Positions 1 to 64,000 of a DNA stretch of 64,000 bases are shown one piece after another. The stretch covers positions 5,288,458 to 5,352,457 of the forward strand of contig NC_067202.1 of NCBI RefSeq assembly GCF_000699445.3, given 5' to 3'. The stretch is from Schistosoma haematobium (Eukaryota > Platyhelminthes > Trematoda > Strigeidida > Schistosomatidae). The notes under the pieces were generated by a model. It ran no database searches, was not told the DNA's origin, and saw nothing but the letters and a program-made list of their open reading frames with translations. The stretch's first letter is position 1. Each line of letters begins with the position of its first letter. The position numbers were made by a program, and so were the translations under genes.

Positions 1-933
1 GGATACAATTATATCTTTACATGCATCGACAGGTTTACACGATGGCCGGTAGCAGTACCGATAAAAGACACCTCAGCTGAAGCGGTAGCCAAAACCCTAG
101 TTGAAAATTGGATTTCGTACTACGGTGTGCCAACAATTATCACAACTGATAGAGGAGCACAATTCGAAAGTCGGCCCTTTCAACAGCTTACAGAACTCCT
201 CGATATCAAATGAATGCGAACGACATCGTGCCATCCAATGTCAAACGCAATAGTCGAACGCCTACATAGGCAATTAAAAGCGTCCCTTACAGCCGTCATC
301 GTCAACAACGATTGGGTCAATAAATTCTCTTTAGTAATGTTAGCTCTAAGAGCAACAATTAAACATGACATGGGATGCTGTCCAGCCGAGTTGGTATACG
401 GAACTACTCTACGGTTACCCGGAGAATTTTTCACTTCAAGTAAAGGTGTTCCTACTGATGTAACCGGCTGTGTGCAACGCCTGAGAAAGCACATGAGCGA
501 TTTAAAAATAACACCTCCCAGACCACAACAAGGACGAGTATTCATACCACAGGAACTGCATAACAGCACTTACGTATTCATTGGAAGAGATGAAGTACAA
601 CCACCTCTACAACCGAGTTACGACGGCCCATTTAAAGTGATAGCGTGGACAGATAAAACGGTTACCATGGAAAAAGCTGGGAAGACAGATGTAATCAGCA
701 TCGATCGAGTGAAACTAGCTTTCATCGATAGCGATATTCACTCAACAAATACAAACTCCTCGAAGATGGTCACACCAACGAAACACGAGTCTCAAGAATC
801 AGTGACGCTAACGCAGCAAAAAGACGAGACTCCGGTAACAACAAGATCTGGCCGCAGAGTAAAATGGCCTGAACGCATGATTCTTCCAGTTCACAATTCC
901 TTTCTATTTGCCTCCTCTATTCTCCCTAACTAG
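1..933 (+). pseudogene. Ty3/gypsy-type pol fragment: integrase and C-terminal tail
   Basis: One reading frame runs from base 1 to the stop at 931-933, broken by a TGA at 211-213. The part before the stop carries an integrase core with a TTDRGAQF block (second catalytic Asp). Just after it comes an HPMSNAIVERLHRQLK block that supplies the third acidic residue. Then follow an LALRATIKHD block, a YDGPFKVI block typical of the integrase C-terminal region, and a basic tail with TTRSGRRVKWP. This is the usual end of a Ty3/gypsy polyprotein. Boudicca- and Saci-type elements are the schistosome examples of that class, but I cannot assign the family. The TGA most simply replaces an Arg CGA, so the copy is dead. 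Protease, RT and RNase H lie left of the window or are lost. Confidence 0.88.
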
Positions 934-976
934 GTATTTTTAACCTTCTGCTGCCAACCATTCAACTTTTGATTAG

Positions 977-1489
977 TGTTACATACTATTTACGTCTGAT
1001 GACATAAGTAGCATACACCACAAATATACATTTGGAATTATGAACGTATTCTATAGTGTAAACATTTTACAACAAAGCTTTCCAAACTTCTACAAACTGA
1101 ATAAATATAATTCTTCATATTCAAATGATATTTCGAAAAAGAACTATACTGCTCTCGTTTAAATATGTAGTGGCTGTGCTTCATTGACCAATCACCCTCG
1201 TAACCACTACCATATAATCCTCAACGGTGTTTGAAATCAGAAGGCAAAGAGAAGCAGCGACTACAGTTTCATTAACAGGTAACTCAGACCATAAAGCAGT
1301 GAGACGAATGAATGAGTCATCGAACCGAGAGTGTAGAGAGTGTCGAGTGTTAAATGTACATGTATATATATATAGGGAAATGAATGGATCATCAAATCAA
1401 TTAAACAGCTAATAATAAAGCTAGCAGAATGAATATATGCGTAGGCGGTAAGCAACGTTCAAGCATACATATTTCACACAAGCACAACA
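977..1489 (+). mobile_element. Candidate 3' LTR of the gypsy fragment
   Basis: This segment starts TGTTACATAC and ends GCACAACA, giving the TGTT...AACA termini seen in other LTRs of the window, and it lies 44 bp after the pol stop. An AATAAA-like site is near 1099 and a TATA run near 1365. No purine-rich tract precedes it, no second LTR is available for comparison, and no target duplication is visible, so the boundaries are a guess. Confidence 0.3.
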
Positions 1490-1702
1490 ATAATAAAGGT
1501 ACAATAAGTTGTTATATAGTACGGATGACTTTGTCCACTAAATAAGTTAACAAAAGGGCTTAACCGAATTAAATGAGAACAAACCGAATTGCGCTAGGTG
1601 CTATAACTTTACAGTTTTAATTATAATTGATTCCCGGAATTCAAATCAAATTAAGAAGTTATCACAACATGATGTTTGTATTCATAAAGAAACTGTGGTG
1701 AA
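1490..1702. other. AT-rich spacer, nothing recognised
   Basis: There is no ORF of interest and no motif beyond AT-rich sequence. Confidence 0.5.
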
Positions 1703-1958
1703 ACTATAATTTATGGATGATATTTGAATCACGCTAAACTGATCTTGAGAGTCTTCACCTAATAACTAGGACCAAATGAAGATTAAAATTAGTGTGAGAA
1801 ATTCGAATTATAATTTACAGTTGATGGTTAAGGTTAGGAATTAGATGTAGGGTTTTCATCACGAACTGACTCTCTTTAGTCAAATGGATGAGTGAATTTC
1901 GCGTCAAAATCCGTAACCTGTTATCTTATACCTGATTGGTTCGTCCATAAATTATAGT
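1703..1958 (+). mobile_element. MITE-like element, copy 1
   Basis: A 256-bp unit is bounded by perfect 15-bp terminal inverted repeats, ACTATAATTTATGGA on the left and its reverse complement at 1944-1958. It has no coding capacity. A second copy lies in opposite orientation at 5134-5410. The size, short TIRs and lack of ORFs suit a non-autonomous DNA transposon; the superfamily is unknown and the target duplication is unclear. Confidence 0.6.
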
Positions 1959-2334
1959 CCCGCTGAAACTGGTTTTTTTTTCAACCTGTAATTGTTCTGA
2001 CAACGGGAATAATCATTCTAAGTAACTTTTTTTTTCATTTTATGGATGATCACAATTCAGTGAGTTCAATCTAAAATTCCTATTGATTTATGTCGTTAAA
2101 AATTCTTCATCATATTACATAAAAGATTTATCTTTTGTGATCTTTTATGAAGACTGATTTTATTTAATGAGGGGGAGGATTTTAATGAATTGACGTTAGT
2201 TGGGGAATCAGTGAACACCAGTAAAGAGCGGACGCTGTTTGTCCTAGTATATGGGGTCAATAACATCATGCAAACCGCCGCCTTAAATGATCACATTGAG
2301 ACTGATCAATTTCTGTTCAGACTAATTTGTCGGG
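1959..2334. other. Spacer, nothing recognised
   Basis: AT-rich sequence with poly-T runs near 1973 and 2029. No gene signal is seen. Confidence 0.45.
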
Positions 2335-3620
2335 ATCATGGGACGACATGGACTAGGAGATAGAAACGAAAATAGAGAAAAATTTGCAAATCTATGTGCA
2401 TTCAACAAATTGGTCATAGGAGGCATAATATTTCCACACAAGCGTATACACAAGGCTACATGGATCTCACGGGACCACACCACAGAGTACCAGACAGATA
2501 ATATCTACATCAATAAAAAATTCCGAAGGACAATGGAAGATGTGAGAACCAGGAACGAAGCTGACATAGCTTCGACACTACGGAGTTCCTAGCAAGATTG
2601 TCAATATTATCCGGAACTCATACGATGGACTACAGTGCAAAGAAGTGCATGTAGGACAGTTGACAAATGCATTCCAAGTAAGGACCGGAGTCAGAAAAGG
2701 CTGTTTACTCTCCCCCTTCTTCTTTCTTCTGGTGGTCGACTGGATTATGAAGACCTCGACATCTGAAGGAAAACACGGAATAAAATGGACAGCTCAGAAT
2801 CAATTAGACGATTTGGACTTCGCAGATGACCTAGCCCTCCTATCACATACACACGAACAGATGCAGACAAAAACAGCCAGTGTAGCAGCAGTCTTTGCAT
2901 CAGTAGGCCTCAAAATACACAAGGGGAAAACCAAGGTCCTCAAATACAACACGGAGAACAACAATCCAATCACACTTGATGGAGAAACTGTGGAAGATGT
3001 AAAATCCTTCACATACCTGGGAAGCATCATCGATGAACAATGAGGGTTGGATGCAGACGTAAAGGCGAGGATTAACAAAGCAAGGGCCACAGCCCTACAA
3101 TTGAAGAACATATGGAACTCAAAACAACTGTCTGTCAACCAATATCAAAGTGAGAATCTTCAATACGAATGTCAAGGCAGTTCTACTATACGGAGCTGAA
3201 ATTCGGAGAATTACAACAACCATCATCAAGAAGGTACAAGTATTTATAAATAGTTGTCTACACAAGATACTCAACATTCATTGGCCGGATGCCATCAGTA
3301 ACAGCCTTTTGTGGGAGAGAACACACCAGATCTCAGCTGAAAACGAAATTAGGAAAAGACGATGGAAATGGATAGGACATACATTACAGAAATCACCAAA
3401 CTGCATCACGAGACAAGCGCTAACTTGGAATCCTGAAGAGAAGCGGAAAAGAGGAGGGTCAAAGAACACATTACGTCGGATAATAGAATCAGATATGAAA
3501 AGGATGAGTAACAACTGGAAGGAGCTGGAAAGGATTGCGTAGGACAGGGTTGGATGGAGAATGCTGGTGAGCGGCCTATGCTCCTTCACGAGGAGTAACA
3601 GGCGTAGGTAAGTAAGTAAC
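2335..3620 (+). pseudogene. RTE-B non-LTR retrotransposon, internally deleted
   Basis: The left part (2338-2586) encodes the end of an APE-type endonuclease domain (MGRHGLGDRNEN, WISRDHTTE). At about 2586 it jumps into the reverse transcriptase (YGVPSKIVNIIRNSYDGL), so the linker and most of the fingers are deleted. The RT shows RTGVRKGCLLSPFFF, the catalytic LDFADDLALL and a TYLGSIIDE block. A TGA at about 3041 replaces a Gly codon, and a TAG at about 3540 replaces a Gln. The C-terminal block [12 protein letters not shown] lies before the 3' end, which finishes in GTAA repeats (about 3610). Short tandem repeats instead of poly(A) are typical of RTE-like LINEs. The copy is inactive. Confidence 0.88.
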
Positions 3621-3734
3621 CAATTAATGATATAACATGACGGTTATCTAATGTTATCCGTAATGATTGTTTTTCTTCCAAGTTCATTTCACTGGTCTAA
3701 CGCTAAAGTCTTTGTCATCAGACCTGAAAAGCTG
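3621..3734. other. Short spacer
   Basis: Nothing is recognised between the RTE-B 3' end and the degenerate SINE piece. Confidence 0.4.
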
Positions 3735-3835
3735 AAGTTTGATCTTTAATGGAGTTGTATACACTAAGTGCTGATTCATCCCATATTAGGACGAAACAGC
3801 TGTTCAGTGCTTTATGGTTTCCACCATAAACCAGT
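3735..3835 (+). mobile_element. Degenerate hammerhead-SINE fragment
   Basis: This fragment keeps the SINE's hammerhead region at about 3764-3810: AGGACGAAACAGCTGT and CAGTGC are intact. The 5' core reads CTGATTCA instead of CTGANGA, so it should not cleave. The tRNA-like head is missing. Confidence 0.6.
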
Positions 3836-3939
3836 GATGTAAACCATCTGTTATTTTATAATTATTAAATCTATTAATAAGTTTTTGTGTAGCTAGTTTC
3901 AAAATATTTTAGTTTTTACCCTTTATACTGTGATTGACT

Positions 3940-4068
3940 CCACCTAGAGCCCGTATGTGGCTACTGCTGGTCCCAAGCCCAGATAGAGAAGGAGAGTTGG
4001 GCCTGGGGTTAACGACTCTATTCCGTAGATAACTAACTCGCCAAAAAATACTCTCTCACCAAAAAAAA
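3940..4068 (+). repeat. Short dispersed repeat, also at 54184-54300
   Basis: The block contains GGCTACTG, then CCCAAGCCCAGA, then GGGGTTAACGAC and AACTCGC. It recurs with the same order at 54184-54300. It may be the leader upstream of the endonuclease region of an RTE-type element, but no coding sequence is attached in either place. Confidence 0.55.
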
Positions 4069-4115
4069 ATAATAATTCAAACGATGATTAACGGAAACTG
4101 TTCCCACTTGGTTAC

Positions 4116-4465
4116 TGTTATATCTTGAAAGTTGATTTCTTGATATACCGCGTACAACAGAACACTAGAACACCAAAACCCTTCCAAGTCTCAATAAGAA
4201 GACAGGGGACTAATGAAAGGAATATTATTCCAAACAGTGTCAAATGACAATACAAAATTGTCAGGTATTTATAGTTTTCAGTAAGAACGAAATCATCATA
4301 ACAGTCCTCCAATCCGCATACAGGGGGCCTATTAGTATTATCCAATCGGGAAACTACATGTAGGAATTCTAGAATATTCTTCCGAAAGCTGATTGGATGG
4401 AACATCTTCGGCTCCTTCTGAGCCTCTTACAGCTTCCTCGAGTCCAAAGGTGGTCCGTCGTCACA
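4116..4465 (-). mobile_element. Solo LTR, 350 bp, perfect 5-bp TSD
   Basis: Read on the minus strand it begins TGTGACGACGG and ends GATATAACA. It is flanked by GTTAC at 4111-4115 and again at 4466-4470, a perfect 5-bp target duplication. A TATA motif (ACTATAAATACC, minus strand) lies mid-element where an LTR promoter is expected. No internal retroviral sequence flanks it, so it is a solo LTR left by LTR-LTR recombination. Family not assigned. Confidence 0.8.
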
Positions 4466-4470
4466 GTTAC

Positions 4471-5133
4471 TATTTCATAAATATGAATTTTAGATGATAT
4501 TCAATCGAAACAAGCGTAAGACACACTAATGATTAAAGTTTCAAATAATAATAATAATCTATTTAGATTATTACCAAAACTATGACCATTTTTATATGAC
4601 ATAGTTACAATAAAATTAAATGTGAATAAATCAGATATTTTTTTCCACAGACCAAAGTATAAGGTTGGCAACAAACAAGATTTTTTTTTCTTTTTTTTTG
4701 GTATAGCACAATAAGTTGCGAAGTAACTAACTTCATATTCAGTAAAAAAAAACTTTTATACTTTTACCTTATAGGTAAAATTCTATGTAGATTTTAATCA
4801 AGATCATTCTTATATTTATATAATTCGGTATGTGAACCCATTGATGATGATTCAGAAAAGTTTTATATCCTAATTCAATTGTTAAATGATATTTGTATAG
4901 TAGTTGTCTGATAATCAGGTAGTTTTGTTATGATTTGAGAAGCTAATCAATACAATAACCATGTGCTAAATTCACCAATCAGAATTGTTTGATTATAGTT
5001 TGTTTGTTTTTTCTATCCTTCGTTTAATGGTACCTGATCAATATTTTTGAGTTCTAGAATTGATCAGCTATACGGATTGATCCTCATAGTTAAACTTGAG
5101 CAAATGGAAATTACATTTGTATTAACCGGTGAG
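4471..5133. other. AT-rich spacer
   Basis: Contains (AAT) runs near 4545 and poly-T near 4680. No gene or known repeat is recognised. Confidence 0.45.
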
Positions 5134-5410
5134 ATTATAATTTATGAATGAACCATACAGGTATAAAATAACAGGTTACGGATTTTGGCTCGAAATTCAC
5201 ACATCCATTCGATTAAATAGAGTTTTAGCATTATAGCTGATGTCAGTTCGTGATGAAAACTTTAAGTGTAATTCCTAATCCTAACCATCAACTGTAAATT
5301 ATAATTCGAATTCCTCACACTCATTTATAATCCTCATTTGGTTCTAGTTATTAGGTGAAGACTCTCAAGATCAGTTTAGCGTCACTCAAATGTCATCCAT
5401 AAATGATAGT
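5134..5410 (-). mobile_element. MITE-like element, copy 2 (inverted)
   Basis: This is an inverted, diverged copy of 1703-1958. The TIRs survive as ATTATAATTTATGAATG on the left and CATCCATAAATGATAGT on the right. Internal blocks such as AACAGGTTACGGATTTT and GGTGAAGACTCTCAAGATC match the other copy as reverse complement. Confidence 0.6.
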
Positions 5411-5764
5411 CTTATTTATTAACCCATTATCAGTAAGTTTTACTTCTATTCATTATCTTGATTCTAGAGACACATTTTTCGAGAGGACATTGAATGACAA
5501 CCTCAATTAACACAAACTCAAAAGGCGTCATAAAAAGAATAGATCTACAAAATAATTCTGGAACTTATCATTTCTTCAATCATCTTTCTACTGTATCATG
5601 GCAATTTGGAATGCAATCCTATGGTTAAATATAGGCAGATACTTTAGGAAATGGCCGGGTTAAGATGAAATGTTTATTTTAAAAAATGCTTTTTAATTTC
5701 TACTTAATTCACAAACTGATATAAAGTTATGAATGTAAACTACCTACATGTTCTATATTTATTT
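5411..5764. other. Spacer, nothing recognised
   Basis: AT-rich, with no repeat or coding signal identified. Confidence 0.4.
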
Positions 5765-5920
5765 ACTTATTTTATTCAAACACGTGAATATTGGTACAAA
5801 AGAGGCACCAGATATATATGCGCCACACAAAACACTGAGAATGGGAAAAGAAAAAGGATGTAAGGTGCGTATATGAGAAAAAAAGAGAACCATGACGACC
5901 TCAGGTTAGTGTATCGCAGA

Positions 5921-5968
<48 letters not shown>

Positions 5969-7175
5969 GGGGAAACGGAAAGGCACAACCAGAAGAAATC
6001 TTTCAGTTGAGGGAGTTATAACCACTTTTTATGAAGAATGTAAAAGAAGGTCACAGCAGGATCGCCACTGGCTTGCACCATTTCTCGGACGCCAGTCAGG
6101 GAGTCGTGAAGGACCAACAGAATGCAGCACTTTGCAGATTTCTTTCATACCACGACACCACGTCATGCACTGACCACCTCTCCGCTTTTTTCAACCAGTC
6201 CCAGAGTCGGCAAATAATGCACGATGTGGAATTCTCTGGGACGACATTCGTAGAACATTTCCAAGCCACCGAAGTCGATGTTTCAAGATGGTGACACCAA
6301 TTGAATTATCATCTCTGTGCCCGAACACACGATGCCGAACCTCTGCATTACTGACATGGTGTTGCCACTGGATGTCAGCAATCCTTCGGAGACAGCGATG
6401 ATCGAACACAGAGAGTCGTCTAACATCCTCAACTCGGAGAGGCCAGGTTTCACAAGCATAGAGCAAAACTGCACTCACTGACGCGTTGTAGACCCGACCT
6501 TTTACAGCCAGACTAACATCACGAAGGCGCCAAAGATGGCCCAGATTGGCATAAGCCACTCTGGCTTTCACTATACGTGCATTGATCTCATCACTCACAC
6601 CCCCATCAGCATTTATGCAGCTACCCAGATACACGAACTTCTCGACTATTTCTGTCTGCTCACCATCCAGGGTGTGTACAGGATTAGGATCCTGCCAGTC
6701 TTGTAGAAGTACTTTGCACTTCGAAGGTGCAAAGCACATACCATACCTACGGACACTGATTGCCAACTGATTAAGTGCGGATTGCATGCCTTGGGCATTA
6801 CCGCACAGTAAGACAATATCGTCCGCATACTCAAGGTCGAGAAGTCTTTCTCCAGGCAACAGATCCACACCACCATTACTTACATTCATCAGAGCTGTTT
6901 CCAGAATGTTATCGATGGCAAAGTTGAAGAGGAATGGTGAGATTGGGCAACCCTGCCTAACCCCACTGCTCGAATGGAACAATGGAGAAAGGTGGTTGTA
7001 TGCCCTCACTCTGCCTGAGGTGTTTTTATATAGGGCCTTTAGGATGTTAATAAACTTCTCAGGCACACCCTTCTTCAATAGACAATCCCAGAGAACAGTC
7101 TTGTTCAACGAATCGAACTTATGTAGCAGATCGTCTATGATGGAAACTCTTCTATCTAAACGATCTCGAGTCAAT
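5765..7175 (-). pseudogene. RTE-C non-LTR retrotransposon, 5'-truncated
   Basis: A long minus-strand reading frame (7174 down to 6191) holds an RT palm: HKFDSL (motif A region), [17 protein letters not shown] (motif B), [10 protein letters not shown] (catalytic motif C), CKVLLQDWQ and VYLGSCINADGG. It ends at a TGA at 6191 that replaces the Trp of a conserved GWKKRRGGQ block. The same frame then continues through LPGW to about 6030. The 3' UTR contains a (TTA)n microsatellite (5924-5968) and ends with a tail of about 60 bp (GTGTGGCGCATATATAT, then TTGTACCAATATTCACGTG). That tail is shared with the R3 repeats. 5' truncation is the normal product of target-primed reverse transcription. Confidence 0.88.
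5924..5968. repeat. (TAA)n microsatellite in the RTE-C 3' UTR
   Basis: About 15 uninterrupted AAT/TAA units lie inside the RTE-C 3' region. Confidence 0.95.
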
Positions 7176-7599
7176 GACTAATCAAAAATTGAATGCTACC
7201 ACCGAATACGAATACTGAAACAGTTTTTTTGGGACCACGTGGACCATTCACACTGACTCCCTTCAACATGTTGCATAAAATCTTCATAAATCATGCAACT
7301 ATAATAATTAGTTGGAAAATACAGTTCCTCAACTGGTTAAACGTTAATAGAAACACATTTATTAGTACATAAGGTAGGGCATGTTACTGAATTTGTAGTT
7401 TTCTCATTACGTACTAATTTAAGTAAGAAAATCATTGAAGATCCGTAGGTATCAAGTAGATCTTTCATCCAAGCATATGAGATTCTTGGACCGTATTCAT
7501 CTATCACCTCATTAGGTGGATTAAACAGATTTGTCTGTTTTGATCGTTCTTGTGATTAGAGTATTTTACAAAGTGAAATGAATTTTTATGTTGAAACGA
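7176..7599. other. Spacer, nothing recognised
   Basis: Unique-looking sequence upstream of the truncated RTE-C copy. No gene model could be built. Confidence 0.4.
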
Positions 7600-7953
7600 C
7601 TTATCATTTACATACTTACTTGCTTACGCCTGTTACTCCTCGTGAAGGAGCATGGGCCGTCCACCATCATTCTCCACCCAACCCTGTCCTGGGCAATCTT
7701 TTCCAGCTCTTTCCAGTTGTTATTCATCCTTTTCATATCTGCTTCTATTTCTCGACATAATGTGTTCTTTGGCCTTCCTCTTTTCTGTTTCCCATCAGGA
7801 TTCCAAGTTGGCGCTTGCCTCGTGATACAGTTTGATGATTTCCGTAATGTATGTTTTATCCATTTCCATCGTCTTTTCCTAATTTCGTTTTCAGCTGAGA
7901 TCTGGTGTGTTCTCTCCCACAAAAGGCTGTTACTGATGGCGTCCGGCCAATAG
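7600..7953 (-). pseudogene. RTE-B 3' fragment
   Basis: The minus strand encodes the RTE-B C-terminus ([44 protein letters not shown]) and the terminal AGTAACAGGCGTAAG(CAAGTAAG) tail at the left end. It starts abruptly in the C-terminal domain at about 7953, so it is a 5'-truncated insertion. The reading frame is open for over 100 codons, suggesting a fairly young insertion. Confidence 0.9.
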
Positions 7954-7989
7954 GACTTATCATTTGAGTAAATATAAACCATTAACTAC

Positions 7990-8190
7990 TGAATTCACTT
8001 TGTATTCTTTACTTAAATCTTTCCATTGATGTTTAGCACTGCAGTTGAGCAGTCTCGTATGGGCATATGTGCATGTTGTCTGTTTATCGCTTGTCAATTA
8101 AGGTAATATTTATGCACTACACACAGTATGCATCAATCGGAAGATTCAAGTAAAACAATACCATGTGAATTAAACTTCACCTCATTGCAT
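7990..8190. repeat. Fragment of a dispersed repeat found beside Sm-alpha pieces
   Basis: The blocks CAGTCTCGTATGGGCATATGTGC and GCATCAATCGGAAGATTCAAG resemble 35870-36050 and 60060-60130. It may be flanking sequence carried with Sm-alpha copies. Confidence 0.4.
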
Positions 8191-8194
8191 AAAC

Positions 8195-8332
8195 AAGTGG
8201 CTATCAGGATTCAGTAGCTAAGTCGATAACATGATAGCGTTTGAAGCGAATGGTACTAGGTTCGAGTCTTAGAGTGAACATCAACTTTGAGATGCAGGTA
8301 CATCCAGCTGATGAGTCAAATTACTTTTGTTC
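8195..8332 (+). mobile_element. Canonical Sm-alpha SINE fragment with half a hammerhead
   Basis: A B-box-like GGTTCGAGTCTT is followed by AGAGTGAACATCAACTTTGAGATGCAGGTACATCCAG. This is the known Sm-alpha order leading into its hammerhead. CTGATGAGTC (8312 onward) is the 5' core. The sequence then leaves the family, so the GAAA half and cleavage site are missing and the ribozyme cannot be active. Confidence 0.65.
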
Positions 8333-8370
8333 ATGTAAATGTTAAAATATTCCCTTGAATAGTCCACTTA

Positions 8371-8528
8371 TATCAGATGGGTTTTGTGGAGATTATAGTA
8401 ATTTCAATGGTTAAGATCATGAGTCAGTTGAAGCTAGACCACCATGGAAAACCTGGAAGCACAGCTTCAACTGACTGATGATCTTAACCATTGAAATTAC
8501 TACAATCTCCACAAAACCCATCTGATAT
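8371..8528. repeat. Fold-back palindrome made of SINE tails
   Basis: Two nearly perfect arms of about 63 bp (TATCAGATGGGTTTTGTGGA... on the left and its reverse complement ending at about 8524) enclose a loop of about 27 nt. Both arms are the 3' tail of the hammerhead SINE. The right arm is in the same orientation as the SINE copy that begins at about 8525. Confidence 0.85.
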
Positions 8529-8905
8529 TAATCAACATATGCTCACTAGTGACTGGTTTCAAGAGGTATATCCTGGAGTTCTAGTGAGAAGTAGTATTCA
8601 GTAGAGTTCAACCAGGTCTGTTGTGAGATAGGAACTCACTGAAGACAGTAGTGGATGTGTCGCTCAATTCCGTGGATTAGTTGAAGTTAGACATTAACAC
8701 CGGTGGATGCCGGCCGGCTCAGTGGTCTAGTGGTTAAGTGCTCGCGCACGAAACCAGTTAGTCCTGAGTTCGAATCCCGCAGGGGGCGAGGTCGTGGATG
8801 CACTTTGCTGAGGAGTCCCACAATAGGACGAAACGGCCGTCCAGTGCTTCCAGGTTTTCCATGGTGGTCTAGCTTCAACTGACTCATGATCTTAACCATT
8901 GAAGT
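8463..8905 (+). mobile_element. Hammerhead SINE copy 1, tail-head-body arrangement
   Basis: The order is SINE tail (8463-8524), 5' region (8529 onward, CTCACTAGTGACTGG... TCTAGTGAGAAG), the conserved AAGTTAGACATTAACACCGGTGGATGCC, and a tRNA-like head with A-box-like GGCTCAGTGGTCTAGTGG and B-box-like GAGTTCGAATCCC. Then come the hammerhead (8800-8848) and the tail TGGTGGTCTAGCTTCAACTGA. The tail copy in front of the 5' end is what a head-to-tail dimer would leave. The promoter boxes imply RNA polymerase III transcription, as in Sm-alpha. Confidence 0.85.
8800..8848 (+). ncRNA. Hammerhead ribozyme, intact core, weakened stem I
   Basis: The core is CTGAGGA at 8808-8814. Stem II is GTCC/GGAC, followed by GAAA, then the self-complementary stem III ACGGCCGT, and the cleavage site GTC before CAGTGC. 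Stem I has lost register on the 5' side (GCACTTTG instead of GCACTG). Confidence 0.75.
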
Positions 8906-9154
8906 CTATTTATAATTTGACAAATGATTTAATGTAATTAGTCTAATTAAGTTTGTTTCAAGCTTAGGACAATATAATCGATAATGTGCTTACATAACTA
9001 ACCCCATATATACACACATATAATGTCATAATTCATAATTGACAGAACTGATTTAGGTATGATTCATTGTTCAAACTAATTGATGACTCATGTTTGTATG
9101 ACATAATTTATAATCAATATAATATTGATTTATCTCCTACAGATATTGATATCA

Positions 9155-9289
9155 TGAATGGATGGACGTTAGACCACCATTGGAAACTTGGAAGCACTGG
9201 ACAGCTGTTTCGTTCTAGTATGAAACTCTTCAGCAGTGCTCACCCACGATTTTGCACATGGGACTCAAACCCAGGACCTTCAGTCTTGT
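9155..9289 (-). mobile_element. Hammerhead SINE copy 2, truncated at its head
   Basis: Minus-strand tail and hammerhead (9194-9239), then a B-box region (reverse complement of GACTCAAACCCAGGACC). The rest of the tRNA-like head is replaced by an LTR fragment starting at about 9290. Confidence 0.8.
9194..9239 (-). ncRNA. Hammerhead ribozyme with covarying stems
   Basis: Minus strand: GCACTG, core CTGAAGA, stem II GTTT/GAAC with loop CATACTA, GAAA, stem III ACAGCTGT, then GTC and CAGTGC. Relative to the family (stem II GTCC/GGAC, stem III ACGGCCGT), changes occur on both sides of stems II and III and pairing is kept. All catalytic positions are present. Confidence 0.78.
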
Positions 9290-9510
9290 TATAACTTATC
9301 GACCAGACCAATGACGTATAAACCTGTACAATCAGTGTAGAAACTTGATCGGTCCTTCCTACCGCCTAGCTCTGTCTGTTAAGTCTAGAACACCAACATC
9401 AACCTCTGCAATATGAATCCTTATATTTCAGACAGACTGGGATTATATACAAACCAAACAGACTATATCGTACCATAAAATAGTAAATAACACTTTTACA
9501 AGATATTTTT
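9290..9510 (-). mobile_element. Partial LTR of the ~520-bp family
   Basis: This matches, in minus orientation, the solo LTR at 18504-19020. Shared blocks are AGAACACCAACATCAACCTCTG, AAACCAAACAGACTATATCGTACCATAAAATAG and CTAGCTCTGTCTGTTAAGTC. Only the 3' half of the LTR is present. Confidence 0.65.
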
Positions 9511-9597
9511 AAGCAATGTCATCTTAGCAGTTGACTTCTCTGACGTTTCATATTGACTAGTTTAATAAACGTTAGGTATTAGCTCAGACGTAACTAG

Positions 9598-9601
<4 letters not shown>

Positions 9602-9645
<44 letters not shown>
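9602..9645. repeat. (TA)n microsatellite
   Basis: About 22 uninterrupted TA units sit directly beside the 3' tail of the SINE at 9646. Confidence 0.97.
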
Positions 9646-9648
<3 letters not shown>

Positions 9649-10053
9649 AAGTTGAAATCATGAGCCAATTGAAGCTAGACCACCATGAAAGACCTGGAAG
9701 CACTGGACGGCCGTTTCGTCCTAGTATGGGACTCCTCAGCAGTGCGCATCCACGAACCCGCCCCCGCGGGATTCGAACCCAGGACCTACTGGCTTCGCGC
9801 GCGAGCACTTAACCATTAGACCACTGAGCCGGCATCCAACGGTGTTAATGTCTAACTTCAACCAATCCACGAAGTTGCGCCACCGTACACCATTGTCCTC
9901 AGTGAGTTCCTGTCTCACAACAGACCTGGTTGAACTCCACTGGTAACGACTTCTCACTAGAACTCCAGGAGTGTCTCCTGAAGTCAGTCACTAGTGAGCA
10001 GGTGATTATTATTATCAGAATGGGTTTTGTAGAGATTTTTAGAAATTTCACAA
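9646..10053 (-). mobile_element. Hammerhead SINE copy 3, near full length
   Basis: Minus strand from right to left: a piece of SINE tail (10009-10053), the 5' region (TCTAGTGAGAAG, GAGTTCAACCAGGTC, AAGTTAGACATTAACACCG), the tRNA-like head with A box TGCCGGCTCAGTGGTC and B box GGGTTCGAATCCC, the intact hammerhead, and the tail. The head is again preceded by its own tail in the same orientation. It is joined head to head with the next copy. Confidence 0.88.
9700..9745 (-). ncRNA. Hammerhead ribozyme, consensus-like
   Basis: Minus strand: stem I GCACTG/CAGTGC perfect, core CTGAGGA, stem II GTCC-CATACTA-GGAC, GAAA, stem III ACGGCCGT, cleavage triplet GTC. Every conserved hammerhead position is present. 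It is a type I layout with a very short stem III, as in Sm-alpha. Confidence 0.85.
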
Positions 10054-10287
10054 GTTGGATGCCGGCTCAGTGGTCTAATGGTTAAGTGCTCGCGCGCGAA
10101 GCCAGTAGGTCCTGGGTTCGAATCCCGCGGGGGCGGGTTCGTGGATGCGCACTGCTGAGGAGTCCCATACTAGGACGAAACGGCCGTCCAGTGCTTCCAG
10201 GTCTTTCATGGTGGTCTAGCTTCAATTGGCTCATGACTTTAACTTGTGAAATTTCTAAAAATCTCCACAAAACCCATTCTGATAATA
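10054..10287 (+). mobile_element. Hammerhead SINE copy 4, 5'-truncated, head to head with copy 3
   Basis: It starts at GGATGCCGGCTCAGTGG (A box) and has the B box GGGTTCGAATCC (about 10114-10125), the intact hammerhead and the full tail ending in CCACAAAACCCATTCTGATAAT. The inverted tail piece at 10012-10053 and this copy's tail at 10242-10287 form terminal inverted arms of about 45 bp. Confidence 0.88.
10149..10194 (+). ncRNA. Hammerhead ribozyme, consensus-like
   Basis: Identical in all core and stem positions to the copy at 9700-9745: GCACTG, CTGAGGA, GTCC/GGAC, GAAA, ACGGCCGT, GTC, CAGTGC. Confidence 0.85.
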
Positions 10288-10309
10288 TATATATATATGT
10301 ATATATATG

Positions 10310-11170
10310 TAATTATTCAATCAAGTCGTAAGGCGTAGACTTCTCGGTTAAGATTCGTAAGGAAATCATTATCTATGGTAGAAGATATTGAGTAGCATAG
10401 CCAAAATTGTTTAATTTAAAACTGTATTCCATGTGTTTAGATGTGTATCGCAATCGAAATCATATCCGTTACTATACTTCCCACCTCTCCGCATACTAAC
10501 ATAAGATATGGATACCTGGCCTGTCATATAACTGTGCCAGAATCTAGATTGTCTATTTTAAACCAATTAAAATATTGCCATTGGTCAGGTGATTTAAACA
10601 ACACTATACTTCCAGAGTATTTTATCAGTTTCATACTATTCCAAGGACAGAAACGTCTTCACACCAGCCTGTAAAAACAATAGATGATCATCAATACGTA
10701 TGAATGTATTGTATTATCATAATGTTGCTTTCAAATTTTTACTACAGACAACTTTGGATATTTGGTCGTAATCAATCCAGTTCTTTGAGCAACCATAATT
10801 TTGTGTTGATTGAAACTATAACATGATGGTGTGTATGTGTTTGAAGTAATACGATTAGTAATGGCCTGGACTTTCATCGATAAACTAGTATTTGTAAATT
10901 ATAACTTTCTTGAAATGTCTACGGTCATTTACCATTATTAAACAGTGGTAGGCTGAAACGTTTTCAGATTGTATTCAGTCGATTGACGGTTTCTCAGATA
11001 ATAAATTTATTCGTGGTACAGTTATACCTGATCGTGTTTAATTCAAGTGACGGTTGTATAGTTCTAGTATATGAAAGCCCAATATTTTCAGTTCAGTCAT
11101 AGCAAATGTTGCGTTAATCTGATTTATTGAATGTAAGACTTAAATGGTTATGTACAAAGTACTTACCAAT
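10310..11170. other. Spacer, nothing recognised
   Basis: AT-rich. A 77-codon open frame at 10441-10674 has no recognisable motif and looks like chance. Confidence 0.4.
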
Positions 11171-11171
11171 A

Positions 11172-11450
11172 AATTACAAACATTACTTTACTTACTTTAC
11201 TTACGCCTGTTACTCCTAATGGAGCATAGACAGCCGACCGGCATTCTCCAACCCACTCTGTCTTGGGCCTTTTCTGGTTCCATTCAATTCTTGTTCATTT
11301 TTCTCATGTCTATTTCCATTTCCCGTCGTAATGTGTTCTTTGGTCTTCCTCTTTTCCTTTGGCCTTGAAGGTTTCATGTGAGGGTTTGTCTTGTGACGCA
11401 GTTTGGTGCTTTCCTCAATCCACTTCCAGCGCTTCCTGACCAGACAAACA
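11172..11450 (-). pseudogene. RTE-B 3' fragment, decayed
   Basis: The right-to-left sequence matches the RTE-B 3' end: the tail AGTAACAGGCGTAAGTAAAG at about 11190-11220 and, upstream, a decayed C-terminal domain. Frames are broken and the C-terminal block is partly missing. Confidence 0.75.
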
Positions 11451-11558
11451 TTACATATAGTGAAATATTATCGAATATAAATAAGAGTTGATTCGAGGCA
11501 TAATGAAAGAGGATTTGATTTAATGGTATTCTGTTCACGTTGTTATTCTTGTTTTCTT

Positions 11559-11578
11559 ACACACACACACACACACAC
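11559..11578. repeat. (CA)n microsatellite
   Basis: About ten AC units. Confidence 0.9.
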
Positions 11579-11599
11579 ATGTTAACTGACCATATTAAT

Positions 11600-12255
11600 A
11601 TACAGTGGTCTTGAGTGCTGTAATTGACCATAGATGTCTTAGAAATATTGCTCACATCTTCTGGGATCACCTGGTAAGTAATAATGAGGTTAGACACAGG
11701 GTATTAGGGAGTGATGGTAAATCGGTTGATGAAGTTGTGAATCTTCATCGACTGAGATGGTTGTGTCACGTATTACGCATACCTAACCACCGATTACCAC
11801 TGCGCTCAACACTGACTGGTGTTGGGGACGAGTGGAAGGAAGATAGAGGTGGCCAAATCAAAACGTGGTATCAGTGCTTGAAGTCACTAACTTCTGGTCT
11901 GAGCCATGTTGGTATATGCAGACTACTTGGTTGGGGTCAGCGTGACTATCATAACCAATGGTTGGAGACTGTGGGTGACATGGCTCAGAATGGATCACAA
12001 TGGCGTAGGTGTATACACTCTTTGTCTTCCCTTAAACCGTGAACTTAAAATTACTTCATTCCTTTCTTTCTACGAACTAATTCTTTCTTCCTGTACTATG
12101 TCCTTATATGCAATCTTTCCTTTTACATATTACTATTATTGGAGTGACTACTTTTATGAATTTGGTGTTCATCTTGTCTATGCTAATGAGGTGTGGCAAC
12201 TTGAACGGATGCATACCTGTGCCTGGTCCTACGTTGTAGATGACTGACTGACTGA
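11600..12255 (+). pseudogene. RTE-A 3' fragment
   Basis: One open frame (11605-12039) encodes the RTE-A C-terminal domain: [65 protein letters not shown] and [15 protein letters not shown]. The 3' UTR (GCTAATGAGGTGTGGCAACTTGAAC) ends in CTGACTGACTGAC repeats at about 12255. It is 5'-truncated. The intact frame suggests a relatively recent insertion. Confidence 0.88.
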
Positions 12256-12259
12256 CCAT

Positions 12260-12780
12260 ATTACTATCAATAAGAATTCTTCATTTCAATAGTATTAGTT
12301 ACCTAAAATGAAAATTAGGAATTTGTAATTGATTGATCACTGAGTAGTAGCCAATGTCTTTCTTGTTTCGTCCTTTTAAGCTTTACTGAAATATGTCAAT
12401 TAACTGTTAATACAATCAATCAATTGTCTCTGCTCGAATAGCTTTTGTATTGTACTTTTTTGTATTAATATTAGGTTTATTCAATATTATACTTTAGGTA
12501 CAATATAGAATTCTCAGCATAAAGTATCTCAGTGAGTTTTTGTTTCTTACTTCTTGTTCTATCCTGACGATAAATAGTGAATGATCGCCAGTTAAGAGTT
12601 AGCAATCCAGTCAATAGGTATTTAAATAACTTACATTCTTTTTACTGCATATTGCCAGCAACCACGGTATCTCTGATAGGGTCTTTTGTAACTTGTACAA
12701 CGAAAGTTTATACACTTTTTAGAAACGCACAAAATCAGATAGAGAGGTAGAGACAGGTATGTAACTTAGTACAATGGAAG
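12260..12780. other. Spacer, nothing recognised
   Basis: AT-rich; no ORF or known repeat. Confidence 0.4.
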
Positions 12781-12784
12781 ATGG

Positions 12785-13035
12785 TCATGCAATTTCGTGG
12801 ATTGGTTGATGTTAAACACTAACACCATTAGAAGCCGGCTCAGTGGTCCAGTAGGTTGAGACCGAAGGCCCTGGGTTCGAATCCCGCAAGCAGGATCGTG
12901 AATGCACACCGCTGAGGAGTCTCACAATAGGACGAAACGGCCGTCCAATGCTTCCAGGTTTCCAACGGTGGTCTAACATAATTCGGTTCATGATCTCAAT
13001 CAAAAACTTAATAATCTCCACAACTCCTATACTGA
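12785..13035 (+). mobile_element. Hammerhead SINE copy 5
   Basis: 5' part from AATTTCGTGGATTGGTTG, then A-box-like GCCGGCTCAGTGGTCCAG, B box GGGTTCGAATCCC (about 12872), the hammerhead, and a diverged tail to ATAATCTCCACAACTCC. Confidence 0.82.
12904..12951 (+). ncRNA. Hammerhead ribozyme, core intact, stem I weak
   Basis: CTGAGGA, GAAA, stem III ACGGCCGT and GTC are intact. Stem II is GTCT/GGAC and still pairs. Stem I (GCACACCG with CAATGC) is poor, so activity is doubtful. Confidence 0.65.
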
Positions 13036-13079
13036 AAATCAGATAACTTGTTGAAATATTTAGATGGTAAGAACAGGTA

Positions 13080-13265
13080 GCCAAGATGTTCAAGTAGGCC
13101 GCCATTTGTGGGCAATATCTCAGGTTGTGAAGTTGGATAATACGGAATCGAATCCTCCAGAGAGCACCAACACCTTCATGATTACACATACACTTCGTTG
13201 GTAAGAAGTGCCAAATAGTACGAAAGATAGATTCTGGGTTTCCTTTCGACCACCTTCGACTACAT
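13080..13265 (+). mobile_element. Degenerate Sm-alpha-like SINE
   Basis: CGAATCCTCCAGAGAGCACC resembles a decayed B box and following spacer. AAGTGCCAAATAGTACGAAAG then CTGGGTTTCC aligns with the Sm-alpha hammerhead block (GAGTCCCAAATAGGACGAAAC then CTGGATTCC). Core positions are lost. Confidence 0.35.
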
Positions 13266-13299
13266 AATGTTTCAGGATAAAAAATATCTGGTGGAATAA

Positions 13300-13519
13300 A
13301 TGTTATCAGTAATTTTATCATCAGATACTCTACAAATATAAATCAATAATTATTTTACTACACAGTGGCAAATATAAGGGGTACATAAATGTAATTCAGT
13401 GGAACAATATTATGTTATTAAAATTGTGAAGCTTTTCATTGGTTGCTGTTTACATCGAATGCTCACTACTATCATAAGGACATTATAATCCTACTGTATT
13501 CTCTCTTAACATTGACTAC

Positions 13520-13565
<46 letters not shown>

Positions 13566-14569
13566 GGCCAGTTAAATGTCACTGAGCCCTAACCAAATCA
13601 TCCAGCAGTTGCATCACTGAATATCGAACAGATCACCGATCTTCGTCAAGGTCAAGGATAACCAACATGCACCAGTTAATCGTATGCCATGGACTGATGT
13701 ATGCAGTGGTGGTCTCTCTCTTTGTACTCATTCTTATTAATACATTTTCATAATAACATCCTTTGTGTTATACGATCTTCAAAGCAGCCATGATACTTTG
13801 ATACGTCGAAGGGGTAATTCATGTTAGATATTGACTATGAGGTGTGACTTCGACGTTAACTTGTTCGTCGTACCATTCCCATCTAACTTGAGTAGACTTC
13901 TAGTCATTCGATATAGATCATCTACGTTGGTGATCTACAATATATATTTGTTTTAAATGTGTAGGAACCTTTCATATTGAACTACTTTACATTACTCATA
14001 ACAAAAAAAATACATATATATTTGAGTATAATTCAATATTTTATACAATAGAGCCATGTGATGACATAACCATGTCACACATATTAATTAAAGGTCAATA
14101 TCACATGTAAAATGGATAAATATAGAGAGAAATAGATAGATAGCAACTAATCATATTTCATTACTTTTCAATGTAATTGGTATTATGAATGCTTTAAATG
14201 GTAGATGATCATCATTTACACACAAAAAAAGGTAAAACAACACCACATGTTGAATAGAAGAAATAAAAAGAATGTGAAACCATGCTACTGGTAGTTATTC
14301 ACAAGTAATTGTTCGTTTATCGTTTACTTAATGAATTGATCTTGGACATGAACTGAAAACTAGAAAACACTGAATCCCTGTATGATATTTGTATGGGAAA
14401 TTTCATTCCATAACCTAATGGGTTTCAACAAGATTGAATATGAGATAGTTATCTATTGATGGTAATCAAATTAGTAGTATAAACTATTGGATTCCAACAC
14501 TAATGATGTAAAGATTATCAAGAATCTATTGGGATATTCAGAAAAATTATCAAGTCTAATTCTATGCTT
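13300..14569. other. AT-rich spacer with a (TA)n run at 13525-13562
   Basis: No gene or repeat family is recognised. The (TA)n run is the only structured element. Confidence 0.4.
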
Positions 14570-14860
14570 GAACGTGAAATGGTATTATGGTGCATACTAC
14601 TTATATCGATATAAGTAGTATATGACCCGAGTCAGGAATATAATGTCTGGCAGCAGAAGATGGGGGAAGATCAAGAAAAGAAGAGCGGGAACGCAATACA
14701 ATTTGTAAGAAAACGCATGAAAAATGAAATGTGAGACAATGGATTGATGACTGCAACAGCAAAAGTCCGGTTCGATATGATGGATTAATATTTTGTAAAT
14801 TGACGATTCACTATATGGTTTTTCTATTTTACCAAGTAACTCTGTAAGTTGGTGCTTAAT
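14570..14860 (+). repeat. Dispersed repeat, also at 41925-42230
   Basis: It contains an imperfect palindrome (ACTTATATCGATATAAGTAG) and the block ATGTCTGGCAGCAGAAGATG, GAAGATCAAG, TTTGTAAGAAAAC. The same order occurs at 41925-42230. Both lie near LTRs of the ~520-bp family, so it may be internal sequence of that element. Confidence 0.5.
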
Positions 14861-15165
14861 ACAATTCGGTTGTCCCCATTCGTGTTCTGTTTACTACGAT
14901 ATCATTTTCCTGTTCACCAAATATTGTACAAATATTATTTTCTATTTTATGGCACGCTGTGGTCTATCTGGTTGATATATAAACCGAGTATGATTTAAAT
15001 ATAATGATTCATATCTCAGAGGCTGAAATTGGTGTTCTGGACTCAACTAGCTAGGCTAGGCTGAAAGCAGGGACAATCCAGAACTCTAGACTGCTCGCAC
15101 GTGTTTACGCGTCTTTCATCCGATCGATAAGTTACTGCTCTCTAATCGGCGGTCACATATTATAA
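14861..15165 (+). mobile_element. Partial LTR of the ~520-bp family
   Basis: TATTTTATGGCACGCTGTGGTC, GATATATAAACCGAGTATG and GAGGCTGAAATTGGTGTTCTGGACTCAA match the LTR at 62456-62976. The 5' third is unrecognisable and no target duplication was found. Confidence 0.65.
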
Positions 15166-15169
15166 CAGA

Positions 15170-15632
15170 ATCAAAACAACTAGTTATTACTTTCTGATAC
15201 TAAGATTAGTCTATGATGTAAACTAACAGATTCAATAATCAATACAAACTCTTCCTGTCTCTTTCTGTCTCTCTTTCTCGTGAGTTAAATGATTGATATT
15301 CTAGAATAAGTCTAAAACGTACTTTTAATGACTGAAATGATCTATTGCTTAATATTGATCAGTAATAGAGTACTATTTTAATTAGTGCAAATATATATTG
15401 TGTTAACAAAACAAAAAAAATAATAATAACAGCCTACATTAATTGTATTTTATACAATAGTAATCATCTGGTTATATTTTTATTGTCAATGGTAAATATC
15501 TCACAGAAAAGAAACAAAAAAACACTTCAACTTTAAATTGTTTCCAATAAGTTGTTTGTATTTATCAGTTTGTCATTTAAACAAAAAGATATACGAGAAT
15601 AATACAATTTAAGTAGTTGAATAATATGATAA
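15170..15632. other. Spacer, nothing recognised
   Basis: AT-rich, with short poly-A runs. Confidence 0.4.
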
Positions 15633-16045
15633 TATCAGATGGGTTTTGTGGATATTATATTGATTTCAATGGTTAAGATCACGAGTCAGTTGAAGCTAGA
15701 TCATCATGGAATACCTGAAAGAACTGGACGACCGTTTCGTCCCAGTGTGGGACTCCTCAGCAGTGTGCATTCTCGACCTCGCCCTTTGTGAGGTTCGAGC
15801 TCAGGATCTACTGGTTTTGCGCGCGAGCACTTAACCACTAGACCACTGGGCCGGCTGGTATTCAACTGTGATAATGTCTAACTTCAACTAATCCACGAAA
15901 TTGAGCGACACATCCACCATTGTCTTCAGTGAGTTACTATCTCACAACAGACCTGATTGAACTCCACCGAATACTACTTCTCACTAGAACTCCAGGATAT
16001 ACCTCTTGAAGCCAGTTGATTAATATCAGATGGGTTTTGTGGATA
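15633..16045 (-). mobile_element. Hammerhead SINE copy 6, full length
   Basis: The tail begins at about 15637 (TATCAGATGGGTTTTGTGGA), followed by the hammerhead, the tRNA-like head, and the 5' region ending near 16018. The same 20-base tail end recurs at 16022-16041 in the same orientation, so the unit of about 385 bp carries its own 3' end in front of its 5' end. Confidence 0.87.
15722..15766 (-). ncRNA. Hammerhead ribozyme, core intact
   Basis: Minus strand: CTGAGGA, a strong stem II (GTCCCA/TGGGAC), GAAA, stem III ACGGTCGT, GTC. Stem I is shortened to about four pairs by one change (CAGTTC). Confidence 0.75.
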
Positions 16046-16204
16046 ATTTGTTTTATTTCGTTATGATTCCTATTTATTTTATGTCGCTTACAATATGTAA
16101 TGTACTTTTATAAGAATGAAGCGAATCCGAAGACAATGTAATCACTTATTGATATATCATAGTAAAGATTATCAAATTCTATAAAAAACTTGAAAGATTA
16201 GAGG

Positions 16205-16340
16205 TTTTTGGTTCGAGTTCTGGTTAAGAGGTCATGGATGCAAACTGTTGAGTAGTCCCATACTAGAACAAAATGATCATCCAGTACTTTCAGGTTCTAA
16301 ATAATTGTCTAACTTAGATCGTTTTGTGTTCTTAATAAGA
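16205..16340 (+). mobile_element. Degenerate hammerhead SINE
   Basis: B-box-like GGTTCGAGTTC, then GAGTAGTCCCATACTAGAACAAAATGATCATCC, which is a decayed hammerhead (GAAA lost to CAAAA). Confidence 0.6.
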
Positions 16341-16770
16341 TCATGATTAAGTATGATATTCAAGAAAGATAAATTTCTAGAAAATCGATTACAAAATGTA
16401 AAAGAAATATTTTACTTACGGCTGTTACATAATTCAGTAGATGAATACAGTTATCAAGCTGTACAATTGTCTATGTATGAAAATGTTTTTGTTGTTGTTG
16501 TTGTTAGAGTACTCGTTTCGTGAGGAAATTTGAACAAGATGATGTAATAGAAGGATTATAATACTAGATTACATAATACGAATAATAACAATAGACTTAA
16601 TAAGTTAATAACGAATTATAACGTGAATGTAGTAAGATGATTAAAATGTTATTGTTCCAATAATTAAAGGTCATCAAGGTGCAAAAAATGAATAAAGTGA
16701 TATCATGGACCATTATGAATAAAATAATGAGAATATGAGATATATATAGAGGTAAAAATGCAGTAATAAT
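16341..16770. other. Spacer, nothing recognised
   Basis: AT-rich with a (GTT)n stretch near 16490. Confidence 0.4.
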
Positions 16771-16771
16771 A

Positions 16772-17025
16772 AGTTAGACATTAACACCGTTGGATGCCGG
16801 TTCAGTGGTCTAGTTGGTTAAGCGCCTGGAGAGAGACCGATAGGTCCTGGGTTCGAATATCTCGGGGTGCGGGATTGTGGATGCGCACTGCTGAGGAGTC
16901 CCATCCTGAGACGAAACGACCGTCCAGTGCTTCCAGGTCTTCCATGGTGGTCTAGCTTCAATTAACTCATGATTTCAATCAGTGAAATTTCTAAAATCTC
17001 CACGAAACCCCTTCTGATAATAATA
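16772..17025 (+). mobile_element. Hammerhead SINE copy 7
   Basis: It starts at AGTTAGACATTAACACCG. A-box-like TGCCGGTTCAGTGGTCTAG, B box GGGTTCGAATATC, hammerhead, and tail to CCACGAAACCCCTTCTGATAAT. The 5' region is missing. Confidence 0.85.
16885..16930 (+). ncRNA. Hammerhead ribozyme, core intact
   Basis: Stem I GCACTG/CAGTGC perfect, CTGAGGA, stem II shortened to GTC/GAC, GAAA, stem III ACGACCGT, GTC. Confidence 0.78.
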
Positions 17026-17029
17026 ATAA

Positions 17030-17967
17030 TAACAATAAAGGCTAAGATAACGATAGGATGTACTTCTTTTGTACGCATAGTTCTGGCTTGAGCTCATGGA
17101 TGATAAGAACTCTTACCATGCATGAGCTCAGGCTAGATTAATATAGTTGCCTAATGATTCAGAATAAAGTATTGTAAGAGTTAAACTCGGTTGTAAAAGC
17201 TTCATAAAACTAGAACTTAGTTGTTGTCTGTTAATCTACATGGCATTGTATCAAAATGAATGTATAGATTTATGGAATATGGTCCAGGATATTCGCGTAA
17301 GGACTTTTTTCTTATCCTATTAATATAACTGTTTTGGAAGGTATATATCATTCGATGCACACGGTTAGTGATATCATTAGAAAATTATCTATAGACTTTG
17401 GATTGTGTTAATCAACATGTTTATCTATTCGACATTGTTAATTGAACTGCAGATCTAGTTTTGTCTAAATTCATGTTTAACATTCATTGATTACCTCCGT
17501 GATGTTCGAATAAGTGAATATGGGATTCTCGCTTTATTGTGATAATAATCGATTACATGAAGGATATGAAACGTTGCAATTTTATTATGAATTAAATCAG
17601 CACATGAAGTTTAAACAAAATATCACCATTAGGTTTAAAGAATCGATCTAAGCTGGTAAAAAGAATTGCAAAAGGATTCAGGAAATGCTGAATACCCATC
17701 TAAGTTGTTGAATATACATGTAACGATCACAGACTCTGGCTATATATATTTCTCTTCCGTATGAATAACTAGAGATATGTATTTCGACCGTATAATGTGT
17801 GGTCAATCACATAAGTTAGCTGATAGATTCGATTTCAGAATATTTTGCTGAGAAACTGTATTCAGGTAATTAATTTTCAAATTTTAGATATACTACTCTA
17901 GGATGTTGTCAGTAGCATAAAAATATCATGAATATGAATGAGTTTATATCTTGTGAGACAATTATTT
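17030..17967. other. Spacer, nothing recognised
   Basis: A small inverted repeat of GAGCTCATGGATGATAAG with its partner lies near 17090-17130. Otherwise there is no gene or repeat signal. Confidence 0.4.
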
Positions 17968-18112
17968 GTATCAGAAGGGATTTTGTGGAGATTGTAGTAA
18001 TTTCAATAGTTGAGATCCTGAGTCTCACGATAGAACGAAACGGTTGTCCATTGCTTCCAGGTATTCCATGGTGGCCTAGCTTCAATTGACTCATGATCTC
18101 AACTACTGAAAC
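17968..18112. repeat. Fold-back of two hammerhead-SINE tails
   Basis: The left arm (TATCAGAAGGGATTTTGTGG... GAGATCCTGAG) is an inverted SINE tail. The right part is a + tail with a truncated hammerhead (AACGAAACGGTTGTCC) and CTTCAATTGACTCATGATCTCAAC. The arms of about 25-30 bp pair. Confidence 0.7.
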
Positions 18113-18439
18113 AATTATTTGTCTATTAATAATAATTAATTATTATTGAATGTCTTTTTAAAGTGAGATATTTTGAACGCAGTATTCTCAGGTTATTTAT
18201 ACATTTACTGTCTAGTTAAACTAGAGTGATGAACATAGATTTTTCACTTACTACATTTGCTTCCAAGTACATATTTATATCAGAGTTCACAAATATTTCA
18301 CTAATTAAAATTTATCATCATACATATATTCTTTTACAAATATATGCATAATTTAATTAAAGTCCTAGCCTTTACATTTGATTGACTTGATTAGGATAAA
18401 TGACTTTTCATCGAACATAAAAGTACTTCGGGATAATAT

Positions 18440-19553
18440 AGAATTTCATAGGTTCCATAAGGTAGGCCTCAACATACACAATGGGGAAAAGCAAGATCCT
18501 TAATCTTATAACTTGTGAATCTGTGTGCCCTGTTTATTGGATAACGCAACGATACCGCCAATCAGAGAGCGGCGAAATTATCGATCGAACCAGTGACGCA
18601 TAAAACATGTGCGAGAAGCCTAGAGTCCTGGTTGGTCTCGCTCCCAGTCTAGCACAGCCAGTTAAGTCCAGAACACCAACCTCAGCCTCTGAAATATGGA
18701 TTACTTATTTCAATCAGACTGCATTCCTATTATCAATCAAACAGACCACAACGTACCATAAAATAGCAAACAACATTTGTACAAGAACTAGCCAGATGTG
18801 GCTGTGAATGAGGGAGATAGTAATTAATAAACAGGCCATAACTCAAGAATGGTAAATCGTATAATAACAGTCTATGGGTCAAATTAAATCTTATAATAAG
18901 AGCAACATGAATATGAACAGTTTAGTTGCATAACAATTACACGATAAAAATATACTCATAGTATTGGTCCATAAAGTGATCCCAAAAACTAACATTCATT
19001 ATTATTATCGGGATATAACACTTAAATAAAACATGGAGAACACCAACACAACCACACTTGATGGAGAAGCTCTGGAAGAGGTGGAATCTTTCACATACCT
19101 GGGATGCACCATCGACGAACAAGAAGGATCTCATGGATATGTGAATTCAAGGACTGGCAGAGCAAGGGACGCATCCCTACAATATAAAGATGTCTGAAGT
19201 TCAAACCAACTGTCAGCCAACACCAAAGTCAGAATCTCCAATACAAATGTCAAAACCGTTTGATTCAACTGAGCTGAAACTTGGGGAATTACTACAGCCA
19301 TCATCAAAAAGGTACGAGTGTATATAAATAATCTTCTACGCAAGATACTTAATGTCCCTTGCCCGAGTGCCATCAGCAACAGAGAACGAACCAGCTTCCA
19401 GCTAAAGATGAAATTAGGGAAAGATGTTGGAAGTGTATAGGACATACATTGCTGGAATCATGAAACTCTATCATGAGGCAAGTGCTAATTTGGAATCCTG
19501 AATGGAAACGAAAAAGAGAAAGACCAAAGAACACACTGCATTGGAAATTGGAA
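18440..19553 (+). pseudogene. RTE-B fragment split by a solo LTR
   Basis: The left piece (GTAGGCCTCAACATACACAATGGGG, to 18503) and the right piece (19021-19553) are adjacent parts of RTE-B: the GKTKVL block, then ITLDGE, YLGCTIDEQ, the VFINN-type block, TRQ and W-N-P regions. The frame is broken in several places. The copy stops at 19553, where the gag-only LTR element begins. Confidence 0.85.
18504..19020 (-). mobile_element. Solo LTR (517 bp), perfect 5-bp TSD
   Basis: On the minus strand it starts TGTTATATCCCGA, the same start as the LTRs at 42942 and 62456. CTTAA occurs at 18499-18503 and again at 19021-19025, exactly where the RTE-B sequence is interrupted. There is no internal retroelement sequence, so it is a solo LTR. 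It must be younger than the RTE-B copy it splits. Confidence 0.85.
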
Positions 19554-19700
19554 TGTGGTGTTTGAATGAACTAATGATTCCTTTGTACTTGTTGAATGCT
19601 TGATTTAGAATTCTAAATACAGTACATTCGTCTGTGTTTATCTAGTACTTATTGATCCGAATACTTTATTTCTGGGATTCTTAGTTTATACTATAATTCA
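19554..19700 (+). repeat. 5' LTR of the gag-only element
   Basis: 147 bp; matches 21158-21311 with scattered substitutions (GCTTGATTTAGAATT versus GCTTGATTTCGAATT). Confidence 0.75.
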
Positions 19701-19730
19701 AATACTCCTAATCATCATATTGGCGTCGCG

Positions 19731-20908
19731 ATGGAGCCTGTGATGGAATTGTTGGATATACATTCAGATTTTGATGCTTTTGAGGATTACTTAGAAAGGT
19801 TCGAAATTCGAGCTATAACCAAGAAAGATGATGAGGATGTTAACAGTGTAACACATTTCCTCACATTCATCGGAAAAGAAGCATATAGCTTATTAAAAAC
19901 TCTGGCTTTACCGGAAAAGCCTATCTCGCTTTCTTATACAACTCTCAAGGAACTACTAATAGACTATGTTAAGTATGCAAATTTTGATTGCAGTAAAGGA
20001 TGAAAATTTCGTAAGATGACGCATGAGGATATAAAAAATTCCACTGCATTACGTCATCCCAACCCAGTTCATACTCAAGGTTATGCAGATAATTTATTGA
20101 GGAGTTGAGATGTAGTTCACGAAGATGGGCACAAGTTTGGTCAATGTTTGTCCTGTGGCAGGTTACACTCTTTTAATTCATGTAAATTTCGTAATTCTAA
20201 GTGCTTTAAATGTGGTGATATTGGACATATTCAGTCAGTTTGTAATACTACTGTTCATCTTGCTGCAACGAATATTAAGTCTTGTAATTCTGATTCTATT
20301 AAGTTGAGTATTTATAATGATCATTTATATTTATCAACGATTTCGAAAGACAGTGAAGAGTCATATAATAGTTCAGAGTTAAATGAAACTCAGAATCCTT
20401 GCGGGACAACAAATTCTAATCAATCAACTTATCAGAATTCTCAAGTTATTGTACCAGATATGGTTTTTCCTAATGATTCACCTATTTATGATGAAATTCC
20501 TTGCGAATCTGAAGAAAGTATGTTGAGTGAACATAATTATGATCGAAAACCTGATGTAGTTTTGATAGATGCTGACTTTTCTAATGACCCATTACTTTGC
20601 AATGGCATTCTTAATAAACTCGAGGAAACTATTTCATAAGAGTCAAATCTTGATGTCATATCAAATATTATTTGTCCTCATAATGCATTTGTTTCTTGTG
20701 GGAAACTTGTTCAATGCGAAGCACAAGTACTAAATGAGCTCGGTTTTGATTACGATTCGGATGATTTCATATCAACTGTTGTTTATCTTTTCATAAAGTC
20801 ACTTCTAATGTATACTCTAGTCAGTGTGTGAAATGTGCTTTAAATGAAGCTACATCATTCATCACTTGGGAATATGAAGATCCAACATTATTTCGTGAGG
20901 GAGGATAG
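19731..20908 (+). pseudogene. Gag-like protein with zinc knuckle
   Basis: The frame opens at ATG 19731 (MEPVMELLDIHSDFDAFEDY) and continues with an acidic, helical capsid-like region. It then has a CysX2CysX4HisX4Cys knuckle (CFKCGDIGHIQSVC, 20202-20243) preceded by CLSCGRLHSFNSC (frame counted). After the knuckle comes a Ser/Asn/Glu-rich tail. Three in-frame stops interrupt it: TGA at 20001, TGA at about 20106 and TAA at 20637. All look like point changes, with a frame slip near 20780. The architecture is that of Gag nucleocapsid. No pol follows. Confidence 0.78.
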
Positions 20909-21157
20909 TCTGAAAATCTATGGTTCAAATTCTAGGTAGCAGTGGTTTCAGTACTCAACCGACATGGTGATTGTACACGATCCCAGGAATCAAATGAGTC
21001 TGTTTCGATTTCGGTTGTTAATTCCAATACTTATGAGTGCATTCTAGATAATATAGAGTCTTTATCCAATACACTGTCGGACAAACACAGGATGAACTTA
21101 AGAAGAAGACGTACAATCGAATACAGACACTAAGTCTCTAATTTAAGCTGTGGCACA

Positions 21158-21311
21158 TGTGGTGTTTGAATGAACTAATGATTCCTTTGTACTTGTTGAA
21201 TGCTTGATTTCGAATTATAAATACAGTACGTTCGTTTGTGCTTATCTAGTACTTCTTGATCCAATTGCATTATTTATGGAATTCTTAGTTCGTACTAATT
21301 ATCATAATTCA
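21158..21311 (+). repeat. 3' LTR of the gag-only element
   Basis: 154 bp; partner of 19554-19700. The flank right after it (CTATA) does not match the left flank (TGGAA). Confidence 0.75.
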
Positions 21312-21719
21312 CTATACATTTTGTATTACATTTACAAAATTTCGTTGAAGGTTTATTTATTATCCAGCAGTTGAATCTGAGTAAATATAAATGGTTAATT
21401 GGGATCTTTATTACTCACGAGTTAGATGTGACACAACAAGACAATTTATCGAACTCGTTTGGAAAAGTCTGTGTGAGATATCACCGTAATAAGTCAATGA
21501 AAGGGAACCCCAGTAAAAAACCTGATGTTCACTCGAAAAACTTAGTCAGTTCTCACAATATACTAACCAACAAGTTCCGTAACCTTTAAAAACAGTCCAC
21601 ACAAATTCATTAGGGATACGAGCAAAGTAGAGTTTAGACCTAGAAGAGTCACGGAGAGTCTGATGAGTATTAGCGTCGGTCAGAGTGTTTGGTCTAGGTG
21701 TCCTTAAAATATAAGAGGA
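21312..21719. other. Spacer, nothing recognised
   Basis: A 72-codon open frame (21371-21589) has no recognisable motif. Confidence 0.4.
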
Positions 21720-22275
21720 CATGATTCAATCGGCAGAGCGAGAGCAACATATTTACAACTGAAGAACATCTGCAACTAGAAACAACTGTCTGTTAACCAA
21801 CACCAAGGTCAGGATTTTCAATACAAATGTCAAGACAGTTCTACTGTATGGGGCGGGAACCTGGAGAACTACGAAAGCCATCCACCAGAAGCTACAGGTG
21901 TTTATTAACAATTGTCTACGCAAAATACTTAGTATACGTTGGCCAGACACTATTAGCAACAACCTATTGTAGGAGAGAGCAAGCCAGATCCCAGCGGAGG
22001 AAGAAATCAGGAAGAAGTGCTTGAAGTGTATAGGACACACATTGAGGAAAGCACGGAACTTCATCGCAAGGCAAGCCCTCACAAGGAATCCTCAAGGCAA
22101 AAGGAGGAGTAGAAGACGAAAGAACACGTTATACCGAGAAATGGAGATAGACATGAGAAAAATGAACAAGAATTGGATGGAATTAGAAAAGAAGGCCCAG
22201 GACAGAGCGGGTTGGAGAATGCTGGTCGACGGCCTATGCTCCATCAGGAGTAAAAGCCGTATGTATTAAGTAGTA
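21720..22275 (+). pseudogene. RTE-B 3' fragment
   Basis: C-terminal domain blocks (QLKNIC, VLLYGAGTW, VFINNCLRKIL, WPDTISNN with a premature stop, [37 protein letters not shown]) are spread over two frames. It ends at about 22275 in short AGTAGTAGTAAT repeats. Confidence 0.88.
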
Positions 22276-23350
22276 GTAATAACGGAATCAAATAAGTGAA
22301 ATAACGAGAATGGACTTTTGAATATATATATTGTATATGAAGCAGATGGAGTAGAGCGAAGCGAAGCGACGCGCAGTGGAGATGGCGGGTAGCCAACTTC
22401 CATTTAACTAAGCGTCAATCAATATATATAGTTACACAAAAATAGCTTCAAGAGATGTGGTGAATGGGATAAGTGCACACCCATACGTTTATATAAAAAC
22501 AGTCAAGATTGAAAAGCGAATAATGAACAGGATCACAATATGACTCAAGTAGAATGAGTAGATTGGCCTGTCCGAAAGCCAGAATAAGGTGTGTGGGCCT
22601 AACATAATAACCGATATTACTGTTCCTATTGGAATCTGACTGAGACGTCTCAGACTGTATTCTTCCTTCCCTTTTCTAACGGATAACTTCTAAGTTCTAG
22701 TTTGAAATGTCGCTTGAGTATATCGTCCGATGACGTAACACGAAGATGTTAGTGCAAACTGGCATGGGACGGACTGTAAAGTGGGGGACTTACCTTCAGG
22801 CTGGACTCAAAAATGTCGACGAATGTGAAATAAGTGAAACGTTTCTACTTTCACCTCATACTTACGCCAAGAAATGAGACAATAAAAAAAATCATGAAAA
22901 CCGCACCTCTGTCACACTCACAGCAGATCTTGAGGTTGTATGGGGGCTAGAGAGGGATATTTTCAGCTTATTCTGAACACGAATTAACGCATTCTGAGGA
23001 CTGGTAGTACAGAGTACTCATTATAGGTTTCTCGGATAAGTTACTGTCTAATTAGTCTGACGATTTATTCTCCTGAGGAATTGTCGAAAGGGTTTGGATA
23101 TCTTTTCTTCTGAACTTGAATAATATATAGAAAAATTAGCTCTGAGACACAACATTTGAAGCATATAAGCTAGAAGGCAAAGATACCCATTACTTTACTA
23201 GCTCATATAAAAATATTAGATATTCAGGGAGTAAAATTAGTTTGAGATATGTATCAGTACGGAAAAAACAACAGTCTATCTTTTGTTCCACCCAAGTACA
23301 ATTGGAACTATTTAAATTATTTTGCGTAAAAACTCAGCGGGATTTTTATA
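22276..23350. other. Upstream region of ARPC2
   Basis: No coding sequence or known repeat. A GC-richer patch (AGAGCGAAGCGAAGCGACGCG) is at about 22352. The stretch next to the gene (22800-23350) would hold the promoter or an upstream 5' UTR intron; no TATA box stands out. Confidence 0.4.
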
Positions 23351-23363
23351 GCAATTGCTACCG

Positions 23364-23437
23364 ATGATCATTTTGGAAGTTTGTAACCGAGCTGTAGAAG
23401 AAATTCTAGTCACCAGATTTGAACAAGCAAAGGAGGA
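23364..23437 (+). CDS. ARPC2: ARPC2 exon 1
   Basis: Starts ATGATCATTTTGGAAG and encodes 24 codons plus two bases; donor GTAAAA at 23438. Thirteen bases before the ATG is TTTTTATAG (23350), a good acceptor. So the transcript's 5' end is made by either a 5' UTR intron or spliced-leader trans-splicing, the latter being common in schistosomes. Confidence 0.9.
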
Positions 23438-26400
23438 GTAAAATCACAGTTAACTTAAAGCTTTTACACGTTTAGATCCAGATATGATAAGATTGATTAC
23501 ACCGTTGCGGATTTCGATAGTATTGTTTACACCATAAGTAACCCAAATAATGATAAGAAAAAGATACTTGTCAGTATATTCATTAAATTCTTCCATGAAT
23601 TGAACGAACATGGAGTAAATGAAGTAAGTAACTCACTTGAAAACTATTCATTATATGTTTATAAGTTCAAAATGACTGATTTTTTTGCATTTTTGATTTG
23701 TTAATGTTCGTCAAGAGATCGACTTTTGCGATACATTTTTCTGCCTTTGATTTCATATGTTCACCACTTATTCCGGTAATAAAAGTCTATTTTTTCGTCA
23801 TGTCGGATGAAGGGTCTTGTCGTCGTTTTGTGATACGAAGTTATGCTGGGTATCCCTTTGAAATCAGTTTCCACCGATAATATCTATCTGACATTTCTTT
23901 AAGATTCTTATAATAGCTTATCAAGGAGGTTACATAATTTATCTGACACTTTCTGTAAGAACGTCACGCGTACTTTACCTTAATAGTAGGATTAGTTAAT
24001 GATTTGTCACCTACAACTTTGTTGTATTGGTTGCAGGAAGGCAGATTTTAAGTGGTCAATTGCCTTTTTGTCTAGCTACAGTTTACCGGACGTTTGAAAG
24101 TCATGAATTTTCTTAGGCAACGTAGTGGTCTGAACATTTTACGTTTAAAACTAAGACTACAGAGTAGTGGCATAAAGAAACCCTTCGGTAGATTGAGACG
24201 TGCGCATTGTAAGCTGAAGTGTCATGGAGTCTTCAGGAACAAATTTTCAATTGTAAGACCTCAGTTAATCTCACTGCTAATACTGAACCACCATCCTTAA
24301 AAATCTCAGGAGTAAACCTGTCAGGGCCTGCTGCTCTTCCTCGCTTCAGATTTCCTATGGCTTTTTCAACTTCGTAAAGAGTCGGAGGACCTACACTAAC
24401 TTGCCATTCAGGTTGACTGGAGATCGTGGGAAATCGAAATGTGGCTGAAGACCAGTTGAATTGATCCCTAAAGTGTTCTGCCCATCGATCCAATCTCCTG
24501 GATTGAGAATGTATAATATGTCCATCTTTCTCTGAGTGTTTCGCTAACAGTCGGTTTCCTAATACCGGTTTCCTTAACAAGTCTGAACAATTGTCTGCTA
24601 TTACCTATTGCCGCTGCCTTTTCCATCTCTCTTGCTTTCGCCACCCACCACTGTTCACGGTCATTGCGTAGACTTCTTGTCAGCTTGCGCTTAAGCTGAC
24701 TCCGCTCCTCATTATGTTCAGAGCCAGGTGGAATGAGTTTCTGAGCATCTATCAGTGTGATTGATGCTGCTGAGATCCAGTGTTGCTCCCTAACCTTACG
24801 GGTTACCTTACTAGCAGATATCACTGTTATTTCCACAGCTTTTCGGATATCATTCCATGCTGCCTCGGGGTGAGCATCACATACATGGCTGCCTAACTGT
24901 TTTCCTAGTTGTTCCCGAAATATACTCTTAGCGTGACTATCATTAAGTAGGACCCTAAGAGGTTTACTGGCAGTGTCTTTCCTACGTCCAGTAAGACGCA
25001 GACAAATACGCACTCGTGCTAGAGCATGATCTGAATCTAGGCATGTGCTCCAGAATGAGCGACAGTCTTCTATCGAGCCCCTCCATCGGTGGCTGATAGC
25101 GATGTGATCTATTTGGGTCCAACGTTGGGACGAATTAGGGGGTCGCCATGTCAAAACATGTTTTCCCTTATGCTTAAAGTTAGTATTTGCAAGGAACAGG
25201 CGGTTATCTGAGCATAGCTGCAACAAACGGTCGCCATTATCTGTTCTTTGAGCCACGATGCTATAAGATCCACCCAGGTGTCTTTCCCTATCGCTTAGTT
25301 TACCTACTTGAGCATTAAAGTCACCGGCCATTATTACTACATCCGAGCGCCTGGCTTTTCGGAGAAGGTCGGAGAGCTTTCTGTAAAACTCATCTTTTAC
25401 ATCCTCTGTGCTGCAGTCAGTGGGAGAATAGGCAGAGACGACGAAGAGGCAACGACGAGTGTCCCTATCTTTTCGGATCATTATTGTTCCGTTCAGTCGG
25501 ACAGCGCACAAACGACTGTTTACTGGGATCCAGTCTAAGAGAGCTAGTTCTGCCCTAGGACTCAACGCCATACCTACGCCGGCGAGGCCACGGGAAGCAG
25601 AATCAGGGCTTCCAGATACACGAAGTGTGAATCGAGTCGGTTCTTTATTTTGGCATGGTGAGGTCAAGTGAATGACGCTACTAGGATCCTGTATGCGCGT
25701 TTCGGAGACGCAGCACACATCGATGGCGCGGGATTCTAAAGTCTTAGCTAGGGAAGCCTGCTGTCCTACTTGTCACAGTGTTCGGACGTTAAAAGCTCCT
25801 ATGTGTAGTTTAGAGCGTGGTTTCAGGAGACCAGGAATACCGTTCCGCGTACTTGAATCATTTGCCCTAGCGGTGCGAGGTGATAAAGAGACGTGAGGAG
25901 GGTTAGTCATGGAGATAAGAGAGGTATTAGGAGGTGTAGGAAGGATTTGAATGTGACCAACTTGGTCTCGTGTGCCTTTACGGGTATGAGGGCTGGTGTC
26001 ACTTCCCGGCTGCCCACGCCGTGGAAGGGTATTTCTTGAGGAACCTGAAAAGGAAATTGGATTATTGTTAGTCTTAAAGACCTGGGAGCGTGACCGCAGA
26101 GCCCAAGGGACAACTGCTTGAGGCTGGTCGCGCACGGCCTTTTCGTGGAAGGTTCTTAATGTGTTAGCTCCGTTCTTCAAAGGGCCTTACCGCCGGAGAC
26201 GGAAATCCGTGAGGTAAGGTGAGGTGCGACATTTTTAGGGTCGACCTTTTCTAACCCCACCCCTCCTTGTGGGAAGGCAGCATCGCTCTAAATGCTGGTT
26301 GTCTGAGGGAAACACCTTACTGCTGTCACACCTCTCTACAGTCAGCAGTACGACTTCGCCCTCAGACCTTGAGTTGCTGCTTTTAGTCTTACCGTTCACC

Positions 26401-29400
26401 AATCGACCTGCCTGGCATGGTAGAACCTACAGGAACATATGTTCCAGCCAATATAGCTCGGTTGGGTCATCACGATAGGCAAGCCCGACCACCACGTCAA
26501 GGTAGCAGCTTCGGTCCAGCTTATGGCGAACTGTCATCAGAATTGATTACCTCAAGTGGTGTTCGTCAGGGCTGCCCACTCTCTCCATTCTTGTTCAACT
26601 TTGTCTTCGACGTACTTTTAGAGATAACACTTTCCTCGTCTAAATTTCCAGGGGTTGAACTTCTACCGGGAGGTTCACTTGTTGACTTAGAATATGCAGA
26701 TGACATAGTTTTATTTGGTGAAGACGCTGACAAAATGCAGAGTCTTCTGACCACTCTAAGCAACAATGCAAGCATGTTCGGGATGCGATTCTCCCCCTCG
26801 AAATGTAAAATGTTGCTTCAGGATTGGGTTGCATTGACACCCGAACTAATGATAGGGAGTGAAGTAATTGAGCGTGTCGATCGCTTCACGTATCTTGGAA
26901 GTCTCATCAGCCCTTGTGGTCTGGTGTGTGACGAAATCTCAGCACGGATACAGAAGGCTCGACTAGCCTTTACCAACTTGCGTCATTTATGGCGTAGGCG
27001 AGATATCCGTCTATCAACCAAAGGACGGGTTTACTGCGCAGCAGTTCGTTCCGTCCTACTTTATGGCAGTGAAACATGGCTGGTAAGAGTAGAGGATATT
27101 CGTAGGTTACTAGTATTTGATCATAGGTGTCTTCGAAATATTGCTCGTATATCCTGGGACTATCGAGTAAGTAACGCAGTTGTTAGGAAACGGGTACTAG
27201 GTAAGGATGGCAAATCATTGATGACGTAGTGAAACTTCATCAGTTGAGATGGCTTGGACACGTGTTACGTATGCCCAACGACCGACTGCCTCGACGTGCG
27301 ATGTTCAGTGGTATAGGAGTGGGTTGGAAGAAAGCTAGGGGCGGCCAGACCAAAACATGGCACAAGTCCATGAAGTCACTGACAAGTGGACTGAGTCATG
27401 TCGGTAGGTGTAGACTACCTGGTTGGGGACCGCGAGATGATAGCAACCGATGGTTAGAGACCCTGAATGACATGGCTCAAAATCGTTTGCAATGGCGCAG
27501 GCGCATCCACTCTCTGTGTCCTCCCAAATTCTAATCTTCTGAATTCTTGTCTCTTCAAATTTGTTTCACTGGATTATACTCCTTGAATAATATCTTCAAA
27601 CCCCAATGTTTCCGATTACTGTTTATACTCTTATTACCTCTACCACTACGGGATTTGAATCGACCACTGCATCTCTGTGCTAATGTGGTGTGGCAACTCG
27701 AACTGATGTACGTACGTACGAAGTTCTACGTTGTTACTGACTGACTGACACATAGCACTTCAGATCACTGTTTACACCTCTCTGTTTCTTTTATTATTAT
27801 TATTGTTATTATTATTATTACTATTGTTATTATTATTATTATTATTATTTTAACATATAGATATTGGTACAGGGAGACACCAAATACACTTGTGATTCTT
27901 AATACATAAGAGGTATTTTTCTAGTCATCTTATAGACCTCTGTCGTCATCGTCATCATTTATTATAGCCCTTTGTAGGTTATATATTTTCAGCATAGCAT
28001 TTATCGGTCTTATAACAAGTAATGGTATGCTTTGTTTCAATCTTGACCGTCTTTTCTCAAGGTATTGGCTCGTGAGTATGGTGATTTTCTCTCTTCAGCA
28101 GAGCCCAATCAGAGTGTAACCTTATGCATAGATTTGGAAAAACTACCTCCAGATCATAATCAGTTAGCTCATAAATGTGGTCTTCTAAAAAGATATTGTA
28201 TGGCAGCTGTTTTTGAGAAGTTTTTCGAATATCAAATTAAATCTAACGTGGATTCGGGTTCTAAGAGGGCGGTAATACATTATAGAGACGATGAGACAAT
28301 GTAAGTTATTCTATTGGATGTGTCTGTTTTTGCTAACTAAGGGAGTGGGTAGTATGTCTAGTGTTTTTCCTAATTGCTTATGATAATCAAAGCCTTTTAT
28401 TGTTTTGCAGCAAAAAATTTAGTTATAATTGTGTTTAGCTTAAATTCGTTGACCTGACACTCCGTACTCTTGTGTAAGTTGTTATACTTGTGCTTGGATG
28501 TATGAGGGCTAGTGACACTGGACAGCTTTCCAAAGTAAAAAAGAGGGTGAATCTCACCGTTTAAACATGTAACGTACTGGTTATAATCCTAGTCTTTTCA
28601 ACCACTAACCCAGCCGCCCCTATTTTTCCAGGTAACACGGTTATATGCACTAAAGTTACATGTTTTCTTTATTTATTTATTGTTCATCTTTTTCCCAATA
28701 GGTATGTACAAGCATTAGCTGATCGAGTTACAGTTATCTTTAGTACAACATTTAAAGATCCAGACGATTTGTTAATTGGAAAAGTTTTTATGCAAGTATG
28801 TGTAAATCTGTTTGGTATTTATTTTTTTTCTTTTCAGTTCATTAGTTTTACTTTGTACTAAAATGTTGGGGAGTAGTAGCTTTTAAAAATAAAATTTCAC
28901 CAACAAATTTATTCTTAGTAATATTGGTTATATGTAGTGGTAATAGTATTTGGTAGATGGAATCTAGTCGGTAAGTATTCTTCTAGACTTATGGAATAAA
29001 GGAATTTACTACATCAGTGTATGAAGGTAAATACTATCTCAACTACATTGAAAAGTGAAGCATAAAAACCGTAGTTTAAATGTGACATGAGACTAGATAA
29101 TCAAAAGTATGAGGTAATTTATACTAAGCTGCGAATTCAGAGAAAGGTAGAGATTAAATATAACCGAATCATTGCTATCAGTGTTAGCTATGTCATTAGC
29201 TATATAAATAGAATTCAGCGAGGAAAGTTTTCAATGAAATTATTTACTTAAGTTATACATTCGTATTTATAGTTGTATAGTAAATGTGTCTATGAACAAT
29301 TGTCTACGAAAGGTACTCAATGTCTGTTGGCCGGATACACCATCAGCAACAGCCTATTGTGGGGTAGAACAAACCGGTTTACAGCTGAAGAGGAAGTTAA

Positions 29401-32400
29401 GACGCTGGAGGTAGATAGGATATACATTACAGAAATCACCAAACTGCCTCATGAGGCAAGCGCTAACTTGGAATCCCGAAGGAAAAGGAAAAGAGGAAGA
29501 CCAAGGAACACACTGCATCGAAAATTGGAAGCAGACATAAAAAAATGAATAGCATCTGAAAAGAATTGCCCAGAACACAGTTCAATGGAGAGTGATGGTG
29601 GGAGACCTATACTCCTCCACAAGCGATAACAGGCATGCCTAAATATATGCCTATAGGAAGACAGAAAAGAATAATAATAACTAATTATGGTTTAAAATTA
29701 CAAAACACTCATTTTTTGAAAAGCAACTAAGACATACTGCAGAAGGAAATTAGGGCAAAGGAAGGATAATAGGTTGGACATATCGTTTTCGTCGAAAAAA
29801 AATTTTCTTTGCGAATTCTCTTTATTTTTATTTAGTGACACGATATTTTATTTTAATTAATTAACTATATCTTTAAGGATAAATAAGTGAGGATAGTCTT
29901 CCAAATTCTGACCAATCATACATCTGTACCTAGTATCATGATCCATTTCTGAAGCTACTGACCAGAAATACAATAGGTTCAATACATAACATTAAAATGG
30001 CGGTGATTTCTAGTAAAAATCTATTTATAATTAAACTTAGATGACCTTTTTTGACTTCAGTTTATAAATTATGTATTGAGATGCTTTTTAAACTGTTTGG
30101 ATTTTTATATTCAAATATGTACATCACAGGAGTTCACTGAGGTAAGAAGACGTCTTGATCGAGCACCTCAAGTATTGTATTCTCATCGCGTTCCACCAAA
30201 AGAATTACAGGGAACTGATGCAGTTATCAGTGACTCAGTTGCGTACATTACTTTTGGTAAGTCGGTCAGGTTATTTGTCTTCTACGTTCATAGTCTAGTT
30301 GTAATTCTGCTTTATAAATTATTATCCTATGTTGACTGGTATAGGAAGGAGTAGACTGTGAGAAAAGCTTAGGGATAGCAAACCGAGACATGTTATCGGT
30401 CCACGATATTATTGGCTGTTGGATTAAGGCATGTTATTAGTTGCAAAGTACCTGGTCAGTGTCCTCGGGATTATAGTAACCAATAGTTAAAGAGGTTAAG
30501 TGACATAGTTCAGACTCATTCACAACAGTTCAATGATGCATTCACTCTTCTCTTTGATCATAAGTTCAAAAACAACCTTACAACTTTTATTCCCAAAATT
30601 CATGGTTTCATCTCGAGTCAAACTGTCTATACCTAATATTTTCTACTATCAATAATACTGTTACTACTTCTACTATAGCCATTTGTCTTGAAATGATTTT
30701 ATCTCTTTGTGTGCTAATATGGTGCGTAAACTTGAACCAGTGTAATTTTGTATCAGGTTCTACGTTTCTTATAACTAACTGAATGAAATTTTATGATGAT
30801 GATGATGGTAGTAGTAGTAGTTCACCATCAAACTATAACTTTTACAATTTGTACATACTGAACGTGTATTATTTTGTTTATGTGTGCATAATTAGTAAAT
30901 GAATTAATTACAAATCAATAATTTAGTAACAATTCATAGTTTGTAGGTATTTTTTTCAAGGTTAATATTCACTATAAATATTATTATCATTTCATAGGTA
31001 CAACTGTTTTTTAGAAATCGAAATTGATTCTGGTTGAAAACTAGTTAATAGTAAATTTTCCGTCTTTCAATACACATTTATATATGCCCTGGTACGGCCG
31101 AGAGTGGGAAGAGTCTGCTCTTCCTCTCGAAATGCTCTCACATGGCCACGCGTATATAGCCTCTGTCAGGGAAGTCCTACTCACTGCCTTCTCGTGGCGG
31201 GGGTGTTGTTTACGAAAATGAGAGGACGAAAAGCGAATGTCCGGCGCTTTAACCGGATTCCAAATCAATGGTGCACATGGGCTCCAGTATCCTGCGGGAA
31301 CAAATGACGTATGAACCAATCGTTGGTCACCGACTTTCATAGGACTGCATCTCCTCTTGATGCTCCACTGCCTTGTGGATCAGACCTTCTGGTCGAAGGC
31401 TCGGGGAGTGGTCCCATAAGAAAACCACCTACTTCGGTTTGGGCACCCGGGCAGTATCACAACCCTCACACATATCGAATGAGATTTGTGTGTCGCATAT
31501 GTATTTGGTGCCTCCTTGTACCAATATCTATGTGTTAAAATAAAATAAAATAAATATATGTATATATGCATGAGAATTGTATTTTCAGTATGGGGTTGTG
31601 ACGATTATTGAATCCCAAATTAAATCACGAACTGACCTAAGTTGAACCATTATTGAAAACCTGGAAGCACTGGATACCCCTTTTTCTTCCCAGTATAGTT
31701 CTCTGAATGTTGGTTATTTATTTACTCTGATGAAGTGGTTTACATTAAGTCACAAAACGTCAGATACATATTTTTTCTACTCATTGGGATATAACAAAAA
31801 TATATTTATTGATAACTTTATACCCAATGATCAGTTTATTTGAAACTATCAAGTTCAACCTTGGTATGGATACCTATGAGTTACAGATAGTCTACCGCAA
31901 AAACCACTAGTACTATGAAGTTGTGTACACCCTAGAATGAACATTTAGTAGTTCATGTTTTACAAAAAAATGAAACATCATATAAACAGTATTTATGTTA
32001 ATGATACTTCTAATACTTAAAGACTTGATACTGACTTATTAACCATTCGCCAATTCCGTAGTATCTCTTACATTCGAAATCCGAACTAAAGATTAAAGGC
32101 CGGGGATTATGAAAAAGTTTTACACTGAAGGCTGATTTAAGTTTTGGTCGGGCGTGATAGTCTAGAAGCTTCAGGAGACATTCTAGATTTGGTAACAAAG
32201 TCAGCTATTGATCAATCAAGAACTTTAAGAAATGTTTGTTGGACGCTAATTGGACGAAATGTTTTCAGCCTTTTTCCAGCTTTTAAGGAATTTTTGAGGG
32301 CTCTCAACAGTCAGTAAAAATATTGAGTTCGTTTTTAAAATTAAAAAGTACATATTGTCAGTATATAGTTGTGGAGATTGTTGAATTTGAATGAAATCAC

Positions 32401-33662
32401 GAACCGACCTAAGCTATACAACCATTGAGAACTTGGAAGTACTGGACGACTGTTCCGTTCTAGTGAAGGACTCCTCTTTGTATCGGTTCCTGAGTTCAGT
32501 AAGACTGAACATTCTCCAAAACCTCATACTGAAAGTTATCATTTGCTTACTTCTGACTCCAGTGGAGTTCAACTGTATCGGGTGTAAGGAAGGTAGCTAA
32601 TGAAGACGATGAAAGACGGTCGCGCGACATCGTCAATCGACTGAATTTGGACTTGTTTCATTGAATCCTTGTGCTTAGTGGTCTAGAGGTGAGGTGTTCT
32701 TGTGCAATACCGAAAGTCCCGGGTTTGATTCCCAGTTTTGAGGTTTTGGATACGCACTGCTCAAGTCTCGTATACTAGGACGAAATGGCCGTAAAGTGAC
32801 CCCAAGTTTTCGATGATTATCTGACTTAGATCGTTTCATGGTTTCAGTAATATTTTTATGTAGTCTTCAAAATGAAAAAAGCATACTTATCATGTCATTT
32901 TTTAAAATATTATTCACCGATAGATGCATTCCTGGGCGTTTGCATCATTTTCAGTAATCAAGTGTGTGGCGCATATATATTTGGTGCCCTCTTGTACCAA
33001 TATTTATGTGTTCAAATAAATAAAAAAATCAGTAATCAAGTATAGGTTTGTACATTGGAGCTTTTAGGGCTACAAATACTATTCAGCTTTTCAGACTGTC
33101 ATAAAATCGGTGAATGACTCAACTTTGGAAGCTTGTGTTTCTAAATTACTAAGATGCCGCTTGTTGTAATATACTTACTGGTATACATGAATTGGGAAAG
33201 CATCCATTTTATGATTCCTCTCTATATTTTTGATATTGATAATAGTCACTAGTTTTGCTTTTCCTGTTATATATATATTTCTAAATCCTAGTGCTTTTTC
33301 CGCGTCATTTATCCACTGAATCTGCGCGTAATTCTACCATCGATTTAATACAAACATTAAGAAACTATTTACACTACCATATTAAATGTTCCAAAGCTTA
33401 TATGCAAATGCGTATGCGTGCTAAAACAGTGGAATTCTTGAAAGTACTCAACCGTGCCCATATTGAACATCCAACAAATACTGTGATTAATACCAATATT
33501 ACGACTGCTTCTGGTGAACCCACGCCTATTTCACCATCAGTGAACAAAATCGGTGGTATACAAAGTGATAATATGTATGTTATTATGTTTTTTTGTCTTT
33601 GTTTGTGTCTATGTGTTTGTTTAAGTGCTAGATCAGTTTTTTTGTTTTTGTTAGGTCTCTAA
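23364..33662 (+). CDS. ARPC2: ARPC2, Arp2/3 complex subunit 2 (p34-Arc), six exons
   Basis: Joined exons 23364-23437, 23476-23623, 28062-28300, 28702-28795, 30130-30256 and 33292-33662 give about 350 residues with no internal stop; all splice sites are GT-AG. The family's usual length is about 300. Landmarks match p34-Arc in order: [13 protein letters not shown] (N-terminal strand), [109 protein letters not shown] and [21 protein letters not shown]2 pairs with ARPC4 to form the core of the Arp2/3 complex and contacts the mother actin filament during branched-actin nucleation in the cytoplasm. A potential donor (GTATGT, 33575) could shorten the last exon and add another; residues after that point are low complexity, so the exact C-terminus is uncertain. 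Introns 2, 4 and 5 contain retroelements. Confidence 0.95.
23438..23475 (+). other. 38-nt ARPC2 intron 1
   Basis: GTAAAA... TTTAG, 38 nt. Very short 5' introns with much longer 3' introns are a known feature of schistosome genes. Removing it is required: reading through meets a TAA at 23439-23441. Confidence 0.88.
23476..23623 (+). CDS. ARPC2: ARPC2 exon 2
   Basis: 148 nt between TTTAG and GTAAGT. Encodes [20 protein letters not shown] and on to [12 protein letters not shown], aligning without gaps to the first alpha/beta unit of the family. Confidence 0.93.
23624..24257. other. ARPC2 intron 2, left part
   Basis: Nothing recognised before the RTE-A insertion. Confidence 0.4.
24258..26507 (-). 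pseudogene. RTE-A 5' half, inverted: 5' UTR, endonuclease, start of RT
   Basis: The minus strand reads, from 26507 leftward, a 5' UTR-like leader and then a basic N-terminal region. Next is an APE-type endonuclease: [14 protein letters not shown] (catalytic Glu), [28 protein letters not shown] and the SDH motif in [11 protein letters not shown] linker ([14 protein letters not shown]) follows, and then the beginning of the RT ([19 protein letters not shown]). The sequence leaves the element after LTEVL at about 24258. A TGA at 25773 replaces Cys in VRTLCQVGQ, and a frameshift lies near 24550. With 26517-27750 it forms one element with its 5' half flipped. Confidence 0.9.
26517..27750 (+). pseudogene. 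RTE-A 3' half: RT palm to 3' end
   Basis: Begins at [20 protein letters not shown] (motif B), then [10 protein letters not shown] (catalytic), [31 protein letters not shown] and [12 protein letters not shown]. After a one-base deletion near 27209 the frame continues as [29 protein letters not shown] and LPGWGPRDD to the stop at about 27534. The 3' UTR ends in ACTGACTGACTGACA. About 130 RT residues between LTEVL and AYGEL are missing at the junction. It lies in ARPC2 intron 2. Confidence 0.92.
27791..27896 (-). mobile_element. R3 tail fragment with expanded (AAT)n end
   Basis: Minus strand: GTATTTGGTGTCTCCCTGTACCAATATCTATATGTTAAAAT followed by (AAT)n (27791-27850). This is the R3/RTE-C 3' tail, its simple-repeat end grown into a microsatellite. 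Confidence 0.75.
28062..28300 (+). CDS. ARPC2: ARPC2 exon 3
   Basis: 239 nt between TTTTCTCAAG and GTAAGT. Encodes [36 protein letters not shown] and VIHYRDDET, with the Met codon split over the next junction. Reading past the donor meets TAA, confirming the splice. Confidence 0.95.
28702..28795 (+). CDS. ARPC2: ARPC2 exon 4
   Basis: 94 nt, encodes [20 protein letters not shown] to IGKVFMQ. Same length and phase as 52049-52142 of the minus-strand paralogue; 23 of 31 residues agree by eye. Confidence 0.95.
29265..29640 (+). pseudogene. RTE-B 3' fragment in ARPC2 intron 4
   Basis: Broken C-terminal domain: [18 protein letters not shown] decayed block, [40 protein letters not shown]. It ends around AACAGGCATGCCTAAAT. 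5'-truncated, same strand as the host gene. Confidence 0.82.
30130..30256 (+). CDS. ARPC2: ARPC2 exon 5
   Basis: 127 nt between TCACAG and GTAAGT. Encodes [20 protein letters not shown] to SVAYITF. The last base joins TG of exon 6 to restore the Val of ITFVLFPRH. Confidence 0.95.
30355..30790 (+). pseudogene. Decayed RTE-A 3' end in ARPC2 intron 5
   Basis: Nucleotide-level match to the RTE-A C-terminus and 3' UTR (GACATGTTATCGGTCCACG, CCTGGTCAGTGTCC, TGCTAATATGGTGCGTAAACTTGAAC). It has no usable frame. Confidence 0.65.
31085..31560 (+). mobile_element. R3 repeat, near full length, in ARPC2 intron 5
   Basis: Starts CCCTGGTACGGCCGAGAGTG. Then come CACATGGCCACGCGTATATAG, TCCTACTCACTGCC, TTGTTTACGAAAATGAGAGG, GAAAACCACCTACTTCGG and CACCCGGGCAGTATCACA. 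It ends GTGTGTCGCATATGTATTTG, CTTGTACCAATATCTATGTG and AAATAAAATAAA. It has no ORF. The last ~60 bp equal the 3' end of RTE-C (5765-5830), so it may be mobilised by that LINE. Confidence 0.75.
31620..31700 (-). mobile_element. Degenerate hammerhead-SINE tail
   Basis: AACCTGGAAGCACTGGATAC and the preceding tail match the SINE 3' region; the hammerhead core is lost. Confidence 0.55.
31701..32384. other. ARPC2 intron 5 sequence, nothing recognised
   Basis: AT-rich; no repeat family or exon recognised. Confidence 0.4.
32385..32600 (-). mobile_element. Degenerate hammerhead SINE
   Basis: GAACTTGGAAGTACTGGACGACTGTTCCGTTCTAG and GGACTCCTC are the decayed minus-strand hammerhead region, followed by a recognisable but diverged 5' region (AGTGGAGTTCAACTG). 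Confidence 0.6.
32640..32850 (+). mobile_element. Degenerate hammerhead SINE
   Basis: A-box-like GCTTAGTGGTCTAGAGG, B-box-like GGGTTTGATTCCC, then GCACTGCTCAAGTCTCGTATACTAGGACGAAATGGCCG. Here CTGA is lost, so no activity is expected. Tail ATTATCTGACTTAGATCG. Confidence 0.68.
32962..33024 (+). mobile_element. R3/RTE-C tail fragment
   Basis: GTGTGTGGCGCATATATATTTGG, CTTGTACCAATATTTATGTG and AAATAAATAAA: the shared 3' tail only. Confidence 0.8.
33292..33662 (+). CDS. ARPC2: ARPC2 exon 6 (terminal)
   Basis: Acceptor AATCCTAG at 33291. Encodes [52 protein letters not shown], then a non-conserved tail rich in Thr/Asn/Ile. The final Cys/Leu/Val-rich stretch (after 33575) looks like translated T-rich DNA, so splicing at GTATGT 33575 to an unseen exon is possible. 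Confidence 0.88.
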
Positions 33663-35805
<2,143 letters not shown>

Positions 35806-35868
35806 TATGGATATTTATTTCTTGATACTATCTTATTACATAATAAGAATAATATAGTTCATTTTTGT

Positions 35869-36051
35869 ATTGTTCGTTTGAATCTACCCATTAATCAGTC
35901 TCTTATTGGCATATGTGCATAGTGTGCATATTGCCTTGATATAGCCTTAATTCACAAGCAATAATGAGACAATATGCATATGTGCCAATAAGAGACTGAT
36001 CAATTGCAGTCCTAAACATCAATCGGAACATTCAAACAAACAATACCATAT
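35869..36051. repeat. Inverted repeat (~180 bp hairpin)
   Basis: Left arm TATTGTTCGTTTGAAT...ATCAGTCTCTTATTGGCATATGTGCATA pairs with right arm ATATGCATATGTGCCAATAAGAGACTGAT...ATTCAAACAAACAATAC. The arms belong to the same dispersed sequence seen near 8050 and 60060. Confidence 0.75.
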
Positions 36052-36054
36052 GAT

Positions 36055-36959
36055 ATGTATATACATATATATAATTTCTAATGATGAACTCACATTCAAT
36101 TTCTTTCTTTCTCTCTCAGGGGTCGAACAATGCGTACAGGTTAATATTTTCAATCAATCAATCAATCAATTTATTGATTATAGGAGAAGAAAAAGTAAAA
36201 AGAAACATTCTATCACAACGTTAATTTCTTTTATTATTCTTTACTCTATTCACTTTGATATTTTATTATATTTTTTTAAAAAATATAGAAATATTCTTAA
36301 TTGTTTATAATATCAATGATAGATAGATGTTCATTAATTAATTGAATATCGAAGAATAATTACAACGATATTTCAAAATAATAATAATAATAATCATGAA
36401 TACTTTATTTTATTTATACAAATATTATGTACTTTTTCCAAGTTATTTTCTAATGATATAATATATGTGTCTATATTTTTGTTGCTATCTTCCCCACCCC
36501 CACTTCCTATTTTTTCTCTTTGATTACTTTGAATGTTTTACTGACTTTAATTGGTATTCCATCCGGGAGGGGGGACGTTCTCTCTCTCCCTTGTGCGCAC
36601 TTGCTTGCTTGTTCGGTACTCTTTTTTTTTTGAAGAAAAAAAAAATCTTTTTGGCACATTCCTTCCAGTTGGTGATATTTTTTTATTGTTGTTGTTTCAT
36701 TCTCTTCATTGATCATTCTATCATTGATATGGAACGAATATCTTGAGTAAGCAGTATGTGAAAGTTGATAAAAAAAACTGGAAGACAAAAAAAAAGTGAA
36801 ACGTAAAGTACAACATACCTGTTATATTCTTTTTTTTCTCGGATTATTATTTGATAACTTCAATTCATTTGCTCGTTTCACACTGTATACCACCATCGTT
36901 TTCTTTCTATCGAGAAGAAATACATTCCTCTGATTGCTCATCATTCCTTCCTATAACAA

Positions 36960-37007
<48 letters not shown>

Positions 37008-38080
37008 AGAAATGGTTACAACTATTTTGTTTTTCTTAGTAATCCCATTTTGTTAAACATTACGTTGAATAATAGCTAAACAGGGATTAATTTTCAATTA
37101 CTCAATTGAGTATAAATGTTAGAAGTTTCATTCCATACACACATCTATTTTAGCATTAGTTGTCAAGGCAATTAACTGTATCAATAGATGAATCTTCACA
37201 TATACAACAAATAAAATAGTGCCTGAAACACAACCATCTATACACACTTATCGTTGGTGGTCATCCGGTGATGATAACGATATTAAAGTAAATGAATCTT
37301 GCCAATTGTATTATTTCTGTATAATCTTCATTCTTTGTTGTATTTTTTTTTGTTCTCAATAAATAACCATGACTTTTACTGTGTATGTGATTTTCTTGTT
37401 ACTTTTGTTTTCTCTATATGAAAACTATTTTGTCTTTCTATCCATCTATCTATATAGATATATGCTGATTTGTTTTATCTATAATAAGGCTAGACTATAT
37501 AGTTTGTCAACGACTAATATTAGTTTCTATTCTCTCTCTCTCTATCTTTACTAATATTATTGTAATCTCTGCCAATGTATATCTTTAGTGCCTTTTGTTT
37601 TCTATACTACTATTTATATGAAATGCATCAATTTGTTTTTATACAATTTTCTATGTATGTAGTTTGTTTGTTTGCTTTTGGTTCTCATTGGTGAATTCCC
37701 AGTATTCCTCTGTGACGTAATGCATAAGTCGGTGGTAAGAGTTAGTACATAGTTTCTTTAGTCAATCAAAAACAAAAAAAACAAAACAATCACTCTTTGT
37801 TTTATTGGAAAGGAAACAATAATATTATAAAAATCTAAACAGATTTCATATCATGAATCTCTCTGCAAATAAATGGAATATACATTATCCTTTATGTTGA
37901 ATATCTTAAGAGTTCTCATATTGTTTCTAGTTAAGATTATTAGCTACAATAAAAGAAATGTTCTGTGAGGATTCGGCTAAATGGATTTCGTTCAAAAATC
38001 TGTGAGATCCTGTTTGATTAGTTCGTTCATAAAATGTGATGCCACTAAGTTAAGGTTTGTTTTATGATTAAGAGTCAGTC
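36055..38080. other. Low-complexity intergenic region
   Basis: Pyrimidine-rich and AT-rich runs, including (TA)n at 36960-37005. Several open frames here (for example 36465-36746) are translations of T-rich DNA. No gene recognised. Confidence 0.45.
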
Positions 38081-38082
38081 AG

Positions 38083-38510
38083 CTACAACATAGCACCAGG
38101 CACATATATGCATCGGTTCAAGTTGTCATACCACATTAGCACAGCAAGATGAACACCGGATTCATAGAAGTAGTTAATTCAGTGGTTGTAATGCATTAAA
38201 GAAAGATTGCATATAAGGATATAGTACAGGAAGAAAGAATTAATTCGTAGAAAGAAAGATATGAAGGGATTTGAATCTCATAGATTAAGGGAAGACAAAG
38301 AGTGTGTACACCTACGCCATTGTGATCGATTCTGAGCCATGTCACCCAGAGTCTCCAACTATCGGTTACGATAGTGACGCTGGCACCAACCAAGTAGTTT
38401 GCATATACCAACATGGCTCAGACCAGAAGTTAGTGACTTCAAGCACTGATGCGCAACCGGATGTAGAGATAGTGTTGATTTGGCCGTTACAGACAATTGA
38501 GAGATAGTTG
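38083..38510 (-). pseudogene. RTE-A 3' fragment
   Basis: Minus strand: C-terminal blocks (CLKSLTSGL, VGICKLLGW, SVTIVTDSWRLWVTW region in a shifted frame) and the 3' UTR with CAGTCAGCTACAACATAGCACC at the left end. Same subfamily as 11600-12255 and 49515-50153. Confidence 0.82.
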
Positions 38511-38514
38511 GGTA

Positions 38515-39690
38515 TTTGATGTATTCAACACTATCATTTCTTATCCTATGGTGGCTAAGAATTTTTTTGTCATAAAAAAGTATTTTTACTGCCCACCATA
38601 CGTGACGTTTGAATTCAACGCAAAATCATGTTGTCGATCGTGATCAGCTCGCCCTATATCTTAATTCTACCACAGTTATTTTAAACTTATCCATAGATTT
38701 CTAGATAGGAAATGTGAAAGAGTATAGTACATACGGACTAGTTTGAATGGTTCTCAAAATAACTGCATAAATTTGAAGCCAGTTTGCAACCAATCAACAG
38801 AGAGTTCTTCTGAATCAAAAGTAAAGTGATGAAACTAGTTGAATAATATTTAAGTTCATTGATTGTTTAGAGCATATTATCGGTTTTCTGATCTTAAGTT
38901 TGTAGGAATATAACTAAATAACCTCAACATGTACTACAAACACTTTATTAATAAGTTTACTGAAAAAGAAAGTGAAATAGAATTCTGACTATTGGGTCAG
39001 GGTCAATGCGGATTACGCTAGTTTATCCATTTACACCCAATCTGTGTTAATATATATATATCGGTAATATACTATAAGCTTCTTTCATAAACAGTATAGC
39101 ACCGTTAACACAGTGGGCCAATCAAAAGTGACTAAATGAGAAGACGACTCTGCACTAATCATAACTCTGCTAATGACAGATGCATGTGATCAATAATGTA
39201 TAAATGAATGTTCATGCATGTGAACCGGATTAGCCCAATAAGTTCTCACTCTGAGTCTCCTCATTGAGTAACCAGTTGACAATTTTCGTATAGGAAGTAC
39301 GTATCAGTATCCGTTGTTGAGATGGAGAAGATTTCTAGCTCAGGTGGACATCGTGCGTCATAGCAACTCTATATTCCGTTACTCGAGTTTATTGAGATAT
39401 ATGTTCCTAACCAATATTGATTCTGATTTTGGTAGATTTGTTATGTTTAAGATATACTAGACAGTGAAGACTGTAACACCTATCCTATGAAGGTGAGAAA
39501 TCAACTTGTAGAAAAAATCAGTAACTCTTTCTTAACTATCACGTGAACTGTAGATTTTCTTAATGACTATAAAAAATAGTCAACATACTAACTTGGAGAT
39601 TTGATATTGTTTTCTAAAAAAAATCAGTAGCGATGACTTAGATTTTGGTCAATCTGTAACACGGATGCAAATTTTTAACATTTCTGTTAT
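38515..39690. other. Spacer, nothing recognised
   Basis: AT-rich; a short TATATATATATAT at about 39050. Confidence 0.4.
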
Positions 39691-39692
39691 GT

Positions 39693-40150
39693 TCAGAAGG
39701 GGTTTTGTTGAATCATCAGTCAGTTGAAGCTAGACCACCATGGAAAACCTGGAAGCACTGGATGGCTGTTTCGTCTTAGTATGGGACTCCTCGGCAGTGC
39801 GCATTCATGATCCCGTCCCCTGCCAGATTCGAACTCAGGACCCACCATTCTCGCACGCGAGCGTTTAACAATTAGACTACTGAGCCGGCATCCAACGGTG
39901 TTAATGTCTAACTTCAACCAATCCACGAAGTTGCGCCACCGTACACCATTGTCTTCAGTGAGCTGACATCTCACAACAGACCTAGTTGAACTCCACTAGT
40001 CACGGCTTCTCACTAGAACTCCAGAAGTATCTCTTGAAGTCAGTAAACAGTGAGCAGATGCTTATTATCAGAAGGGGTTTTGTGGAGATTTTTAGTGTCT
40101 CCATGGTGGTCTAGCTTCAATTGACTCATGATTTCAACTATTGAAATTTC
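39693..40150 (-). mobile_element. Hammerhead SINE copy 8 with extra tail at both ends
   Basis: Tail (39693-39740), hammerhead with damaged core, B box (GGGTTCG replaced by GAGTTCGAATCTG), A box, AAGTTAGACATTAACACCG and the full 5' region to about 40065. Then the tail end again (40072-40100, same orientation), followed by an oppositely oriented tail piece (40101-40150). Confidence 0.82.
39755..39800 (-). ncRNA. Hammerhead-like, core mutated
   Basis: Minus strand core reads CCGAGGA instead of CTGAGGA, stem II GTCC/AGAC, stem III ACAGCCAT, and the cleavage triplet becomes ATC. The stem I arms GCACTG/CAGTGC remain. Probably inactive. Confidence 0.6.
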
Positions 40151-40154
40151 TGTT

Positions 40155-41215
40155 ATGTGTTTCTTTAGTCTTTAACTAGTAAATTTATATTACTATTAGT
40201 ATAGTTTTCTTTCTGTTACATAGTTGGATGTTGCTCATATAATCAATACAAAATCGTGTCTCAGGCTTTGTGACTATACTTTAAGTGCAAACTCTATGGA
40301 GATTATCAAGTTTCCAAAACTGAAATAGGTAGATTAGAGTTGCAACCTAGTGATTAATAGTTGAGAACTCTATTTACTGTGCTATCTCTCTATGTTTTAA
40401 TGTACAGCATTGGAATTTATAACAGAATTCATTTTATTACACTTGAGTACAAAAATTCATGATTAAACCACATATTGTATACACATTAGTATTGATTCAC
40501 GATAAATTATTGTTCATTGTAGTGACTATAAGGTCAAATGCATAATAATTTTTGTGTTAGTTTTGTACGTGAGTAAAATTCTTCAAAGAGATAACTATAC
40601 TGTTAGAATAGATTATGAACAGGTCACAATAATATAAGAGAGAAATATTCATCAAGATAAAAGGTAAATATCTTTTATTCGCACTTGGAATGCGGAATTA
40701 TCGTTTATTTACACTTCTGAATGATTTGAGAACGCTTTACATTTGGTTCAATGGAAATGAAACTGTTATAGTCAAGACTAAGAACTATGAAAGTTTAGAG
40801 AAATAATTCATAAGAAATTATTGTTCTATACAGACTCGCATAATCGACAGCCACTTGTAGTAATTTCTATATCACTTTATGGTTGACATTGATAAAAAGT
40901 AAACATTGGATAATGTATCTGTTTTGCACGAATTAGTGTTTCAATAAGAACATTGTGTGAAATGAAATATACCCTTAGATTGGTGTAGCTTCTTGACAAT
41001 CAGTAAATCTCTCTTCAGACGTTCAATTTTTTTTTATTTTCACTTATATGCGGCTGTCATCGTTGAAGTGTCTTTGCGAAACAGTCTTTTTGACTTATAT
41101 AATCAAGTGTAGATAAAATTTATAACGATCAGTGAACTTGTTTTTTCCTACACACAAAAGTTCACATTAGAGTCAACGTTACCATCTACAAAGCAACGTT
41201 GCACATACCTGATGC
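40155..41215. other. Spacer, nothing recognised
   Basis: AT-rich; no exon or known repeat identified. Confidence 0.4.
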
Positions 41216-41220
41216 ACTAT

Positions 41221-41684
41221 TGTTATGTCCGAAGATTAAATTATGGGTAACTCCCCGGAACAATTTATGGACTGTTATTATATATATTTATATTCCTTTT
41301 GTCATAAACCTTCATTTGACCTATTGACTACTAGTATACAATTTATTATTTTCAAGTTATTCCTAATTTATTAGTTACAGTCTCTCACATTCACAGCCAC
41401 TTTCGGATTGATCTTGTATAATTATTATTTTTCATTTTATGGTATGATGCAGTCTGGATTGCTTGTATATTAACTACATAATCTGAAATATATTATTCAT
41501 ACAGTAGAGGCTGAGATCGTGTTCTGGATTAAACGGGCAGGGCCAGGCGAGAAGGGACAATACGGATTCTGAGTTGACGCAAGGTAGCTAGTACTGATTG
41601 ACGTGTCATTGGTTTAGCATAGGAACAAGGTCATATAAGTCGGTATTCTGTCACGTGACAATCGACAGGGGCAAAAGACATAAC
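41221..41684 (+). mobile_element. Solo LTR of the ~520-bp family, diverged
   Basis: Begins TGTTATGTCC and contains CACAGCCACTTTCGG, TTTATGGTATGATGCAGTCTGG, GAGGCTGAGATCGTGTTCTGGATT and TCATTGGTTTAGCA in family order. The end is decayed; ACTAT before and GCTAT after would be a 5-bp duplication with one difference. Confidence 0.68.
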
Positions 41685-41924
41685 GCTATAGTAATCGAGT
41701 ATGTAGTATCATGACGAGAGAACTGAGCAACCATTGGTTCCCATCTGACACTTATTTGTATCATTGACCTGCCATTTATCTGATCAATAACTTGATCATA
41801 CTACTCTAGTAGAGTAATTCATAATTAAATGGCAATCACGTAATGAGTAGTTTCGTTTTATAAAACATGTCACTTAGAATTTCGTGGTAGATTATTTGTT
41901 TTGAAGAGAATATTACTTCAGTCA

Positions 41925-42230
41925 ATTCAATAGTCAGTGTGATGTATGCTACTTATGTTGACAGATATATGTAGTATGTAACACCAATCTGAAGTAGAAT
42001 GTCTGGTAGCAGAAGATTGAGAAGATCGAATTGAAGAAAACAGAGAGTATTTGTAATAAAAACAGGAATGTAAGAACGATGAATTCTTTAATAGACAACT
42101 GATGGAAGATGTGCAGAAGAAGTATTTAATGTATGGTTTTCATAACTTACGAGGACATTGTAATTTTGCACCAAACAACAAACTGATTCTCCCTACCTCA
42201 GTCCTCGTTCACTACAATGGCAATTAATTA
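41925..42230 (+). repeat. Dispersed repeat, partner of 14570-14860
   Basis: Shares GCTACTTATGTTGACAGATA, AGAATGTCTGGTAGCAGAAG and TATTTGTAATAAAAAC with 14570-14860. Confidence 0.5.
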
Positions 42231-42940
42231 GACTAATAATTATAACATGTAATGAATACATAATGAACAGATATAGTCAATTTAGGTTACATCGATGGGT
42301 ATCTTTCGAAGTCGCCAGACAAGCACAGCGACAAGAGGGAAGATTAAAAATGAACTTTAAGAAGCATCCCACGATAAATAATTATATTTTTTATTCTCCA
42401 TGTTGAAGTAATTATAAACTTTCATTTGAATACATTAACTGTTGATAGTGAATTTACTGATCAAAAATTATCGTTTTATATCATCACTGCGCCTGTAACC
42501 CTTCTAGGGTTACTTCCTATCCCAAAATTGAATAAAGAAAGGTATGGTGTTAACAATTCCATTCCACAGAAAATAAAAACCCAGACTATAGAACACGTGC
42601 CAAGAATTGGAAGGAGAAATCAAACGAATGAATAGCATTTGGCAACAACCAGAAAAGGAAGCCTAGGACAGAATTGTCCTAAGGATGGTAATTGTAAGAT
42701 CAGTTTTATATCATAACTAATTTAGTTATGTACAAATTACAGTTTTTTGTATTGGTAGAATGTTTTCGAACCATAATAACTAGTAAAAATATAAGAAAGT
42801 AATTTGGTGAATAGTTCTAGTATTCTAATGGATTATTAAGAATCATAGAAACTATTGTATGAATCAAATAAGATGTTAAGATATTTTGGACTATATTGTA
42901 TGGATTATTGATTTTATTAGCGTAAAAATGACCTTATCAT
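42231..42940. other. Spacer with a possible RTE-B remnant at 42540-42715
   Basis: AGAATTGGAAGGAGAAATCAAACGAATGAATAGC then GGAAGCCTAGGACAGAATTG resembles the RTE-B 3' coding end, heavily decayed. The rest is unrecognised. Confidence 0.35.
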
Positions 42941-42941
42941 T

Positions 42942-43810
42942 TGTTATATCCTAGTGAAGATCAAATTACGAGTAACTTCTGAGAGCTATTAATGGACTAA
43001 TATTATCTGTGTATTCTTATGGTATAACTATTCAGTAACTAGACTGTGTATATCTATATTCCTCCTATTATAAGCTTTATTTTGACCTATGGATTATTAA
43101 TGTACGATTTACTGTTGTTAAGTTATACTGTTATTTGATTACCGTCTCCAATGTTCACAGCCACTTTTTGGCTTTATTGTGTATAAATGTTATTTCCTAT
43201 TTTATAGTGCGATGCGGTTTGTTTGGCTGATATATAAACCAAGTATGTTTGAAATAAATGATTCGCATAGTGGAAGCTGTTATTGACGCTCTAGACTCAA
43301 TCGGAAGGCCTAGGAGGAAAAGGGATCAATAAAGACGCTAGGCTGCTCATACCGACCGAACGTCATTGGTTTAGTACAGTCATTCAATAACAACGTTGAA
43401 CTTCGTATATACGTACATCAGTGCGAATTGCCATACCACATTAGCACAGAGATACAGTTGTCGATTCAAATCCCGTAGTGGTAGAGGTAGTAAGAGTATA
43501 AGCAGTAATCGGAAACATTAGGGTTTGAAGATGTTATTCAAGGAGTATAATCCAGTGAAATAGATTCGAAAAGAGACAATGAGAATTCAGGAGGACAGAA
43601 AGAGTGGATGTACCTATGCCATTGCAAACGATTTTGAGCCATGTCATTCAAGATCTCTAACCATCGGTTCCTATCGTCTTGCGGATCCAAACCAGGTAGT
43701 CTACACCTAGCAACATGGCTTAGTGCACTTGTCAGTGACTTCATGGATGTTTAGTACAGTACAAGAGTGAATAAATTACGTGATAACTAATCGGACGTAT
43801 AGTTACAACA
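42942..43810 (+). mobile_element. Solo LTR (~520-bp family) interrupted by RTE-A
   Basis: Starts TGTTATATCCTAGTGAAGAT and ends TAGTTACAACA. The flanks TCATT (42937-42941) and TCACT (43811-43815) are a 5-bp duplication with one change. The LTR is continuous with 62456-62976 once the segment 43402-43758 is removed. Confidence 0.83.
43402..43758 (-). pseudogene. RTE-A 3' fragment inserted in an LTR, 12-bp TSD
   Basis: Minus strand: [41 protein letters not shown] and the 3' UTR (GCTAATGTGGTATGGCAATTCGCAC). GTTTAGTACAGT occurs immediately before the insert and again right after it, a 12-bp target-site duplication. The 5' end is truncated within the C-terminal domain. Confidence 0.88.
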
Positions 43811-43815
43811 TCACT

Positions 43816-45083
43816 TTTTCTTATAGTTGAAACTCAATAAATCACTGATCCAATTATATAACAATGATAAACAATTCAATAGGAGATGAATATTAAATTA
43901 TTATCATTTATTTAATAATCATTATAAAGTAATATCATCATTGATAGTAGTAAATAATGTATATGTTTACAATAACATGAATAAATGCTTTATACTATAC
44001 TATACTATTCAATATTACAAAGATTCAATTGATTTCTTATAGGAGATTGTAGGGAAATTCTGTCACACTATGACGAAACAATCATCTACACCTTTTACAA
44101 GATAATAATAATAATAATAAGGATCAATTGTAGAAACAAGAAGACAACAGTCAAGATGAAGAAGAAGAAGAAACAAATGTATCCACAGATAAAGTACAAT
44201 ATTGATACATATTCATTTCTTGATAATAACAATTATGAATGTTCATTGTGGTCTTCTATTAACAAGAAATAAACAAACGTCTGTTAACAATTGGATAAAG
44301 AAAATGAATACATTTCAAAAGTAAATAAGAGTAGAATAGAGAAAAACAAAAAAAAAAATTTGTATTTCGATTTTTTAATTAAAAAAAAAGAAAACATAGC
44401 AACAACAGGAACAACCATGACGACGACGATGGATAAACAAATTACAATAAAATAAACCCTAATGATAAATAAGAAAAAGAAACCGGTAATAATGTAGCAT
44501 GAAGAATGATACCATGCAGAAGATATGATTTATGAATAAGTGGATGAAGGAAGAATTTTTCAAATACATAAGTATATACATATACATATATATGTATATC
44601 TTAGATTAGTTACATGCATCATCAATCTAGGCATACACACACACACACATCCAAATGTAAAAAATGAAGTTGTAACTAAGATCAAAATCACAGGTCTCTC
44701 TTCCTTATCAAGTTATTATTTCAAAATGAAACTATTCACAATTACTATACCTATCACATATGCATAATCAGAAGAGAAAAACAAATGATGATAATGATGG
44801 CTTATGGAAGAAAGTTGATCGAACTAAGCCATAGAAACAGAGAGACGGTGGGGAGAGAAAGAGATGAAATAACTCTGTTCTTTTCTTTCTATGCATATGA
44901 TACCGTTATTAATAAATTGATATTAGGAAGTTATTTTCAATTGGTTGGTTAGTTCTATAATGAATAACCAGTATACATATTACTTAGTATTCAGATTGTT
45001 TGGCACAAGTAAAAAAAAAGTAAAGGAACAGACACACATACATTCACACAAAATGAATGGGGAAACAAATTTAAAATACATCT
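43816..45083. other. Low-complexity region downstream of the ARPC2-like gene
   Basis: AT-rich with (AAT)n, (GAA)n and poly-A runs, consistent with 3' UTR or intergenic DNA of the minus-strand gene. A candidate AATAAA (minus strand, 45084-45089) lies only about 20 nt past the stop; others occur farther on. Confidence 0.4.
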
Positions 45084-45107
45084 TTTATTTTTCAAAAAAA
45101 AAAAACT

Positions 45108-45649
45108 TTATATATAACCATTATTGAGCATGAAATCTGAAGATTGAGGAAGAGTAGTTGTATACGAGGACGATGATGATGATGTTTGTTGAACTGATGG
45201 TGTTGATAAATGCTGATGTTGTTGTGACATTGATCCAGTATCTTTCATTGTTGACATTATACTTTTTCGATCTGTCTGCATACTTGCATTATTACTACCA
45301 TTACTATTATTTTTATTATCATCAATACCATTACTATGATTATGATCATCTATACCATTTTCACCGTTTGTAATACTATTCTCTGTGACAAATGAATTTG
45401 AAGAAATTGACTTCATCGATGTTGTTGTTGTCATTATAGAAGTACCAGTTTGTATAACAGGATTTAAACAATAAAATTGTGGTCTAGCACGATTTAAAAT
45501 TTTAATAAATTCAAATGTTTTAGCACGCATTCTTCGATGAATATAACCTTTGGAACATTTTATATGATAATGTAAATAATTGCGTAATATATGAATAAGA
45601 TTGATAGTACGTGAAGATGCTTGTGGTGTAAGATGTCGAGGAAATAGAA
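45108..45649 (-). CDS. ARPC2-like terminal exon with low-complexity tail
   Basis: The acceptor (minus) TTTTTTACAG precedes [20 protein letters not shown]. After RARP the tail has [29 protein letters not shown] and [15 protein letters not shown], ending NNGYI. The homopolymeric codons mean replication slippage shapes it; it is probably disordered. Confidence 0.9.
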
Positions 45650-48600
45650 CTGTAAAAAAGAGAGCGATGAATAGAGAACAGATGAGAAGGTAACACTTAA
45701 TTGATTACTATTTAAATTCATTAAGGATTTGTTAAACTTTTAAAGCTGAAAATACTATCTTTCTACTTAAATCAAATCAAGTGGATTAAGGATTTCGAAT
45801 CCAAGATACTAAATACTTGAAAGAAATGCTACATAGATTAGCTGGGCTAGACATCGCTTAAGGGAACTATTAAATCTTTATCTGATAACAGAGATAAATT
45901 GTAATTTACTGTAAATATATGGAAACAATATGAAGTGACTTGTATTGATTCCTATTTATGACACCTACATGAATTTATTCTGTACACTTGTATTTATCCT
46001 TGCCAAGTAATCACGTGTTAATCTTATGCACTTTTTGTATATGCATATGTGTGGACGTATTGTTATGTCAATACGGCAGCTAAAGCTATGTTAACTTCCA
46101 GGACTAATATTATATACATATATATTCTTATGGCATAATAATAATTATTATTATCATAAGCTTTCATCTGATCCATCAACTACTATTATACGATTTACTG
46201 TTGTTCATTACAGTCTCCCCTACTTACAGCCACTTTTCGGTTTGATCATGTATGATTGTTATTTATATTATTGTGTGATGCGGTCTGATCTGTTAGTATA
46301 TAAACTACATCTGTCCGAAATATATAAAAATTGGACGCTAGTTACTGGTTTGTAGACTTTAGGGCAAGTCAGAGTGAGCTGTAGAATATATATATATGTA
46401 TCCACGTTCAACTAACTTACCAAATGTAATATAAGCCACATTATCACCGACAGCTGCATCTGTTCCAACTAATTCACTAGGAGGTACTGACTGAGAATAT
46501 AGAACTTGAGGCGCTCGATCAAAACGTCGTCGGACTTCAGTTAATTCCTAAATCGAAAAGAGAATAAGACACTTGGTGAATAGTTCGACATTCACATATT
46601 AACAAAAGCTTAGACATTTTGGTTAACAATATAATCGACATTGGTTACAAAATGTTATTTGATTATTATATCAATAAAATGATTCTTTATCTGCTGCTGT
46701 AACTAAATTTTGTTCAAAATAAATCTGTTATTACTGAAATATTAGAACGAGTTTTAATCCTAGACTTAAGTCAACTGGAAAACTAATCAGTTACACCTCG
46801 CTTCTTGTGACTGCTTTTGAGGCATGTCAGCTAACATCTCCAAACACTGACCAGGGTTACCGCGCATATACTAACCACGTAGACTATACCTATCCACATA
46901 TCTCAGACATACAGTCAAAAGCTTCGTAGGTTGATGTAAATGGTTGAATAGACGTAATATCTGTATCAACCGCTTTAACTGATGATTCGAAATTAGAGGA
47001 TGCTATATAGCTGTTTTATCTGAGTGTTGGTTACCAAATATTCCGTACGAAGTCGGAAGTAGTGAGCCTTCACGTAGGTTAATTAGTCAGCACTCAATAG
47101 TCTAATTTGACGCAACATTTTCGAGTGAAACAAATGCCAAGCACCAAAAGTATTGAGTGATCCTCACTTTGAATAGGTCATTAGCAGAAGCAAAGAAAAT
47201 AAAAAACAGTGGATTATAACCCTAAAATAATAAGATTACCACCAAAGTTGAAGGTCGTGGTTTCTCAGAAGTCCAAAGTTAACATTAAAACAATCAGTTC
47301 AGTCATTTTGTGATAAAAAGAATAAATATGGAACGTAAAACCTGACACATTTCCTTGGTTCGAGTTGTCACAACACATACCAACACAGGGATGTAAAACT
47401 ATTTCAAGACTAGTAATAAAGTATTATAAGTAGTAGTGTTAGAGAAAATTAGATATGGAACTAAGAGAAAAGATGTAGGAGGATTTCGTGAATCATGATT
47501 TAAATACACCTGGGACGTTTTGAACAATTCGGAGTCATTTCACTTAAATTATCTAATTATTAGTTGCGATAATCACACCGACTTCAACCATGTAGCTACG
47601 TATCTTTAGTTATCGTATAGAAGTCAGAAGAAAGCTAGAAAAGACCAAATTCAAGACTTGGCATCAGTCCATAAAGTCAATGACTAATGGTCTGAGTTAT
47701 GTTGATCGATGCGCATTGCCTGGTTGATGACCGAGTGTTAGCGGGACATAGATTGGATTAAATCATGCTCAATGCACACTTGCGTTGGCGCACGCTGATT
47801 GGTTAATTCTTATCCAATCAGCGCTAGTCGATACTTGGAGAATACTCTAGAATCTTCTCATGTAAAAACTATAAATATACTAACGTTTTTCCTATTGTGC
47901 TTCTTACTTCCCATCTAACCTTGTTATTTGGAATAGAATCTCTTTCCTGTTCAACCGTATTCTGATTTGGGGACTTGTCAAGTGAACTGATGTCCAAGAA
48001 TACTAAGCAAAAGGAATAGCTGGGTTATAATCGTAAGAGAGAATTATAACATCGAGTGATAGTCATAATCAATGGTTGGAGACGTTGATCATACTAGCAA
48101 AGATGTATCCACTCCTTGTCTTGTCATAGTTCTTGAGTTTCAATGTTTAGTCTATCTTATTATCCTTGCTACTAAATTATCTAAACTATGTTACTATTCC
48201 ATCTTCACTTCTTCTTAGTATATTGATGCAACATGACAAATTGGATCAAGGAACATATGTACCAGGTTTTATGTTGATTATGGATGATTGAGTCTTTACT
48301 TCAATATAACTTAATAGTGTATGTTTACGCATATTTAAATACAGATTTTCATGATTGATGAATAAAACATACTCTGGTTTATATTGTAATTTAAAACAAC
48401 TGTTTTCATGAACTATGAAATAGTATTCAATACCATTGTTACAAATGTGTAATATGATAAACAAATGTATATCTTGCCTTACTGTATATGTATATACTAC
48501 TATCATTATGTATGATTGTTTTCAATTTAAGGGATATATGAACCATGTAAATTACCAATCAATCATCATTGACAATATTAAATTAATTTGTTATACATCT

Positions 48601-51600
48601 ACAGACATAGATACATATACAGAGATATGAGAAATCTAGAAGAACCTGAAAGTTGTACAAAAACCTGTTGAGACCTTGATTTGATGAAGAGAAACTAAGT
48701 TATTGAAAAGAAAACACATTATGATTCACGAATTGGTAGGATATAACATTGAACAAACAAGTACTTGTATCTATCTATCTATTTCTATGTAGATAGACAA
48801 CTTTATAAAGGGGAATAGATATATATTGAAATATTCCCCATATATATAAGTAAACTGAGTAGTGTATAATATAGTTAATACTAATTTGTTTGTGACCTAG
48901 TTAATTCTTTTAAAATCATACACATGTGAATGATTAATTACAATTAGATGTAATTAGTGAACTTTTGAGAGAAAACAATTCTCGAGTTCATCTATTATGT
49001 ACACATAGTTAAGAGGGTAGATAGATGGCACAGTGTTGAGAAGTCGTATACACGGACAAAATAATTGTGTTGGTGCTTTTTGATTGTTAATGGTTATCTA
49101 GCAAAAGACTAGTTCATAATGAAAACTTCAATAAAAAGCGTTAGTTCATAGCTTCATTCGTCATCATATTGTAAATATGTAGTAATATAACTGTAGTGTG
49201 CATTTAAAGAAGCCCCATAAAGTAAATGAATATAAAATTGAACCGTGTAAGATGTTGCAGAATTTTTTGGTTTGGATCCGCTATATAATCATAATCTGAG
49301 TATAAATCTTGAGTGATAGCTGAAAAGTGGTCACAATGAAGCAAAAATATTTCTATTAAACGATTGACACTATACAACAGGCAGGAGGAATGTATATCTA
49401 TTGCCAGAAGTAACAAATTATTTACATTATACGTTGACATAGCTTACAATCGTCCACATGCATCTTTAAGTGTATTTTTTCATCTGAAATGTCTTCTCCT
49501 TTGGTCTCCAAGTGTTCTCAGTCAGCTACAATGTAGGACCAGGCACATATATGCATCGGTCCAAGTTGCCATACCTCATTAACACAACAAGATGGACACC
49601 AGATTCATGAAAGTAGTTAATTCAGAGGTGGTAATATATAGAAGAAAGATTGCAATAAGGATATAGTACAGGAAGAAAGAATTAGTTCATAGAAAGAAAT
49701 ATATGAAGCGATTTTAATCTCTTAGTTTAAGGGAAGACAGAGAGTGTATACACCTACGCCATTGTGATCGATTCTGAGCCATGCCACCTCATTATTACTT
49801 ACCCGGTGATCTCAGCAGACGCCAGCAATATTTCTAAGGCATCTGTGGTCAAATACTAGTAGCTTACGAGTGTCTTCTACTCTTAATGGCCATGTTTTGC
49901 TGCCGTAAATTAAAACAGAACGGACTGCCGCGCAGTATACTCGTCCTTCTATTGATAGACGGATATCTCGCCTTCGCCATAGGTGACTTAACTTGGCAAA
50001 AGCCAAACGAGCTTTTCGAATCCGTGCTGAGATTTCGTCAGACACCAACCCACTCTCCAAGTGTTCTACCGACGTCATGCTTTCGATGCCTTGAAATTCT
50101 TTACTCTGTCTGACAACTTTTGCAATTTTGACACCACATACCGTTCTATACACTATTTATAAACAATTTTGAGAGTAACATTCACTACAATGCTGTTATC
50201 ATTATTTCAATTTTTATTTCTTATCTTGTTAGTTTTCTTTTTTCTATGTTCATATGAATTGATGATAATTTAGAACAATGGATCGTGAAGTTATATTTTA
50301 TTTATAACTGACTAGATAGACTGAAATGTTCATTCTATATTAAAACAACTGGAGAAAATGATATTTTAAACTCTATTCCATTATTTCTCGATAATGACAG
50401 TCTGATAAGGTTGTCCTATCAATTCAACACTTTGAACTTGTCTATAAATGATCATGTGGTTACATTCAATTAAATCGAGTTGCCGAATCTAACTAACTAG
50501 TCTATATATAATGGTAAATGAATCACATAGTTCAGTAACATTATGTGTGAATTACCCAACATCAAGATGATGATTACATGAACTAGAATCTTATCACTAA
50601 TCTGGATATAGCCAACTTATATCTTGATGGATTGACCGGGCGACTCTGAACATACACATATAATATGTATATAAACATTCTAACTGCATTAAACCGAATG
50701 ATCTTTTATTTATGACAAATTTCGATCTCGTTTCATAAACTAGAGGGATAGAATAGTGGATACATTATCACTCAACTCCCAACTATTCGATTGCAGACTT
50801 CAACACTGACTTACATGGTTTGATCTGGACAAAACTCGATAGTACCACTAATGGTTTCACATGCCCACATACATACACAAATTACAGTTCGAATCAGAAA
50901 ACATGAATTTGTATCTGGTTATTCAGTTGCATCATTGAATGTTGAGAAGTATAATAATATTTTGGTCCACCAGGGTGCTTGGTACCTGTGTGGTTGCGCC
51001 ACAGGATTGAGCTGTACTATTCAGATTGTAGCGTTAAAGCCTGTACGGTGTCTGGTTCCTCTGCTAAACGGGGTTGAGCTGTACTGTTTGGGTCTTTACG
51101 TGAAAGTCTGGATGGTGTCTGGTTCTCCTGAAAACCAATGTAAAATTACCCTGGCCCACAAGGGTATATTATATAACTGTTATATATATAATAATATTTC
51201 CCAAACATTCAATTTGGATTCATACAGAACACCATTTGAAATTTTCAAACAATTGGTGTGTAAATTTAAATCCAACTTCTGAAATTCATATCCTCAGTAT
51301 CTGAATTTTAAGAACACATCAACATTCATTGTGAATAACTAGATATTATCCTCTCATTGGTCTAGAACTTGGGTTAGTAAGTTTTATTAATGGGAATAGT
51401 GCACATTTATGTTCTGGATCTTTTGTCTTATTGTATTCGGTTTCCAAATCACAAAGTGTCAGTCAGTCAGTAACAAAGTAGAACTTCGTACGTACGTACA
51501 TCAGTTCGAGTTGCCACACCACATTAGCACGGAGATACAGTTGTCGATTCAAATCCCGTAGTGGTAGAGGTAATAAGAGTATAAGCAGCAATCGGGAAGA

Positions 51601-52142
51601 TTAGTGTTTGGAGATGTTATTTAAAGAGTATAATACAGTGAAATAAATTTGAGAGAAAAAAAAGAGACAAGGAGGAGTAAGGAGATTAAAATTTGGGAGA
51701 ACACAAAGAGTGTATGCACCTGCGCCATTACAAACGATTTTGAGCCATGTCATTCAGGGTCTCTAACCACCGGTTGCTATCATCTCGTGGTCACCAGAAA
51801 TGAGTTTAATGACAATTTTAACAACGGATCATTGTAAGTAATTAGTGATTTCTTTGGAAAAACAAATACTATCATATTAGAAGTACGAGAGAAAAAATCA
51901 GCATACAAATTACAGATCATGATAATCTGATCTGATATTTTCACATGATCAAATAATGAGGGATTAGTCGATAGACTGGAGAAATTTCATCTGACATACA
52001 ATCATATAATAATAATGACAATCATTGAAAAACAAAATTTATATTTACCTGTAAAAATACTTTAGCAATAATTAGATCATCCGATTCTTTGAAGACAGTA
52101 CTGAATATAACAGTAACACGATCGGCAAGTGCACTGATGTAA
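45108..52142 (-). CDS. ARPC2-like paralogue, last three exons (5' part not seen)
   Basis: Minus-strand exons 52049-52142, 46421-46547 and 45108-45649 give a continuous frame homologous to the C-terminal half of p34-Arc: [73 protein letters not shown] and [16 protein letters not shown]. Exon lengths (94 and 127 nt) and phases equal those of the + strand gene, so both derive from one spliced ancestor with introns, not from a retrocopy. The last exon continues for over 100 residues of Ser/Thr/Asn/Gln-rich tail that other ARPC2 proteins lack. Exons equivalent to ARPC2 1-3 should lie to the right; I did not find them up to 64000, so they are beyond the window or lost. No stop or frameshift is present in the seen part. 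Likely role: alternative p34 subunit of Arp2/3. Confidence 0.9.
46061..46384 (+). mobile_element. Partial LTR of the ~520-bp family in the ARPC2-like intron
   Basis: Starts TGTTATGTCAATACG and contains CACAGCCACTTTTCGG-like, TGTGTGATGCGGTCTGATC and ATATATAAACTACATCTGTCCG. It is cut off near 46384, just 36 bp from the exon 46421-46547. Confidence 0.65.
46421..46547 (-). CDS. ARPC2-like penultimate exon
   Basis: 127 nt, acceptor CTAG, donor GTAAGT. Encodes [20 protein letters not shown] to NVAYITF. 32 of 42 residues agree with ARPC2 exon 5 by eye. Confidence 0.93.
46550..47340. other. Intron sequence, nothing recognised
   Basis: No repeat family assigned. Confidence 0.4.
47345..47600 (-). pseudogene. 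Decayed RTE-A 3' end
   Basis: GGTTCGAGTTGTCACAACACATACCAACACAGGGATG matches the RTE-A 3' UTR in reverse complement; the rest is decayed. It faces the + copy that follows. Confidence 0.55.
47615..48290 (+). pseudogene. RTE-A 3' fragment split by a solo LTR
   Basis: The left piece (to 47735: GAAGAAAGCTAGAAAAGACC, GGCATCAGTCCATAAAGTC, CTGAGTTATGTTGATCGATG) and the right piece (from 48057: GTCATAATCAATGGTTGGAGAC through CCACTCCTTGTC) are consecutive parts of the RTE-A C-terminus. Confidence 0.75.
47736..48051 (+). mobile_element. Solo LTR, 316 bp, nested in RTE-A
   Basis: Starts TGTTAGCGGGACATAG and ends GAATTATAACA. CCGAG precedes and TCGAG follows, a 5-bp duplication with one change. A TATA motif (AAACTATAAATATAC) lies mid-element. 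Removing it restores the RTE-A sequence. Confidence 0.75.
48295..49510. other. Intron sequence of the ARPC2-like gene, nothing recognised
   Basis: AT-rich. A short open frame at 49204-49440 has no motif. Confidence 0.4.
49515..50153 (-). pseudogene. RTE-A fragment with internal deletion
   Basis: From right to left on the minus strand: [40 protein letters not shown] and [12 protein letters not shown], then a jump to the 3' terminal coding end and 3' UTR (CCTGGTCCTACATTGTAGCTGACTG at 49515). The middle of the C-terminal domain is missing. Confidence 0.85.
50160..51005. other. Intron sequence, nothing recognised
   Basis: AT-rich; no exon or known repeat. Confidence 0.4.
51007..51138 (+). repeat. 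Two tandem 66-bp units
   Basis: TTGAGCTGTACT begins at 51007 and again at 51073. Each unit ends in GGTGTCTGGTTC plus CTCTG or TCCTG, so it is an imperfect direct duplication. Confidence 0.6.
51460..51800 (-). pseudogene. RTE-A 3' fragment
   Basis: Minus strand 3' UTR (GTCAGTAACAAAG...GTACGTACGTAC, CGGGATTTGAATCGACAAC-type block) and the last coding block (ATGACATGGCTCAAAATCG). 5'-truncated at about 51800. Confidence 0.82.
52049..52142 (-). CDS. ARPC2-like exon (third from the 3' end)
   Basis: 94 nt. The acceptor TTATAG precedes T-TAC; the donor is GTAAAT. Encodes [20 protein letters not shown] and on to AKVFLQ. Confidence 0.92.
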
Positions 52143-52204
52143 CTATAACAATATAAAAACACTAACATAGACAATTAACACATTAAAATGGGATATTATC
52201 AGTA

Positions 52205-52450
52205 TATGAGATTTCGTTGAGATCGTTAAATCACAGACTTATTTTAAATAGACCATCATTGAATATTAGGACCGCTAGAAAACTGTTTAGTCATGGTATG
52301 GGATTTCTTAACAGTGTGCATGCACAAAACAACAATAGGGGATTAAACCCAGAATCTTGGTGGATACGCATTGCAGAAGAGTTTCATAGTAGGAAATAAT
52401 AGCTGTTCAATGCTTCCCAGTTTTACTGGTGGTCTAACTAAGACCAATTA
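52205..52450. mobile_element. Degenerate hammerhead-SINE pair, inverted
   Basis: The left half is a minus-strand hammerhead region (ACTGTTTAGTCATGGTATGGGATTTC). The right half is a + one (TACGCATTGCAGAAGAGTTTC... TTCAATGCTTCCCAG). Both cores are lost. Confidence 0.55.
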
Positions 52451-52842
52451 ATGATTCATTCTATAAAATGGAATACTTAGATGTATATAAATAATGGGTA
52501 TTAGGTATAATTTATTTTTTCCTACATAACTCCTTTTTCTATGCGTTACGCACCATGTTACATTTGTAAAATAAATAATTTAATTATAAAGATCATTGCT
52601 TGTAAATGAAAGGCTTTTATTGCACATGAAATCAAATGAATTCACTTCATTTTGTAATGTTAGTTGTTACTGTTTCGTGAAAGCAAAAAAAAAACCAATC
52701 TTGACATTTGAGATTTGGTACATGTGTAGGATACTTGTAAATTAAAGAACAATTGAATTATTCTAATACAAACAAATATTATTGTGCAAATCGATAACGG
52801 CAACTAGAATATAATACACTTTAACAAATAGACATTATTAGA
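52451..52842. other. Spacer, nothing recognised
   Basis: AT-rich intergenic or intronic DNA. Confidence 0.4.
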
Positions 52843-52844
52843 AG

Positions 52845-53090
52845 AGGTTTTGTGGAGATTTTTTAGAAATTTCACTAGTTGGAATCATGAGTCAATTGAA
52901 GCTAGACCATCATGGTATCCCGACCCTCGCGGGACTCGAACCCAGGATCTACCAGTCTCGTGCGCGAGCGCCTAACAATTAGACCACTGAACGGGCATCC
53001 AATGGTGTTAATGTCTAACTTTAAGTGCTTCCAGGTTTCCGTGGTGGTCTAGCTTCAATTGACTCATGACTTCAACTAGTGAAATAGGCA
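52845..53090 (-). mobile_element. Hammerhead SINE with ribozyme deleted
   Basis: Tail (TTAGAAGAGGTTTTGTGGAG), then directly the B-box region (GGGACTCGAACCCAGG) and A box. The hammerhead is deleted between 52913 and 52918. A + oriented tail piece (53025-53090) follows at the head end. Confidence 0.78.
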
Positions 53091-53106
53091 TTAACATAGA
53101 AAAAGA

Positions 53107-53109
<3 letters not shown>

Positions 53110-53150
<41 letters not shown>
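53110..53150. repeat. (TA)n microsatellite
   Basis: About 20 units beside the SINE that ends at 53090. Confidence 0.95.
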
Positions 53151-53157
<7 letters not shown>

Positions 53158-53399
53158 TTGATATTCAAACCGAATAACTCAGTATAGATGGTATTTAAAG
53201 TGTGATCCAATAGAACAAAGAAAATTAGCAGATTAAAAATAATGAGAACTGATTAGAAAAAAAGCAAAGATCGTGTGGAGAATTGTATGAGATAAAATAA
53301 AAGCACTAACAGTTACTGTGATTACCCTAGTAATTATATTAGTAAGATTAGAGTAGGGGAGTGTTTTCACAATATGAAGATAGTTTTCTCTTGTAGATT

Positions 53400-53580
53400 A
53401 GACTTTTAGGTCAAGGGCACATAGAGTGGCCCCCTAAGAAAACCACCTGCTTCGGTTTGCATGCTCAGGCAGTATTCCAGCCCTCACACAAATCGAATGA
53501 TTTATGTGGCGCATATCTATTTGGTGCCTCCATGTGCCAATGTTTATGTGTTTAAATGAATAAATAAATAAATAACCAAC
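53400..53580 (+). mobile_element. R3 repeat, 3' half
   Basis: TAAGAAAACCACCTGCTTCGG, CAGGCAGTATTCCAGCCC, then the tail TGTGGCGCATATCTATTTGG and TTTATGTGTTTAAATGAATAAATAAATA. Confidence 0.78.
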
Positions 53581-54180
53581 AATACTTGGATCATTCAACG
53601 TCTACTGATCTATGCAACTTCCTCTATTCTCAATAACCAATTATCAAATTACAACAGTCAACTGATTAATTTTCGATTATTATAAGTCAGTTGATTATAA
53701 TCAACGTAAAGCATGGGACATGTATATATTTAATTATTGTATGGCTGTTGTTATTAATGCTTCGAAAGCCTATAGGATTAGGTGAATTAATTACCCAACT
53801 AAGAAGTATAACATAAGAGAACTTATAATGTGTACATGACTATGCCCGAATTGATATAAAACTGAGTAATAGATGTATAATTGATTAATTAACAATAATT
53901 TACAAATGATCAAATACATATGAACAGTAAATGAATTAAATGAAAGTTTACAATTAGAGCAATGCATTAAACATCATACAACTAAGTATTTAATTAAATA
54001 TATAAGGCATACATAATCATTCGCCGTAGAGTAATTTCAGAAAGGATTACCTTTCTAATATATATAGATAAATAGATAAATGGTGCCCTTAATTGTAGAT
54101 AGAACAAACTTTACTGTATTCAATTATAAATCGAACAAAATATGAAAAAATGTTAGATTAAGCATGAAAAGATTATCAAT
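53581..54180. other. Spacer, nothing recognised
   Basis: AT-rich. Confidence 0.4.
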
Positions 54181-54183
54181 TCC

Positions 54184-54300
54184 GCCTCGAGCCCCTCTGG
54201 GGCTACTGTCAGTCCCAAGCCCAGACAAAGGAGGAGGGTTGGGCATGGGGTTAACGACCCCATCCCGTAGCAAAATAACTCGCTAAAAAACGCAAACCAG
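54184..54300 (+). repeat. Short dispersed repeat, partner of 3940-4068
   Basis: GGGGCTACTGTCAGTCCCAA then GGGTTAACGACCCCATCC and AACTCGC, the same order as at 3940-4068. Confidence 0.55.
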
Positions 54301-54479
54301 AAAAGGTAAGTAATGAAAAGGTTATCATCTCATAGTTAACATTTCCAGAATATGTTGTTAGTAAGTATAGTAGTAAAAAGGGAAACAATCGAAAACAATA
54401 TACACAAGGAAAAGAGTTATGGGTGTATAATTTGGTTTCCACTGTGAAAATATACACAATCGATTAGGTCATTTTCTAT

Positions 54480-54650
54480 TGGAATTGTTTAGAATGTAGA
54501 TGTGCGTTCGCTTCTTTACATGTCACTTTCGTAAACAACACCTTCACTACGAGGAGATACAGACTAGGACAACGCTGGGACAGGCTATAAATGTACGGCC
54601 ATTTGAGAGCGTGTCGAGATAGAGAAGGGACCCTCAGACCTATCAGGTTA
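54480..54650 (-). mobile_element. R3 repeat, 5' half, decayed
   Basis: The reverse complement carries the R3 blocks ending in ACACGCTCTCAAATGGCCGTA and CATTTATAGCCTGTCCCAGCG-like sequence. The tail is absent. Confidence 0.55.
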
Positions 54651-54659
54651 TTTAGCAGC

Positions 54660-55650
54660 AAACATATATACCGCATTATTTTACTATATTAAACAAAGTT
54701 TTTTAGCCAACAAGAGTAGGTATTATGAAAAGCATAACGATTTTCTATTGTGTACCCACCAACAACTGTCACTAGAATAGAGATCCTCTCGAAGTTTTTT
54801 TTACGAATTCAGCACCTACAATACATATATATCGTTGAAACATACTACTTATTACATATGAATAGTGAAAGGAGTCTTATGAAAAAAATGCAAATCAGAT
54901 AGATTATTGTGAATACAAATAAAACAACCGTTAGAATACGAACACACACACACAGAGATTAAACGAAATTTACTATAGTAATGATAAGTAATATAACTAA
55001 ATCATTTATCAAACAGAGTTTTGTGTACATTGAGTTTGTAGACACATTTTTTGTGTGGGGTCTTGGTATCGCAACAGTCTGGGTGCCCAAAAACTGAACT
55101 CTTAAACTTATTAATAGAAAGCTAAGTGCTTCATTCACTAACTTACACAGTTTTATTAGTTTTTTTTTTACAATCTATTTGAACTCATTCATTTGTGTAA
55201 TAGTTTGAAGAGGATGAAAATGTAATGAGGAACACATATTGCAGTACACTTAAACAGTTAAATGAAATGTGTCTACTCTCCTTACTTTCTTTATGATGAG
55301 ATCTATGTACACTAAATAATCTTAATACTTCAGACAAACGAAAACAATATTGACCATATTACAATTATTTCTAACATTACGTAATAAGCAGTCAGTATTT
55401 CTTTCACGGTTATTCATTCACATGACCTACTTGAACAAGGTTGTAATATTATTAAGCTATTTTAAGGTTTCAAAATTCAATATATATTTGTACCAACCAG
55501 TTTTATGATTATTTAAAGTAAACCAATACAATTTTATAATGCAGGAAAAAAATTCACCGCTATTCAAAGCTCATTACAAATAGGATTTTCCAATTTTCAT
55601 CATGAATTGGGCTTAGTTAGCCCGCAATTGACAATCAAGAAAAATTAGAA
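54660..55650. other. Spacer, nothing recognised
   Basis: AT-rich with poly-T near 55160; no ORF or repeat family. Confidence 0.4.
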
Positions 55651-55659
55651 AGCCCCCAA

Positions 55660-56180
55660 ATGCCCTGGTACGGCCGAGAGTGAGGGGAGTCCGCTCTCCC
55701 TCTCGGAATGCCCCCACATGGCCACGCGTATATAGCCTCTGCCAGGGAAGTCCTACTCACTCCCTTCTCGCACCACGGTGTTGTTTACAAAATTGAGAGG
55801 ACGAAAAACGAATGTATGGCGCTTTAACCGGGTTGGTGGACATGAACAGTCCACCTAGGGGAGTTGGAAAACCCTCATTCCAAACCAATGGTGAACATGG
55901 GCTGGCTGCAGTATCCTGAAGCAAAAAAATGGCGTATGAACCAATCGTTGATCACCGGCTTCCATGGGAATGCATCTCCTTACGTTGCTCCACTGCCTTG
56001 TGGGTCAGACCTTCAGGTCGAAGGCTTCGGGTGTGGCCCCTAAGAAAACCACCTGCTTCGGTTTGGGCACCCGGGCAGTATCACAGCCCTCACACATATC
56101 AAATGAGATCTGTGTGGCGCATATGTATTTAGTGCCTCGTTGTACCAATATCTATGTGTTAAAATAAAATAATTAAATAA
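55660..56180 (+). mobile_element. R3 repeat, full length (~520 bp)
   Basis: The best-preserved copy: CCCTGGTACGGCCGAGAGTG, CACATGGCCACGCGTATATAG, GAGAGGACGAAAAACGAATG, AACAGTCCACCTAGGGGAG, CACCCGGGCAGTATCACAGC, and tail GTGTGGCGCATATGTATTTA plus AAATAAAATAATTAAATAA. No ORF spans it. Confidence 0.82.
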
Positions 56181-56690
56181 GACAGCGATTTCGGTATAGT
56201 ATGAGACTTCTCCTTAGTGATGAGCATTTACAATCACACAGAGGATAGGATCCAGATTCTTCATATATTGTGGTGGACATTCAACATTTAATTTACTGAG
56301 TTGCTATCTAATGAATTACATTTTTAGCTTTAATTAATCCGTGATGTTTTGCAACCATCTTCCAATGTAACAGTGATTAACTGCTTCATATCCGACATCG
56401 ATGAACTCCACTAACGTGTGAGGTAGATAAACACCGATGGCATGAGAAGACGGTTACGAAATATCACAAATTGACTGAAGTTAGAAATGTAAACCATTGA
56501 CTAGCGACTTCATAGTTTAAAGAGTAAGTGTTCGCAATGGAATATTAAAATCCTGTGTTAAGCCCCTGTGGAATTTTAGGATGGGTAGAGCTGAGTTGCA
56601 TTCTAGGATAAAACAACATTCCAATGTTTCCTGATTTTCAATGATAGCTGGTCTGAGCAAGATTGTTCCGTGATATAAACCATAAAATTC
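56181..56690. mobile_element. Two very degenerate hammerhead-SINE pieces
   Basis: 56185-56280 (minus: GGTATAGTATGAGACTTCTCC, TGATGAGCATTTAC) and 56520-56680 (plus: TCTAGGATAAAACAACATTCCAATGTTTCCTG) recall the SINE hammerhead region without any intact core. Confidence 0.35.
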
Positions 56691-57505
56691 AACACTGGTC
56701 ATAGACCTCCTATACTAATAAAAAGATTTTTATTGATCTACACACAGTATTTCACGTTAGAAAGCCATACTGTATGTATCTTGTTCCATGCTCATACATG
56801 TATACAGGGCATTTCATTCAATATTTTTGGGAAAAAAAAGTGGTGGGAATAATATGCCTGAGATTGTTTGGTGCAACCTTTCAAATTATCAGTCAGCTGC
56901 GAAGCGTCAATGAATGGTGAAAATTCGATGAATTCATTCCCATAATGCGTTAGATTTCACATTTAATCTCACACACCTTATCAGTATATTAAACGCAGGA
57001 TCAACCAATCAATAATCAGTTATTTGTTAATTTACCAAAAAAAAAAAACAAATTTTGCCCCAAAAACTAAATCAAAGCACTTAATTAATTCATTAACATA
57101 TGGTCAGTCAAAAAGACAGAAAAAAGAAATGCCGAAGAACGTTAGAAAATCAATAAGCAAAATTATTTTGTGTAATATTAGGGCACAAATGAAATACACC
57201 AAAAATGAGAAGTGTGATATAACTATGATGGATTAATTAGTGATATGTAAGATTAATTAATTAGGCAATGATCACCAGTGATTATGATGATTAAATGAGA
57301 AAAATTAAGGAGAATAAAAGAAGATTTATTGTTTAGGATTGGATAATAACGGGAATTAAATTAAAATCTTTAGTGGATATTGATGTAATAAACTTACAGA
57401 TGTAAACTATAGAGAGAGGGAGTAAGTAAATTTTACCATTATGATAATTACTTTCGAAATCCCCCATCTTTAGAAGCACCATGAACCTGATTTTAGGAGA
57501 AATGT
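56691..57505. other. Spacer, nothing recognised
   Basis: AT-rich; a 70-codon Lys-rich open frame at 57024-57236 reflects A-rich DNA. Confidence 0.4.
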
Positions 57506-57509
57506 TTAT

Positions 57510-57735
57510 CTATTTCAATAGTTGAGATCATGAGTTAATTGAAGCTAGACTATCATGGAAAACCTGGAAGCACTGGACGGTTGTTTTGTCCCATTGTGGG
57601 GCTTTTTAGTAATGCGCACCCACGATCCCGCCTCGCGAGATTCGAACCCAGGACCTACCAGTCTCGCGCGCGAGCGCTTAACTTTTAGACGACTGAGGTG
57701 GCATCCAACGGCCTTAATGTCTAACTTCAACCAAA
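57510..57735 (-). mobile_element. Hammerhead SINE, ribozyme decayed
   Basis: The tail, B box (reverse complement of GAGATTCGAACCCAGG) and head to AAGTTAGACATTAAGGCCG are clear. The hammerhead core reads TTACTAAAAAG and GACAAAAC, so it is inactive. Confidence 0.78.
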
Positions 57736-57739
57736 TGTT

Positions 57740-58364
57740 TATCTGTCTATCACACAAGGAGTATAATGAACAGACATTTGTCATTTCTCACTTTACAGTT
57801 GTGAAATATGATCCTCAAAGGTTGAGGACATACATAAGTTTCCAGTACTTGATTTTCAATGTATGTGAACTATTGCTTTCAAACGAGTGAGACTACCAAG
57901 TGAACGATGATGAAGTTAGGGATAGGTTACTATGGAAAAATGATAAAGCGATTGATGGAAGTAGCTTTGACATGTGTTGCATATGGCAAACCAGAAACAA
58001 TTCGCACATTTAACGGTATTTACTAGTGAAGTAGGCTACGAGAAAACAAGATGATAATATAGTATCATGTCATACAAAGTTTGGATCTGTGAGATAATCG
58101 TAGGAAAGAAGTATCAAGAAACAGTTTACCATCAATGTCATATATACGAAAATTGAAACCCCCTTTATGTGTTCAAAAACAATTTGTCCTTACATTTAAC
58201 CTACCTTGGTAATATTGATTTATTATCAAGAGTGGTAATCACATTTGTTTTTGTGTACTTCAATATTTTTCCTTTGTTATGACTTACCCTTAACCTGTCT
58301 AGTTGACCTTTTAATTTTCATATATAAATGTTCTTAACAAGTATATGTGTGATCAGACTGTTCG

Positions 58365-58366
<2 letters not shown>
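57740..58366. other. Spacer, nothing recognised
   Basis: A very decayed RTE-A-like stretch may exist at 57910-58100 (GATTGATGGAAGTAGC, GCATATGGCAAACCAG), but no frame supports it. Confidence 0.35.

Positions 58367-58432
<66 letters not shown>
58367..58432. repeat. (TA)n microsatellite
   Basis: About 33 units. Confidence 0.96.
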
Positions 58433-58434
<2 letters not shown>

Positions 58435-58489
58435 AGCAATCTTTCACAATAATATATCGTATTACCAACAATCCACCTAATTCCGTCAG

Positions 58490-59225
58490 ACTGTCAGTCA
58501 GTCATACAGTAACAACGTAGAACTTCGTACGTACGTACATCAGTTCGAGTTGCCATACCACATTAGCACAGAGATACAGTTGTCGATTCAAATCCCGTAG
58601 TGGTAGAGGTAGTAAGAGTATAAGCAGTAATCGGAAACATTAGGGTTTGAAGATGTTATTCAAGGAGTATAATCCAGTGAAATAAATTTGGGAAGAGAAA
58701 AAAAGAGACAAGGAGGATTCAGGAGATTAGAATTTGGGAGAACAGAAAGAGTGGATGCACCTGTGCCATTGCAAACGATTTTGAGCTATATCATTCAAGA
58801 TCTCTAACCATTGGTCGCTATCGTCACGCGGATCCCAACCAGGTAGTTTACACCTACTGACATGGCTCATTGCACTTGTCAGTGACTTCATGGATTTGTG
58901 CCATGTTTTGATCTGGCCACCCCTATCCTTCTTCCAACCTACTCCTACACCGTAAAACATCGCACGTCGAGGCAGTCGGTGTCATCGGCATATTCTAAGT
59001 CAAAAAGTGAATCTCCTGGTAGAAGTTCAACCCCTGGAAATTTAGATGAGGAAAGTGTTACCTCTAAAAGCACGTCAACGACAAACTTAAACAAGAATGG
59101 AGAGAGTGAACAGCCCTGACGAACACCACTTGAAGTAATCAATTCTGATGAAAGTTCGCCATAAGCTGTCACTCGACCAGTTATGTTCGAGTAGAGAGCG
59201 TTTACAAGGTTAATGTACTTCTTTG
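58490..59225 (-). pseudogene. RTE-A fragment with internal deletion
   Basis: From right to left: [34 protein letters not shown] and LEYADDTD. The sequence then jumps near 58965 to FYGVGVGWKKDRGGQIKTWH, KSLTSAMSHVSRCKLPGWD and IHSFCSPKF, ending with the 3' UTR and GTCAGTCAGTCATAC at 58490. The deletion removes everything between the catalytic YADD and the C-terminal domain. Confidence 0.87.
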
Positions 59226-59229
59226 GTAA

Positions 59230-59755
59230 ATGGAAATGGAAATTTCAAAACACAAAAAAATATTTATCATCACTGAAAACAACAATAAACAGAAGAAGAA
59301 GAAAAACTACTAACTGATTAAATTGACCAAATATGAACTATAGACGACAATAAAAAACATTCAACTTAATTATACTTTACACCAAAAACAAGACACTTGT
59401 CTTGTTTACCTTTCTTTGCTTAATTTGATTGTCAAATAACTGGACAATGAAAGAATTCTAGGAAACAAACTATAAATTATACCCATATATTGATCTATTC
59501 CATACATAGAATTACTATATTTTAAATGGTGTTGAAGATTTTCATTGAACAAATCATTTTTATTATTTAGTTAGATGATTTAAAGTAGAGATTTATTAGT
59601 TGAAAAACTATTAAAAGTTATGGAGAATGGATCAATTCTTTGTTTATCCTAGATTGTTACTGTTCTCTAGTAGTGTAAATTTATGACCAATCATTTGATT
59701 CTAAATTAAACGTTTTATCAGCTTACATTTTAATAGAAAATCATTTTATTTTATG
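59230..59755. other. Spacer, nothing recognised
   Basis: AT-rich; no signal. Confidence 0.4.
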
Positions 59756-59762
59756 TTTCTTT

Positions 59763-59900
59763 GCCTTGGTATGGCCGAGGGGGGAGAGTCAGCTCTTCTC
59801 GAAATGCTTTCACATGGCCACGCGAATAAAACCAGTCATGGAAGTCCTAATTACTGCCTGCTCGCGTGAACGGGGTGTTTCCTAAAAAATTGAAAGGACG
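59763..59900 (+). mobile_element. R3 repeat, 5' part
   Basis: CCTTGGTATGGCCGAGGGG, CACATGGCCACGCGAATAAA, GGGTGTTTCCTAAAAAATTG and AAAGGACGAAAAG. It then passes directly into an Sm-alpha piece. Confidence 0.7.
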
Positions 59901-60015
59901 AAAAGTGGGTTTGAGTCCCGGAGTGAATATCCACTCTTGGATTCAGGTGCATCCATTCGACGAGTTCCAAATAGGAAGAAACACGCGTCCTGGATTCTAC
60001 TGCTAGCCACTATCC
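59901..60015 (+). mobile_element. Sm-alpha SINE fragment with mutated hammerhead
   Basis: B-box-like GGGTTTGAGTCCCGGAGTGA, CAGGTGCATCCATTCGACGA, TTCCAAATAGGAAGAAACACGCGTCCTGGATT and CTGCTAGCCA. The arrangement is the classical Sm-alpha one. Core changes (TCGACGA for CTGATGA; stem II GTTCC/GGAA) suggest it is inactive. Confidence 0.7.
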
Positions 60016-61305
60016 ATTTCTACTTATAAGGTTTGTGACTTAAGGCAATATCGAGACAATCTGTACAGGATGTACATATGCCAATATGAGACTAATCAAT
60101 CGCCATCCTAAAAATCTGTGGAAAAATTCAAACAACCAATACAAAAATAAATTAAAAGTGACGTTTGTGTGTTGGTCAACCAAACAAATCAATCAGAAGT
60201 GATCCTCATTTTTCCAATTCGAAGTAGAGACTGAGACAAGTTACATATATATTACTCTGGATAACAGGAACTGAAATCACTACTCTAACAGCCTTAACGT
60301 ACGTACCAAAACCAACTACAATAAGACAGTACTGCAGACATTTTTGCTCTAAAATTTTCGATATAGTAACAGTTATACTACATAAATGACTTTTAGCTAC
60401 ATACCTATTCAGTGATGGATAATAAGACTATTCTGTAGTTTAGAATAAAGTGTTGATGATTTGAAACCTTTTCAATAAGCTTAATTTATTTCATACCATT
60501 CCGAGATACAAAAACAGTATGCTTATATATTCAAGTACCTAACTCTTATTACATTGTTTTATTGTTGAAAATAGTCGACAGAAAACCCTAGACATAGGTT
60601 TCTCAGTAGTTGGCAATTATCAACAGGTCATGCCTGAAATCCTAAAGGAACAGTTAATCCCTGTAGGATTAGAACTCACATCTCAACTTGATCAATATTA
60701 ATAACAGACAAGAGAAACATAACATGGATTATTAATCAATGATCAACTGATGATGTAATTGTTAAATTCAGTAATATATTGTTTTTAAATGATACATATG
60801 AGATACTATAACTCTTAAAAAATTTCAAATCAGTCAGTTAGTTAACACTGTTGATAGACAGAAGAATTTTATGATGTTATTATTTGAAATGAAATCAGGA
60901 CAAAAAATATTATTAGTCAGCAGTGCTATCGCAAGACATCTCTTTGACACAGGACATGAAGTCGATACATTGAAGTCCTTCTTCAAGGTGATTAACAAAC
61001 AATCAAACTCAAACCTTTTGAAAAATGTTATTGAACTGATATGAATAATAATGAATAAGAAGATAGAAATAATGAAATAGATAATTTAATAAACTAATGT
61101 AACTTACAAACAATTTGACTAGGGATAGAGAAAATATACGACATAATAATTAAGAAGGATTAGACTTTATCGTGAATACATAAATATAATGGGTTCGTTT
61201 TTCAACAACAACAAGAGAAACATTCAATCTAAATTTATGATTAGTTACTTTGTTTCAGTTTATTGAATATACATTTCATAAATTTATGTAAAAACAATTT
61301 CGTAT
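60016..61305. other. Spacer, nothing recognised
   Basis: 60060-60130 resembles the flank sequence at 35870-36050. No gene. Confidence 0.4.
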
Positions 61306-61309
61306 GCTA

Positions 61310-61800
61310 ACTAGCCCCCCCCCAAATACCGTGGTACAGTCAAAGGTGAAAAGAGTTCGCTCTCTCCCTGTCAAAATGCTCTCACATGGTCACATGTATA
61401 CAGCCACTTCCAGGTACGTCCTACTCACTACCTTCTCGTGAAGGTGTTCTCTATGAAATTGAGAGGACGAAAAGCGAATGTTCGACACTTTAACTGGGTT
61501 GATGGATATGGAAAATCCAAATAGAGGAGTTGGAATACCCTCATTCCGAACCAATGGTGAACGTGGGCTTAACGACCCTGATGGAAAAATGGCATATGAA
61601 TCTACTGTTGGTCACTGGCTATCGTGATACAGCATTCTCAAATGTTGCTCCGATGCCTTGTGGATTAAACATCCAGGTCAAGGGCTCGAGGAGTGGCTCT
61701 CTAACAAAACCACCGACTTCGGTTTAGGTACTCAGACCATACACATACATATTTTGGTACCTCTGTACAACTATTTACGTGTTTAAATAAATAGTCAAAT
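61310..61800 (+). mobile_element. R3 repeat, diverged
   Basis: Blocks in R3 order: CGTGGTACAGTCAAAGG, CACATGGTCACATGTATACAG, GAGAGGACGAAAAGCGAATG, AAACCACCGACTTCGG. Tail TTTACGTGTTTAAATAAATAG. Confidence 0.72.
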
Positions 61801-62360
61801 AAATGTATGCTAAGTTGGTGCGATCGGAAAATATAAATGTATCCGTAGAAAACCTACACACACAATACTACTATGATAAATTACGAGTAGTTTGATAATG
61901 GTACTCCAAAAGTAAACAAGACTGTACGTGTAGATCAAAAATGTAATATACATACATGTGTTATATTCTGATGAAAAAGGGAAATTAGACGATTGGAGAT
62001 AGTCGACACAAAACTCTGCTTGAACAAGTTCTGTGCCAATCGATATTCATGAGCTAATAAGGGGTATCTGCAATGTTAATGGAGTAGATGTTTTCCAGTA
62101 GAATATGAACCGGTGTTTGAAAAGATTTAAGTAAACAACTTTGTCTCCTTGAAACTCCCTCACATTATATCCTGCGAGAATGAGTTGTGTAACTCTTATA
62201 ATTACGTTTCTAACTATATTTAACTTGTCATATAGTGAAATGATCAGTTTCATATTCTTTAATGGGAATTATTTTTCAGACTTACGTTTGTAAACTTCCC
62301 CAATCCAAGGCACAATTGGAAATTAATGATTGAAAAGATAGTATCCTAGTGATCTTTGAT
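61801..62360. other. Spacer, nothing recognised
   Basis: A 68-codon minus-strand frame (62047-62253) lacks any motif. Confidence 0.4.
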
Positions 62361-62361
62361 T

Positions 62362-62455
62362 TGTCAGTCAGTCATATACAATGTAGAACCTGAAACATGT
62401 GCATTGATTCAAGTTGCTATACAATATGAGCATATCGAAATAAAGCTACCAAGAT
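62362..62455 (-). pseudogene. RTE-A 3' UTR fragment
   Basis: GTCAGTCAGTCATATACAATGTAGAACC and TTGATTCAAGTTGCTATACAAT match the RTE-A 3' end; cut off by the LTR at 62456. Confidence 0.65.
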
Positions 62456-62976
62456 TGTTATATCCTAGTGAAGATTACATTACGAGTAACGTCTGAGACC
62501 TATTAATGGACTAATATTATTTATATATTTTTATGGTATAAATATTCAGTAACTAGATTATGTATATCTATATTCCCCTTATTATAAGCTTTATTTTGAC
62601 CTATAATTTATTGTTGTACGATTTACTGTTTTTAAGCTATGTTCAGTTTATTGACTACTGCCTCCCACGTCCACAGCCACTTTTTGGCTTTATTGTGTAC
62701 AAATGTTATTTCCTATTTTATGGTGCGTTGCGGTCTGTTTGGTTGATATATAAACCCAGTATGTCTGAAATAAATGACTCGATTCGCATGGTGGAAGCTG
62801 GTATTTGGTGTTCTGGACTCAAGTGGACAGGCTAGGCGAACATAGGACCAATAAAGACGCTAGGCTGCTCATACCGGTCGAAAGTCATTGGTTTGGCACA
62901 GTGCTAAGATGTTATAAGTCGTATTTTGATTGGTGGATAAATAATGTGATAACTAGCCGGACATAAAGTCACAACA
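62456..62976 (+). mobile_element. Solo LTR (521 bp), reference copy of the ~520-bp family
   Basis: Starts TGTTATATCCTAGTGAAGAT and ends GTCACAACA. AAGAT (62451-62455) and AAGAC (62977-62981) are a 5-bp target duplication with one change. Landmarks: CACAGCCACTTTTTGGC, TTGATATATAAACCC (promoter-like), GTCTGAAATAAATGACTCG (poly(A)-signal-like), GTGTTCTGGACTCAAGTGG. No internal region, so it is solo. Confidence 0.85.
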
Positions 62977-63171
62977 AAGACAAATCCTGAATCAGTATTG
63001 ACTATTAACAACCGTAGTCTGTTTAGTTAGAGAAAAAGAGATCAACTACAAATCTTCATGAAAACGTCATTTGTATGGTACCAGTTGCTTTGTTAAATGA
63101 TATACATATATGTATGCAGTCTGATCAGTAAGTACACAATGAATTGTGTTATTTACATTAATTTATTTTAG

Positions 63172-63360
63172 AAAGAGATGAAGCTTTCAGGAACCCTTAA
63201 CGATCTTATCAAACGGGGTTTTGATGTGATTTGTTGGCTTTTAATGTCGGTGGACATTCATGATCAGATGGAACAATTGCGCAACATTCAATTATTAATG
63301 ACGCTTAAGAAATACTTCCGAGGAATTCATGAAATGTTAGGGGGTATTTACGGGAGATAA
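63172..63360 (+). CDS. Putative terminal exon of an unidentified gene
   Basis: An acceptor-like TTTATTTTAG (to 63171) precedes an open frame KEMKLSGTLNDLIKRGFDVI... ending LGGIYGR before TAA. The residue composition is balanced and amphipathic, unlike the chance frames nearby. It is not similar to ARPC2 and I do not recognise it. It could be a last exon of a + strand gene starting upstream within repeats, a fragment of one, or chance. No matching upstream exon was found. Confidence 0.35.
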   Translation, partial: KEMKLSGTLNDLIKRGFDVICWLLMSVDIHDQMEQLRNIQLLMTLKKYFRGIHEMLGGIYGR

Positions 63361-63719
63361 CGCTTTGGAAAAAATCGATTCCTTTAGCAGATAACATACA
63401 CTAGTAACCATGTTGTAAATACACTAATAATCCAGAGATATTTTTACTACAAATGAAAAAAAACATAGATGCAACTGTCTGACAAGCGTTTAGAATAAGG
63501 ACTGGGCTAAAAACAAAAATATTGGCTCAAATTAAGGCACTTTTTAAGTGGACAGTGAATGGATAAAAAGAACAAGAACAAGAAGTTCAAAAGTGGACTG
63601 ATAGGGGTAGGTTTAACTTTTACAAAGTGAACAGTAGACAGATTTATCCAAAAAAGGAATTACAATATAGGATTCTGCGTATAGTAGTCACAACCCTATC
63701 GAATATTAAATTCTAAAAA

Positions 63720-63770
<51 letters not shown>
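63720..63770. repeat. (TA)n microsatellite
   Basis: About 25 units. Confidence 0.96.
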
Positions 63771-63774
<4 letters not shown>

Positions 63775-63879
63775 AATAGGTGAACCGGTTTATAGCAGTA
63801 TTATAATAGTCAACTAAGGAATAAGTTAAGCAGCTAATATGATTCATATTTATATCACGAACATATTTAAGTAAGATAA

Positions 63880-64000
63880 TCGCTGGGCAGTCATTTTGTT
63901 CTAGTATGGGGCTCCCAAATGATGAGCATCCACGACTCCGCAACTGAGAATCAAATCCAGGACCTTTAGCCTCGCACCTCAACACCGAGCCTGTATCTAA
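63880..64000 (-). mobile_element. Degenerate hammerhead SINE at window edge
   Basis: GGCAGTCATTTTGTTCTAGTATGGGGCTC and GAATCAAATCCAGGACC are the decayed hammerhead and B-box regions on the minus strand. Confidence 0.6.

Follow-up and report, generated by a model that had tools for sequence, protein, structure and literature searches.

Copies of a hammerhead repeat in the window

The window, a 64,000-nt stretch of Schistosoma haematobium DNA, carries copies of a short repeat with a tRNA-like head and a type I hammerhead (Table 1). Positions within the repeat (u) were counted from the first base past the hammerhead cut, u1 being window position 8842 with the cut read from the letters, and the reference unit of 408 nt was taken from the copy at 8463–8903, in which the motif CTGATA ends at approximately u97. 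Promoter-like boxes were seen by eye in the head, and ARAGORN called no tRNA in the window. Seven RF00163 matches above the Rfam gathering score lie on unit copies, as does one match below it (39755–39800). An eighth above-threshold match, at 59951–59995, belongs to another repeat. The unit is devoid of an open frame for reverse transcriptase (RT) and GIY-YIG nuclease, such frames being found elsewhere in the genome. Folding of the tail in search of a stem-loop gave no unusual stability (z from -0.78 to +0.83).

Table 1. Copies of the repeat and their features in the window. W, composite; arms are given from first to last unit position; A and B, types of outer end.
Feature	Position	Strand	Basis or remark
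W1, inverted arm, u3 to u95, end B	8370–8462	-	unit mapping
W1, main arm, u30 to u62, end A, 441 nt (one turn + 33 nt)	8463–8903	+	unit mapping
W1, left target-site duplication AGTCCACTTATA	8361–8372		letters; overlaps arm end by a few letters
W1, right target-site duplication AGTCTATTTATA	8903–8914		letters; 2 mismatches to left copy
W1, type I hammerhead, cut after 8841	8802–8845	+	RF00163, 42.7 bits; cut read from letters
W1, post-cut segment u1–u62, ending at site A	8842–8903	+	unit mapping
W1, A-to-B segment ("tail") in main arm, u63–u97, AC-rich	8496–8530	+	unit mapping
W1, tRNA-like head	8713–8794	+	boxes by eye; none by ARAGORN
W2, arm, u59 to u64, 409 nt, A end in (AT)n tract	9642–10050	-	unit mapping
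W2, second arm, about u254–280 to u97, end B	10061–10287	+	unit mapping
W2, type I hammerhead	9700–9745	-	RF00163, 50.3 bits
W2, type I hammerhead	10149–10194	+	RF00163, 50.3 bits
Simple wrapping copy, about u75 to u97, end B, 414 nt	15630–16043	-	unit mapping
Type I hammerhead of simple wrapping copy	15722–15766	-	RF00163, 36.9 bits
Simple copy, u251 to u99, end B	16771–17024	+	unit mapping
W6, mini-composite: minus arm u40 to u94 (B), plus arm u380 to u63 (A)	17969–18111		unit mapping
W4, arm with deletion inside tail, B-like end by eye	39693–40090	-	scored "other" in pairing counts
W4, inverted arm, u17 to u68, end A	40100–40151	+	unit mapping, end scoring
W4, left target duplication ATTTCTGTTATGT	39680–39692		13/13 nt match to right copy
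W4, right target duplication ATTTCTGTTATGT	40146–40158		13/13 nt match to left copy
W5, composite: minus arm in two pieces (B), plus arm u2 to u64 (A); duplication AAATAGRCATTA	52836–53085		unit mapping
Simple copy, u244 to u64, end A	57512–57734	-	unit mapping

Depending on the alignment setting, the copy starting at 15630 ends either at 16043 (u75, 414 nt) or at 16058 (u62, 429 nt). The aligned part of the minus-strand W4 arm covers 39712–40107 (u54 to u49, 396 nt), and a tail piece further left, reaching to 39693, is set apart by the internal deletion.

In a preliminary description of this locus, the end of the tail was said to precede the head on the same strand in four copies. All four indeed read tail, head and tail of one unit and measure 396–441 nt each, approximately one turn. 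The unit length given there, about 385 bp, has to be corrected to the measured 408 nt, and tail and head are not joined in a separate event, as CTGATA lies within the unit. The boundary between tail and head belongs to the fixed sequence of the unit: the gapped pattern CCCATCTGATA-N5..30-GCTCACTAGTGACTGG had 136 exact matches in the 400-Mb genome while the reversed pattern, used as control, had none, and the junction is therefore not due to chance. The spacer was 13 or 14 nt at all places listed among the 136 matches. In three of the four copies, an inverted arm that had been overlooked is attached head-to-head (8370–8462, 10061–10287 and 40100–40151).

Two end sites and head-to-head composites

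Loci throughout the genome were selected as the best-scoring, hence youngest, copies obtained with three queries: the junction, the tRNA plus hammerhead region, and the head. All 40 scored places of the junction query were read (30 as loci, 10 separately), as were 30 of 40 places of the tRNA plus hammerhead query; the head query contributed 10 newly read places of 40 in addition to 11 already in the set. Wrapping proved not to be universal in young copies, occurring at 8 of the 29 loci picked solely by tRNA plus hammerhead identity (L061, L062, L066, L073 and L081–L084), or at 9 of 29 if L063, whose copy is interrupted by another insertion, is included. The non-wrapping copies of this sample begin at about u104–u264.

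The 3' ends of insertions fall mainly at two sites, A and B, located approximately 62 and 97 nt past the hammerhead cut. Among 37 simple copies, 21 end at A and 16 at B. Two arms were considered a head-to-head composite at a separation of no more than 30 nt and identities of at least 80% and at least 72%; the pairing counts leave out L001 and L056 (window copy), the duplicates L010, L035, L078 and L092, and also L061 and L066, which coincide with L003 and L004. Both outer ends of a composite are 3' ends. Of 43 composites, 33 had two classifiable outer ends, and 31 of these paired one A with one B where about 16 would be expected (P about 4e-8 against independence), the two classes having first been noticed on some of the loci later used for this count. 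The exceptions were one A/A and one B/B; in the other 10 of the 43, one end fits neither site. W5 is A/B by mapping and was counted as "other" because of an internal deletion. Correspondingly, the inverted arm is accompanied by the tail on one side only in 31 of the 33 classifiable composites.

This pairing bears on the possibility that the repeat is a conventional SINE moved by an RTE- or CR1-type LINE, in which case its 3' end would have two alternatives and the inversions would arise by twin priming. SMalpha elements of schistosomes have been filed in print as SINE-like. The tRNA-like head and the target duplications of the repeat are SINE-like as well, and LINE-like open frames were recognized by eye in the window. 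Twin priming, however, gives no reason to expect 3' ends on both outer sides, let alone the pairing of A with B in 31 of 33 cases, and the genome's own Penelope-like elements (PLEs) show the same pattern. We regard movement by a LINE as quite improbable.

Target-site duplications, often of 8–13 bp, enclose the whole double copy. They were first checked at 29 of the 30 junction-query loci (L010 was left out). A flank-sharing test was then based on 31 composites and 33 simple copies with a best identity of at least 89% and a length of at least 200 nt; the L083 composite (position 2) lies at a locus edge, the second piece of L019 was truncated, and L012 was treated as a simple copy. At least 8 nt were common to both flanks in 22 of the 31 composites; among mismatched pairs the share was 3.2%, and none of 5000 permutations reached the observed level. 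The targets are AT-rich, with a flank AT content of 0.753 versus 0.657 across all examined sequence. The flanks speak for a composite being a single insertion event. The preliminary description had named independent insertions with distinct target duplications as what would speak against its reading; instead, one duplication flanks the entire structure. Nested and neighbouring copies do occur (e.g. L033). As a general explanation, independent insertions are refuted by the duplications around whole composites, and nesting of independent insertions, recombination or assembly error as the source of the tail-head junctions is also at odds with the constant spacer at the places listed among the genome-wide matches; such an origin is hardly conceivable.

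The 5' starts of 130 arms were compared as well. The fixed 5' start of a linear SINE was ruled out, the arm starts being scattered over the unit. They pile up at u13–48 and in the hammerhead core at u372–377 (10 of 130 arms, 1.9 expected). Hammerhead cleavage is a weak candidate for the main source of 5' ends: 9 of 130 arms start at the cut, with 3.2 expected if starts were uniform, and 5' ends are denser in u13–48 than at the cut.

Penelope-like elements of the same genome

RT and GIY-YIG frames of PLEs are present in the genome; in a Pfam analysis of three PLE pieces, RVT_1 was found in one and no match in the other two. In PLE group P1, a minimal hammerhead is followed by ends near cut+57..60 (L054, L087) and by further ends at cut+123..128 (L045, L046, L050, L054, L087). 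The P1 copies L054 and L087 are head-to-head structures with one A and one B end each, L087 being flanked by the 13-nt duplication TATAATTCTTATG. Group P3, in which L042 is B/A, has ends near cut+52 and cut+78. Thus, A/B ends were present in all three PLE composites that could be classified, L049/L088, L050 and L086 being unclassifiable (L049 and L088 are the same PLE copy, as are L047 and L052). The repeat and the PLEs of this genome share a plan of hammerhead, two end sites, inverted arm and A/B ends. The spacing from A to B differs, at approximately 35 nt in the repeat, 68 in P1 and 26 in P3. Homology of the repeat tail with the tail of P1, the group used for this comparison, was rejected, as no significant similarity was found: the best word common to the repeat and P1 has 13 nt, lies in the P1 3' UTR and was reached by 10 of 300 shuffles.

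As reported, a PLE enzyme initiates at two internal sites next to each other with a "tail" between them, and both target strands are cut and extended (PMC11167929). PLE inserts can carry an inverted partial copy, duplications of 8–10 bp and a 31-bp tail that may be present on one side (PMC3846280). The repeat resembles endonuclease-bearing PLEs such as Pen2a of Adineta vaga and Poseidon of Anolis in its two adjacent RT start sites, optional one-sided tail, inverted partial copy, short duplications and AT-rich targets, and, for Anolis, in the hammerhead. Unlike these elements, it lacks protein-coding capacity, its head is tRNA-like and its hammerhead is a full type I ribozyme. PLE machinery has been described as mobilising foreign sequence in trans in A. 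vaga, where an NRPS gene lies between direct and inverted pLTRs of Pen3a; that was a single event, whereas the repeat is a high-copy, SINE-like family.

For inverted PLE copies, self-priming is the explanation preferred in PMC3846280; self-priming or template switching on one cDNA has been proposed for rotifer PLEs with palindromic junctions. The arms of 24 of our 43 composites overlap by 1–4 nt at the head-to-head junction, and in L049/L088 (P1) the arms meet at the same P1 position with an inverted arm lacking the tail end, as snap-back would give. In most composites, however, the arms do not begin at a common unit position and the junction is therefore not a palindrome; furthermore, within a single target duplication one outer end lies at A and the other at B. 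Such an origin of the inverted arms, in place of priming on both target strands, appears improbable.

Template and mode of insertion

We consider it likely that the repeat is a tRNA-headed, hammerhead-bearing non-autonomous retroelement, which from its anatomy we take to be SMalpha-like, inserted by PLE machinery from a template of more than one unit. From A or B, the copies run back across the hammerhead and on into the tRNA head, each arm probably being cDNA primed by one target strand; as the template exceeds one unit, one copy can contain the tail twice. The enzyme would be a PLE reverse transcriptase/GIY-YIG nuclease, since this genome's own PLEs generate the same kind of structure and since internal two-site initiation and extension on both strands are reported for a PLE enzyme.

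Arms exceed the unit, reaching 609 nt; the template therefore carried more than one unit length and was circular or multimeric. To this extent the earlier proposal of a circular or multimeric template holds; its suggestion of an unrecognised intermediate is not supported. No tandem array with the unit period was present in the sequence examined: TRF detected none of about 408-nt period in the window, and at none of 73 head matches in the examined sequence (duplicate loci included) did another head lie on the same strand at a distance of one unit. The tandems observed were all partial and covered at most 1.5 units. Of 113 A- or B-ended arms, 91 are at least 100 nt long and so run through the hammerhead cut, and 20 exceed 450 nt, most of these stemming from the query in which the junction was required. 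Among arms sampled without regard to the junction, lengths fall sharply after about 450 nt with no clear peak at one turn, which lends a circle less support.

PLE-type insertion from linear RNA, multimeric or read through from a partly tandem genomic copy, would dispense with a circle and is a real possibility, if somewhat short of an even chance. The fall-off after about one turn would then reflect position-specific stops in u13–60. Partly tandem copies that may serve as templates exist (L009, 590 nt; L081, 609 nt), short arms also stop at u7–62 on the first pass (e.g. L040, L024, L083), some arms are longer than 450 nt as noted, and unprocessed RNA was the dominant PLE substrate in vitro (PMC11167929). 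Against a linear template, most arms cross the cut although the S. mansoni hammerhead cleaves extremely fast, with efficient ligation (PMC6155905), and arrays of two full units were found neither by TRF in the window nor among the 73 heads.

With less certainty, the template for PLE-type insertion may be a circle formed by hammerhead cleavage and ligation, because the cut site is crossed by most arms and few arms of the non-junction sample extend far beyond one turn. More specifically, and only tentatively, one RNA, probably such a circle, might serve both target strands via a PLE dimer; we hold this to be rather unlikely. The dimer would nick both strands about 8–13 bp apart, and on a single RNA one strand would prime at site A and its partner at site B; synthesis from each would proceed for up to about one turn, until reaching the other's start, and the two cDNAs would be joined head-to-head. 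A and B would occur once each per insertion because a single RNA serves both strands, and the tRNA-headed SINE would thus be a circular-RNA parasite of the PLE pathway.

Multimeric precursors were reportedly found in the 1998 study of the SMalpha hammerhead. SMalpha and Sj-alpha elements of schistosomes share with the repeat a type I hammerhead and a tRNA-derived head, the latter being putative in the repeat, and the likeness is judged by anatomy; the SMalpha hammerhead was published in 1998, and more than 10,000 copies were estimated in S. mansoni. PLE-type ends, inverted arms and A/B pairing are absent from the portions of the SMalpha literature available. Schistosome hammerhead repeats with a tRNA were published in 2016 as putative retrozymes (PMC4918200), and the repeat is thus not unrecognised. 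Metazoan (non-LTR) retrozymes, described by Cervera and de la Pena with units of about 170–400 nt, likewise combine a type I hammerhead with a multi-unit template (PMC4918200; PMC7229834). Tandem arrays are described for them, whereas none occurred in our sample of the repeat, whose insertion signature points to PLEs. One retrozyme account states that these repeats show no motif identifying the mobilising element, and another puts PLEs forward as a strong candidate. In the available part of the openly licensed literature, no paper was found that links SMalpha to PLE insertion or counts A/B pairing.

What moves animal retrozymes has been an open question, PLEs being named in the available literature as a candidate only. 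Copying from RNA longer than one unit, and probably often from both cut DNA strands, points to the moving enzyme, and the genomic insertion signature of this family points to PLEs as the mobilising machinery. Being abundant and short, the family constitutes a large natural data set on PLE insertion. The A/B rule makes the remark on the one-sided tail in the PLE literature quantitative; mechanisms of PLE integration must explain this rule, which is testable with one enzyme and one small RNA.

The repeat unit and its tail-head junction

The 408-nt unit of the SMalpha-like repeat was taken from the copy at 8463-8903, with unit positions (u) counted from the first base past the hammerhead cut (u1 = 8842). 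Eight type I hammerheads in the window exceed the Rfam gathering score, seven of them on copies of this unit, and a further copy carries one below that score. Genome-wide searches covered 400,267,458 bases on 163 contigs, with the window within contig C8. The preliminary description had named four copies in which the tail end directly precedes the head, and had read this junction as a retrozyme-like sign of a circular or multimeric template. All four indeed wrap, running through tail, CTGATA, head, tRNA-like part, hammerhead and tail again within 396-441 nt each, approximately one turn of the unit. The junction pattern had 136 exact matches genome-wide versus none for the reversed control, with a spacer of 13 or 14 nt at the places listed among these matches. 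Not all young copies wrap: among 29 loci picked by tRNA and hammerhead identity alone, wrapping occurred in 8 (two of the eight being places already found by the first, junction-based query), or in 9 when L063, a copy split by another insertion, is counted. A query with the head alone found 40 places, and all 21 that were readable (one of these a duplicate) extend back into the tail; a fixed head start is therefore absent. The tail-head "junction" is ordinary unit sequence. Three sets of repeat copies (L009/L010, L034/L035 and L037/L092) lie in near-identical place pairs, separated by approximately 14-20 kb or located on C130 and C135, two small contigs, which reflects either segmental duplication or assembly duplication.

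Features of the repeat, of Penelope-like elements (PLEs) and of neighbouring elements (window positions unless marked u or cut)
Feature	Position or locus	Details
tRNA-like head	starts near u280	unit numbering
Hammerhead of unit	ends u408	unit numbering
Hammerhead on further copy	39755-39800	below gathering score
Duplication round composite	39693-40146	13 nt, perfect
Duplication round composite	8370-8903	12 nt, two differences
PLE group P1	L045-L050, L052, L054, L055, L087	RT and GIY-YIG frames
P1 A-type ends	cut+57..60	L054, L087; L049 by eye
P1 B-type ends	cut+123..128	L045, L046, L050, L054, L087
PLE group P3	L041, L042/L028	tiny hammerhead-like motif; cut placed by eye
Second hammerhead family	59906-60155	hammerhead 59951-59995, 44.6 bits
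mir-3492 match (Rfam)	26882-26959	minus strand, 88.8 bits
RT-like open frame	26387-27229	plus strand, by eye
Type-P1 twister (Rfam)	3931-4000; 54173-54242	low E-values, below gathering score

Paired end sites and target-site duplications

The 3' ends of the repeat lie mainly at one of two sites: A, scored as u55-74 with its centre around u63, or B, scored as u90-110 and lying around u97. The 37 simple copies were divided into 21 with an A end and 16 with a B end. Head-to-head composites of two arms, that is, two copied stretches, were counted in the window and in 72 loci (73 sources altogether), yielding 43. Both outer ends could be classified in 33 of these: 31 were A/B, one was A/A (L006) and one B/B (L079), while independence would predict A/B in only about half of the 33 (P ~4e-8). 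At least one end lay off both sites in the other 10, the partner being A in six, B in three and neither in one. The longer arm of the 31 A/B composites was A-ended in 20 and B-ended in 11.

True left and right flanks shared longer words than mismatched flanks (mean 7.4 vs 5.1 nt; 29 loci; the sum was reached in 0 of 5000 permutations). The shared word measured 9.6 vs 4.9 nt for composites, with at least 8 nt in 22 of 31, and 6.2 vs 4.3 nt for simple copies, with at least 8 nt in 8 of 33 (0 of 5000 permutations in either group). Taken together with the duplications round two composites of the window, this flank sharing indicates that a composite is one insertion, bounded on either outer side by a 3' end of the element. 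The weaker duplications seen at simple copies are compatible with a reaction on one side only that is completed through microhomology, as has been described for one rotifer PLE copy (PMC3846280).

A circular or multimeric template

The longest arm measured 609 nt, compared to a unit of 408 nt. The window and loci L057-L085 contributed 52 arms with an A or B end, of which 13 were 300-400 nt long, eight 400-450 nt and one longer; overall, 20 of 113 such arms exceeded 450 nt, mostly at loci chosen for the junction. At least 100 nt was reached by 91 of the 113, which accordingly cross the hammerhead cut. As the S. mansoni hammerhead is reported to cleave extremely rapidly and to ligate efficiently (PMC6155905), these arms favour a re-ligated circle as the template. 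A linear multimer is possible as well, because short arms, too, are subject to stops at particular positions (near u13-60 and at u372-377). At u372-377, within the hammerhead core, 5' ends were enriched (10 of 130 vs 1.9 expected), as if reverse transcriptase stalled inside the folded hammerhead. The earlier circle-or-multimer reasoning thus holds in its general form, given arms of up to 609 nt; ends from -4 to +5 around the cut are only a minority (9 of 130 vs 3.2 expected if uniform), and u13-48 is more densely occupied.

Relation to Penelope-like elements

An RT-like frame search of the locus flanks revealed PLE pieces adjoining copies of the repeat, and a GIY-YIG search gave 24 matches (E up to 0.01). 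Members of group P1 with a 3' part have a minimal hammerhead there and end downstream of it. One of them, L054, has its B end on the inverted arm and its A end on the main arm, and in L087 a 13-nt duplication flanks a large head-to-head composite that has one end of each type. P3 ends at approximately cut+52 and cut+78, with one B/A composite in an 8-nt duplication with one mismatch. All three classifiable PLE composites were A/B; inverted arms with unclassifiable end types also occur in L049/L088, L050 and L086. Pieces of two further PLE groups were observed at most ~1.5 kb from copies of the repeat (L014/L041, L028/L042, L011/L043).

The Anolis PLE is reported to have two adjacent internal reverse transcription starts, with the stretch between them as an optional tail, and to cut and extend both strands of AT-rich targets (PMC11167929); from the published data we computed starts ~85-92 nt past the hammerhead cut. 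A rotifer PLE insert can comprise two direct pLTRs and an inverted one within a 9-bp duplication, with an optional 31-bp tail on one side (PMC3846280). On these structural points the studied repeat agrees with both. The authors of the rotifer study prefer self-priming as the explanation of the inverted part of those inserts. A strand-by-strand model, with A used on one strand and B on the other, is unproven, since the Anolis study detected no start-site difference between strands, observed that hammerhead mutants retain insertion activity and did not find reads beginning at the cut (PMC11167929). No significant sequence similarity was found between the repeat and P1, and we therefore limit our claim to the repeat behaving like a PLE passenger.

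The second hammerhead-bearing family has pieces in 13 of the loci analysed, several of them in inverted pairs (window 35890-36046, L060, L067 and L070), and may be a second PLE passenger. Elsewhere in the window, a strong mir-3492 match overlaps an RT-like open frame, and this microRNA family may for that reason be repeat-derived. Two twister matches were also observed; such motifs are mentioned at the 5' ends of RTE retrotransposons.

The SMalpha hammerhead appeared in print in 1998, and SMalpha has been published as a tRNA-derived SINE. As schistosome hammerhead repeats are likewise published as putative retrozymes (PMC4918200), the proposed "unrecognised SINE/retrozyme intermediate" is not a new retrozyme class. 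PLEs have been proposed in print as candidate movers of animal retrozymes; a search of openly licensed literature found neither a PLE insertion signature for an SMalpha-type family nor a count of A/B pairing. The initial observation was real and correctly seen but partly misread: the repeat is a clear example of a SINE-like element that carries a hammerhead, shows insertions of PLE type and follows an A/B pairing rule at its ends.
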